A stretch of DNA of 64,000 bases from Tachypleus tridentatus. Lineage: Eukaryota; Arthropoda; Merostomata; Xiphosura; Limulidae. Numbering within the stretch: position 1 is the stretch's first letter; each line of letters opens with the position of its first letter. The notes below the pieces were generated by a model. It saw only the letters and a list, made by a program, of their open reading frames with translations, was not told the origin of the DNA and ran no database searches. The position numbers were made by a program, and so were the translations under genes. The DNA lies in contig NW_027467782.1 of the NCBI RefSeq assembly GCF_004210375.1, forward strand, positions 23,849,276 to 23,913,275. Direction: 5' to 3'. Positions 1 through 64,000 of this stretch are shown here, piece after piece.

Positions 1-204
1 TTTTTATGTTTTTGCTTCATTATCTTACCTAATCTTGCCTGATCTAATAAGTTTCTAATTTTTATACATTTTAGTTACTTTTATAATAATAGTTAAAGAA
101 TACTCATGAAAAACAAGAAATATATTACTTACCTGGGTCTTCTCTTTTGGCTGTTGACTGGCATTGCATCAGTATAGTTATTTATGATTTGTTGGTTATT
201 CAGC

Positions 205-515
205 TGTTTATATAAAACCTTACAAATATTTTGTTTGGTATCATCCACATTAGAAATTTTAAAAAAACTTAGCAATCTATAACCAGCAGCGACCAAGTTC
301 AAAGGTCATAACTGGAAGAGATAATTGTTTGCTTTACTTCTTTAGTTATTGTTCTATATTTTAAGAAAAGTTTCAAAACTTGTCTCTAAATAGTAATAAT
401 GTGTGTGTGTGTGTGTTTAATAGTTTAAATGTTACTGTATAATACAAAATATTAGTCCACTGAAACACAACCAAGAATGGGCCAATTTTATATTATTGGA
501 TACGGTAACATGATT
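205..515 (-). repeat. Dispersed repeat R1, partial copy 4
   Basis: This segment matches, in the same orientation, the repeat at 27.4-27.66 kb, and in reverse the one at 8.96-9.26 kb. Shared blocks include AGAGATAATTGTTTGCTTTA near 318, TATTAGTCCACT near 450, and the terminal TATAAAACCTT-like edge near 210. A short (GT)n tract at 401-415 lies inside it. It is intronic relative to the PAF1 exon at 1528. Only the distal part of the repeat is present. The homology was judged by eye, so the borders are approximate. Confidence 0.6.
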
Positions 516-1527
516 GCATTACATTACTAAAAGTCTGCCAAATTTTATCTTATAGCAGTTTTAACATTTATCATCTGATTAATCATTCATAAACTTTAAA
601 AAAATGTAATGAAAGTATAGCAGCTTAAAATGTTGAATAGGGCTAACATTTAGGTCATAACAGCATATACATGTATTGTTCAAGCATATATGTCTAACAA
701 GAGCTGCAAGCTGAAAAGATGTGCACCCACATGTTAAGGATTATGTATTGAATTGGTTAATGAGCAAACTTGTAAATTTCAACCAAGAAAATTTGTATGT
801 CCTGTACATGCCTTTTGACATGTTTTCAATTTCTGATAATATTCTTGAATCTGATCAGCAAATACACTGAAAAGTCTTCATTGTAAGTAGCTCTGAATGA
901 GACACATAGGTATATATAAACAGTGATTTAATTGGTTGGTATTTCTCTGATCTGTTATGCTCACTTTATGTTCTTGCCTTATGTAGTCTAAAAATATTCA
1001 ACTTCAAATGTTCTTAGTTGTTAGACAGTATAATTTTTGAAAGTGGTTATACAGTACATAGGACTTAGACTATTTCTTGTATTTGAAATTGAACTGAAAT
1101 GTTTTACACAGTTTACCATCTTAATGTAACCATTAGAAAAGCATATTATTGAAATTCAAGTATATTCTTTTTCTTTTGAAGTATGTTTTTCCAAACATAT
1201 TGATTATTAGTTAAATTTAAATAGGTATTATCAGAGTTTTGAGATACCTGTCTTGCAGTTTTTTACTTAATTATACTTTTAGTATATGCTACTTTACTGT
1301 TTTTTCTTAATATTTAGTTAATTGTCTTTTAACATTTGTGAAAATAGCTATTAAATTAAATTTTACTGTGATTTAAAAAAACTACATTCTTGAAGAGTTT
1401 TCTTATTCTATAATATCTCTAAACATAGGTTTAACTGTAGTTACTGATCAGTCATACAATACACTCATTAGGCTCACACTTTACATTTGTATTTCAATTA
1501 TTGTTTATTTTACCTACCTTTCTGCAG
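516..1527. other. Non-coding, presumed PAF1 intron
   Basis: AT-rich sequence with stops in all frames. I see no exon, RNA gene or repeat that I can support before the splice acceptor at 1526-1527. Confidence 0.5.
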
Positions 1528-1633
1528 AGTTGGATACAATGTCAAGAAATTGTTCAAAGAAGAAAACCTTTATATGGACAGAGAAAGTCAAATTAATGCT
1601 ATTAATAAAACTTTTGAAGATGCCCAGAAACCT
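1528..1633 (+). CDS. PAF1: PAF1 internal exon (Paf1 complex subunit)
   Basis: Seen: a polypyrimidine tract and CTGCAG acceptor, one base completing a split codon, 35 codons, then CCT followed by GTAAGT (phase 0 exit). The peptide carries VGYNVKKLF, DRESQINAI and NKTFEDAQKP. Known: animal PAF1 has IGVSVKQQF, DRDSQITAI and EKTFEDAQKS in the same order and spacing in its conserved N-terminal half. PAF1 is a nuclear scaffold of the Paf1 complex, which rides with RNA polymerase II and promotes elongation and histone modification. The match continues without a break into the exon at 7572. The 5' exons lie outside the window. It could belong to a functional gene or to a truncated duplicate; no disabling change is visible in this exon. 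Confidence 0.9.
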
Positions 1634-4600
1634 GTAAGTAGTATAATAACATTTTAGTAACTCTCCTAATACATTAATATATATATATGTATGTGTGTGT
1701 GAAAATAGTCAACAAGCACATAACAGTAAATGTATTTATCCTTCTACTTTTCTGTATGTTGTTAATATCACCTGATTTTTTGTCCTGTCTCAATGAGAGT
1801 ACTTGATAAAATGCAAAGAACCTAGCACAAACTTACTAAATTATATCTCATTTCTGCTTAAATAATGTGGTATAATTTTTATATCTTATTTTTATGGTTT
1901 TTTACAGGTTGGGAAGTTTTCAAAATTTTGTGAGATGTTGTTTTGAGATAACATTAAAACACCTTATTTAATATTTTTCAATATGTACTCTACATCTGTC
2001 CAATTGATTAACATTCATTTACATACTTCTTTTGATACTTTACTAATTGCAGTAGTCATTACTCTTAGCTATAAGTCACAAGAAAAATCAGAAAATTTAA
2101 CAAAGATCTATTGATGACCTTTGAATCTCACCTTTCTAAATGACATCACTATTTGTAATTTTTTACTAACAATATTTGTGGTCAAATTCAGCTTATATTT
2201 AACAAATAAAGTTTTTAATAAGTAATAAGTTTATTTCTGTGAATTGTTTGAATACAATGAATTCAAATGTGATAAAAATATTCAAAAAAAGCAAGATTTA
2301 ATCAGTACAAGAAATTAAAACATTTCATAATACTGAAATTACCTAATGACAGTTTTGTCTTTAACTGTTCCATTTGCTTTTTTTGGGCTGGCACTGACAA
2401 AGTGAAAGTATAAGACAGCCTATATAAAATATACAGTCCTCTACCCTATAGGGCAGTGATTAGTTTGGTAATGTTTGGCATCAAATCTGCCAAATAACTT
2501 TTCATGATCTTGTTGCTGAGATTTAAGGTTATTTATTGGTTGCTCTTTTAAACAGTTGTTTGCTTTTTGACAGTTCTGAGCTTTCTGTTAGAACAATAGA
2601 ATGCACACACATCTGATGTAAATCCCAGTAATAGTACACCTTAAAAAAATATCTGGTTCTCATCACCAGCAGAATTTTATCCTTGATCAGAATTCTCATG
2701 TTTTCAAGATGGTGGATGATACACAAGTCTTTGGCATGTGTTCCACTGTCCATTGGATACTTGCACTGTGGGAGGCATCCTCTCTCAGGACATAATACAT
2801 CCTAAAGGTCATTTTCTAACTGTTTGTCTACATTTATTCATATTTTCTCAAGATATTTACAATACTTTAATATACTTTAACTCAATGAGGTTTTTTTGAA
2901 CTGCTTTGATGTACCTGTTGTTAAATTGCATTACAAAAAAAAAAAAAACAAACTTCTAGGGGAAATACTTTGGAATTTCAGAATTACTTTCTCTAGGTTG
3001 TATAGCTTCTGCAACTAAAATGTTTTTTGTTCATTTTTGAAGTTATCAGTGCTGACTGAAGGATGGAGACCATATTTCAGAATTAGAAACAAGTTTAGTA
3101 AAATATATTTTTTACTCAACATTTTATAACTGGTGCATTTTTTCAAGGATCTTTGAGCATCATATGTTAAAAACTGATTTTAAATAGGAGTAACTGGTTA
3201 ATATCCAATAAAATGACTTCTGTAATGTCTGTCAATAAATAACAAAAAAAAGTGGGTGAAATTTATCTTTCTTGAATATCTTGTTTTTATATGTGATATA
3301 TTTGAATTTGCAGCTTTGAAATTTCAAGAAGATTTCATTGTAATATCTTTTGCTTAAGTATTCTACATTCTTATAAAACATTTTGTAAAGTATTTATTAT
3401 ATAAAAATGTATATTTTATCTTTGCTTTAAATTGGAAAAGTAAAACTGAAATTACAAAAATTAAGTATGATGTACAGATGGCAATGCTAGAAAATACACA
3501 AACAAGGGAGGGTTGTAATATTAACTCATAGCTACTTGTGTAGGAAGTTTTGTATGTTTTTTTTGTATTCAACCTATCTTGTTTCTGTACTTTCTAGCAC
3601 TGCCATCTCTACACTACACTATACTTATTTTTTAAAAAAAATCTTTTGTTTGCTACTTTATAAATTGGAACTTTTAAAACAACAATTAAAGAATTTGAAA
3701 ATTGAAGTAAATGGGAAGTATTTTAATTGTTTTTCAAAATAATGTCTCACAATAAAAGTTCTGAAATTTTTAAAAAACAAAAAAATACTACTAATAAGTC
3801 AAATTATATGGTTTGTTGCATGCAGAATCTTTATACGTTACTTAGAACTTTATACTGTTCTCATGCAATTTAAGTAAATATTTCATTGTAAAAAATGAAG
3901 GACAAGGATATCAGTTATATTTTTTCAGTATAGAAAGGGTAAACATTTCAAGAAGGTCACCATTTGAATGAACAAATCAGAAATGCTTTGTGCTGTGCCT
4001 AAACAGTCCAGCTATTGATCAAACTAAACATTTAGAAGATGAGTAGCCTAATGACTAACTGTGGGAATTTTATCTGAGTTGTCCCAACATTTTGGCTTCA
4101 TAAAGAAATGAACCATCATTCAAACCAAGTTCAGAACTCAAAAGCAAAAACTTCAAGAAAGTTGACTGTTTTTTATAAATGACTTGCACTTCCTAACTGG
4201 ATTACATGTTTCACTATGGAAGCTGCAAGTGTCAGTGATATCATTTTCTATAAGCTTTTTTAAGGGTCACCCTCCTTTACTGTATGGGGATATTCATATA
4301 GCTTTACTTGCACTAATTACCATTTCTGTGTCAACTAGATTTGCAGTAGTTATATCAAGCTTTTCACATGTAAGGAAGAAGCCTACATCAGTAGTTTCAG
4401 TGGTACGAATTCAACCAGAATAATTTTCAGAGATCACAGCTGTCTGTGGATCAGTCATGACTATGCCAAGCACCAAAGAGATCCACTATATGAGCTTTAC
4501 ATCTCAAGGGTGTACTCATGGACCATTTCATCAAGAGTCCATCAGATAAAACCATGGGATGCCATGCTTGAGAAAAAAGTATCCATTAGTAGCTTTGCTA

Positions 4601-5900
4601 ATATTCCTTCAGTCAAATTAACCATTAGAAATGCCAGTATCTCAAAATGCTTGAACTCAAACAGACTTTCCTTCCACCAATACCATCTGAATTTTAACTC
4701 TGGTCTTTTCAGAGCCTCTATGATTAGTTTTTCATAGTAGCATGAAGTGTTTCTTCTCCACATCTCTAGGTGACTTTTGAACAAGAGGGATGAAGTCCAT
4801 GCTTTGACAGTAAACTAAATGCACATTTTGAGAGGAATTATTTGTAAAATTGTGTAAGGTAAGAGAGGGAGAACATGCAATTCTATAAAATCCCACAACA
4901 TAAATTAATGATGTCCATGTTGGAGTTTGGGTATTGAGTTGGGGAGTATAGGAGTCCGTTCGAATTCCAAGATATGGTGATCAGTTTGTTTCATAAAGGA
5001 CTGAATGGCATTTATTATATGATGATAAAATTACACTGGTAGAAAGTGAAAATTTTTGGTTGGTGTAGGATCCTCCAGAACTCTAGTTGTTTCTTCTTTG
5101 TATCAGGTACTTCAAGTAAAACCACTACTCTAAGAGATGAATATGGTTGTCTCTAATCTAAAATTAGGCACTGGTATCTAAGGTTTAGACTTGTTGTGGA
5201 AATTAAAATCAGCATGACCTGTGAAATAAGCTTTGGCCTTTTAATGAAACAATCCAGTGCCAACATGTTAGCATAAATATCTTCAGAAAGGAGCACTATT
5301 ACTTCTCAATCTATAAGTAGTATTTCAGATTCTTTTAAAAAGCCAGTTTAGTGTGTAGTTGGTGTTTGATGTGGTAGTGGAACCAATATGTGAAACACAT
5401 TGTTTTTGTCCATAAATAAAGCTGCATTTGTTCACAACACCAAATGCTTGCTTTGTATCAGTACTAATCTGTAATTACAGGGAAATGGCTATTCATTTTG
5501 CTGCTAAAATAATTATCAGCTCATTGAATGCAATGGAAATGACTAGAATAAACTGTTGCTAGTGTTGCTTCAGATGCATTGTGACCAAGGACAGATCCAT
5601 GGGTACCTAAACATCTGACATCACTATTTGAGAATTGTACAGATAATTTGGGCTCGTTGTAGTAACAAGAACATAGTAAATATTGAATAAATTTTCCAAC
5701 ATGTATGTCGGATCTTATAGCCAACTGAATCCAATATCAGTAACATGCGCTACATAGTCAATAGATGTATCTAAGTAAGTGTAAACAGTATGTGTGTATC
5801 TAGTACTGAAAGGAAGTGTATGTGGTTAAATCTTTAGTGTGTGTCTGGTCAAAAATAGGGTATTCATGTACATACTGGAAGATGTCCACTTGTCTAATGC
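1634..5900. other. PAF1 intron, 5' part
   Basis: Intronic sequence between two in-phase PAF1 exons. It has a short TATATGTATGTGTG microsatellite near 1676-1700. Short ORFs at 4184-4423 (+) and 4542-4784 (-) overlap each other and resemble nothing I know. The 4.1-5.9 kb stretch is somewhat less AT-rich and may be old transposon sequence leading into the reverse transcriptase fragment downstream, but I could not read a protein in it. Confidence 0.45.
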
Positions 5901-5974
5901 ATTACACCTTGCTTCCAGGAACTTGCTAGTGAAACAAGAGCAGATGTAAAACTGCTCCCAGATTAAAAAAGTTT

Positions 5975-6115
5975 TTTATAAACTTTTTGTTGTACCATTT
6001 GGGTTGCATAATGTACTTGCCATTTTTGAGAGTTTGACAGAGAGGATTAGAGTTGGATAAATGTCTCATTTATATGGATAACATTTTAGTGTTTTTTTGT
6101 AGACTACAGTATACA
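5975..6115 (+). pseudogene. Decayed Gypsy (Ty3) reverse transcriptase fragment
   Basis: Seen: one frame reads VPFGLHNVLAIFESLTERI, then a stop. A shifted frame directly downstream reads CLIYMDNILVF. Known: Ty3/Gypsy reverse transcriptases have a PFGL-x-NAPATF-x-x-x-M-x-x-V block followed about 20 residues later by the catalytic YxDD box, usually LVYLDDIIVF. Here the box reads YMDN, so one catalytic aspartate is lost, and a frameshift and stop separate the blocks. This is a dead fragment of an LTR retrotransposon inside the PAF1 intron. No LTRs were recognised. Protease, RNase H and integrase were not readable nearby. Confidence 0.6.
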
Positions 6116-7571
6116 ATCAATGGTTTTTCAATAGGTAAAGAAAGCATGCTTGAAGTACATATCAGAATAGTATGTGCTTATATGTACTCTTTGAATTTCT
6201 CAGTCACATTTTGAGGGGGGGGGTTGGAATGTTTATGGATCATAACAGTAAAGAACAGCTCCATCTTGTGAGAGAATATTGTGCAATTTCTCCAGCTGAA
6301 GTAAATTTTAGGTTGACTATCCAAACTGTTCAGTCAATCTAATGGGATTTCATTGTTAACAAATATTCTAGTTAATCATAGCAGCATTGTCAGGATGGAG
6401 TATAACATGTTATCCTGTGTATACAAAGAATTAACTACTGTCATCTTGTATTTGTCAAACCATAGTATCACTGATTGTATGGTATAAAGTTTACCATTCA
6501 AATGAACCATATATCATTTAAATGGCTTATGAATTTCAATAATGTGTTAGAGATATCCACATTTAGAATTACAATGCTGTATGAGGACAACCTTGTACAT
6601 TTTCACTAGGTAAAGCAGATGGATTGTCTACCGAAATAGTGAAAATCCAGATTCTGAAATACATTGCAGCAGCAGTGACAACAACCATATACTTTATGAT
6701 GATTTCCTTGTGGTTGTACTTCACATTAAAAGAGCTCTGGCAGGAGCTTTCCAAAGATTGTGATCTAACTTGAGTGTTACTTGTCATGCAACAATAAGAA
6801 GGGTAACTATTAAACATTGAAGAACGTAGTCTTGGTTCCCATACCATTATATGACCAATTACAAATGCAGGTAGTGCATACTATAGAGTAGTGGTTTTGA
6901 AACTGTGATATAACTACTGGTCCCCAGAATTCTGAGGTAGGAGATACTCTGATGCAAAACTGAAAGCCATTAGTTGTGCCAATGTATGGAACTAATTTTT
7001 CAAGCTACACCTGCATTAAGGTATTACAAGAGAGTTTAAACTCCTTGTTAGAGTTGTATGTTCAACTTTATAGAAAATAGATGTAGATAGTTCTTTACTG
7101 GAGATGAATAAAAGAGATTGGTATGTACAGTTTTATCAGTTACTATATTAAGGAGTCAGTTTTGTTACTTCAACACAGTCTCTTGCTAATTAGTGGAAAA
7201 CATAATTTTGAGCAACCAGATGGTTCAGTGACTCAGTTTTAACAACCAGTACACAAATATGTACTTTTTTTTGCATATTTAAAATTATAAAATTTACCAA
7301 GAAGAAAAGTAAATCTAGTTTATCATGTAATATTTTTTACTTGCCACTAAAATAAACCATTTTGATTGATTTCTGGGGATGGGTAAATAGAAAAATAAGA
7401 CTTGAACATCATATAATGCTGATTTGTAGTGTATGTCTTGAAAACAGCACACTGAATCAAGCCATTTACTTATACAATAGAAAATTGTTTTACAGTTCAG
7501 AGTAAATAGAATTTTATGCAGCATATACGATCTATACAAACAGTGGCAATATATATATATATTTTTGTTAG
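6116..7571. other. PAF1 intron, 3' part
   Basis: Intronic and stop-rich. The word GTAGTGGTTTTGAAACTGTG at 6888 resembles a hAT-type terminal inverted repeat, but I found no partner end. An (AT)n tract lies at 7549-7562, just upstream of the acceptor at 7570-7571. Confidence 0.4.
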
Positions 7572-7640
7572 ATTGAGAAACATTGCAGTAAACCTGGAGT
7601 CTATCCACTGGAAGTATTGCCTCTATTTCCTGACTTTGAG
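7572..7640 (+). CDS. PAF1: PAF1 internal exon, continuation
   Basis: Seen: acceptor TTTTTGTTAG, 23 codons in phase 0, then donor GTTAGT. The peptide contains IEKHCSKPGV and LEVLPLFPDFE. Known: human PAF1 continues at exactly this place with ISQHYSKPRV and VEVMPVFPDFK, so order, spacing and phase agree with the exon ending at 1633. PAF1 next has a block beginning MWINPC; no exon with that block is readable downstream in this window. The copy is therefore interrupted, mis-assembled, or has its next exons in sequence I could not resolve. Confidence 0.88.
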
Positions 7641-8329
7641 GTTAGTATCAATAATAGCTTTATTCAAGAGTGTAAGTTATCCCTATTATTATTAATAATT
7701 GTATTACCTAAACCAATAGGAAGTATTTATAAAATAATAATGATCTTAGCCACAAGAATGGAAACTTACCCTTATTTAACCCTTCATACCCAATGCCTAA
7801 AATTAGTGTGCAAAATCTCAACATCAACATTTCAAAAATTGTGATTTAGAGCCTCAAATTACCTCCAAAATAAAACTGTAAATGATATTCTGATATTTTA
7901 ATTATTTGTTTGTTTTTAAGTTTTATTAACATTTGTTTCAGATGAAGTACTTAAAAAAGAATAGAAACTGTTAGCCCTAATTTTTTTCCCATTATAATTT
8001 TATTGTTGGTGGTACGTATTCAATTTCACACCTATGCAACTGTACTTTGTTAGTAAAAGACTTTAAGCCAAAAATCTAGTAATTTTATATTTGTTTAAGG
8101 CTATCTTAGTTCATATAATTTGAAAGCAGAGAATTTGATCATGTCAAAACTCTAAAAGGCAACTATTCCCATGTTTTCTTTTGCAATTTTCAAATTTCTA
8201 AATACATTTTGAGACATCTCAAAGTTAAGCAGGGTTTTGTCTTATAAGTTATTGAAAATTTATTATTTGTATGCTATGAAAAAGTAGTAACTTAACAGTT
8301 TCCTTCATTGTTTATTTATTTATTTTATT

Positions 8330-9265
8330 AACTCTCACTACAGACTCAATATAATATACATGAGTTAGTCTACATATTTGCACATGTTAAGTGTTTGCAC
8401 TATAACTTTTGATACAGCACGTGTCTTCACAAAATTTGGTAAACTTTAGGTAAAGATTATAAGTTTTTGTACACAGAAAATCAGATTTCTAATTAAATAT
8501 TTTTTACTAAATATTTGTTTGTGAAAATTGTTTTGTTACTAGTCCAAGTACAAAGGGGTTTTGTGTTATAGTTAAGAAAACTATTCTTCGTTGTAAAATC
8601 TTGGATATTATTTGCTTAATCTCTAGAACCTCCTAAATACATTTCAAATGTTTGTTTTTAGTAAGATTTGACATTTCATGTTTTTTTCTATACCATTTGT
8701 GGGGTCTATGAACTGACCAACATCATAACCATCATAAAAAAAAATAGGAAATATAAATTATTTTTGTTTTCATGCTGGAATGATTACATAGTATAACACA
8801 AAAATACAAATGTTTAGTTTAAGTTGATTAAGTCTCATAATGCTATATATTTAATATTTTGTATTATGTTGATCCTTCCAGTCATGCCCAGCTAACATTA
8901 CATAAATTGCATTGATGAGGTGCAAGTGTACTCATGATATGTATTCAATAATATAAAATTGACCTTTAGTCTTCTCTGTCTTGGCTGTGTTTTAGTGGAG
9001 TAGTATTTTGTAATATACAGTCACATTTCAATTATTGTACATTATATATGTATATAAATTATTACTATTTAGGAATAAATTATTAAACTTATGTTTATTG
9101 AAATATAAAACAATAAGTCAAGAAATAAAGCATACAATTGTCTGTTGTCGCTAAGACTTGAAATTGGTTGCTGCTGGACATAGGTCACTAAGCTTTTAAA
9201 ATTTTGAATGTGGAAGATGTTAAACAAAGTTGTTTTTTTTTAGGTTTTATATATATATATGTGAC
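8330..9265 (+). repeat. Dispersed repeat R1, longest copy
   Basis: About 0.9 kb that reappears at 26.34-26.72 kb (same strand) and inverted at 27.3-28.1 kb and near the window start. Recognisable blocks are CACTATAACTTTTGATACAG (8398), TCTTCACAAAATTTGGTAAA (8424), AACCTCCTAAATACAT (8628), GACCAACATCATAACCATCA (8715) and TTTTAGTGGAGTAGTATTTT (8991). About 130 bp at 8830-8960 are absent from the inverted copy and look like an insertion. The 3' edge is TTTTTTTTAGGTTT followed by a TA dinucleotide run. No coding capacity is seen. Its class is unknown; it could be a MITE-like or other non-autonomous element. Confidence 0.65.
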
Positions 9266-11149
9266 GTCCTTTGACCCATGACTCATCATAAAAGTAACTG
9301 TCATGGGCGTTTTTTCCCATTAAAATAACTGTTGTATATTTCAAGGCCATTGTAAATACGGGTATCATAAAATTTGGCTTTGAACAAAGATAAATATTAT
9401 GAGGTCTACTTTAAACATGTACATAAAGTTGTAAAAGAGGACATAGATAACTTTCACATTTTAAAATAGTGAAGTGAATACTGTATTTAAAGTGGTTTTA
9501 ATGTTTTAGACAGTTTTATTCACTGCAGCAGTTCTTTCAACAATGCCTCCCAGTGACTCAATCTTATATCTGCAAATGTGAAATTCTAAAACTGGGTTTC
9601 AGTACTCATTGTGGGCACAGCACAGATATTCCATTATGTAGCTCTGTGGTTAACTACAAACATCTAAATATTTCAACAAAATAGCCTAGAGCATGATGTC
9701 ACTAGGCATGCTATAGTATATGTACAAAAATTGGCTTTCAGGTCAACAGTTGCAGGTCATGCATAGCCAGGGTGTAGATCCTGGGGGATGGAGGGTATAC
9801 ATCCCCTTCATTTTAGGTAGGGGTATAGTGCATACAATCATCCCCCCTTCAGTTTGGTCTGTTGAATTGTTTTATTGCATCACAGACCTACAAATTGTGT
9901 GTTTGTTCTTGTGATTCTCGTGTTCTTACCAATCGAATTACATAATTAGGCCTAGATGTAGGCATTTTCAGTAGCCGAAATGTACATCTTCAATATAGGC
10001 ATGCTTCTAAGCTTTTCGATCTAAGCGATAGTTCATAAGTATCAGACAGTAGACCTAAGTATACATGCAAGTATCGTGGCAACAAGATTACTCTGTAACT
10101 GCATGTTTACAGCTTTCAGGTTCACGTAATCACAGATTACCAATTTGCAAATTTAACAGTCCACATAAGTGGTTGCAAAATCATCCCCATCGGGTATAAA
10201 AAAATCTACACGTGTGCATAGATATAACTACAATTATATAGTTATTTTTATTGTATTACAAATCATCATTTAACTAAAAAATCAAAATTATAATTTAAAA
10301 TATCTCAAAGTGAGCAAGGTGTGTTTGAAGTTTCTGTATTTTAGTTACTGTGACTTTTATTACTTATTGACTCTCACAATCCAAGGCCAAAGGTGGCATT
10401 ATACTACCCACTAGATTATAAAGGGTTACACTGGGGTGTTAATTTTATCTGAGCTTGGGATCATTTTGGTAATATGACATATTGTTAATCTGAGGGCTTG
10501 CGTTTTACATTCTGTTGCAACAGAAATGTCTTGCATTTTGGGGTTGCTGATGTACTGAAATGTTGGTTTTCAAACCCCACTATTCAGTCAGATGACAATA
10601 GGCAAATCTTGCCTAAGAATTGTTGTGCATATTGGTTAATTTTTATTTTACAGTCTTTTCTTTTATCACTCTTTATTCAAAGTTTAATGCCACAAATCCT
10701 GTTTTAAATCTTTACTTATGAACAAATTAGTAACTTTTTTTGCTTCCATGTAATTTCAACAGTCACAATTTCAAATGTAAATCATTAGAAAGCATTCTCA
10801 CATTAAAGTACAATCACAAAGATGCCAACTATTTCAAATGACTGAGCATAATGATTGTAGACAGAGTCCTTTATCATTTGTGGCTACTAGGCCTGACCAA
10901 TGTCTCTAAGCTGTTTATTATTATATTATTATTATAACTATTATTATTTATTACTGCTATAGATTGCTCATTTATAACTGTGTTTTGTGTATTTAATAAA
11001 TAAATTTTAAAAAAATATTTTGAAATTATGTCTTTTATTTAGTTCAGAGTAACAAATGTACTGGTAAAACAACACTGAACATGCACAAACAGTAAGCAGA
11101 AAAAGCCTTTGTGTAAGGACTAGTTTATATCATGTTTATGATGCTTATT
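9266..11149. other. Non-coding; CpG-richer patch at 9.88-10.22 kb
   Basis: No exon is supported. The stretch 9880-10220 has visibly more CG dinucleotides than its flanks, which suggests a more recent insertion, but I cannot name it. A TTA/TAT-rich simple repeat lies at 10915-10960. Confidence 0.4.
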
Positions 11150-13330
11150 GTAATAGTTTTGCAGCTGTTGCAGCCTTTGCTTTCATGAGAATGTCTCTGG
11201 ATGGTTGGGAGTTACAACAACATTGTCCATTTGACTGCATACACATCTTGTGCATTATAATACTGCTCAAAACTGAGGTGCTCAAGTTTGGTCTGAACTT
11301 GCTTTTGTTTTAGTCACTAAACTAAATATCCTTTTACTGTCAGCATTAGAATGGAAGATTGTAAGAATTCCAAGCATAACCCTACACAGAAAGTCATACT
11401 TCTGGTTACCATTTCCATCCTTAACTGTAGACAGCTGAACCCAAAACTTGTCAACATTCAACTGAAGGACAGTTTCTGAGAAAATATCAATTTAATAGTT
11501 CAAATATTGCCCTTCCAACTTGTCAATAGTGTTGTGCTCATGTGTATTTGCAAGGACAGAATACCTGTCTGTGAAGAAGTGTAGAGAAGAGAAATCTTTG
11601 CTTACTTTCAGTTTTGGATCAGCAACCTCTGCATGAATCAGAAGTTCATCATTTAGAGGGAAATGTTTCATCATGTAATTTGTAGCTGCAATATAGTATT
11701 TATTGACACTGGTGTAGAAGCTGATCAGGTCCAGGTCCTTTTCATATTTAACAATGTATTCCTTGGCAGCATTTCCAATAGAAACTGCCTCATCAGATTT
11801 GTATAAGGATTCATTGTTGTAATCAAGTTCAGTGATGTTGCCTTCACTGGCTTGATGTATCTGACAAGTATATTTTTAACTTGTGTAATCAGAGTTCTAT
11901 GCATAATGTGTATGCAAGGTTCTTCTCTTTGCAATATCAAATTGGCTTTCTCAAATAAAGGAATTGCCGACTGAAGTAAAAGACAAAATAACAAGTTCAT
12001 TTTGTTGTCCAAGAAACTGTCAACTTATCTAACTTGCTCTGCACATAACTTTTCTTGGTTACTTCCTTGCTAGCTTTTGTTTTCTTCTCTTTTTTCATTG
12101 ATTGTCTCTTCTTTAGTTCAAGGTCAGACTGCCTAAACATATATTGAGTGATATCAAATGTTTCTTTGTCTGTTTTTGGAGACTGTTGTCTTGTGTCCCT
12201 GTGTGGCTGAGAAGATATCTTGACTGTGTCCCTGTGTGGCCGAGAGGGTGTCTTGACTGTGTCTCTGTGTGGCCGAGAGGATATCCTGACTGTTAGTCTT
12301 GCTACCTGACTGAGCTGCATGCCTAGCTCCTTTTGAATCTAGTTTTTCCTTTTCACAGTGAAAAATACTTCTTCAATGGCTTCCACATGTCCAATATTCT
12401 GTTGAGGCACATCCCAAGTGATAGCCATCTTGTGTTAACAAGTTGTAGAGTTTTTCTTGTTTCTTTGTCATACAATCCTTGAAACTCTTTGAAATGTTGT
12501 TTTCTGCTAGCACTTTTGTCCAGAAAATAGTAGATATATATCAGTATATCAGAAACTAGGCAGGGCAGTTTTCTGGAAGCTTTCTGGGCAGCAATATTCA
12601 TGAGGTGACAGGCACAGCCCATGAAGTAAATGCTGGGCTGTCATCTTGAGATGTGTTCCGTCACACCTTTACCTATACCAGCCATTGTCTGAAGAAAAAC
12701 TAAGACAGATTTCCCATGGAATTTTCCTCTTTGTCAGTTCATGGTCCAAAAGCTTAAATATTCTTTCCCGTTGAAGCTTCTTTCCATTCCACCATTGTCA
12801 AAAGAGAACAAACAATTTTTCCAAGTAAAGGGTCAAGATATCGTACAGCCACTGGATACAGTTTTGAGTCATCCATATCTGTGGATCCATCTGTGGCTAA
12901 ACTGTAAACATTGTTAGTAAGTATGCTTGAAATCATTTTGTCATCTTCACAACCAAACATTTGTACAATGGCTGTAGTTTTAGTTCTAGCACAACCATTT
13001 TTTTTTGCTATATCAGTCTGGGAACATTTTTCTGAATAGATGTCCTGCATGATTGGCTACAGCTATGGGTAAATTATGAGCAATGACGAATTACATGAAC
13101 ATCACTTCTGCATTTATGGTTTCATATTCTGAATTTTTACTCATAAATGTCGTTATCTGCATCGTTTTTGTCTTCACCTCAGCCTTTTTATGGTGAGATG
13201 CTAATTTTGTATGCACCACAAAAAAAATCGATATGACAAACTGTACAAAACACATAACTGTCACTGACTTTTGATGCAATGACCGAAAATTTTGCACTAT
13301 ACTCTTTTTCTAAATTTTTGATTCACAGTT
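11150..13330 (-). pseudogene. Broken hAT-superfamily transposase (ZBED/SCAND3-like)
   Basis: Read on the minus strand from high to low coordinates. A BED-like zinc finger start (FCTVCHIDFF near 13230) comes first, then blocks with SLATDGSTDMDDSKLYPVAV (12870-12930), CACHLMNIAAQKASRKLPC and VNTRWLSLGMCLNRIL (12353-12622), LFCLLLQSAIPLFEKANLIL (11930-11990), FSSLHFFTDRY (11560), and the hAT dimerisation signature SNADSKRIFS (about 11320-11350). Known: this order, with CHLxNxA, TRWLSL and SNADxERxFS, is diagnostic of hAT transposases of the type domesticated as ZBED5 and SCAND3-like genes. At least four frame changes and stops separate the blocks, so it cannot be translated. A 33-bp repeat (three units) encoding a PHRDTVK motif interrupts it at about 12190-12290. 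Terminal repeats were not found. The broken frame argues against a domesticated host gene. Confidence 0.85.
12190..12290 (-). repeat. 33-bp minisatellite inside the hAT relic
   Basis: Three near-identical units with the core CTGTGTGGCCGAGAG. On the minus strand they encode repeated PHRDTVK-type peptides. The unit is a multiple of three and does not itself shift frame. Confidence 0.7.
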
Positions 13331-14916
13331 TTAGTCCTTTTAGATTTGCCAGAAACAAGACAATCTGGTGAGCGAGGCCTTTTTTTTTTTTTTATCTTGT
13401 GAACGATCACATAGGTGTTTCTATGCCAATAGAAATACCCATCTACACGAGAGCTGAGTGGCTGACAAGCACTGATGACGTAACTATAGATTCCCCCATG
13501 TACCCAGTATGGAGAAGCACCACACTCAAACTATTGGTAGAGGTCAGAGATACAAATATTTTTTTATTATTTCAAGCACAAACATGATTATTGCAAGTAG
13601 CCATTTGGACTATGTCTTTTATTTATTATCAAAATTTATCTGTATCTCACTAGAAATTTCCTTTTCACCCCTTTCAAGCCTTGGGGGAACAATTTATCAC
13701 TTTATTGTATAGGCCTATATAATATATAATAATTTGGGAGTTGCAACAAGTTGTAATATTTGTCTGGATGAACGTATAGTCATAATGGTTATGCTCAAAT
13801 CGTAATGGTTGGCATCTCTGCAATCAGTGTTTACCATTTTAATTGTAAAGCAAAACTTGACTTTAATTTTACTTTTCAATTATTTCTAACATTTTACATT
13901 GCTAGTGCTTTGTTTGCATTATTTGTTACTTTATAAAGTGAACGGATTTCTCTTGCTGTTCTCCTTTATTCAACTACTGTAATGTAAATAACTGAATCCA
14001 CAAACTAGACTTTGTATTTCTAGCTATTGATCACAGTTTTATTCTAACACTTGATGATTAAAATAGTATAAAATTGTGTACTGTGTAAACTCTTAATTTA
14101 ATTCAAATATAATATTATCCATTGAATTAGACAATGATGATTTGAAATTTCTATTGGCTACTTTCACAGTAATTTTATGATCTATATAGCATATTTTACT
14201 GAGATAACATGTAAATGGAAACCACAAGTATACGACATATTTTAAGTCTACTGACCTTTGATGAAGTTTTGATATCATAGATTGTAGAATGTAAACATGG
14301 TAAAGAAAGGCTAAGTGTTTTATAGTATGTTAAAACTTCATACAAGTTATTTTTCAATTAATAATCTATGAGCACAGCATATTAAGGCTTAACAAATGAT
14401 CCAACTACTATGTAGGTAAAATAATATGTTTTAAGATAGAACTCAGAGTTGTTGTCTTGAAAGGGGTGATTACAATAAAATTTTGAAATGACATCAATGT
14501 GCAATATTAATGTTTCTTTAAAATAATATAAAAACCTGAACTTACTATTTCAGGAAAGATGTTATGAATAATTGTTATTTTGTTGTAACTTATTTTATAT
14601 AGGTTTTAATAATAGAAGCATTAGTTTTTTTATAAATATATTGTTAATGAAGTTGTAAAAATGATTAAAATGACTTTTATCCAGTAAAGTCAGAACACAC
14701 TTCAACAGATTATAATTTTCATTATGCTTTTGACAGGTTTCCTTATTCATAGAATCTGTAAATTAATCATAGATCATATATATATATAATCCATGTTTTA
14801 AAACTTAAAATTACAAAAATAAAAATGTGGTGAGAATTTATGCATATATTTTAAAGATGTTATGCTTGAAATTTAAATTTTGGATTCATGTGAGTAGGAT
14901 CTTACCTTATCATTAT
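13331..14916. other. Non-coding
   Basis: A poly-T run at 13379-13394 precedes AT-rich sequence. Short ORFs at 13399 and 13509 (+) overlap each other and resemble nothing known. An AT microsatellite lies near 14778-14788. Confidence 0.4.
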
Positions 14917-15145
14917 GAAATTTCGCACAAAGCTACACGAGGGTTATGTGTCCCTAATTTAATAGTGTAAGACTAGACAGAAGACAGATAGTAATCACCA
15001 CCTTGGCTACTCTTTTATCAGCGAATAATGGGATTGACTACCGCATTATAATGGCTGAAAGGGCGAGCATGTTTGGTGAGACGGGGATTTGAGCCCAAGA
15101 CCCTTGGATTACGAGTCAAGTGCCTTAACCACGTGGCCATGCCCG
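14917..15145 (-). repeat. tRNA-derived SINE, family 1 (minus)
   Basis: Read in reverse: a tRNA-like head with GGCATGGCCACGTGGTTAAG (A-box region), CTCGTAATCC at the anticodon arm and a degenerate B box, then the body CAATCCCATTATTCGCTGAT and a tail ending GTGTAGCTTTGTGCGAAATT. The same layout recurs at 37.4, 39.6, 44.0 and 44.64 kb. The terminal AACAAACAAACAA run is missing here. Confidence 0.85.
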
Positions 15146-16270
15146 AGCATTGTAAAAGTTGGATTTATACTAGTGAACATATGCAAAGATATCCAAAGGT
15201 ACTATCATATTCATGATGATAAGAGGTAAGATGCAGTGGTAAGTTTGAGGTAACTAGATACAGTTAAAATAGACGATAACTTATTGCGGAGGACTCCAGA
15301 AACTGGATTTAACTAGTCTGTATAAAAATGGATCTTTAAAACTTTAAAATTGATTTTGAGATTAGGAATCTCACAGTATTATTGAAAAAAAAAATGTTAT
15401 AGAAGGAAATACAAAGTGTAACAAGCAAAACAAACGTTGGATGTGTTGCTTTTCATTTTTTTTAATGATAATTTATGGTAATTTTTTTCACTAATTCGTC
15501 ACCCAGCAATCAATATTAGAGACATGACAGAGGTTTGGTAAAGCACAACATGAAACTGTTTGGAAAGTCTTTCGATGACCTAAGTCTTTTACTATCAGTT
15601 AAAGTAAATAATTGCGTGTTTTAACGTACAAGGTAACAGTAGTAAAGTTAAGTTTACTAACAGTAGAGTTAGTACTGTATTTACTTGGGAGTGCTAATGC
15701 CAAATTACATCTCATCAGACGAAACATGACTTGCTACATGTTTGACTAAACATTAATAAACTATGAATCTTGAAAATATCAAAATCACTTTAAAAAAAAA
15801 ACTACAGCACAGTTCTTAAGTCTCAGAATGAGCCAACTGTCATAGAAAATGTTCTTACATGAAATTAGTACAATAAATATCTATTTTAACTAAAAAACTT
15901 ACAGAACACCCATTTCCACCACTGTGTTAATGAACTGCCTCCCTACCACAATTATAGCTAACTGTAAAGAGAGTTCAAACAAACACCCTCCTGTTCTACA
16001 CTAGAAGGAAATGAAGGAAATGAAAAACAGTTTCAAAATTACTGTTATATCACTTTATAAAATATCTCAGAAAGGACACAAGACTGAAAAGTACAATAAG
16101 GTATAAGTTAGTGAGAGCTCTAATAACTTGTCCAGAACCAAATGGTCCAAAAAAATAATGTTTCAAACCTAAAACGTTAAAGAATGTGTGTGACTAACAT
16201 GAAAAACTTTGATTGATTCTTCATTGTTTAACTTTCTCACGACAGGCTCAATCCCAAGAACTGACCTAAT
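15146..16270. other. Non-coding
   Basis: AT-rich sequence between the SINE and the 39-bp array. No exon or recognisable repeat is supported. Confidence 0.4.
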
Positions 16271-18086
16271 AATTATTCTGTGCTTGTTATAGTATTACAA
16301 TGCATTCATAATTATTCTGTGCTTGTTATAGTGTTACAATGTATTCATAATTATTCTGTGCTTGTTATAGTGTTACAATGTATTCATAATTATTCTGTGC
16401 TTGTTATAGTGTTACAATGTATTCATAATTATTCTGTGCTTGTTATAGTATTACAATGTATTCATAATTATTCTGTGCTTGTTATAGTATTACAATGTAT
16501 TCATAATTATTCTGTGCTTGTTATAGTATTACAATGTATTCATAATTATTCTGTGCTTGTTATAGTATTACAATGTATTCATAATTATTCTGTGCTTGTT
16601 ATAGTATTACAATGTATTCATAATTATTCTGTGCTTGTTATAGTATTACAATGTATTCATAATTATTCTGTGCTTGTTATAGTATTACAATGTATTCATA
16701 ATTATTCTGTGCTTGTTATAGTATTACAATGTATTCATAATTATTCTGTGCTTGTTATAGTATTACAATGTATTCATAATTATTCTGTGCTTGTTATAGT
16801 ATTACAATGTATTCATAATTATTCTGTGCTTGTTATAGTATTACAATGTATTCATAATTATTCTGTGCTTGTTATAGTATTACAATGTATTCATAATTAT
16901 TCTGTGCTTGTTATAGTATTACAATGTATTCATAATTATTCTGTGCTTGTTATAGTATTATTACAATGTCTGTGCTTGTTATAGTATTACAATGTATTCT
17001 GTGCTTGTTATAGTATTACAATGTGTTTCATAATTATTCTGTGCTTGTTATAGTATTACAATGTATTCATAATTATTCTGTGCTTGTTATAGTATTACAA
17101 TGTATTCATAATTATTCTGTGCTTGTTATAGTATTACAATGTATTCATAATTATTCTGTGCTTGTTATAGTATTACAATGTATTCATAATTATTCTGTGC
17201 TTGTTATGTATTACAATGTGTTCATAATTATTCTGTGCTTGTTATAGTATTACAATGTATTCATAATTATTCTGTGCTTGTTATAGTATTACAATGTATT
17301 CATAATTATTCTGTGCTTGTTATAGTATTACAATGTATTCATAATTATTCTGTGCTTGTTATAGTATTACAATGTATTCATAATTATTCTGTGCTTGTTA
17401 TAGTATTACAATGTATTCATAATTATTCTGTGCTTGTTATAGTATTACAATGTATTCATAATTATTCTGTGCTTGTTATAGTATTACAATGTATTCATAA
17501 TTATTCTGTGCTTGTTATAGTATTACAATGTATTCATAATTATTCTGTGCTTGTTATAGTATTACAATCTATTCATAATTATTCTGTGCTTGTTATAGTA
17601 TTACAATGTATTCATAATTATTCTGTGCTTGTTATTATATGTATTCATAATTATTCTGTGCTTACAATGTATTCATAATTCATAATTATTCTGTGCTTGT
17701 TATAGTATTACAATGTATTCATAATTATTCTGTGCTTGTTATAGTATTACAATGTATTCATAATTATTCTGTGCTTGTTATAGTATTACAATGTATTCAT
17801 AATTATTCTGTGCTTGTTATAGTATTACAATGTATTCATAATTATTCTGTGCTTGTTATAGTATTACAATGTATTCATAATTATTCTTGTGCTTATTTAT
17901 ATTCTGTGCTTGTATTACAATGTATTCATAATTATTCTGTGCTTGTTATAGTATTACAATGTATTCATAATTATTCTGTGCTTGTTATAGTATTACAATG
18001 TATTCATAATTATTCTGTGCTTGTTATAGTATTACAATGTATTCATAATTATTCTGTGCTTGTTATAGTATTACAATGTATTCATA
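16271..18086. repeat. 39-bp tandem array, about 46 units
   Basis: The unit contains ATTATTCTGTGCTTGTTATA followed by GTATTACAATGTATTCATA. It is highly uniform, with about 46 head-to-tail copies. Units 2-4 share a GTGTTACAATG variant. Disrupted units cluster near 16955-17035, 17195-17215, 17630-17690 and 17880-17915. Because 39 is a multiple of 3 and one plus frame has no stop, it produces long artefactual ORFs of a repeated 13-residue hydrophobic peptide (LVIVLQCIHNYS core). No splice or codon evidence supports translation. This is a young minisatellite. Confidence 0.95.
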
Positions 18087-18329
18087 TCATTTTGACAGGC
18101 TTTAAGTAAACACAAGTTTTTTGCACACCAAAGATAATATTTTTTAATGGAGTATTTTTACTAAAAATGTATCTACTAATACTTACATATGTATAAATAT
18201 ATAAATAGAGAATTTCTGTATACCAGTCTGAGTGTTCATTTCTATGTTTGGATTAAAAATCCCTTTTTTTAGTCTCAAAAATTACAAACTGATACATGTA
18301 GTTATAAAAAAAATAAGGAAAAAGTAACA

Positions 18330-18860
18330 TACACTGGTACATATAGCTCTATAAGAAATAAAAAACAACATACACTGGTACATGTAGCTCTATAATAAAT
18401 AAAAAACAACATACACTGGTACATGTAGCTCTATAATAAATAAAAAACAACATACACTGATACATGTAGCTCTATAAGAAATAAAAAACAACATACACTG
18501 GTACATGTAGCTCTATAATAAGTAAAACACAACTTACACTGGTACATGTAGCTCTATAAGAAATAAAAAAAAACAATATACACTGGTACATGTAGCTCTA
18601 TAAGAAATAAAAAACAACTTACACTGGTACATGTAGCTCTATAATAAATAAAAAAAACATACACTGGCAAATGTAGCTCTATAAGAAATAAAAAACAACT
18701 TACACTGGTACATGTAGCTCTATAAGAAATAAAAAACAACATACACTGGTACATTAGCTCTATAAGAAATAAAAAACAACTTACACTGGTACATGTAGCT
18801 CTATAAGAAATAAAAAACAACATACACTGGTACATGTAGGTCTATGAGAAATAAAAAAAC
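18330..18860. repeat. 41-bp tandem array, about 12 units
   Basis: The unit contains ACACTGGTACATGTAGCTCT followed by ATAAGAAATAAAAAACAAC, with one-base length changes between units. It begins about 240 bp after the 39-bp array and shares no sequence with it. Confidence 0.93.
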
Positions 18861-18862
18861 AA

Positions 18863-19166
18863 CAGACTGATATCAATAACAATATCCTGACATTATACCA
18901 CTTCAAGATCAATAACAGTATCCTGACATTATATCACTTCAAGATCAATAACAATATCCTGACATTATACCACTTCAAGATCAATAACAATATCCTGACA
19001 TTATACCACTTCAAGATCAATAACAATATCCTGACATTATACCACTTCAATATCAATAACAATATCCTGACATTATACCACTTCAAGATCAATAACAATA
19101 TCCTTACATTATACCACTTCAAGATCAATAACAATATCCTGACATTATACCACTTCAAGATCAATA
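18863..19166. repeat. 36-bp tandem array, about 8 units
   Basis: The unit contains ATCAATAACAATATCCTGAC followed by ATTATACCACTTCAAG. It abuts the 41-bp array almost directly. The period is a multiple of three, so a minus-strand frame stays open with a 12-residue repeat (LKWYNVRILLLI); this is an artefact of the array. Confidence 0.93.
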
Positions 19167-19794
19167 AACAATTTGTTTTTAATATATATCTTTGACTAAT
19201 TAGCTCGATCTCAAGACGGTTTTTATTCATTGGTTAAAACATGAGGTTACATCTTATGTGACCCCGTATTTTTCATAATATTGTGTATTGATATGTGAAC
19301 CTTAACACTAGGAGAAACTTCTGTCAGTTTAATAAAACATACACTCTCAAAATCAAATATTTCTGCCTACATTTGTTTCTAAATTAGCGAGAGCTATGCC
19401 TGAACTTAATGGAGCTCCACGTGTGGTCATTTGGGTCATCTGTCGAGCAATAAAAGTGTAAGAAAAAAGTTCATGTTTTTGGTTTAAATCTAATTTCACA
19501 CAGATTTTACGCTGAGTTAGTTTGTCGGTAAATAATTTGACTTAAGTTTAAGTAATGATAATTTCCCACTGTTGTTCTTTTAGTCAGTTCAAGAGACTTA
19601 AGAATTATAGTCAGATTGTTGTGGTTATACATACATTGACATACCAGAGAAATGATTAATAAATATTCTGTCAGACAGTTTCCGTTTTGTAAACAGGAAT
19701 CAAATTCTAACTATTGCAGTCCATCTGAGTTTTTCATCTGTGTGTTGAGGAACAGTACTGTGTTATACGTTAAACAATTCTTCTTAAACTTGTT
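19167..19794. other. Non-coding, CpG-bearing flank of the arrays
   Basis: No exon is supported. CG dinucleotides are more frequent here than further downstream (for example GAGCTCCACGTGTGGTC near 19411). Confidence 0.35.
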
Positions 19795-19916
19795 GTTATT
19801 TGTTGTTAAGCACAAAGCTACACAAGGGGCTATCTGTGCTCTGCCCACCAAGGGATGGAAACCAAGATTTTAGCAGTATAAACCCACAGAAATACAGCTG
19901 TGCCACTGGGGGCTCC
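19795..19916 (-). repeat. tRNA-derived SINE, family 3 (minus)
   Basis: Forward text reads GTTAAGCACAAAGCTACACA then GGGGCTATCTGTGCTCTGCC and ends CAGCTGTGCCACTGGGGGCT. In reverse this is a tRNA-like head (GCCCCCAGTGGCACAGCTGT), a degenerate B box and the tail TGTGTAGCTTTGTGCTTAAC. The tail matches that of SINE family 1. Confidence 0.8.
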
Positions 19917-22097
19917 TCTTAAATTATTTCAACATCTGTGAATATTTTTATTAGGTTATTGTATGTTATGTCCTATATTACCTTGTGCATAGAGAATGCT
20001 TTATGGCTGCCAACTGTAACAGAAATACTTCCAAAAACTTGTGATTCAATTTTCTGATTGATTAACTGCACAGAGAATGTGAACTGTGAGAACCATTCTG
20101 GTGGGCAAGTACTTGATGTCTGGTCTATTGTTCCTGTTTATTGTAGATTCTGCTGATTTTAATACATATTTTCTTAAAGCCAAGCCATCCATCATCAGCA
20201 TATTTACCAGTGAATTTCTTTTTTCTACTGTCAATTCCTGATACATACATTTTACTTTTGAGAAGCCAGCAATCATAGGCTGAGTGATCAGTTATTTCTA
20301 GAATTACCCCTCAGTTTTTGTTGTGTAATAGCTTGGCTTTTACACTTTGTCCACCTTTGGGCTCACTTTACATAATACTACTGAGTTTCACAAATTTCCT
20401 ACAGGAGCATTATTTGTGATTCAAAATCAGAACTGTATATTTTCAACTAAATCTGAAGGCATTCACATGGAGAATGCGCTCACTAGGTCTGCAGCTTCAG
20501 CCACTGTATGGACATATGGAATTCCCAGTCCTATTCTGAAGTCATTATCTCCCATGACTTTCTTTTTTATTTTGGTAATCTATTCATTTGGCTGCTGTTG
20601 ATTCAGTACTGATTTCTTCAATATCTGATTACTTGCTGAGTGAGCTCAACCTTCTTCTTTACATTTTGACATATGGAGCTACTGAATTCTGTCATTATTC
20701 ATGAGGTTCTGTATGTTTTGAGGTCTTATGCATGCTTTGTTTATGTTTCATTTTATAGATTCTGCCAAATCAGTAGAAGATACCATGTGATCATAATTTT
20801 CTTTTATTTCTTTATCTTCATTGCTTTAGCTCTTGCCTTCCTGTTGGCTTTGATGTTTCCCCATAATTTTGGATATCCATCTTTCTCCACACTGCTTATA
20901 CTACATCTTTCACAAATGAATTTCTATCTTGGTGTTGCAGTTGAGGATATTTTCACTATTTTCAGTATCTGGTTTCCACATCATTAATTCTGAGATGGTG
21001 ACAATTCCATTGAATTTCACAGTTGGGCAAAGAATATACATGACCCAAAAGTGGTGTGGTTTTACTTTTCTGATCTTTTGATCTGAATATCTTTTTTCCA
21101 GATGTATCATTTGGATACTTTTGGAAGGTATTTGTCATTTTCTCATGCCAGTCCCTCTTCCTTATCAACATGGGATTCTCATTAATCTTTTGTGAGGAAG
21201 TAAGTACTGTATCAAAAGCTATTATTTTCATATACAGAAAATGTATTTATGATAGGTAATATCCTCTTTTCACACTTCTCTAGTGCTGTCATGTTTTGCC
21301 AAACTTTGAAGTGATAGTTCAGTAGAGGAGTGTAGAGGGAGTCACATGAGCATGCCATGCTTATATTGGTGAGGAGGTGATGCATGATTATTTGCATGAG
21401 CAACATGATCTAATATTACAGTTCCAATAGGGGGAATCAGAAGACTTGTGGCATGTGTAAAGAAGAAGTTTGTATATAGGGACAGCACTGAATCAGAATA
21501 GATAGTCTTGTGACTGGATGTCAGTGTCTATCATAAATACATTTTCAGTATAGGAATATTATAACTATTCTCAGTAGAACCTTTTTTTGTTGTAAAATGC
21601 AACACTTTGTTACTGAGCTGCAAAATATTACCATTTGGACCTTGCAGTGACATCATAAGGTTGTTGAGCTGAGTAAAATATTAGCTTGATAGCACAGTGC
21701 TATAAGCCACTTTTCATCCATAAAATGTACTACTAATGTAGGGCTACAATCTAATAGAAAAATACAAAATTATTTTTTCATTTGTATAATGTAACTGAAT
21801 ACTTTCCTTTTAGACAACCAGCACACCTCTGTATGTATCAGAAGTCATTGTAGACGGATCACATTTCTACAACAAATAATGGAAAGCCACCTGCTGTCAA
21901 AAGTCAAAGCTCTTTGTTTCTTAGAATTTACATACTTTCAGGGACTTTTAGCACTTTTTTTGCTTCAGGTTGCATAGTTTTAGGTGTGTAACCTCTCTAT
22001 CTGTTTATTTTTCAGCATACAATTAACCTCTGCTTGTTCCATGACTGGCCCAGTTTTCCCATGTTTTTGCTGCTATATTACTCACTAGCAGTGAAGT
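19917..22097. repeat. Degenerate dispersed repeat region (copy A)
   Basis: A pyrimidine-rich, stop-broken region. The block at 21435-21560 (ACTTGTGGCATG, then AGGGACAGCACTGAATC, then ACATTTTCAGTATAGGAA) recurs at 25905-26012 and 49152-49250. A second block near 21030-21120 (GAATATACATGACCCAAAAG, then TGGTGTGGTTT) resembles sequence at 25495 and 48770. It is therefore part of a long interspersed repeat. No motif tells me its class, and short ORFs here are not supported as genes. Confidence 0.5.
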
Positions 22098-22245
22098 TCA
22101 GCCAGCAGTTTTCAAACTTGTTCATTTTTAAATTTGTTCAGATGTAATATATGTGCTCTCATAGTCCTGGTTACAAATCCCTCCCTTCACTAACCACCAA
22201 TCCCCCACCCTGGGGCCACACATCACAGTTTGAACACCATGGTTC
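22098..22245. mobile_element. Possible non-autonomous hAT mini-element
   Basis: Left end CAGCAGTTTTCAAACTTG, and at the right end the reverse complement of CCATGGTGTTCAAACTGTG. Known: hAT elements of the Charlie/Buster type begin CAGNGGTTCTCAAACT. The ends face each other about 145 bp apart with no coding capacity between them. Target-site duplication was not established. Confidence 0.4.
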
Positions 22246-22869
22246 TTGCTTCCTGTTATTGGTTATCCATTCTTTTCACAATCAATGGCTGTGTGCTCCT
22301 TAGAAATATAAAATCTATCTGAAATGTGCTTTCAGATGAGTAGATGTTAGCTTTGTGCTGCATGTTTGCTGCCTCATTGTACATTAATATAGGTGACATA
22401 GATTTTGGGCTTTGTTGTTCATTCGTGTATTTGTCTTACATACATGCCCACACCTTGTGTGTCAGTGGTAAATTTTGTAACTTACAATGTTTAAAATTGG
22501 ATTTTGATACCTATAATGGACAGAGCACAGATAACTCATTTTATAACAACCTCATTATCATATGCTGAATCTACAAGAATGAATTTGCCTTGACATCTGT
22601 GAGTGTAAAGCAAACAATTGTCTTGCAGTTAACTGTATCTAAAACACTGGTCTTTGTAAAGACTTCTATAAAAACTCAGAAATATAAGTGAGGTATGAAG
22701 AAAAGTACCTGTTTTTATAACACCACTGTTTATAAATGTATCAATAATGATAAACAGAAAACTTACTCTGTGTACATGGCATTTATGTCACCATATGCAC
22801 TTCATAAAGGTTTTATGAAGAAGGTATTCAGTACTGTTTATGTATTATCAAATATTGGAAGTATAGTTG
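22246..22869. other. Non-coding
   Basis: Two small plus-strand ORFs (22344-22568, 22695-22901) lack homology I recognise and are likely chance. Confidence 0.35.
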
Positions 22870-23335
22870 TAACATGCTTTGATAGAAGATCATACATTTA
22901 ATTCTTATATTGACTGATTTAGCCACATCCATCTAACATGCTTTGATAGAAGATCATACATTTAATTCTTATATTGACTGATTTAGCCACATCCATCTAA
23001 CATGCTTTGATAGAAGATCATACATTTAATTCTTATATTGACTGATTTAGCCACATCCATCTAACATGCTTTGATAGAAGATCATACATTTAATTCTTAT
23101 ATTGACTGATTTAGCCACATCCATCTAACATGCTTTGATAGAAGATCATACATTTAATTCTTATATTGACTGATTTAGCCACATCCATCTAACATGCTTT
23201 GATAGAAGATCATACATTTAATTCTTATATTGACTGATTTAGCCACATCCATCTAACATGCTTTGATAGAAGATCATACATTTAATATATTGACTGATTT
23301 AGCCACATCCATCTAACATGCTTTGATAGAAGTCC
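22870..23335. repeat. 64-bp tandem array, about 7 units
   Basis: The unit contains AACATGCTTTGATAGAAGAT, then CATACATTTAATTC, then TTAGCCACATCCATCT. Units are nearly identical; the penultimate one has lost about 6 bp. Confidence 0.93.
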
Positions 23336-23576
23336 CATAAATTAATGGGCCACATCCATCTAACATATAGCACATTTGAATAAGAGTTTATTGTTAGAAG
23401 ACACCCTTATATATTATGAGTTTGTTTTATAAATAAATCATTGTTTGTAATCTTTATTGTTTTGACTGTCCCATAAATTAATGGGAGTATTACATATAGC
23501 ACAGTGAATAAGAGTTTATTATTGACACCCTTATATATTATGAGTTTGTTTTATAAATAAATCATTGTTTGTAATT
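23333..23576. repeat. Tandem duplication of about 120 bp
   Basis: TCCCATAAATTAATGGG followed by CATATAGCACA, AATAAGAGTTTATT and TATGAGTTTGTTTTATAAAT occurs at 23333-23451 and again at 23468-23575. The first copy is interrupted by a piece of the adjacent 64-bp unit (CCACATCCATCTAACAT). Confidence 0.85.
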
Positions 23577-24361
23577 GTATTTGATGATGAGTAATATGAT
23601 GTCTTTTCCTACAATTTATGACTATTGTATAAATAAATAAAATTAACTTTAGTAAAACTATTCTTATAGCAGTTTTCAAACAGAGAAATGCTACAACTAA
23701 GTAACTTACTAAGTAATCACATAGACAATTTATAATAGACAGGGTAACTTTGTTTCACAATTTATGGAGGAGAAAGAATGGAATAAACTAGTACTTTCTA
23801 GGCATGTGATCATTAATGCAGTGGATGTCAATGTTACACGTTGTAGCGTGAATCAGTTTGGCATTGTTAAATAAAATTTGATTGGCTGTATAATAGTTCT
23901 GGTTACTTACCATAAAGTAATATCTTTTTTTTATGAAAGGGTAGAGTTTTATGGGGTTTTTTTCCACACTTTATTTTGTCCAATATTTAATAAAACTCAT
24001 AAAACTACTTTCATTTAAAGAGTGTGGGATTAATCTGTGAACTTGATTGGGCTCATCACGAATGCTTAAGGAAGATGTGTAGCTGCTTATAATCATCTAC
24101 AAGAACTAATGTAGTGTGTTATAAAGAATAGCATGATTATAAAATGAATCATTTTGACTGATTAAAAGTACAATAAACAGTAAATGAATTTTATGAATGA
24201 ACTATGCATGTATTGTTATAAGAAATTGAAAAGACCATGGAAAATTAAGAATATGAGTTCTGTATGTTAGTTTGAATTTAAGTGCTTTATATGTTGAACA
24301 TAATGTGGGATGGCATAATAAAATAGTGTGTATATACATGTATTTTTTGTACATTTGTCAG

Positions 24362-24433
24362 GTTGTTAACCTAGTCCTAGATGATCTGTTAGGGAACAAA
24401 GACTTTGCATATGGAATTCTAGATGTGTTGTGG
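24362..24433 (+). CDS. Unidentified exon, 24 codons, phase 0/0
   Basis: Seen: acceptor ACATTTGTCAG, an open frame with no split codons, then donor GTAAGT. The peptide starts VVNLVLDDLLGNKDF and ends YGILDVLW. The other two frames stop at once. Hydrophobic positions at helical spacing suggest an alpha-helical (HEAT/ARM-like) segment, which is inference only. It is in phase with the PAF1 exon ending at 7640, but PAF1 has no such sequence after its FPDF motif, so I do not assign it to PAF1. It may belong with the exons at 29361, 50838 and 60982. Confidence 0.6.
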
Positions 24434-26339
24434 GTAAGTTGAATATGTTTTTGATTATAGATTGAATCCAAATTGTAAAGTTTCTGGTGTAGTACAGTAC
24501 TTCTTCTTACATGTATAACTATTTTCATTCAGTGCTGCCTTCTGTGTGCAGAAATGTTTGTCATGCCATAATCCTTGAACTTCCATGTGGCTCAACTGTG
24601 TCTGGCATGTAAATTGTCATGTAAACTCCCAATAGGAGTGTGACACACCCTCCTGACTCCCTTTACAATGAACTGTTACTTCTTATTAGACAGTGATTGA
24701 GTGCAGATGTTTTTCAGTTGTTAACTCTTTTCCTTCAAGTATTAATTCCATTTCTTTTGTGAAGTAATGATTAACTTGATTTGCTACAGTTAATTGTTTC
24801 TGTAGTCGTTTGCAGAGATAATTTACCTTTGTTTATTAATTTTGTTTTCTCTTTTTTGAATTCTTCATGGTTTAATATGACTTCTTAAGTTTGTTTTACA
24901 ATTTCTGAAATTATTATTGTTGCTTTGAGCACCATTACTGTTTTCAGGTCTGAGTGTCTCAACTGAGGGTTTCCTAGTTGTAAACTGTTGGGAGATTGGT
25001 TGTTATAAGAGGTGTCTTTTTTCTCCTAACAGTGTTTGTTTTTTTCCTGCAATGCAAAACGCCACACTGGTACGTCCCTTCACACCATCATTTGAGTGTT
25101 GGACTGTTGTATGTGTGGGTGGTTGTGGATTTGCTCTTTTGCTTCTTTTAGTAGATTGGTTAGGCATGTGTATAATACTGTTCTACTAACCTTGAGATAA
25201 AGATGGTGGGGATCCTCCTCCAATCACAAGTCAGAAATAGTAATCCTGATGCTGCTTGGGTTTGGACTGGAGTTGATGAGCCACTTGCCTTAGCGACTCA
25301 ACACATTTTGAGCACATTCCTCACATATCTGATTGTAAATGGTTCTTGTCTAGTCTTTCTTCATGGGGACTGAGATTCCAGTGTATTGTTGTTTGGATTC
25401 AAACTCACTTAGTGTTTCTTTCTTTCTTTCCCATTTGATTGTGCTCTTCTCACTTTCCACCCATATATGTGACACCTGTTTCCACACTTTGCATAGTGTA
25501 TACCTGGTACAGAAGTGGTGTGGTTTCCCATGTGTGTTCCTTGTTGGGATCACACTTATGGTGTCTGTCATATGCTTTTGAAGGATACTTATTTCTATCA
25601 TTGTCACTGGACTCTCTGCCTATTCTAGTTACACATTTTAGTGGAAGTAATGCATGGGTACAACATTGGGTGTAGAATATACCTGTAACAGAAGTTGTGT
25701 GGTCTCCTACATAGGATCTTCTACTTTGAGGATCTCCTGTTTTTTTGCATGTTCTTCAGAAGCTTATGATGGATGCTTCTTTTTTCTTGTATCAGTCAAG
25801 AAAAATTACTTGTTGAGTGTGAGATTCTAGCTGTATATGTGAGAAGAATATATTGAAAATATATATCCTATAGATACTTGATTGTGTGGTTTGTGAAAGT
25901 TGAAGACTTGTGGCATGCAAAGAATTTTGCATATAGAGGGTAGCACTGAACCATATTGCTATATTTGAGAGAGGAGATAAATACCTATCGCAAATATATT
26001 TTCATTACAGGAAATGTATAACTTGGAAGAAATAGTTTATTGCAGATTTGTTTACCTAACTCTAAAAACCAGTTATGAATTAATGTCACATTACTCAAAC
26101 CTTCTGAATTTTTCTTGTTGCTTAAATTGAGTACTGTTACATCATAATGTCTCAAATTAATGCAAGTATGTTTGTAAAAGTGAAGTTAGATTGACTTTTG
26201 GTTTAAGTCATAATGGACAATTTCTAAAGTGAGTTTCACAGCTTGTAATAACAGATATAGAGAAGAAATAAATTGTCTTATTGAATGGCATTCTGAAGTT
26301 ATTGAATCTGTCTTGTGGACTTTGATGAAAAGGAGAATT
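24434..26339. repeat. Degenerate dispersed repeat region (copy B)
   Basis: Holds sequence related to copies A and C: ATACCTGGTACAGAAGTGGT at 25500, a partial internal second occurrence ATACCTGTAACAGAAGTTGT at 25679, and the end block ACTTGTGGCATG to CATTACAGGAAATG at 25905-26015. The reading frames are broken. Confidence 0.45.
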
Positions 26340-26725
26340 ATTTAATCCTTTAGCTACTGGCTCGGTATTATATACGACTTCACCTTCAAATTTGCACATG
26401 TTAAGTATTTGAACTATAACTTTTGTTATTGCATGTGTATCTTCACAAAATGTGGTAGACTTTTACTAAATATTACAAGTATTTTGTATACAAAAAAATC
26501 AAACTTTTTTAATGAAATATCTTTACTAAAGATTTGCTTGTGAAAATAGGGTGCAAAGTGATTTCATGTTATGACTGAAAAAAACTACTCTTCATTGCCA
26601 AAATCTAAAATGTTTTTGCATAATCTCTTAAAACCTCCTAAATACATCTCAAACGTGATGTCATTGTGTTTGTTGCCTTACATTCAAAATTTTATTGAAA
26701 GACTATTTTATGAATTTAGGTCAAT
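26340..26725 (+). repeat. Dispersed repeat R1, copy 2
   Basis: Matches 8360-8670 in the same orientation: TTTGCACATGTTAAGTATTT (26390), ACTATAACTTTTGTTATTGC (26412), AACCTCCTAAATACATCTC (26632). It lies about 1 kb from the inverted copy 3, so the two could form a long imperfect hairpin. Confidence 0.7.
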
Positions 26726-27301
26726 AAATTTGGAATCACATTGTAGATTATAATTCAAACTTTAATACTATGTACATACATAAGTTAATTTCTTAATTTA
26801 AAGGTTAAATATTTAAAGAACCTGAATATAGATTTCAGTGAGTCGTGTAGTATTTTCAATGCAGCATTGGTTAAAATCAGATGACTGTGATCCCAAAATA
26901 CTAAGTCTATAGTTTCATACTAATTAGAAACTCAAATTATTAATATTATCAGGCTAGAATGAAAAATGAGAACCTTATATCTTTTTATTTTGCTGAGATA
27001 CGACTTGCATACTGAATCAAACCTAGTGGCTTCTTTCACCATATGGTTCGTTATGTACACTTACTTCAAAATGATATGTGAATAACCAATCAAAAGTTTA
27101 GAATATCCTCCAGAGTAGTTTACTCAGCTCTTTTAATCTGTAAAAAAGCTGCCACATTCTTTCAAACCAAAATTTCAAGAAGATAGGTTGTGTCTTTAGT
27201 CTGATTGAAATTTCATATTTTACTAAATCTAAATAAATTTTAGGTACTAAGCTTAATAAATTACAGTTAAATTCTATGGTATCAGTTTAGTTATTTATGA
27301 T

Positions 27302-27317
27302 GTTTTGGTAATTTAAC

Positions 27318-27375
<58 letters not shown>

Positions 27376-28108
27376 AAACCTGAAAAAAATTTTGTTTGAT
27401 ATCCTTCATATGCAAAATTTTAAAAGACTTAGAGCAGCAACTGAGTACAAAATTGTAGCAAGAAGAGATAATTGTTTGCTTTACTTCTTTATTTTTTATC
27501 ATTCAATATTTAAGAAAATAAGCTCCATAACTTATTTCTAAATAGTAATTAGTTATGAGTATAATGTACAATAATTGAAATGTGACTGTATTATAAAATA
27601 TTAGTCCACTAAAATGCAGCCAAGACAGGAAAGACTAAAGGTCAGTTTTATATTACTGTCTTTTTGTGTTATAATATGTAGTCATTCTAGCATGAAAAAC
27701 TTCATTTACATTTATTTCCAAAGTTTTTATGATGGTTGCGAGGTTGGTCAAATGACAGATCACACATAGTTAGAGTAGAGAAAATAACATAAAACAAAGT
27801 CTCGCTGAAAATAAGTGTTTGAAAGTACTTAGGAGGTTTTAGAGATTGTGAAAATAATATCTGAGATTTTAAACAAAGAATAATTTTTTTAATCATAACA
27901 TGAAATCAGTTTGCACTCAGATTCACAAAGAATCTTTAATAAAAAATTAAAAAATCTGATATCTTTGTACACAAAATATTTGTAATCTTTACCAAATTTT
28001 GTGAAGATACATGCTGCATCAAAAGTTATAGTGCAAATACTTAATGTGTGCAGTTGTATAGATGAACTTGTATATTACACTGAACCCATAGCAAAATGGT
28101 TAACCTGA
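27302..28108 (-). repeat. Dispersed repeat R1, copy 3, with microsatellite edge
   Basis: The reverse complement follows 8330-9265 block by block but lacks the 8830-8960 segment. Key words in forward text are GAGGTTTTAGAGATTGTGAA (27834), TCAAAAGTTATAGTGCAAAT (28019), TGGTTGCGAGGTTGGTC (27733) and AGAGATAATTGTTTGCTTTA (27464). Its outer edge is a (TA)n(GT)n microsatellite at about 27318-27372 followed by AGAAAACCTGAAAAA. The long GT run makes spurious ORFs on both strands. Confidence 0.75.
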
Positions 28109-28629
28109 TGTGAATAATAATATTCAGTGGTAAGGTTTCTGCTTTTTAAGTTAGATGCGTGTTTTATACTAAGTAAGTATTAGTGCTATGTAGAGATACA
28201 CTCTAGATATTTATGTTAGGATATGTATACGTATTTTTTTTTTTGTTGTTGTGTGTGGTGGGAAGAAACTTGCTCGGTATGTAACTTTTCATTTGTATGC
28301 TTTCTAATATACTGAGATTCTCTTTTTTATTTTCTGCAAAAAAATGTTATGTGAGTGATTTTTAATAGTTACTGTTGATATCTTTCCTTGCATGTGTAGG
28401 ACCACCAGCCTGTCTACATATAAATAAAGATTAATACTTGATAGTCAAGTAAAATAAAATCAGTAGGAAAAACTGCATTAAAAACAAACCCAAATAAAAA
28501 TAAAAAATGCTGCAGTTTATCTTGCTTACACTCAAGTGTTAGTACCTTATTATTATTATTACATTTTCTTTACTTTGGAGAGCAGTCACCTTCCCACAAC
28601 AGTTTGCAGGTAGTAAAGGATGATACAGA

Positions 28630-28910
28630 TGTGAGACATTATGGGCTTGAGTACTCACATCTTGCTCTCCTAATTTTTATTTATTTTGATTATTTTATTA
28701 TTATTTATTTATGTATTTCTTTTTGTGAAACTCACAGTTGAGTTTGAAACTGACAATTCATTTATCCCCATCACAGTGTGGGTCCTACTTTTTCAGTCAC
28801 CTCTGAGACCTATGATACATTTTATATCCTATGTCTGTACCATAGGGATTCTTCTGATTTGTTCAGTTTTTTATTTTTGTTTATTAGAAAATATATACTT
28901 ACACACACAC
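28630..28910 (+). repeat. Dispersed repeat R2, copy 1
   Basis: Diverged match to 34363-34690: ATTATGGGCTTGAGTACTCA (28639) against GTTATGGGCTCAAACACTCA; a shared poly-TTTATT stretch; GTGTGGGTCCTAC against AATGTGGGTTCTAC; and a hydrophobic-coding 3' part (GGGATTCTTCTGATTTG against GGGGATCCTTTTAATTGG). Confidence 0.55.
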
Positions 28911-29360
28911 ACAAACACTGGAATAAAAATATTTTATCAGATGTTTGTCAATGGTTGGTATTAAGTGTTATTAACTATTGTCAGCTGTAATTTCATATCC
29001 TATTAAATGAAATCTCAAAAATGAAACATAACCACCTTGTCATATATTTATATTACAGTACTTTTGATAATATAGTATATATGTAATCCCCCAAAAGAAC
29101 AGTGAATTAACAATGAGTGTTTTGTGATGAGAAATTCACTTGAATTTCACTTCTCAAAACTCTCTTTTTTAACCTAAAGAAGGTTAAGGCTTAAGAAGGT
29201 TGAAATGTTGTTCTCTACTTTATTTTAATAAAAGTTTTAATACCCATACCAGCCATCTTAAGATAAATTTTAACAATGAGTGTGCTTATCTAACAGTTTA
29301 ACTTCTATGGTTTTTACATGAACAAAATTTGTTATTTATCATATACATTTATTTTCTCAG
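28911..29360. other. Non-coding flank of exon 29361
   Basis: A CA-rich microsatellite sits at 28900-28915. Nothing else is supported up to the acceptor TTTTCTCAG at 29352-29360. Confidence 0.35.
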
Positions 29361-29443
29361 ATGGAGATGCTGGAGGTTCCTTGATTTATTCTTTGCTGAT
29401 GTTAGCATTAGAAAACAATTGTCCAGTCCAGCTGCTTAGACAG
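29361..29443 (+). CDS. Unidentified exon, 27 codons, phase 1 entry
   Basis: Seen: acceptor TTTATTTTCTCAG, then AT completing a split codon, 27 open codons, and donor GTATGT. The peptide contains GDAGGSLIYSLLMLALENN and ends QLLRQ. The two other frames stop. The leucine-rich amphipathic pattern fits an alpha-helical repeat protein. The upstream exon at 24362 exits in phase 0, so at least one exon is missing between them if they belong to one gene. I do not recognise the protein. Confidence 0.65.
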
Positions 29444-29785
29444 GTATGTAACTGTGAACATTATAAAAAACCAGCTTTATGAATTGGGTTAATTTATACT
29501 TTAGATGGTATTTCTCTGTGTAGCTGTGTGTTGACAGCTAGGCCAAGAGAATTCTTCTTGATCAGTATTTAACTCATTAATGTTATTGTACAAATTGTAG
29601 ATTTATTATGGGCAAAATATTGAACAGTGGTAGATGAAAACAAATTATTTGCAGTATTTTAAGGTTGTTTTTTTGTGTGCAAAATAAATAAGAAATTAGG
29701 TATGAAATTTAAAATATGAACATGGTCACTTTTGATTAAAAGGATTTTATTTTAAATTTAAATAGTCAAAGTAAATCATATATTG

Positions 29786-29997
29786 TCATAATTTATATTT
29801 CATTTTTTAATTATATACTGAATTTTACGATTTTGATCTGAATTTTGAATAAAAATTTTAAATATTTTACTACTAAGAAGAGAATTAGACTATATACTAT
29901 CATAATTTATATTTCATTTTTAATTATATACTGAATTTTACGATTTTGATATTTGAATAAAAATTTTAAATAATTTGCTACTAAGAAGAGAATTAAT
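29786..29997. repeat. Direct duplication of about 100 bp in intron
   Basis: CATAATTTATATTTCATTTT, then ACTGAATTTTACGATTTTGA and CTACTAAGAAGAGAATTA, occur twice in tandem, at 29786-29887 and 29900-29997, with small indels. Confidence 0.85.
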
Positions 29998-31635
29998 TTT
30001 ATTTAAACATAATAAAATGGTGACAATGGTATTACTCTTTCTTATTCTAAGTAACTCCTATATTTGAAATATGCTTAATATAAATTAATTTAGTACATAA
30101 AGACAACATTATATTTTGTTTTTAAACTTTTGAAAATAAACATTTTCATTCTGAAATATATAAAATAAAAATAACGTTTTCTTCAGGTATTACACTTAAT
30201 TCATCACAATATTAAATATAAATGTGAAGCCTATTTGATTTACTAATTGTCATTGAGTTATAGAAAATCCTATATGAATATAGCTTCTCTTTAGTTAGTA
30301 AAATACAAATCAAAATACTACATATAAGTTCATCATTTAATTAAAATTGTTTGAAAAGTGTAATTTTACTAATTCCTCCTTTTGTATATTCTGGTTTGTA
30401 ATCATTTTATTGTTCACTTTTGATTGTATATTTTTCTACATTGTTTATGTTCTCTTGTTTTCATTTAACACCAAGGATCAAACTTATGAGCAATGCATTT
30501 ATGGAAAATACATTCTTTATGCACATAAATTAATAATAGTAACATGAAATGAATGTTCTTATTTTATGAAATTTACGTGCAAGAATGGTCATAGAACATA
30601 TTGAATAATAATAACAAAGAATGTGGTAATTAAATTATGATAAAAGAGTCATGCATAACTCTGATTTTTGTAAGTCCTGTTTATAACTGTTTGAAATGTG
30701 CACAACAGATATCATGGATTAATGTTATAACAGGATTATTTCCACACATTCTTGGAAGGTCAGTGACATTGGAGTCAGTTATTGTTGTAACTAGAGAAAG
30801 GGGTTTGGTAGAGAAATACAAATTTTACTAATTGTAATCATAGTAAGGGTAGATCTTAAAAACAGCTTAACTTCTGTACCAACAGATGCTTTGAAATATT
30901 AATAGTAAAATATTTATTTCATCCTCAAAATTTAAACCAGACAGAGTGATACTTCTAGAACTTAAGAACATTTATGTGATGAACAGTTCATATTGTTTCT
31001 GTAATTAGTGTATATATTTTGAAGACAATCATAAAAACCTGTTGGTTTAATTGATTCTCAGGTTTTTAAGGCAAAACTGAAATTCAGAGTTATCAATCAA
31101 GTTAAAAACTTATTTTAATAAAACAACTTCTGTGTCATATTCTTATTGGAAAGTTCAAAGTTGAGCCATAGCACTGCCAATGGTGAGCTAGTTTGTGTTA
31201 ATAATCTTTGTTTGTGTAATATTATACAACAAGTTTTTATAGTTGTTGAAATAACTTTTCATGTAATCAGTTTAAGTACAAGGTATTTATAATTTTGTTC
31301 ATAAACTTGTGGGTCATCAGAAAGAAAAATTGTTGTTTAGAATGCTCTTTTACCAGGTTAATAATGACTACATCATGTTGTTGTTCCTTCCAATTTAAAA
31401 GTTGATAAGTTAAAAAAAATTCAAGCATAAATTACAAGTAGTCAAATTATAATCTTAACTGTGTGTGTTTATGGATTTTGACATTTGGGTCAGTTTTGAG
31501 TTGTTTAGATTAAAATAATATTGAAACATCCAATACTTTAGTATCAAATAAATAAATTTTGCTTTTACTCAGGTGCTCTGATTTGTATAATTTGTTATTA
31601 AATTTTTTTTAATTTGGATATAATTTTTACTACAG
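29998..31635. other. Non-coding, intron-like
   Basis: Very AT-rich. Small ORFs at 30347 and 30637 (+) show no recognisable similarity. Confidence 0.4.
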
Positions 31636-31713
31636 ACTATGGTGTGTGCAAATCAGATCAAAACAGGCTTTATCTGCATTCTTTGACATTGGCAAGGAAA
31701 CCTCGAGTATAAT
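31636..31713 (+). CDS. Candidate exon, phase 2/2, unidentified
   Basis: Acceptor TTTTTACTACAG, one base of a split codon, 25 open codons beginning LWCVQIRSKQALSAFF and ending GKETSSI, then AT and donor GTAAGA. The coding-like composition and both splice sites support it, but its phase does not join the exon ending at 29443 (phase 0) or the one starting at 50838 (phase 1). If it is real, other exons lie between, some perhaps in the assembly gap. Confidence 0.4.
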
Positions 31714-33043
31714 GTAAGAATTCTTTTTTGTAGTAGTATTAAAATTAGTGTTGATATGCAAGGTAGATTTTTAATTACTATACACAGGTATTTTATTGCA
31801 AATTCAATGTAGCTATAAGATGTTGCTTGTAGTATTACATCTCAGATTTTAGAGAAGTATTATTACTGTAAGTAATTACTCACAACAACTCGTTCCATAA
31901 CTCAATGATCCTGTTAGAAAAATGAAATTACCTTAAATGTAATTCATTTGGTCCATTCCAAGACCTAATCTGTTGTCCTTTTAAGTTATCATCAGAGTAT
32001 AGCTCAACAAAATAAGATGAAAGATCTTACCCTGCCCCTATAAAGTAATCCTTCCATCCCTGGAATAATCCTAGTTGAACACATTTCATTAAGTCAGTAT
32101 CTTGGATAACAAGACCAAAATTGTTCACTTGGAATGCCAAGTGAGACTTAACATAAGGAGGTATCTTTTTAAATCGTTTAATTGTGATGTTTTAAAATAC
32201 ATCATAAATTATATTCGCTATATTTATAGCAACAAAGAAGTACTTTTGAATGGCTTGTGTGAATTGTTTTCTACCATGTAAAGACCTTTTTCTTTATTCA
32301 TGCTTTGAGCTAGTTTCCATCTTTATTGAATGTGTGATCTAACTTAAGTCAAATGAATTATCCTGTACTTACTGTATTTAAATATCATTTAACAAACATT
32401 TGTTCAACTTACCATTTTACTTAGTTCATTCTGTAATACCTCAGAATCTTCAATACAGTTAGATGTACCCAAAGATTAATTTCACCAACAAATTAAGATA
32501 AATTGCTAATTATACACTTAAAAGATAACTCAAGCATTAATCCCTGAAGTACTTCTAGAAACTAAAACAGCACCAGTTGGTATAGAAAATCTGAACCACT
32601 CCAATAAATTTTCTCTCTGTTTACATTCTATATGATTCCATTAAATGTGTAAAATTAAAATCTTCCATGATTATTGAATCAGTTTTCTTATCAGTAACAA
32701 TTTTGATCTCATCATATAATATACCATATGTATTCAACATCGTGACCAGTGTTTTTTATATTTTCAATCCTAACAGGTTACAGTTCATGTCAGAAAAACA
32801 CATTCATTCCTTTTTTAGTAATTGTCCCTATTACAACATCATCCTAATGCAGCTGGCTGCCTCTGCCTCTCAATTGGCACTTGGATGTTAAGAGTTAAGA
32901 TGTGTCCAGTTTTTTTTTTGTTTATTTTATTGCTTGCATGAAACCTTTCAACATCAATTTTTTATTTGATACTGAATGATAAAGAGTTATCAGTTTAGGC
33001 AGGGAACTGTGAAGCCACACATGTGGCTGCTCATTCCAATGTA
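31714..33043. other. Non-coding up to the assembly gap
   Basis: No exon is supported. A small ORF at 32667 (+) is probably chance. Confidence 0.4.
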
Positions 33044-33543
33044 NNNNNNNNNNNNNNNNNNNNNNNNNNNNNNNNNNNNNNNNNNNNNNNNNNNNNNNNN
33101 NNNNNNNNNNNNNNNNNNNNNNNNNNNNNNNNNNNNNNNNNNNNNNNNNNNNNNNNNNNNNNNNNNNNNNNNNNNNNNNNNNNNNNNNNNNNNNNNNNNN
33201 NNNNNNNNNNNNNNNNNNNNNNNNNNNNNNNNNNNNNNNNNNNNNNNNNNNNNNNNNNNNNNNNNNNNNNNNNNNNNNNNNNNNNNNNNNNNNNNNNNNN
33301 NNNNNNNNNNNNNNNNNNNNNNNNNNNNNNNNNNNNNNNNNNNNNNNNNNNNNNNNNNNNNNNNNNNNNNNNNNNNNNNNNNNNNNNNNNNNNNNNNNNN
33401 NNNNNNNNNNNNNNNNNNNNNNNNNNNNNNNNNNNNNNNNNNNNNNNNNNNNNNNNNNNNNNNNNNNNNNNNNNNNNNNNNNNNNNNNNNNNNNNNNNNN
33501 NNNNNNNNNNNNNNNNNNNNNNNNNNNNNNNNNNNNNNNNNNN
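33044..33543. other. Assembly gap, exactly 500 N
   Basis: 500 consecutive N, a conventional placeholder length, so the true distance is unknown. Sequence character changes across it: CpG-poor before, CpG-richer after. Confidence 0.99.
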
Positions 33544-33954
33544 AAAGATATAACATTATTTCACAGACTATTTAGACAGAGTATTAGTGCTGAATCTAAG
33601 TTAAATGGACGACAACTATTGCAGAAACAAAGTGTAGAGGAAGACGTTTCGATATAAGATTTCACCGTCCATTCAACTGTGTTTCAAAAAATACAATAGT
33701 TTGTGGGTTAAGCTTGACCGAGTGATTTTTATTCGGGCAATGCATCTAAAGATCCATAGTTCACGTTTCACCTAAATAAAAGCGCGCCAATAGTTTTAAT
33801 AGTGGCAGTGAGATTGAAGAATTCGAATAAAAGCAATTTCAGAGTCGATAGTAAATGCTGCTCGTATCTGTCTGTCAGTTCAAAATTAGGGAAAGCTAGC
33901 ACAGAGACCTCTTGCGTACTTATGTTCAAATATCCAAGTAAAACAAAATTTCGT

Positions 33955-34078
33955 TTTGTCGCGTCAATAATAGTTCAGCGGGCTTTGACACTAAAGTCAG
34001 GAATTCGATTTCTCGCTGTAGACAAAAGTATAAAGTAAAATATGTAGCTTTGTGCTAACCTAAGAAACAAACAAACAA
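33955..34078 (+). repeat. tRNA-derived SINE, family 2
   Basis: Head fragment with GGGCTTTGACACTAAAGTCA and a B-box-like GGAATTCGATTTC, then the tail TATGTAGCTTTGTGCTAACC and AAACAAACAAACAA. The tail is shared with families 1 and 3. Confidence 0.7.
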
Positions 34079-34362
34079 TCGTTTTGTTACATTTCACTGT
34101 CGACACCACACTGTTAAAAATAATTATAAACCATATTCCCAGCTATAAAATTCAAACCCAAAACAGTGTTATTAGTTACTTTCTTAAAAATAATGACAGA
34201 AATCTTCAGTAGTTGGCTCTGTTCACAAACAGCAACAGATGAAATCATAGTAAACAAGACCCTAACCGTCACAAACTCACTTCGATATAGATTTATTACT
34301 AAATCATTGTTGCATCTGATAGATACCGCACCCTGCGATTTTTTTATCTGATATTGATGTAT

Positions 34363-34690
34363 GACGTTATGGGCTCAAACACTCACATCTCGCTCTCTAA
34401 TTTCAATTGATTTTAATTATTTTATTGCTCTTGAATTTCTTCATGTGAGACTGACGTGTGGAGGTTAAAACTGACAGTCAGTGTTCCAACCACAATGTGG
34501 TTTCTACGTCATCAGTCAGTGTTTCCAACCACAATGTGGGTTCTACGTCATCAATCACCTTCCAAATCTAGAGTACAGTTTATATATCACATTACAGCCT
34601 GTATCCTGGGGATCCTTTTAATTGGTGCAGCGTCTTTGATTTTGTTTGGATTTATTTTTGTTTATTACAAACATATGTTATACAGTATAT
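34363..34690 (+). repeat. Dispersed repeat R2, copy 2
   Basis: Related to 28630-28910. It contains an internal short duplication of CCAACCACAATGTGG and TCTACGTCATCA at about 34486 and 34528. The 3' third can be read as a hydrophobic segment, ACILGILLIGAASLILFGF, and the other copy has a comparable reading with GILLI. It could be an old exon of a membrane protein amplified with the repeat; no start or splice evidence supports a gene. Confidence 0.55.
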
Positions 34691-34782
34691 TAATTAGAGA
34701 AATGTAAACTAATTTGTTATCGATAAATGCTATACCTATGAAACGTTATAAATGTAAAATCTGCCATGCAAATTAAATGTAG

Positions 34783-34906
34783 AACTGTTTGTTTATTTTT
34801 GTTTAAAGTTAGCTACACAAATACACAATGGGCTATCTGTGGCTGCCCATCACGCTTACCTAAACTTATTTTCTAGCATTATAAGTCCACAGAAATATAG
34901 AAGTGA
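34783..34906 (-). repeat. tRNA-derived SINE, family 3 (minus, degraded)
   Basis: Forward text: GTTAGCTACACAAATACACA, ATGGGCTATCTGTGGCTGCC and CATTATAAGTCCACAGAAAT. Same layout as at 19795, more diverged. Confidence 0.65.
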
Positions 34907-35484
34907 AAGTCATTGAGTCATTGTTTAAGTAACACACATTAACATATACCTACATAAAACATAGTGGAATTTTATATAAGTAAAAAAAAATAACGTATTT
35001 AAAAATGTAAAATATGCCATATATCTGAAGTCTTATTTTATAATGGAGTAAAACTACATTTACTAAAATCATAGTGTGTTGTTGTTTTCAATCATAAGAT
35101 ACTTTTAAAGTGACTCTAAAAACGAAAACTATAAATGTAGTGTTATAATATAAAAAGATCAATGTTGACACTTCGTCTTGTGGTGATGGCATCACTTCTA
35201 GCAGCACGCCCTCTGACATTAGTGACATGATCATATAATGCTGCCTAATAACATCCTCGTTTTTGGAAAAACATGGGTTTTCATATTAAGTATTTGAAAA
35301 AAAAATTGATATTAAATTTGGTTATTACTCCAACTTGTATATTAATTATTTTAATTTTGCATATCACATACATATCCATCACCTAATTAATTTATTAATA
35401 TTTAATTAAATAAAGTATTACTTAGATATTAATTAAGAATTTGCACTTCACCATATATTAATCACATTATTAATTAATCTTTAA
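34907..35484. other. Non-coding
   Basis: AT-rich, with many TTAATTAAT words at 35340-35490. No gene is seen. Confidence 0.4.
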
Positions 35485-36670
35485 TTAATAAATCTCCCCC
35501 AGTAACACCTCAACCACCCTTCCTCCTGGTATTGTCTTTTGGCAGATAGTACATGGCCAGCAAGATCTGCTCGCATCTCTGATGATTCCTGGGCAATGAA
35601 CATAACTAGTGGATCTATCCGCTATCTTCTTTGCTCTTAGGTGTCCTTGCACAGTCAACTCGTGAATTTGTTCCATCAGTTGAGTCCTGTATTCTGTCGT
35701 TTTGATTTGCTGCACTTCCCCAGTATAATTTCTCTGTTTGATTTGGTACAGCAATTCCTTCTAATACTCTGCTCTATAAGTGCTTTACCTCTTTGTCTTC
35801 TGCTCGATTTTTTTCCCATATTTTATCACAAAGATTGTCTAGCGAAAAGTGTTTCTTTTACGCTTCTTTCAATTCCTGCAAACCTACATTCGTGATATCA
35901 CCTTTTGACCTTTGTAAGATCTTCGTGTTATGTTTGCTCTTATTTTCTTGAGCTCTGTTTGTGACTGCCAATGCTTCTTCGTTTATATATATATATGTTT
36001 TTCATACATATAGTCTTTGGTAGGTCTGACATAGCACTCTCTTTTGTTTCTCTATTCTGTTGGTACCATCTCCTTTGTCTTCTGTTAAATTTTCTCCCAG
36101 GTATTGTCCCAAAGTTTCTGCAATGGAAGAACTTTCTTTTATGATTCCTTCATTTCCTACAAACCTACATTCAGGATGTCCTTTTTTCACACTTGTAAGG
36201 TCTTGATGTCTTGCTTGCTCTTCTTTACTTGACCACTAGTGGTGACCACCAATGGTTCATCAATCTTCTTTCGATCTGTTATCTGAGTTTCTACTAGCTG
36301 GTATGTTTTAAACAATTTGGTCAAATATGGATGTTTTATACTGTTGTCTCCAGGTCTACCACATAATATAATGCATTTATCTTTATTTTCTTATGGGACA
36401 TTTTCTCATTGTCCCATCAATAAGTACACACACACACTCACATGTGTAGTTTGCTTCTCATGTGGTCATAATATAGTAGACTGGCTCTCACTACTGCAAA
36501 CAATTTCTTGTAGGCACTTCACTCTTTTGTCCCCAACATATTCTTCACTCACTGGCATGTTGTGATTTGCTGGTACTTCTGAATATCTGTAACATGCTCC
36601 AATCACTATTGACACTGTTGATCCATTTGTTAACTTAAGTTGATTGTTAGTCGTGTACTGATTAACCATA
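35485..36670 (-). pseudogene. Decayed Gypsy (Ty3) LTR retrotransposon, pol remnants
   Basis: On the minus strand, the high-coordinate part (36466-36669) reads VSEEYVGDKRVKCL where a retropepsin begins, but the catalytic D(T/S)G is not intact. The low-coordinate part (35485-35754) reads KQRNYTGEVQQ, HELTVQGHLRAKK and CTICQK, which is the HHCC zinc-binding start of a Gypsy integrase. Protease and integrase lie only about 1 kb apart, so the reverse transcriptase and RNase H were mostly deleted. A stretch of about 190 bp is duplicated inside (35775-35975 and 36050-36262, shared word CAAACCTACATTC). No LTR was recognised. Non-functional. Confidence 0.7.
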
Positions 36671-37393
36671 GAAATGGAACTTCCTTCTCATAGTAAATCT
36701 GGCATCTTTTATTGATTCTCTTTCTTTTGGCAGCAGCATCTATGTTGACAGTCAAACTTTCTAGTTTCTTAACAACACCATCTATAGAAGTTGCTATAGC
36801 AGCTTTATTCTGAGATTTCTGCTGTTCCTTGTTAGTAATGGACTTCCATTCCTTCGCAACGTTACATATTTTATAAATAACATTTCTTTACCCATTTGTC
36901 TGTTAACCCCATGTAACCTTTGGTAGACTCCCGTTTCTAGTCAACTACCAGTTTTTGTTTTAAATAATAATATCTTCAAAATAAGACAAACGTATGTACA
37001 AAAATTATTTACACCATGAAATATCACAGTTGTATCCAAAACTCTAAATAATTAATCTTTATTTTCAAATATCCACTTGGGCTGATTCAATTACTTAAGA
37101 CTATAATTGACAATATAAACTATTTTTCACACAGTACTTACTTTTACTCACAGTACTATTAGTAAATTATTCACTCAGTAAGTACCCCATGGGTTACAAC
37201 AGTTATATCATAACTTTAAAAAATTGTCTACTTCTCATCAAAATTCACAGAGAATGGTTCAATTAATATAGATCCCCCTTTTACAATACAAATTATTATA
37301 TTTATTAAACATTGAAACTAACTTTATCATATCGCCAGATATGGTTAATTATTCTCACACGAGCTAACTTCACGTTTTTTCTCATTGACTAAT
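36671..37393. other. Non-coding
   Basis: Probably more decayed element sequence at its 5' end, then AT-rich sequence. Nothing is supported. Confidence 0.35.
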
Positions 37394-37641
37394 TGTCTGA
37401 GAAAATTCGTAATCTGAGGGTAGCGGGTTTGCATCCCCGTTGCGCCAAACATGCGCCTTTCAGCCGTGGGGCGTTATAATGTGACGGTCAATCCCACTAT
37501 TCATTGGTAAAGAGTAGCCCAAGGGTTGGCGGTGTGTGGTGATGACTAGCTGCCTTCTCTCTCGTCTTACACTACTAAATTAGGGACGGCTAGCACAAAG
37601 CTCCTCGAGGACTATCAACGTGGTAAGCTTGTTTGTTTGTC
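37394..37641 (+). repeat. tRNA-derived SINE, family 1 (5' truncated)
   Basis: Starts inside the tRNA-like head at the anticodon arm (TTCGTAATCTGAGG), has a B box (GGGTTTGCATCCC) and the body GGTCAATCCCACTATTCATT, AGTAGCCCAAGGGTTGGCGG and CTAAATTAGGGACGGCTAGC, and ends near TTGTTTGTTTGT. Confidence 0.88.
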
Positions 37642-38160
37642 ACGTCATACAACTAAAGTTAAATAATCACTATTATTTTTTTAAATCATTAAATATTAAC
37701 TCATCAAATAAATTGAATAGTAACTCTTAAACTAAACAATTTTGTATATCCAAAAAATATTAATTACTGATTTAAAATCATTCTTTCCCCAACTTGTGTG
37801 TCTACAGTGAAGTTATAATTTATAAAGCTTCTGTAATAAATAATCATTTTCTTTGAAACAAACATGGATTTTTAAAGCGATAAAACAGGCAATTTTAAAA
37901 TACTCTATAACTTTTTATTTTCTATTTACATACATTTTATTTTAATTTTTTTATCGATGTGAAGTTTGTGAAAGTCTGGGACAAGAAAACACAAATCGAG
38001 TTCCACTGTCTCTTATTAGTGAAGAAAATCGTCCGATCATAGAAGTTATTCTGTTGTTGTCTTGCATCTGGCTTTCTATTTCGGTTAAACACTAGTCAAA
38101 AAATTCTTGTGGATCTAACAATGTTTCAGGAGCTTACGTTTCTCAATTTGTCTGTCGACT
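37642..38160 (-). other. Presumed 3' UTR and flank of the Ig-domain gene
   Basis: Downstream of the stop codon at 38161-38163 on the minus strand. A polyadenylation-type AATAAA (forward TTTATT) lies at 37914-37919, giving a possible 3' UTR of about 240 nt. Low-complexity AT sequence otherwise. Confidence 0.35.
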
Positions 38161-38478
38161 CTAGTCCTCAGAACCCTCTGACTCTGATGATTTCCTTTCG
38201 TGAAACAAATCTCGCAGTTCTTTGAAGTAAAGAGGTCTCATTGATTTGTATTTCGTAAATTTGTTGTGACGTCTACAATGTGAAGGTACCTTCTTCCTTT
38301 CAGTTAACAGAGTTTCTGATATATATGAGATAATTGGTTTATATTTATTAGGCTGTGTTGTTATAAAATATTTGGCATGTGATCCTTCAAGGCTCGTGAT
38401 AATGTTTCTTATTTTACTTGATGCATTACTATTTTGAATGTCCTTCCTATGGGTGAAAACATTCGCCTTTGGTTCTTT
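38161..38478 (-). CDS. Ig-domain gene exon 6: C-terminal cytoplasmic tail
   Basis: Acceptor TTATTTTTAG, phase 0, 105 codons and TAG. It contains SKIRNIITSLEGSHAKYFIT, then a strongly basic middle (ERKKVPSHCRRHNKFTKYK), FKELRDLFHERK and an acidic Ser-rich end. No catalytic domain is recognised. The length without stops in AT-rich DNA is good evidence of coding. Confidence 0.83.
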   Translation of the reverse strand, partial: KEPKANVFTHRKDIQNSNASSKIRNIITSLEGSHAKYFITTQPNKYKPIISYISETLLTERKKVPSHCRRHNKFTKYKSMRPLYFKELRDLFHERKSSESEGSED

Positions 38479-41400
38479 CTAAAAATAACAAGAATCAGAA
38501 TAGGTTGATGTTAGTTATCATTATATCGAAATTACCTCTTGGAAATTAATACAATGAAACTACCGATAACTGGGCTATATCAGTTTAGTGGATATCGATT
38601 CAAATACGTTTTCGAACAACACTTTTATTGAAATATCCAAATTTTGAGCAAACTGATTGACTCTATAAATTGATTTCTAATAAGTAAAAAAGGGAAGGGA
38701 ATGTTTATCTTGTGCATGCCGAAATATTTTCCACTTTACTTCGGGGAAAATCTCTGTAGAAAGTATCATATTTCTCTAGTACTAAACAGAACAAAATGTA
38801 AACAATTACTAACAAGCGTTATTAGAAATTTGAGAATTTCAAAATAATCAAACTAAAAAAGAAATTGAAATAAAAAAAACGTTGGTACCAACAACTATAC
38901 TTTTAAGAATGATAAATTGCGTGATGTATATTTTAATTTAGTTGCTGCAATTATCGAGAATTTCACTCAATGTCGTTTTTGTTGGTTTTTTTTATCAGAA
39001 AACTTCAAAACGGACTATCTGTGTCTGCTCACCAAGAGCATTAATACCAGACTTTTAGAGTTATAAGTGTTCGGTCGTAATTCTGGGCTCCACCAGATGT
39101 CCTTAATCTATGGGTGCCTTTGTATTTAAAATTCGAATATTTTAATATTTGTTTGGAAGCAGCTTAACACTCCTACGAAATGACGTTTCTAGTCCTGATT
39201 TCTCCAAGCTCGTTCCCCTGGCTGTGGTTTCGCTAGATATTAGAGAGGGACAGTGGGAATCTCGTTAATCCATTCATTAATGGATTTAAATGGCAATTTC
39301 ATTTAAATACAAAATTATTAGCCTAATATTAATAACCTTTCAAGTTGCTCTGGGGCCTATTAGGCCCCACTTTTCATAGGAGTGTTAACATCGAGATGGC
39401 GCTGCGAAATTTATCAATATCGATTTGAACTAAAGCGCAAAAAAGAATACAAACACGACAATAATGATGCTTCCAGAGAATTTCTACTGTTTAAAATTTT
39501 GGCATGACGAAAGGAGTGTTTGAACATCAGATAAGATACAATAAAGTTCTACAGTTATCCAAGCAAAGAAAATTTGGCTAATGCCGGTTTGTTAAACAGG
39601 AAAAGAAAATAAGCAAAGATAAATGTCCCGGCATAGCCAGGTGGTTAAGGCGCTCGGCTCGTAATCCGAGGTTCGCGAGTTCAAATACCCGTCACACCGA
39701 ACATACTCGCCCTTTTAGCCGTGGAAGCATTATAATGTGACGGTCAATCCCACTATTCGTTGGCAAAAGAATAGCTCAAGAGTTGGTGGTGGGTGGTGAT
39801 GACTAGCTGCCTTCCCTCTAGTCTTACACAACTAAATTAGCAGTTGTAGTATATGAAGGATGGAAGTCCTCACATTATACATCATACGTATATATGTCTC
39901 TCTACTACTAAATGGAATGAGTGAGAGCCAACTTTACGAGGTAATGACTCATAAACAGAGTCATGCAGTACAAATCTATAGAATAAACATTTATTAAAGG
40001 TTTGGAGACGGCTTAAATGGTAATGAAGAAAATATTATTATATACTTGCGCAAGTACTAGTCCTCTGGACGGAATTTACGTAAATTCATAATTAATGAAA
40101 AGTTATCTAACGACATGAATAATTGTCTCCCTCATATGTGACCAGATCAATGAAAACCATGAGATAAAATACTGATAAAACGCCTTCCTTTCCCCGTAGC
40201 GGGCTTAGAACCATAATTTGAAACAGCTTCTATCCAAGTGGAACGGTTTTAAAATGGTCATATTAGAAGCATCTTTCATATATCTTCCCAAATGTTAATA
40301 CAGTAGAAAATATGTAATTTTTACAATTTTGTTGTTCATACATTTCACTTTATACTTTGAGTACATAGATCAACAAGAATATCAGGTTATACTTTTGTTG
40401 CTAAGCGACATGGCATAAAGTTGTTGTTGTATACCTATACCAAGTTAAGATTCATCCGTAACTGTGTCAACAACTGTAAAAACACATGACTCATAAACAG
40501 AGTCAATAGAGTACAACAATTTCGAAAATGTTTTGAGATGGCTGCAATGATAAAGAAGAAACCTGTATTATATGTATATATCTACACACAACGTCTATCA
40601 AGTATCCATTTAAACCGACTACAAATGTCCTTCTAAAAATCGATACCATTAAATTGAAACGTTTCTTATAAGGTGGAAGATTAGAGTGTAAAGTTTATAG
40701 CCTTAATACATTATATTTATAACGGTGTCTAAACTTCACGCAGAACACCAGCATGAAAATGTATAGAAAGTAAGTAAATATATGTGACTGAAGGTATATT
40801 ACATTCTTGTTATGTTCGTCTATTTGTGCTCTACCCACCACAGCTATCGATAGCCGGTTTCTAGCGTTGTAAGTCCCAGACACTCGGTATGAAATGTGAT
40901 GACATTTCCCGTTATCACAATACTTACTTTAGGAAGATGAAAATTCTGGACTTTTTTGGCCCTCTTCTCTTTTACACTTTTACATTTTCTCTTATCGTCT
41001 CTATTAACAGACTGGTCTTCATCTTTTTGTGGTACAAGTGAATATTTAATTTTTTTTCTATCATCTTTATTTGTATGGTCTTCTGTGTTAGCTGATTTTA
41101 CTGTTTTACATCTACAACAATTGCACTTCCAAATAATGACACTACAAAAGAAAAGCGCTAATAAATAACATGGATGATTTAATTTGACTCTTATTTGTAC
41201 ATCAGTGTTATGTCAATTAAAATGGAATATAATTATAATCTAGAAATAATAATATTTAACAACGACAGCCACAGGGACGTTCTCTCCCAGTGGAACGTCA
41301 GTAAGTATATGAACATATAACACTAAAATAGGCGGGTTCAGTTCCCCACGGTGGACATTGCAAGTTGACCCCTGCTGCATCTCTTTAAAATAAAGTTAAC

Positions 41401-44400
41401 AAATGTAAAAAGGAATAAAATGTTATAGCTCAAGAGGGATAATTGAATAATTATTATACTCGCTGATAAATTTCAATTTTAAGACCATATTCAAATAAAC
41501 TGAAAATCATTAATTAGTTAAAGAACTTTTTTGAATGAAAATGCCTTTTATATTTATCTCAAGTACTCGAATTGTAATAATTTAGGTTACCCATATTTTA
41601 CACGTTTCAATTTGAAGTATTTCTACTGACACGCACAGTACCTTATTGTATTTACATATAAAAACAGGTTGAACAATAACATACTTACAAGGAATGTTTT
41701 CATCAGAAGAACTTGTAATATTGTAAAACGTGATCCACAATTTAAGCTTTAAGTGAATCTTCACACTTAAAATACACTTTATTGTAAACTGATGATGCTA
41801 ATTTCCCCTTATATATTTCTTTTTAATGCAAGCGTTTGTATCCTTTTGATTATTTATCATTCTAATTAAAAGAAAGTAACTAATATTTTTTTATTTCTCA
41901 GTCCCTTTAAATTCATTATTAAGTATATACACACATGGTTCAACTATTAATAACATAGAAATTATATTAAGATCTATTCAACAAAACATAAAAAAATACT
42001 GTTTTGTTCTTACCTTAAAAAAATTAACAAAAGTGGTATTCCTACTGCAGCAGTTACCAATGGAATCGTATGTTCTGACATGGATGGTGCTGAAATGGAA
42101 AAATACAAGTTAAAAAGAAAGTTAGTCAAGTGCAATTTGTTTTTGTTATATGATAGTATTGGAGGAGGCTACGTTTCATTTGGTATACTTACAGTGAAAA
42201 TAACAAGATAACCACAGCGTTCTGAGTTACTGGAATCGAAGAAGTTCCACTCTTTATTCAAACACGTATAAGTTTAATGCACATGGATAAAACAGTACAG
42301 GTAAAGAAGTGTGAAGTATCACTTTAGATTTACTTTCTTCCTTGATAATCCAAGTAAAGGTATTTACTTATCATATCTTATGACAACCAAATACACTGAC
42401 TGTGTTTTCATATCAAATCAGGATGATCATTTGATGCATCACGTGACTGATCACCATTACAGCAGATATATATATTTGTAACAAGACAAAAGGCAAAAGT
42501 AACAAGTTCTCAGACTTCCAAGGATGTATGATTGTCGACACTGACTTACTAGTAATTTGTAAACTGAATACTGTTTATATGTTTCACTATTCAAAGAAAT
42601 CTGTAATTAGTGTTTAAATGAACTACAAACGAAAGAGAATATATTGGAAAACTATCGGTAACAATTCAAAGGGAAAGTACATGGACGGTCTTTTTGTTGT
42701 AAACTAATGTAAAACTCTGCTCTAGTCAACCAGTTTTTATAAAATAGTCAAGGTTTAAATAATACAACAATACTAGGAGGAGGAAAATACTTATGGCATA
42801 CAATTACTGGTCCAAAAAACTTACTTCAGACAACAGAAAAGCTCAAACTGTGAACAGTGAATTAGTGGGAATGATAGACGTGGTTTGGTGAATCATGTTT
42901 TACCTAAGTTACTATGAGTGGTGAAATGGTAAGATATTTATTATTTAGAATAGAAAATAATGTCCACAATGCACTGGAATATTATAAGAGATCGGGTCTT
43001 CACACATTACTACATTTTTTACCTTCATGAATAAGGGATTGAAGAAATTTAATGGGAAGAAAGAACAACACGCGTCAACACAAACATCGTCACAGTAATA
43101 TTTTTCCATCACGACATTTTGTCACCAACCTTTCCACACATATTATCTCACGTTAAAGGTACGTTTTACGTAATCTTATATGTAGCATAACTTACTTTTC
43201 CTTGGAGAAGGAACGTATGTTTCTTCCTCCGTTCCTGGTTGACTTGGATCTAAGAAAAAAGCTTGAAATGTTTACAATGTTAACTTTGACAATTAAAAAT
43301 AAAATAATGGATGAAGTATATAATAACTAATTTACTGCTTAGTTTGTTCGAAACAGTTTTTCCTTTTTTCGATTTATTTAAAAATTAAAATTCACAAATA
43401 CTGATCACACATGTAAACGCTTTGAAGGAAAGCACAACTTACAACACAGGTTATGTCTCAGTGTGAGTCCTTCAGGACATTGGTAGTTTTCACTAGGTTG
43501 TACGCATGCTAAAATAAAGTATAAGATGGTTCGTAGTATTGTTGACATAAGAAATAATATTTTTGCACTGGTTATTTGTAATTTAGCACAACACTACATC
43601 ATGGGCTATCTATGCTCTGCCCATCACGGATATCGAAACCCGGTTTCTAACATTGGAAGCACGCAGACATTTTGCTGGGCCACTTGGGGAATTTTTGACC
43701 TGATATGACACTTTAGGCTCATAACAAATTATTAACTACTTTTCTTCGTGAAAGCTCATACACTGGAAATCCTGTAAGGTTTAAACAAAATCTAACAAAT
43801 ATAGTTGATGGCTTATCTTGTTCTTTATCTATTGTATCGTAAGTCACAGGAGGTTTCAAATCAATGTATTTTCATAATTAATAATAAATAAGGATTTACA
43901 ATGCTAAAGTTAAGGGTTCGATTTCCCCTCGGTTGGTACAGCGGATATCCCTTTGTAGCTTTCCTATATGAAAAACGCAGATTTTGGTAATTAAAGGCCC
44001 GGCATGGCCAGATGTGTTAAGGCATTCGACGTGTAATCTGAGGGTCGCAGGTTCGAATCCCCATCACACCAAACATGTTCGCCCTTTCAGCCGTGGGGGG
44101 CATTATAACGTGACGGTCAATCCCACTATTCCTTGGTAAAAGAGTAGCCCAAGAGTTGGCGGTGAGTGGTGATGACTAGCTGCTTTCCCTCTAGTCTTAC
44201 ACCCAGATCAGAATTAAAGATATGCTCAGTAACAGATACAGTTAATCAAATAAGCTCTTCAAACTTTCTTATTTCAAATGATAAGAATGTATTGTTTCAT
44301 CGCTTGGATGTGAAAAGTGGCTAAACAATGTCTCTGAATACCAGAACTTACTGTGTGTTTGTAACAAAAGAAACATTTTTCTGCTATAACACTGTAGCAT

Positions 44401-45564
44401 TTTGTAATTTCAATATTTTCACAGACGATTAAAGAAATCATTCAACACTTTTGATTTTTTAAAATTATTTGTTCTATATTATGACTTGTAAAGAAAACAA
44501 CAAAACCTTTCTAATTTCTAACATAAGGTTATCTCGTTTTCTGACTTCACGGAATGTCTAATTTCATTAATTGTGTTATGCTATTGATTAAATTTATTCA
44601 TATCTATGTATGTATTTAGTTATTGCATATGATAAAATAGGCCCGGCATGGCCAAGCGCGTAAGGCGTGCGACTCGTAAGCCCGCGTCGCGCTAAAACAT
44701 GCTCGCCGTCCCAGCCGTGGGAGCGTTATAATGTTACGGTCAATCCCACTATTCGTTGGTAAAAGAGTAGCCCAAGAGTTGGCGGTGGGTGGTGATGACT
44801 AGCTGCCTTCCCTCTAGTCTTACACTGCTAAATTAGGGACGGCTAGCACAGATAGCCCTCGAGTAGCTTTGTGCGAAATTCCAAAACAAACAAACAATAT
44901 GATAATAATAAATAAAAAATTATTTCGTAATGATAAATTTATATCTGCAGACAAGTTTGATTTTCAACATTTTAACACCTCAGGCTTGACGCGGAAACAA
45001 TGGCGGTGAGCTGTATGTTGGTAGTTGGAAAGGTGATTTCATGGATTTTGGAAAATTTATGTACAATCATTAAATATAAATCGAACATATAACACTTTAC
45101 GTAAATTGTAGTAAAAAATGGATGGAATCCGATTCATAATTTAAAGTTTTTTTTTAACTTCTAAACACTACCAAAATCGATTCTTATAAGCATTTACCTT
45201 CCAAGAAATGAGTGATGAAAATTGGTTTGTGTGCTTTTATCTCCCAGTTTTTTGAGTATTCAATAACACACTTATACACACCGGTATCAGAAAAATCAAA
45301 TTTATAAATCATTAAATCACCCGTGGCTTTGTTTACTCGAATTTTATCATCGTCTGTTGCTATTCCACCGTAGGGGCCAAACCAATAATACTGGAAAACA
45401 TCAATGGTATAAGTTTTGATCCCATAGCTGTCAGGGACACACGGAATCACCTGTGGGGCGCCAAGTATAATACTTTGAGGTTTAACCTTTATGTGTCCAG
45501 GCATTGCTATTATTACAGCATATAATGCTATAAAAAGCAATGTTTTAAAAAAGAACTTCACCAT
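38161..45564 (-). CDS. Ig-domain single-pass membrane protein, 6 exons, 364 aa
   Basis: Joining 45564-45198, 43508-43443, 43249-43196, 42089-42014, 41141-40928 and 38478-38161 gives 1095 nt, open to a single TAG. All five introns are GT-AG with phases 1,1,1,2,0. Seen in the protein: signal peptide (about 1-20, LLFIALYAVIIA core); one V-type Ig domain with C42, W61 and DTGVYKC ending at C99; a short stalk with several cysteines (about 123-145); a Pro/Glu-rich linker; a transmembrane helix (about 171-192); a juxtamembrane cluster KCNCCRCK; and a basic tail of about 165 residues ending in SESEGSED. Likely a plasma-membrane receptor or adhesion protein. The Ig domain recalls zona pellucida-binding proteins (WFGP and TGDLM before the DxGxYxC motif), but ZPBPs are secreted sperm proteins without this tail. 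Ligand and function are unknown. An extra exon in phase 1 cannot be excluded. Confidence 0.85.
38995..39110 (-). repeat. SINE family 3 remnant (minus)
   Basis: Forward text: CGGACTATCTGTGTCTGCTC, ACCAAGAGCA, then AGAGTTATAAGTGTTCGG. It matches the middle of the copies at 19795 and 43570. Confidence 0.5.
39627..39842 (+). repeat. tRNA-derived SINE, family 1 (3' truncated)
   Basis: Best-preserved head: CCCGGCATAGCCAGGTGGTT, AAGGCGCTCGGCTCGTAATC, and the B box GAGTTCAAATACCC. The anticodon position reads CGT (Thr-like, tentative). The body continues to CTTACACAACTAAATTAGCAG and stops before the tail. Confidence 0.9.
40815..40900 (-). repeat. SINE family 3 remnant (minus)
   Basis: Forward text: TATTTGTGCTCTACCCACCA, CAGCTATCGATAGCCGGTTT, CTAGCGTTGTAAGTCCCAGA. 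Located just downstream of exon 5 of the Ig-domain gene. Confidence 0.6.
40928..41141 (-). CDS. Ig-domain gene exon 5: membrane exit and basic tail
   Basis: Acceptor TTTTGTAG, 71 codons after one split base, donor GTAAGT (phase 0). It begins SVIIWKCNCCRCK, completing the transmembrane helix and giving four cysteines next to the membrane that could be palmitoylated (inference). The rest is Lys/Asp-rich and low in complexity, with KRKCKSVKEKRAKK. Confidence 0.85.
41142..42013. other. Intron 4 of the Ig-domain gene
   Basis: A B-box-like word (GCGGGTTCAGTTCCCC near 41334) may be a SINE fragment. No other feature is seen. Confidence 0.45.
42014..42089 (-). CDS. Ig-domain gene exon 4: transmembrane helix
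   Basis: Acceptor CATTTCAG, 76 nt, phase 1 in and phase 2 out, donor GTAAGA. It encodes SEHTIPLVTAAVGIPLLLIF, a hydrophobic stretch that joins exon 5 to make about 22 membrane residues followed by basic residues, as expected for type I topology. Confidence 0.88.
42090..43195. other. Intron 3 of the Ig-domain gene
   Basis: No repeat or exon is supported. Confidence 0.4.
43196..43249 (-). CDS. Ig-domain gene exon 3: stalk linker
   Basis: 54 nt, phase 1/1, acceptor TTTTTTCTTAG, donor GTAAGT. It encodes PSQPGTEEETYVPSPRK, a Pro/Glu-rich flexible linker. A symmetrical exon of this kind could be skipped without changing frame. Confidence 0.82.
43443..43508 (-). CDS. Ig-domain gene exon 2: cysteine-bearing stalk
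   Basis: 66 nt, phase 1/1, acceptor TTTATTTTAG, donor GTAAGT. It encodes CVQPSENYQCPEGLTLRHNL followed by Cys. The C...CPEG...C pattern resembles a fragment of a small disulphide module such as those of the GCC2/GCC3 type; this is inference. Confidence 0.82.
43570..43700 (-). repeat. tRNA-derived SINE, family 3 (minus)
   Basis: Forward text: GCACAACACTACATCATGGG, CTATCTATGCTCTGCCCATC, GATATCGAAACCCGGTTTCT, TTTTGCTGGGCCACTTGGGG. The reverse-strand T-arm-like GGGTTTCGATATCC is well kept. Lies in intron 1 of the Ig-domain gene; the 60-codon plus-strand ORF here is repeat-derived. Confidence 0.8.
43893..43982 (+). repeat. SINE family 2 fragment
   Basis: AATGCTAAAGTTAAGGGTTC and GATTTCCCCTCGGTTGG (B-box region), then TTTGTAGCTTTCC. 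Similar to 33955-34060. Confidence 0.6.
43997..44205 (+). repeat. tRNA-derived SINE, family 1 (3' truncated)
   Basis: GCCCGGCATGGCCAGATGTG, GACGTGTAATCTGAGGGTCG, the perfect B box GGTTCGAATCC, the body CAATCCCACTATTCCTTGG, ending at CTCTAGTCTTACACCC. In intron 1 of the Ig-domain gene. Confidence 0.9.
44641..44898 (+). repeat. tRNA-derived SINE, family 1, full-length tail
   Basis: GCCCGGCATGGCCAAGCGCG; the B-box half of the tRNA-like head is deleted or scrambled (GTAAGCCCGCGTCGCGC). The body is intact, and the complete tail is GAGTAGCTTTGTGCGAAATT then CCAAAACAAACAAACAA. This copy best shows the 3' end of the family. Confidence 0.92.
45198..45564 (-). CDS. Ig-domain gene exon 1: signal peptide and V-type Ig domain
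   Basis: Starts at the ATG at 45562-45564, which is directly followed by a classic signal sequence (MVKFFFKTLLFIALYAVIIA). 122 codons, then G and donor GTAAAT, phase 1. Ig hallmarks are C42, W61 in YYWFGP, and DFSDTGVYKC. The whole Ig fold sits in one exon with a phase 1 exit, as is usual for Ig V exons. Confidence 0.88.
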
Positions 45565-45702
45565 CTCTATATCTTAAAGTTTGCTCGCAGTAGTAACTTG
45601 AACGTTTTCCAAAATGTCTCCTAATTATCTGTGTTGCTAAGATACTGTTTCATTGTTAATATTATAAATATTGTTGCTTACAATATTTACGTAAGAACTA
45701 CA

Positions 45703-46214
45703 AACAATATATCATAAAAGTTACGGAGTTCCGGATTAAACGCTAAAAGCTGACAAAGTACAGAAACTAAAACGTGTGAAATTTATGATGATGCTACAGA
45801 AACCACAACTCCATTTTTACACAGCTTTGAGTTGAATTTAAAATAAATAAATTCAAAAACGTGTGAAAAAAACGTCCAGTGTTTACGTTATTTTTATCAC
45901 AAAATAAGATATTGTTGTTTCACATCATGCTTAGAGGCAACGAAGAAACACCACAACAATATATCACAAAAGTTACGGAGTTCCGGAATAAATACTAAAA
46001 GCTGATAAAAGTTACGGAGTTACGGATTAAACGCTAAAAGCTGACAAAGTACAGAAACTAAAAGGTGTGAAATTTATGATGAGGCTACAGAAACCACAGT
46101 TCCATTTTTAAAAAGCTTTGATTTGAATTTAAAATATACAAATTGAAATATGTGTGAAAAAACATCTAATGTTTACGTTATTTTATTACAAAATAAGACA
46201 TTGTTGTTTCACAA
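45703..46214. repeat. Direct duplication just upstream of the Ig-domain gene
   Basis: 45703-45923 and 45955-46213 share AATATATCATAAAAGTTACG, GAGTTCCGGATTAAACGC, TAAAAGCTGACAAAGTACAG, GTGTGAAATTTATGATGA and GATATTGTTGTTTCACA. The second copy has an extra partial repeat of its first 50 bp (45968-46010). It begins about 140 bp upstream of the start codon, so it lies in the likely promoter region. Confidence 0.9.
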
Positions 46215-49200
46215 TAATACTTGCTAAATAATCACAATTATTGTTGTGAAAATAGTTCAAACAACTCGCCTGGCAGGTAAATTACATATACGGAATTTAA
46301 AAAGTTTCTATTCTTCCCTTAAGTTTCCCCAATTTGAGTTAAAATATTAAAAAATAAAAGCATCATAAACAAACTGTTTACATACTGATTGGAACAGAAT
46401 TACAAGAAAAAGAAATTTATTTATTTTCTCCCATGAAGATACCTAGGGGGCTGAATATAAAAAATCGTGGAGTTAATTACATCACAGGCCTAATATCAAT
46501 GTCTTCTCACAAGTATAACTAGTTGTGATCACACTCTATCAGTTTAGAAAACGTCTTCACCGTAAGATTCGTTGCTGTGACAAGCTGCTTATATAAATAT
46601 TGTGCTTGGTCGTCGGCAATGGATAGGACAAAGTATAGTTGATATAATAATGTACATGTTTGTTTTTCAAAAATTCGTGAGTGCTTACGAAGCACATGAG
46701 GTTGATGTAGCACAGAGTGCCGGTTTTGAAACTGTGGCTGGAGGTACAAGCAACCCTGTTAATGGAATTATCTGCAATTATTCAATGAGAGACTGGTCGT
46801 TCTGTGAGTCAGTCACTTTCTCTTGAAGTTATTCACCTCATGAACAATCTGAACCTGTTCATTCCGAGAAAGATTTTTATAGCCTTTTCGAACCACAGGA
46901 TTTTCTCATGTTTCCCTGTACACCTCCTGCAGAGTCAGCTCGGTCTAATATTGCGTATTCAGGTATGATTTCTCAGGTATGTGATGTTTTATCCCTTTTT
47001 ATGATTTCCTACAATCCTCATCCTTTTTTGTTGTATGATAGCTCTCAGTTCTTCTTTACCATATTTAGTTTTCCCACTTTCTTTGGATATTAGGGTTCAT
47101 ACAAAGCATTTTACTTCATAATTGGTTGAGAGTTCCAGCATGTCTTGCTTCCTATGTGCTGTGGACAGTTTGTTTGACGAACCAACAAGTAGCCTATCCG
47201 TTGTAAGACTCACAGGTGTTGGAATCTATTTTGCCAACTTGGGAGTACCCCCCTGACTTCCAGTGCTTTTAACCCATGCCTCTGTATTATCCTTACTTTT
47301 GTGGTATTTATCTACCATACATTTACTTTCAGGTACTCTGTACGAAAGTCCTGAGGTATTTGAGGAACAGCCTCTCCTTTGTTACTTCTAAGATAACTCA
47401 TTTTTCATTCTCTACTCTCACCTTGCATACATAATTTTTCTGTTGTTGAAACATACTGGGTCAAAATGCAGCCTTCTGTCAGATTTATTTGCTGCCCACT
47501 TAGGAAATCATGTGTAGCTCTGTTTCTTAGTATATTTTCAAACGTATTCCAGACTCTTTGGAATTGCATGCTGGGAACACCTGCATCAACACTCTACCCT
47601 TTCATTTTTGGTAGCACATTTGCCACAGTTGGAATCAAGACAAGCCCCTGTTCCTGTTTCCCATCCTAGTGCTCCCCAGCTTTTACCTGTTCCTCTTTCC
47701 AGGTGTTTTTTTCAGTGTAGATCATCATAATATCAACAGTACCAGTTGATAACTGGATGGGAGCTCAGTTGTGTGACTTTCTTCCCCTTGGCTGTGTTTC
47801 ACCACAGATTGGTGGATTATTTGGACATGTCCTATGCTTCCTTTACCTTCCTCTTTTTATCACAGATATCCATTTCTTTCCTTCCTCAGGATCCCATTAA
47901 CAGCCAGCTTCTGTTGGAGGTAGTTCAAGACCTTCTGTCCAACAGAACATTGAATCTGGAAATCATCTCTATCACAGTTTCTATTCCAGCTGTTTGTTGT
48001 TGTCATTAAAACTGAAGACTAGCTATATGTCATAGTCTTTCAATCAGTTTCTCAGTCTCCTTTTTTTGTTTTATAATATAGAGTAAAAGCAAAAAACATA
48101 AGTTTTTGCACATTGTAGTGAATATGTTTGACTTCCTCCTTCAATTATACTTTATCTGTATTGTGGAAGCAAGGCTGAATTATTTATTAGGCACAGTGCC
48201 TAGGGCCTATGAAAACTATAGGTCCATGAAAATTTTCCTTAAAAGTTAATTTTTGGTTTAACTTATATGGCTGGTAGGGCCTACAAACAGTAGGTGCCTA
48301 CGTCCTACAATCGTCTTGATACAGCTTGGTGGAAGAACTTGGGATTGTTATGGTTCTTTCCCATCAACTGTCTTTTGTGTAGCTTATTCTGAAGATGTTA
48401 TTTGTCTTAGGTTGGTTCTGGTCATTTTCTCTCTCATACACGTTTTTTCAATCCAGGTCATCAGGTTTTCTAAGTTGATATACCATTTTGAATTCTTAAC
48501 ATACGCTCTCTTCAGGAGTCAGGGGTTTGATATCCCTTCTGGTCTCATTAATTTTAGGTGAAGATGGTATGATCCTCATTCTACACCTACCCTCTATCTG
48601 TGTCAGTTTCCAGCAGCACAGATTTTGGATGTAGTTGTCAAGTACAGTCCATCATGCCCTAGCCACTTTGTGTCTCGGGACACTTCCATTTTCCCCAATA
48701 CTAATTAGATTTACTTCTCAGTTTTTGTCTACCAGAATATACAACACATTTCCCAGATTGGTGAAGAGTATGGCTGGTTTAGAAGTAGTGTAGTCTCCCA
48801 CATCATATCTACATATCTAATTCTTTAGACTCAAGGTGTGTCCTTGTACTCTTTCAGAGGGTGCTTCTTTTCTTCCCTTGCACCAATTCAGTGTGTGATT
48901 CTATCTGATTATATAAGCACAGCTAATGTACCATATTAGAAGTTAGTTTTTCTATACATAAAATGTACTTCCTCTCCACTCAAAATGAGTGATTCAATTC
49001 TCCACTAAAACTCAAAACAGTAATTTGATAGAACTGAATAGAGGAAGTCGCACGTATAATGAGTGTATAGCACTTTCCTTTGTGGAGGATTATCCATGGT
49101 AATTTGCATGAGAGACATTAAAATGAGTCATTTCCAAAGGAAGGGAGGAAAAAGGCTTGTGGCATGTTTTACTTTCTTTTTTTTTTCCACATAGAGGGCA

Positions 49201-49314
49201 GCACTAAATGAGACTAGTTATATGAAATACATTTTCAGTATAGGAAACATAACTTTCACTGTTACCCTGCTTAACATCTTATTTTGTTGAAAATCACCTA
49301 TATTTTCATGAAAA
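46215..49314. repeat. Degenerate dispersed repeat region (copy C)
   Basis: Pyrimidine-rich and broken in all frames. Blocks near 48770-48800 (TTAGAAGTAGTGTAGTCTCC) and 49152-49250 (GGCTTGTGGCATG, AGAGGGCAGCACTAAA, ACATTTTCAGTATAGGAAAC) match regions A and B. The plus-strand ORFs at 46602, 47466, 47746 and 48316 are not supported as genes. A palindromic-looking GGCACAGTGCCTAGGGCCTA lies near 48190. Confidence 0.45.
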
Positions 49315-49528
49315 TTGGGATCATCTAGAAATTTTTCCCTCTCTCTAGTATGTTTTCTTGGCCTCCAAATTAACAAGGCGCCTTATATCCAATTTTATAT
49401 TGTAAGCCTCGATATGGATATGTCATCCAGTTGTAAAAGAGACCCAAGGCATCTCTCAGCCCTAACTTGTTAATTTGGAGGCCAAAAAAACATCCTGGAC
49501 AGAGGGAAAAATTTCTAGAAGATCCCAA
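49315..49528. mobile_element. Foldback MITE with about 60-bp inverted ends
   Basis: The left arm begins TTGGGATCATCTAGAAATTT and continues through GGCCTCCAAATTAACAAG. The right arm is its near-perfect reverse complement, ending AAATTTCTAGAAGATCCCAA. The arms enclose about 90 bp. With 214 bp in total and no coding capacity, this is a miniature inverted-repeat element. Target-site duplication is unclear in the A-rich flanks. The minus-strand ORF across it is a by-product. Confidence 0.85.
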
Positions 49529-50837
49529 AAGATTAAAAGAGTCAGTGAGTTTAGTACAAAGGTAGATAAAAAAGATTGAAGTAGGCGATGCAACTTTGAA
49601 CATTTTACAGTTTTAAGTCAGCTTTATCATACTAATAAGATATAGTGTATAATGTAAGACAGTAGTGAAAAGGAAAGGATGGTTTTCTGTGGACAAATAT
49701 TTAGTCCCATCTCTTTAAGTAAGGTGTACTTTCTCTGAATTCAGCTTGACAGTGAGGATGAATCACATATATTAACCTGGTTGTGCTTGTGTTATTCAGT
49801 TGTTATAGTAGTGAGGTACAATGTGTGTAATGTAAGTTCTGTGGTTCCTGGGACACAAACAGCACAGTATAAAGATAGACTTTAATACAATAACAGTTTC
49901 CTTACTTGACTATTTTCCATATATTGCAACAAAGGCATTTCTGTTGAATTAGACAATGACTGAAGATGGAAATTGGTCATTTAGCAAACACATTATGCTA
50001 TGATCTTTTTATGGATGATTTATGGACAAAATTGAATGTGCTTTTGTTGTTATTTTTTAAAGCTTTTAACATCTGGGGAAATAAGGTTAACACAGTATAT
50101 GCAAATCAAGAAATTTGAAGAGTTTGGAAAATTTGTATCTTATGGACCATCACACTTTAATGTTATTACCTTAAAATTGAAACTGTTTATTTAAACCACA
50201 TCTGAAACATAAAACCATTTTTATCAAAATCTAATTTCAAAGATACCCAAGAATAATTAACTTTTTAAAGTTTTAGGTCAATTAGGAATTGTATTTTTGT
50301 TAATGAAATTTAGTTTTCTGTGAAGAGATTTATTTTTGTTGTTGATTAATTAATGAAATTCTTATTGTAGTTTTGTTCTTATTTATTTTTCAGTTGTGTA
50401 AATAATCAGAATACTTAATAGTCTTACACAGTATTATTTGTTTAAGGGTTCATTTATCTTTTAAGAACAACTTTCAAGTTTCCTGCTTCCCTTGGAACTA
50501 TTTCATTATAAATCATGTTCAATTTTGATGGCCATAATAATGCATTATTGCCTGAAAATACTTCTTTCATTGCAGTAAGTTTCTACAAAATGAGGTCAAT
50601 CTTATTCCACACATTTTGATAAACTTTTCACACAATCTCCACTGCATTTGGATGTTGGCTTTCTAGACCATGTTTAAGCAGATCAAAGACAAAACCAAAA
50701 CAGCATTTTATGCTTCAATGAAACTGAATTGTGTTGGCAATCCAAATATTTTGTGTTAAGGCCTTCAAAACATATGCAGATAGTAATTATTCACTAATGG
50801 ATATAAACTAAACTGAGTTCTTTTTTGTCTTCAATAG
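49529..50837. other. Non-coding, intron-like
   Basis: No repeat or exon is supported before the acceptor at 50836-50837. Confidence 0.4.
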
Positions 50838-50910
50838 TGTTTGCTAATTCAGAACCTGTTAGAGGGTTTGAAGAAGGTGCACTCAGATGTGCTTTGCTGA
50901 TCTTAGGCAG
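50838..50910 (+). CDS. Unidentified exon, phase 1 in, phase 2 out
   Basis: Acceptor TTTTGTCTTCAATAG, TG completing a split codon, 23 codons, then AG and donor GTTAGT. The peptide is FANSEPVRGFEEGALRCAL plus LILG and joins in frame with the terminal exon at 60982 through a split Arg codon. Alpha-helical character is likely. I do not recognise the protein. Confidence 0.7.
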
Positions 50911-53900
50911 GTTAGTAAACCTTTACAAAACTCTACTATTTAAGTTCATATTAAAAGATATTACAAGTAATGTAAACATTGCTTTTGGACTAAATACATT
51001 TTATGTGGTTGCTGTAGAATAGTCATTAATATTGTATATGTATGTAACATAGGCATACATTATGTATATAGATATGTAATTAACAGTTACATTATGGAAG
51101 ACATTAAACCTTGAAGAATGATATATGCTCACAGGAAGAAAAGTATGCAACTCTCGTGAAATGCCTTTCAAAAATGAAACTAGTTAATGAAATTATTTCC
51201 TTAAAACTTGATAACAAACTTTCATTAAAGTAAGTAGTTTCAACAAAAGTTTTATTTTGTAAATATTTTTTGGATTTTTCTAATAAAAATTCATTATTTA
51301 ATGTAGTTATTTACACTTGGACTCTGAGTAGTTCACATGCAAAGTAATAATACTTTTTACCTTACCGTTTTTACATTTCATTTGCATAACCTCTAGAACC
51401 TCACAAATGAACATCAGTTGCTGTTTTTTAAGGTAAATATTTGTACTTTATTTTCTCTTTTATGCACCGTATTACTAACTCTATTTGTCATCATCAACAG
51501 AGAGTGCAGGGAAATGATTTTAAAATTAACAAAAATGTGTACATACCTTTTACATTTTTATAGAAATTTACTAGTATAGTCATCTTTTTCACATATTTGT
51601 AATTTAACGTCTTTATCTTTTCATTTATAGTTTATTTTTAACTCTCCTTTAAAATTCTTTGTCTATTTATTCTGATATGTTAACTGATACCAATAGGCCT
51701 TTTATGAAGAAGTTATTTTGAGAAATTCCCCCACATAGATGTGTTGCCAAAACAGGATGGCTGTTATAGATACCATCTTGTTTATAAAGCTTTCACAATC
51801 CATGTAACAAGTTAAGCTTATAAAAACCATTAAATCACTCAAATAGGATTTTTAAAACATAAATTATACACGGTCAACTAAAATATAAAAATTAGATTTA
51901 ATTACAGTTCAACTGTCTCTAACTATAGCATTTTGAGGTAACAAACCACTGTAAGTGCTGTAGATAATAGTACTGCAGGCTGTTACTTTGACTTCGGTAC
52001 AAAAACTGTACACCAATTTCATAATAACTGTTGGTGGAGTGAGTGTACACTGAGCTCTTTATAACAGCTTTGTACATTTGTATTAACTAATTACTTGTAC
52101 ATCATAAATTTGTTTCCAAAGTATAGAAGATTGGCATAACACCCATTAAAGGCTGTAAAATCTATTTCTCTTTTGCAATGGATTAAGTTCTAAGACTGCA
52201 TATATCGTATGTCTCAAAAGGACATGTGAAAATACATTGGCATCTACACAGTTGTATGCATTGCGAGCTTATGTGTTTACAGTCAGTTTCTGTTAAATTG
52301 TAGATTTTTTTTATATAACTTGGATCATGTGACAAGCAAACTATTTATTTTAAATGTTTCTGTTGTAACAAAGAATTAGAACTTGGATAACATAAACATT
52401 AAATTATATACTATAATGTTAATTTCATTCACATGCATGGATTGTAAAGATGTTTAATTAAATTTTGCACATAATTCAGTAATTTGCATATAAATTAATT
52501 TTAAAATGCTGCTGTTCTGATCAGATAAACAGATATGACTTTCAGTGTTATTTTGTTTATCAACACTACTCATCATTGAGTTTCTGATGTGAGTACTTAA
52601 GACTATGTCATTTAAATGCTTCTGTGTGCATTTTAATGTGGAATTTTTTGCCTGTTGGCTTCAGTCAAGAACACTTTTTGTGTATCTGGGAACCAAATAT
52701 ATACACGAGATTTACATTCATTGTCAGTGACATCCGTCAATGTATTTATGGCATTTGTACTTGTGATTATAAATGTCACATATATGTTTGTAATTGATAC
52801 ATTTTTTGTTGACTTTGCTCTCTTGAACTTCGAGTAATCCAGTTACATGTCTTATCACAGCTGTATGTGAGAGTGACTTGTTTTGTCACGTAATTCTTGG
52901 AATTGTGATTTCTTCATGAAGTTATTTGCTTTTATTCTCTTTTTTTTATATTTTTCTGTTGACTAAATCACTGGACCTTTCTACAGGCTTTAAAAGAATT
53001 TCAAAGTAATTGTTAGTCAGATTGTTTACTTCTGTTATAATTATTTTGGTGAACTTTGTATTTGGTCATTCTAATTTGCTTGAGAAACATCTCTAGAATA
53101 CTTTAGAATCCTCTTTTCTTAGTCTTGCCTGAAACATCAGTCTAGTCTAGTTATCTGAATGGTAAATGGTGAACAAGTTTTTGTATTTGTCTAGTTCATC
53201 CCATAGTTCTGATGCTCATGAACTGTCATGGTTAGTAACCTGTATGGTCACTTCAGTCTGATTGTTAATTGAGAACTTTTATTAACTACTAGATACCAGT
53301 TATTCATTACTTTTATCCTGTGTTTTGACTAATAATCTGCTTCCATATTCTTGGAAATCTCAACTATTTATTTAGTGGTCGTGGCTGAAAATCAATTATT
53401 AGTCTTTTTGGTACAGAGACTGGTTTATATATATATACAGTAGTTTTAATATTCAGTGACCATCATGGAGGTCTGTTTTCTCTTTTTTTAACTTAAGGGA
53501 GTTTCAAGTTTGTATTATGTGAATTTTGTTGCATATTGCTTTTTCTTTGTATTAGAGGATGTGTGTCTCAGGTTAATAGGCTGGCTTTTATTGGTCACTA
53601 GCCATTGTTAGGGAAGGTTGTATAAAGTTTTACTTGCACAGGTCTCATGCTTGTCTAGGTACAAGGAAGCACTGTGCTGGTATATGGAATCCTCTCTTAC
53701 TTCACAAAAGAAATATTGTTTTTATAAACACCTAAAGTTAAAAAAGGACAAAAACAGTTACATTATTTAACTAGTGTTTCAAGCAACTGCCCTTCATTAG
53801 GTTTGATATTATTTAAGGTTACTTACTTTTCTCAAGTTTCAACATAACTGTTCATTGTTATTTGTGAATCTTTTCCACTTTTAGAAAGAAATTAAGGATG

Positions 53901-54039
53901 TTTATTGGATAGCATTGTTAAATTCTATAACAGTATGACATCATTCTTAGTCCTAGAATTAATGACCTTTGTGCATCTCTTAAAAAAATTTCAAAACAAC
54001 TTTGTAATTTTTTTTTATTAATAACCTATATTTTAATTC
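50911..54039. other. Intron-like, no feature seen
   Basis: Part of the intron of about 10 kb between the last two exons of the unidentified plus-strand gene. CpG-poor and AT-rich. The ORF at 52655 (+) is unsupported. Confidence 0.4.
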
Positions 54040-54250
54040 ATTTTTCTGTTTCCTATATATTAATATCACCTATATTTTAATTCATTTTTCTATTTCCCAT
54101 ATATTAGTATTGTTTCCTATATATTAATATCACCTATATTTTAATTCATTTTTCTATTTCCCATATATTAGTATTGTTTCCTATATATTAATATCGCCTA
54201 TATTTTAATTCATTTTTCTATTTCCCATATATTAGTATTGTTTCCTATAT
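54040..54250. repeat. 64-bp tandem array, about 3 units
   Basis: The unit contains CCTATATTTTAATTCATTTT, then TCTATTTCCCATATATTAGT and ATTGTTTCCTATATATTAAT. The first unit is shortened. Confidence 0.9.
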
Positions 54251-55699
54251 ATTTCTTTACATTATCATTTTCTGTAATACCCATTCCTTTTTATTTTTCT
54301 ATTCTGTGAAAACTGTTTTAACATTTTTTTAACTGCTGTCACTGCCATCTTTCATGTAAAGCACACATTTTTTTATGTACATCTAAACATGACAGGAATG
54401 TCTTCTGTTATTATTGACATAAATGACATCAACATTTGTACTTGTAATGTGCCCTACTAATCATTGCTCTATATTATCCTAAAAAAAGAACAGTCAATCT
54501 AGTTAAAATATTTTATGTCACCTTTATTGGGTTATATGTTGTACTGATAAAGATTTGAGCACTCATTCAGTTTTACATGCACATAAATAGTCAAAGGATT
54601 GGTAGGTTAGTTTGGCCTGCTTGAAATGAATAGTGTATTTTGTTCAGTTTAAATTCTTGCTCTTGCTCAGTATGTTAGTTATTGATATTTCTTTTCCAAA
54701 AGTTTAGTTATGCATTTGAAAGCCACGCTGTGTGACATTGAATAGATTCAAAATAGTTATTGGTATCTGAATAGACCTATTTGCCTAAAAGTTCCACCAG
54801 TCTATAGAAATACAGAGATAAAAGTTACAGTTTGGTAAATCACCTTTTGAGTATATGTATAAAGATTGGCTCTGCTTACTGTTAATAGGAAGATTTTGAA
54901 TTTTTCATGAAACATTAAGAACAAGTTATGAAGTACTTTATAAAAATGATAAACGTAGCATGAGATAGACTTAAAAATTGAAATAACTTTATTTTAACTA
55001 AACATTTTAGTAAACTGGAAACATTGAAGATCTACATGTTGCATTCTTTGGAAATAAGAAGCTTTATGGCTGTCAGGTATTTACAGTGTTAAAGAGTATA
55101 ATGTGTGTGGTAGAAGGAACACTCTAAATGTCCCTCTGGTGTTAATATATATAATAAACAGTTTGTGTCATGCTTCTTTGTTTTAATTGTAATGGTCAAC
55201 AATTTATATCATTGTTTTGTAACAAAACTACCAATTGATATTGTTAGGTCAACTATGGTATTTATGTTGTGAATGTTTAATATACATTTTGGTTTGTTTT
55301 TTATTCTTGTTAACTTTGGTGATAGAACAAAACAATTTAATTCAGAAATTATTTTGATTTATAATTGATATTTTGTCTTTATTGAGCTTAGAGTAAGTTA
55401 TTGCACAGTACATTTTTAAGCTTAATTATAAAACAAATAATACCCTAGGCTCACTTATTGCACCACGATAAGTTAAATAGCATTTTATTTATATTTTTTT
55501 CAGTTGTTTATTAACATTGAGGTATAGACAAAAGAAAGATAAAAGTTACCAAGGGTTTCAATGGAGTAGTGTTTCAACTAAGCCTTTGTTACAATAATGT
55601 TTTACACCCAATGCTTGTATTTAGGCCATTAAATACACCTTCTGTTACTAATGTTAAGATCAGATGATAGCTAGTTGTGTCTAAGTGTGAATGTAAAGT
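54251..55699. other. Intron-like, no feature seen
   Basis: AT-rich and stop-rich. Nothing is supported. Confidence 0.4.
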
Positions 55700-55968
55700 A
55701 CATAATTCCCTCTAGTCTTACACTGTTAAATTAGGGATAGCTAGCTGACTTCCGTCTAGTCTTACACTGTTAAATTAGGGATAGCTAGCTGACTTCCCTC
55801 CAGTCTTACACTGTTAAATTAGGGATAGCTAGCTGACTTCCGTCTAGTCTTACACTGTTAAATTAGGGATAGCTAGCTGACTTCCGTCTAGTTTTACACT
55901 GTTAAATTAGGGATGGCTAGTGCAGATAGCCCTCGTGCATGAAATTCAAAAACAAACAAATAAACATA
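55700..55968 (+). repeat. SINE family 1 3' part with internal 44-bp amplification
   Basis: The SINE segment TCTAGTCTTACACTGTTAAA followed by TTAGGGATAGCTAGCTGAC occurs five times head to tail. The last unit runs on into the normal end (GGCTAGTGCAGATAGCCCTC, then AAACAAACAAATAAA). The tRNA-like head is absent. A minisatellite has therefore grown from within a SINE copy. Confidence 0.88.
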
Positions 55969-56477
55969 ATTAAAGATATATTAACTGTGGAAACTCTACG
56001 AAGTAAAGTAGTTACATATATTTTTCGATATCACATCTTCCAATTATTTTAGTTTTGTCACAGAGTCCATCAGTCTCCTTTCACTAAAACTGATTTCTTA
56101 TTATTACTTTCTGACTTATAGTGTACAATTCCTTCTTCTTGTAATTTTTGTTAGTTAATTTAGGTATAACAGTTTACTTTATTTTGGTGCACTGGAATTT
56201 TTCTAGTTATATTTTCTTATAACTTCTAGATCTTTTCTTGACATGGGACTGGGCAACCTACTTTCATGACTATGGACAAGAAAATAGTTAGAACTTAAGG
56301 GTAAACCCACAAGTTGCTGTAGTTCTGCTTGAAAAGTAAATGGAACATATAAGTAATCAAAGTTAATTTTAAATGTCACTATTATACTGTTTTATTATAA
56401 ATTGTTAAAGTCTTTCCAATAATTATTATGCATGTTTTGATTTTTAAAAAAGGAAAATGAAAACATATACCCACCTT
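55969..56477. other. Intron-like, no feature seen
   Basis: AT-rich. No supported feature. Confidence 0.4.
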
Positions 56478-56890
56478 AAAAGTTGTATGTTTAGTTACCT
56501 AGTCATATGTTGTCCTTAAGATACCTGATACTATTGATGAAAGTTGTATGTTTAGTTACCTAGTCATATGTTGCCCTTAAGATACCTGATACTATTGATG
56601 AAAGTTGTATGTTTGGTTACCTAGTCATATGTTGTCCTTAAGATACCTGATACTATTGATGAAAGTTGTATGTTTAGTTACCTAGTCATATGTTGCCCTT
56701 AAGATACCTGATACTATTGATGAAAGTTGTATGTTTAGTTACCTAGTCATATGTTGTCCTTAAGATACCTGATACTATTGATGAAAGTTGTATGTTTAGT
56801 TACCTAGTTATATGTTGTCCTTAAGATACCTGATACTATTGATGTCTTATGTTGTCCTTAAGATACCTGATACTATTGATGTCTTACTCC
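56478..56890. repeat. 61-bp tandem array, about 6.5 units
   Basis: The unit contains AAAGTTGTATGTTTAGTTAC, then CTAGTCATATGTTGTCCTTA and AGATACCTGATACTATTGAT. Units alternate TTGTCC and TTGCCC near the middle, which suggests amplification of a two-unit block. The last units are truncated. Confidence 0.93.
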
Positions 56891-58639
56891 ACATGTCCTG
56901 CAAGATGTCATGTTTCATTTTTTAAATTAAAAGTTAAGTCTTAATAGTTTCTCAACTAGCCTTTAACAGGTGTAAATACAAATTTAGAAAGAATGAAGGT
57001 AAGATGATAAATAGTTGTAGACTGTGAATAAAGTAATGTTTTATTTGTTCTTTCTTTAATGTTAGTTTATTTTTAGTATTGGTTAAATTGTTTATATATA
57101 TATATATTTGTTTATTAGGATTATTTTGCATTGTTATCTTAATGTATGTGTTTAGAACAAAACTAAACCTCCTAAGCTAGCTAAATCTTGTGTTTGGGAT
57201 TATAGCACAAAATTTGCTTGCATAGAGGTACCATGACAGATGGATCAATACCTTCTAATCATCATAAGTATGGTGGTATGTTAGATGTACATAATATTCA
57301 TTACTCATTTAATTTTTATTTGAACTATATAGGTATTTTGTTTTGATCAGAAGTTGGAAACAGTTGTAGATTTTATTACCAAAAAGTTTCTCTCTGTAGA
57401 TGTTTTTTATCATAGTTACATATTAAACATAACCTGAGAATTCTCTGTATTAATACCATAATTATTAATGAATCAATTTTAACTGTCTAGAGTTTAATAA
57501 TAGTTGAATGTCTGTTGTGTAGTCAGTTAATCATACATGCATACAATTTGCACATATTCACAAGATGATAGGTTCCAATGCTTCAAATTAAATAAACATT
57601 CTTAGATTTTCATCTCCACGTGTAATGTGAGAGTAATAAAACATTGAATACAAAGTAGATAAATATTATCAATATATTATTTTTCTAAGGTAGATAGAAA
57701 TAAAATCTTAAATTTATGGTATAATGTTTATAACTAAAATTCTATTTTACATTTTGAAGTTAATAATCATGAATGTGTTAGTTAATTTAGCCATAATTAG
57801 TTTCATTTAGTAGAAAACCACTTAAATTCAGAATGTTTGTTTATTCATATATTTAACAGTGCTTACCACAAATTTGCACAATTAATTGATACTTTCTTAC
57901 ATATAAATACGATAGTTTTCCTTAACCTTTTTTTTTATGATAACTAGGTGTCTGGGCTTTTTATAATGAAAGAACACCTCATATCTGTTAAAGCATGTCT
58001 TGTTAGTTGGCATAACTAAGAATATAGACACTTGTAGGAATATCATGAAGTATATATTTTGTATAGGTTGATCTGTAAGTAGTTTTGAAAATTTTACATT
58101 TAAGGCTGTTCTATGTGTAAGCATCTTTATAATAGAAGCTATATATGGTTTTAACTATCAGCTTTGAGTTGTACTTATGAGATAAAATTCATGTTTTTTA
58201 TTTATGTGTTGAAATATCCTTAAGTCATTGAATCAAAGTAATTTTTTAGAAATATGTAAATCATATAAGTGTTTGAGTAATTTTGCACAGTAATTATATG
58301 TTTAGAAGTTACACTGTACACAAAAGAAGCTTCTCTACTACAATAAAAATACAACTGTTCATGAGTAATTTGTTGATCCTGATTCTAAAAATTGTTGAAT
58401 ATTACTGATCACCTCTAGTTTTTGAGCGATGTTAGGTTTATTCTAAATATTCTTATATATTGTGATAATAACTCTCTGATAACTTTATTTATTTATTGAA
58501 AATTGCATTTAAGAATGTTCAAAAACTGAAAATACACTTAAGCTATGTTTAAAACTATCATCATGTTATTATTTTTTCAATTCTTTTTACAAAATACCTG
58601 ACTGACTTGTTGCATCTTTTATGTATGTTGTTAGTTTCA
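56891..58639. other. Intron-like, no feature seen
   Basis: A (TA)n tract lies at 57093-57107. The minus-strand ORF at 57897-58124 has no recognisable similarity. Confidence 0.4.
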
Positions 58640-58699
58640 TGCTACAAGAATCAACAGTAATCTTCCGTCATCACAGGATTCCACTGTCTTTCTTGATGT

Positions 58700-60000
58700 T
58701 ACTATTCTATTATAGACATAACTTAAGGGAAGTGCTCACCAAGATTATTGCTCACTGCACCAAGATCATTTGATAAGAAACTTAATTAAAAGTGTGAGAA
58801 GTGTAACTTTAGTGACATCTTGGACCCAGTTCTCCTCTTGTTCTCAGGGATATCATTAATCGTCACAACATAGTTTTCATCTCTGTAAATTCCTAAGAAA
58901 ATTTATATCATTAATCGTCACAACATAGTTTTCATCTCTGTAAATTCCTAAGAAAATTTTAACAACCAGTTTGAGTGATTTCCTCGCCCTAAGTTCTTTC
59001 TGACTGAGTAATGTTTCAAAATCACCATTCATCAGCGCTTCCCAAATTTGTGGCCCAACAAAAATACGACCTTTTAGTTTTTACTTCACTAACTTTTTGA
59101 AACTTATAAGACAGATGGAGTGAGGGAAGAAACATATCTTGATGATTCAGTGAAAGTTGGAACTCAACTTTCTGTTTTCCTGGAATGTAATTCTCTCACT
59201 GGTCTTTCCTTTTTTTTTAAATGAATTTTATGATATCGGCTATCCCAGACAGACAAAAAGCTACAGTGTTTGGTATACTTACTTTATAGACTTAGCAGTA
59301 GTGAATATTTGATTGCTTCAGGTATAAGCTGCATGTTCTACTATGTTCACAGCATTAATAACAGGAACCAATGGCTTAGTGTTCCCATTATGTAAAAGCA
59401 CAGTTTTCACACTAACTTTAGATGAATTGGTAAAATGTTTTCTTTCTTGAGAGTATATTCAGTACTTGATTCTTCAATTAGTGCATCAACATTTGTACAG
59501 AAACACAAAGTATCTTGCATGCTGTAGTGAGAAGCAAGACTTTTATGATAAATTCCATTGCCGTAAATGAAAGTTCCCCATGCTGTTTCAGTATAAAACA
59601 AGTCACAAATCTGATCATTTAGCTCATCTTGTGTGATCAGATGAGGCAGTTTATGTTGAGATGCCACAGGGGTAAAATTACTAAATGAAGGAAATAAAGA
59701 TGATTCATTGTCTTTTTTGCAGTATAACTTCTATTTCCCACTTTGCTGCTGGATGTGACACAAGAAAATCATCCCCATGAGGTACTGGTTTCATCACAAT
59801 CTCTGGATATTTAGTGTATTGTTTAGTTTTGTCTGAATATCCAGAAATATTAATGCAAAAATAACAGTAAGTTAGATGATCTTTGGGCTCACACTGTATC
59901 ATTGAAATTGTCAATGACACAATTGCTCTTCTTTTATTTAGCCACTGTGTGAAGCCAGATTTGGAAACTGTACAACACAAATGTAGCATAAACTGTTTAG
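58700..60000 (-). pseudogene. Decayed repeat-borne ORF of an arthropod multi-copy family
   Basis: On the minus strand, high to low: HLTYCYFCINISGYS with YPEIVMKPVPHGDDF (59780-59900), then LPHLITQDELNDQICDLF (59590-59660), and further down, in broken frames, blocks like NYVVTINDIPENKRRTGSKM near 58850-58900. From memory, these blocks (YCYFC...MRPVPH, PHLITQxDLND, a distal NY...D segment) belong to a large uncharacterised family present in many copies in arthropod and other invertebrate genomes, probably carried by mobile elements. Frameshifts, stops and a 56-bp internal duplication show this copy is dead. Its biochemical role is unknown to me. Confidence 0.55.
58848..58958. repeat. 56-bp tandem duplication
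   Basis: ATATCATTAATCGTCACAAC followed by ATAGTTTTCATCTCTGTAAA and TTCCTAAGAAAATT occurs twice in direct succession, inside the decayed ORF. Confidence 0.92.
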
Positions 60001-60981
60001 GTGGTTTTTTGGACTTTACTTGAAGTGAAAGTGATTATATCACAGGTATGATGTGAGGAAGATGGACTTTGTTTTGAGTGTGGGCAGAGCCAGACAAAGT
60101 AACCAACTGAGTGAGTGAGTGAAAAGCAGTTGAGAGAGAGGTGTATCACTCTGCCCATTTTAAGCTCAGTTGAGGGACTCCTCAAATGTTCCTGGGCAGA
60201 AAAGGTGAACATGGGAATGAAGCAAAATTGGTGCAAGTCATTATAATTTTATCAAGAACAAGTAGCACATATAAACAATATATATGGAGTTTTACACCAA
60301 TACAATACAGTTACTGTTTGAAGTTATCAAAATTTATTCCTTTTGTCCATTAAACTTTCTATGTAAACTTAATTTCACAGTATAAACCTATTGAACTGAG
60401 CTGATTGTATGGTATTACACATTGTTGATAAAGTAGTGAGACACTACAGTATCTTAAAATCTGGAGGTGATAGACAAATTCTGATTACATATCTGAAACC
60501 AAAACTATTTAATTACCAAGAATCACTTGAGTTTTCTCTAGTAGTAAATGATTTGATATGCAGTGTTACTTAAAACATTGTTTAGGGCAAATTTGTGTGT
60601 GTGCAGACTTGTAAAAGAGTTGATTGATTGATGAATTTGTGTTATAAAGATAAAAAGTTTGTTTTTTTTTTTTTACTTTACAATGGTGTGTTTACACTTT
60701 ATATTTTATAATGCATGCTTTTGAACCAATGTTTATTTATTTATGAAAAGTGTATAACTACCTTTCAAGTTGTTTTAGAAATAAAATTATTGCATAAAAA
60801 TACAAGTTTCAAATAATGCAACATTTTTTAAAGGGTCTTATTTTTTTTAGGTAGGTCTTGTTCAGGCTTGTGAATGAAAAGGATTTGTACAATTTTAATA
60901 ATATAATTTACTAATTTTTTAAAATATTAATTTGACCTATCCATACTTTTAGTGTGAATTAATGTTCTTTACTCCCTTAAG
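60001..60981. other. Intron-like
   Basis: The minus-strand ORF at 59997-60236 has no clear homology, though it may be upstream sequence of the decayed ORF. Poly-T at 60660-60674. Acceptor CCCTTAAG at 60974-60981. Confidence 0.4.
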
Positions 60982-61060
60982 GGTGAGAGAAGCAGACAAG
61001 AAGAAGTTGGTAGAAACTGTCCTAAAACAGCTCAGACAGTTAACATCAAACAGTGATTAG
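60982..61060 (+). CDS. Terminal exon of unidentified plus-strand gene
   Basis: One base completes the split Arg codon from 50910, then 25 codons and TAG at 61058-61060. The peptide begins VREADKKKLVETVLKQLRQL and ends TSNSD. Lys/Leu-rich and amphipathic, it fits a C-terminal helix of a helical-repeat protein. The exact phase match with 50838-50910 supports the pair. The family is not recognised. Confidence 0.72.
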
Positions 61061-62530
61061 TATAATTGTACTTAATTCTTCCCTTTGTTACATATTTTGG
61101 TTTCCTATAATTACTGGCTTGATGGAAAGTATCCATTCAGTTTTTTGTGTGTTTAATGAATTAGTAAAATGTGACTGTTCAATGTCAAGAACATTGATAT
61201 CAATTATTCTGAGAAGTGACTGAACCAGGCTTTCAGTTAACATTAATAAAATATAAAGATTCTCATCATTACCACAGTTTTGTTAAAAATGGATAGTTCT
61301 AGCAGCAGAGCTTACCATATTAATGTCTGCCATAAAGGGAAATTAGGCCAAGAAGTGCACTTTCTACTTATTTCTAACAAAATGTATTGACCAGTTTTTG
61401 ATTGTTTGGCTATATAGTTTTAAAATTTTGTGAGAGACAAAAACACTTATGACACTAAATTATTAAAATTATTTGACCCATGTGTTGCTTTATTTCTCAG
61501 TTTTAAATTGCTTTTTGTTTAGCCCATTTATTGTGTTATAGAATAGGGAAAGAGTGTGATTCTGAGGGAAGTTTGATATTATAATTAAATTGTGATCGTA
61601 ACACAAATAATAAAAAAGAAAGACATTAAACACGGGTCAGTGTTATAGTTCTCTTCTAATTTTCCATTTGATTTAATAGCTAGCTCATAACTGTTTGGTC
61701 TCAAGGTAATATATAGATAGTAGATAATGAACTTGAATCATCTAATAAACTGTTGTTGTGACAACTGAATTCCTTGTGTTTTCTGAATATAACTTAACAA
61801 CTAATTGTAAAGTTACAAACAGATATTAGAATATAAACAAACCTTGTAGTCTAATAAATAGCAGCTATGATAGATCTAAACTGTCTTCTTTATGATTCAA
61901 CACACTGATATAGTTGTGTTAAGAGAGTCATCTGTATAAACAATATCTGTTAAGATGTGTTTTCAAAACAAACACCAAGGGCCTTTATGAGATTTTTTAG
62001 AATGGTACTTAATACAGTTTTTCAAGTGTTGTCCCAGTTATTACTGGAATAAACATCTTCATGTGGATGCAAAGTAAAATTGCCAACCTGGTATGTGGTG
62101 AAGTAAAATGGTGAGCAGACAATACAGGAGAGAACAGTTAGTATTATGTACAATAATTTAGGTATAGTTGACTGGTATGCTGTAACATAATGAAGGGTGC
62201 TAATAATACATTGTGTTATAATAATCCATAAATGGCTAAATGATTGTTACTATACCACAACTGCTGCAACCTAATGGTAGACACTAGAAAAACACAGTAC
62301 TATGACAATGAAAAAAAATGGTTATGTGATTGTTATCCTGCTATGCTATGGTATACTCTAATATAGTGGGAGATGCTAAAACAAACAAACAAACAGTACT
62401 ACAACCATGAAAAAGTGGCTAAATGATTGTCACTGTGCTGTACCTTGATGTTGCTATAAGGTGACTGTTTTGTGGTGCTAAATAATTTGACAAAGTTGTT
62501 TACCAAACTAATGCAGAAGAGCATATGATG
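61061..62530 (+). other. Presumed 3' UTR then intergenic
   Basis: An AATAAA at 61244-61249 could direct polyadenylation about 190 nt after the stop; another lies near 61606. Beyond that no gene is seen. A CAAA repeat lies at 62382-62394. Confidence 0.4.
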
Positions 62531-64000
62531 TTACTACTATAGAATAATTCAGTTTATTTGTTACATATACAAAACAAATATGTCTGTAGTAATATTACAA
62601 AGTAGTATAATTTGTATAAACAGACTTTTCATCCTCTACTTACATCAGACAGTTACTACTATAGAATAATTCAGTTTGATTGTAACATATACAAAACAAA
62701 TATGTCTGTAGTAATATTACAAAGTAGTATAATTTGTATAAACAGACTTTTCATCCTCTACTTACATCAGACAGTTACTACTATAGAATAATTCAGTTTG
62801 ATTGTAACATATACAAAACAAATATGTCTGTAGTAATATTACAAAGTAGTATAATTTGTATAAACAGACTTTTCATCCTCTACTTACATCAGACAGTTAC
62901 TACTATAGAATAATTCAGTTTGTTTGTTACATATACAAAACAAATATGTCTGTAGTAATATTACAAAGTAGTATAATTTGTATAAACAGACTTTTCATCC
63001 TCTACTTACATCAGACAGTTACTACTATAGAATAATTCAGTTTGATTGTAACATATACAAAACAAATATGTCTGTAGTAATATTACAAAGTAGTATAATT
63101 TGTATAAACAGACTTTTCATCCTCTACTTACATCAGACAGTAACTACTCTAGAATAATTCAGTTTGTTTGTTACATATACAAAACAAATATGTCTGTAGT
63201 AATATTACAAAGTAGTATAATTTGTATACACAGACTTTTCATCCTCTACTTACATCAGACAGTTATAGAATAATTCAGTTTGTTTCTAACATATACAAAA
63301 CAAAATATTTGTAGTAATATTACAAAGTAGTATAATTTGTATAAACAGACTTTTCATCCTCTACTTACATCAGACAGTTACTACAATAGAATAATTCAGT
63401 TTGTTTGTTACATATACAAAACAAATATGTCTGTAGTAATATTACAAAGTAGTATAATTTGTATAAACAGACTTTTCATCCTCTACTTACATCAGACAGT
63501 TACTACTATAGAATAATTCGGTTTGTTTGTTACATATATAAAACAAATATGTCTGTAGTAATATTTCAAAGTAGTATAATTTGTATAAACAGACTTTTCA
63601 TCCTCTACTTACATCAGACAGTTACTACTATAGAATAATTCGATTTGTTTGTAACATATATAAAACAAATATGTCTGTAGTAATATTACAAAGTAGTATA
63701 ATTTGTATAAACAGACTTTTCATCCTCTACTTACATCAGACAGTAACTACTATAGAATAATTCTGTTTGATTGTAACATATACAAAACAAATATGTCTAT
63801 AGTAATATTACAAAGTAGTATAATTTGTATAAACAGACTTTTCATCCTCTACTTACATCAGACAGTTACTACTATAGAATAATTCGGTTTGTTTGTTACA
63901 TATATAAAACAAATATGTCTGTAGTAATATTACAAAGTAGTATAATTTGTATAAACAGACTTTTCATCCTCTACTTACATCAGACAGTTACTACTATAGA
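62531..64000. repeat. 122-bp tandem array, 12 units, runs off the window
   Basis: The unit contains TTACTACTATAGAATAATTC, then AATATGTCTGTAGTAATATT, ACAAAGTAGTATAATTTGTA and TTTTCATCCTCTACTTACAT. Unit 7 (about 63262-63383) is shortened. Units differ by TTTGTTTGTTACA versus TTTGATTGTAACA in a scattered pattern. The array is unfinished at 64000, so the copy number is a minimum. Confidence 0.95.

Follow-up and report, generated by a model that had tools for sequence, protein, structure and literature searches.

The window, a 64,000-nucleotide stretch of Tachypleus tridentatus DNA, carries a minus-strand gene that we rebuilt from the raw sequence as six exons (Table 1), with GT-AG ends at all five introns and intron phases of 1, 1, 1, 2 and 0. 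The joined frame runs for 364 codons plus a TAG stop that ends at 38161, as the first-pass annotation had described for its six minus-strand exons with canonical splice sites. Open reading frames at least as long as exon 1 occurred by chance in 44 of 100 windows simulated with matching dinucleotide composition, so the length of exon 1 is unremarkable by itself and recurrence in other copies is the real test against chance; both the structure and its junctions recur in paralogues of the window gene. The order of signal peptide, Ig domain, cysteine stalk, helix, cysteine cluster and basic tail was likewise recovered, except that the signal peptide and the Ig domain share exon 1. The idea that the Ig domain occupies a phase-1 exon of its own therefore fails, as no pair of phase-1 introns flanks it.

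Table 1. Features of the gene and of the duplicated segment around it, in window coordinates.
Feature	Position	Strand	Description
Exon 1	45198..45564	-	Start codon, signal peptide (~residues 1-20), entire Ig (Cys42-Trp61-Cys99); phase-1 end
Exon 2	43443..43508	-	Cysteine stalk (Cys124, 133, 144); phase 1 to 1
Exon 3	43196..43249	-	Linker; phase 1 to 1
Exon 4	42014..42089	-	Bulk of predicted membrane helix; phase 1 to 2
Exon 5	40928..41141	-	Helix end, cysteine cluster CNCCRC and basic tail
Exon 6	38161..38478	-	Basic tail, acidic end, stop codon
Candidate polyadenylation signals (n=2)	37914..37946	-	Motif scan: ATTAAA from 37946, AATAAA from 37919
Shared stretch	34474..62654		Shared in pieces with the C8 and C9 copies, ~28 kb, ~91-97%; its ends in the window lie in short tandem repeats

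Hydropathy analysis showed a signal peptide and one membrane helix at about residues 170-192, and the product is predicted to be a type-I membrane protein whose architecture is that of a surface recognition molecule with a single Ig. Besides the cysteines of the Ig domain (42 and 99) and stalk, four lie in the cluster beside the helix (194, 196, 197 and 199) and two in the tail (241 and 327). The tail comprises 171 residues, of which 42 are basic and 22 acidic, and contained no Pfam domain above cut-off. Only ~20 residues separate the signal peptide from the first Ig cysteine, and single-sequence structure prediction of the Ig exon gave a mean pLDDT of 34.3. The earlier view of a cell-surface protein thus stands, judged from sequence, for a single-pass surface Ig protein, but the gene is not a lone one, as ~100 copies are dispersed through the genome.

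These copies were counted in an assembly of 2,167,478,450 bases in 205 contigs. Searching with exon 1 gave 189 candidates, 150 of which were scored, and 80 rows were kept by hand (at least 77% identity over at least 104 of 123 residues). There are thus at least 80 long exon-1 copies, 77-100% identical; 66 are free of stops, and 53 of those also cover the query in full. For exon 6, which encodes the tail, 150 of 190 candidates were scored, and 109 of the resulting 143 rows were kept by hand (at least 76% identity over at least 88 of 105 residues), giving at least 109 long copies, 103 of them without a stop. A same-strand tail lies 4-16 kb downstream of 68 of the 80 exon-1 copies, and exon 1 and tail are both open in 54. 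For the remaining 41 of 109 tails, no exon 1 was listed at that distance (37 of them are open by hand count), and at least five of these do have an exon 1 that is nearer, shorter or more decayed. At one orphan tail, at 50.53 Mb on contig C8, nothing of the gene could be recognised in 9.4 kb beyond exon 6 and the end of intron 5.

Exon-1 copies are spread over 12 contigs, with 24 of the 80 on contig C19, where their density reaches 0.34 per Mb vs 0.027 elsewhere; clusters also occur on C7, C11, C12 and C8, among others. C19 was considered as a possible gene-poor or sex chromosome, and a kinase control placed 2 of 125 rows on it where ~4 were expected by length. The gene almost certainly belongs to a multigene family, with roughly 100 recent copies scattered over chromosomes.

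Seven copies, including that in the window, were read along their length. All seven have exons 1-5 and six of them also have exon 6, and the splice dinucleotides of the six other copies were AG and GT apart from one GC donor at exon 4 of the C12 copy. The whole frame was open in three copies (the window, 114.88 Mb on C9 and 15.43 Mb on C19), three others were frame-shifted, and one was without exon 6. All six other copies share at least ~15 kb with the window, in pieces and with non-coding DNA included, indicating duplication of entire segments. How far homology to the window extends varies from copy to copy, and the C8 and C9 copies match each other for at least ~39 kb, past the ends of their homology to the window, the match reaching the limit of the compared sequence on one side. 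Positions -17,090 and +11,090 were considered as mobile-element ends and rejected, since both are tandem repeats and the C8/C9 homology runs beyond them. A non-coding piece 5 kb upstream had 101 candidates, and the 40 of them that were scored matched at 97-100%; a piece 14 kb upstream is part of a more widespread repeat, with 748 candidates of which 40 were scored, and an integrase zinc-binding domain was found in one of eight segment ORFs scanned. The pattern fits spread by segmental duplication, possibly aided by mobile DNA.

The sole Pfam family over cut-off for the window protein was Sp38 (PF07354), the N-terminal Ig domain of zona-pellucida-binding protein (ZPBP), with 27.1 bits against a cut-off of 23.1 across residues 51-104. 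An HMM search with exon 1 alone, a check suggested in the first-pass annotation, scored 29.4 bits against the gathering score of 23.1. Sp38 also matched 26 of 27 aligned Ig exons at E<=1e-3, and at least 36 matches over cut-off were found across the genome (150 of 175 candidates scored). The exception among the 27 may be locus B, described below (Sp38 E 0.018). As a control, three fragments of contactins, 36-47 residues long, were scanned and drew matches to Ig_3, I-set and other families but not to Sp38. The Sp38 similarity nevertheless appears modest, and because contactins lead the solved-structure profile matches, with Dscam also among these, the domain is best described as an Ig of the general adhesion type that leans towards ZPBP. 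We consider it probable that the domain is ZPBP-type. The label "V-type" could not be kept, as V-set reached 17.7 bits against a cut-off of 26 and I-set likewise fell under its own.

ZPBP is known as a vertebrate sperm protein, soluble and low-copy, and is not known to have a membrane anchor. The window protein shares with ZPBP1 and ZPBP2 an Ig domain over the Sp38 gathering score, and the related locus C shares with them an Ig of the Sp38 type with a cysteine-rich exon after it, whereas the membrane helix, the 171-residue tail, the ~100 copies and the undetected C-terminal Sp38 domain set the window protein apart. The first-pass annotation had proposed that the Ig recalls ZPBP while anchor and tail do not, and both halves of that comparison are borne out. 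The C-terminal EGF-like Sp38 domain (PF20626) was unlisted for the window protein at E<=10; a genome search for it gave 0 matches from 39 candidates, which says nothing on its presence since controls were equally silent. With the C-terminal domain not found and a predicted membrane helix present, membership of ZPBP is not established.

Two more distant loci, B (L029) and C (L050), have Ig exons with a signal-like start that are 30% and 20% identical to the window exon 1. In both, the Ig is shared with the window gene, and they differ from it in an Ephrin_rec_like exon downstream on the same strand, 3.2 kb away in locus B (39.6 bits) and further away in locus C (49.1 bits), with joining by splicing putative in each. 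The locus B Ig exon, which on our reading of the sequence ends at a phase-1 border, scored 15.4 bits against Sp38, under the 23.1 cut-off, and the locus C Ig scored 31.2 bits, over it, with I-set and V-set also over theirs. A search with the locus B Ig exon retained by hand 33 of 150 scored rows (at least 84% identity over at least 81 of 132 residues), giving at least 33 long relatives including itself, of which 29 have no stop and 21 are full-length without a stop by hand count. Six of the 33 B copies have a window-family copy no more than 200 kb away, compared to a random expectation of 1.0%. Contig C19 is dense in both families, and 2 of the 10 B copies there lie within that distance.

Divergence between window-family copies is centred on the Ig exon. 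Compared to the copy at 15.43 Mb on C19, the window differs by 7.7% in exon 1 vs 2.4-4.4% in introns and upstream sequence, and compared to the copy at 110.83 Mb on C12 by 10.9% vs 4.7-6.3%. For wider comparison, 28 of 30 exon-1 sequences were used (27 of them distinct), leaving out the window itself (L002) and one with a one-base gap (L007). Divergence in 150-base steps peaked on exon 1, and among the 28 copies the block from -50 to +306 averaged 0.091 vs 0.030 over the opening 101 bases of intron 1. Permuting sites between block and intron gave 1 of 10,000, for a block delimited after seeing the bins, sites that are non-independent and a short intron sample. The four closest copies showed exon 1 no more diverged than introns.

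Within the block, divergence was 0.110 at third codon positions and 0.073 at first and second positions (28 copies). It also extended 5' of the start codon, being 0.125 in the last 50 bases and 0.068 in the preceding 50, and stayed above the intron level throughout the 100 bases compared. Since the elevated block takes in the 50 bases before the start codon, and since third positions rise as well, protein selection alone is an inadequate explanation, and the pattern points to age or exchange. An excess at third positions over the intron is what is expected if old Ig types were kept while their flanks were homogenised.

Coding constraint is visible in the family, with pN/pS of about 0.5. Across the 27 distinct exon-1 sequences pN/pS was 0.54 for exon 1, 0.50 for the Ig and 0.87 for the signal peptide, and for the whole frame of the three open genes it was 0.50-0.57. 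Tail pairs with synonymous change gave 0.36-0.64, the orphan tail included. Tails of three close copies, two of them broken upstream, had 2-4 amino-acid changes and 0 synonymous ones, suggesting that recent copies may be relaxed. Inside the Ig, pN/pS was 0.97 in loops and 0.32 in the remaining core, with loop limits set after seeing the alignment. Pervasive positive selection was considered and rejected, as pN/pS is below 1 and approaches 1 only in these post hoc loops. Open frames were also set aside as proof of selection: 66 of 80 exon-1 copies are open where a neutral expectation, calculated with an overstated path length and copies taken as independent, is 36.8, but tails without a listed exon 1 are open as well (37 of 41). 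As open frames are weak evidence, selection was judged by pN/pS.

The reading that we tentatively prefer, as a possibility rather than a probability, is a sperm or germline recognition role. The protein would act in germline recognition, probably on the sperm surface or in the acrosome, with its Ig binding either an egg-coat partner or a second membrane protein of sperm. The cysteines next to the helix may be lipidated, the basic tail may tether the protein to membrane or cytoskeleton, and copy number would provide dosage along with Ig surfaces that differ slightly from one another. Families that are both amplified and dispersed occur often among testis genes, and large, diverse Ig families are equally typical of immunity. 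PMC7900825 describes the sperm-fusion proteins IZUMO1, SPACA6 and SPE-45 as carrying one Ig, crossing the membrane once and having charged regions. The window protein resembles them, in a works-like sense only, in its one Ig, one predicted membrane pass and charged tail, but unlike IZUMO1 and SPACA6 it leaves too little space ahead of the Ig for a four-helix domain. Izumo-Ig was unlisted for the window protein in Pfam at E<=10, and at locus C scored 15.7 bits at best, under its cut-off of 26.7.

The main rivals to this germline reading draw on the same copies. One is that the gene is a passenger in a multiplying large repeat or selfish segment, with most copies dying and their number functionless. 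The many kilobases of non-coding DNA common to copies, the abundant pieces 5 and 14 kb upstream, the four damaged frames among seven long copies and the tail fragment that was read without its gene all agree with this; constraint at pN/pS ~0.5 argues against it, as may homology limits that vary by copy, unlike those of a fixed-end unit, and we consider it unlikely, though a serious contender. Unlikely too, and ranked after it, is an immune receptor family, in which many Ig surfaces on haemocytes would detect microbes or non-self, with the basic tail recruiting signalling proteins. Some ~100 clustered copies over 12 contigs, the raised divergence of the Ig-exon block and the loop pN/pS, for loops chosen post hoc, would suit such a family, as would the expanded recognition families, 117 Dscams among them, noted in a Tachypleus tridentatus genome paper (PMC7011531). 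Its difficulties are that the top Pfam match is the Ig domain of a sperm protein, that the tail lacks a Pfam domain over cut-off (a result on Pfam domains, not short signalling motifs), and that overall pN/pS is below 1.

A broader account, which we hold doubtful, would be a ~100-member membrane Ig repertoire of horseshoe crabs in which old Ig-exon types persist while flanks are homogenised by recent duplication or gene conversion, serving as a ZPBP-type gamete or non-self recognition system concentrated on one chromosome. Derivation from the chelicerate shortened Dscam (sDscam) family is very improbable. The chelicerate host, the many Ig variants and the Dscam profiles among the solved-structure matches favour it, and both are large Ig families, but sDscams are described in parts of PMC4835542 as having fibronectin III domains and tandem 5' Ig cassettes ahead of common exons. 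Fibronectin III was unlisted for the window protein in Pfam at E<=10, tblastn found no second Ig exon and hence no 5' cassette array in the window, and 68 of the 80 Ig exons have a tail of their own.

Coagulogen exons in the assembly bear out the chelicerate host proposed in the first-pass annotation, the coagulogen family not being known outside horseshoe crabs. These exons lie on C11 (best E 1.5e-25); 14 control genomes had none, a weak control in that the 11 named ones are bacteria or archaea. The suggestion that the protein is undescribed fits the main texts of two horseshoe crab genome papers (PMC7210998 and PMC7011531), in which "immunoglobulin" and "zona pellucida" are absent. Some of the 117 Dscams reported in PMC7011531 could be genes of this kind. 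The papers listed when ZPBP was looked for in invertebrates or arthropods concerned mouse and, in PMC12070448, chordate sperm proteomes.

What makes the locus most interesting is its amplified family and the way divergence is distributed about the Ig exon. If the germline reading is true, a membrane-anchored, ~100-copy relative of the ZPBP Ig in an externally fertilising arthropod would link fertilisation proteins of vertebrates and invertebrates. Alternatively, the family would represent a repertoire of Ig receptors in an animal that is used for its innate immunity.

Seven copies of the tail exon (exon 6 of the window gene) were found clustered on contig C8 of the assembly at 50.53-50.71 Mb, with exon 1 absent among the matches listed. 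When one copy from this cluster was read, the gene was recognisable at its tail end only, and the frame was still open. At locus B (L029), a related locus with an Ig exon and a downstream Ephrin_rec_like exon, a downstream open frame on the gene strand (~8455-8913) terminated in a piece resembling the locus's own Ig domain, and Ig-like pieces similar to this one were present at several further places. Elsewhere in the assembly, several coagulogen-like stretches were seen on C7 at 19.2-20.5 Mb, in addition to the principal coagulogen match, which lies on C11.

Two tandem arrays were observed within the window. The first, at 16269-18086, consists of 46 copies of a 39-base unit and contains long stop-free stretches in its reading frame. 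The second, at 62530-64000, is built from a 122-base unit and continues past the window edge, and the sequence preceding one of its units is different in the three related copies compared there, on C8, C19 and C9. A run of 500 consecutive N at 33044-33543 may be an assembly gap or sequence that was withheld.

Candidate remnants of mobile elements were also present. A fragment of an Integrase_H2C2 zinc-binding domain (35488-35760; Pfam, 35.2 bits) lies inside the duplicated segment common in pieces to the C8 and C9 copies. Fragments at 12356-13056 were judged transposase-like by eye, and Pfam returned no matches to them at E<=0.05. Around the window gene, a dispersed repeat with four window copies between 37435 and 44836 looks like a tRNA-type SINE.

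Copies of the dispersed repeat around the window gene
Feature	Candidate type	Window positions
Dispersed repeat	tRNA-type SINE-like (candidate)	37435-37609
Dispersed repeat	tRNA-type SINE-like (candidate)	39619-39840
Dispersed repeat	tRNA-type SINE-like (candidate)	44073-44213
Dispersed repeat	tRNA-type SINE-like (candidate)	44696-44836
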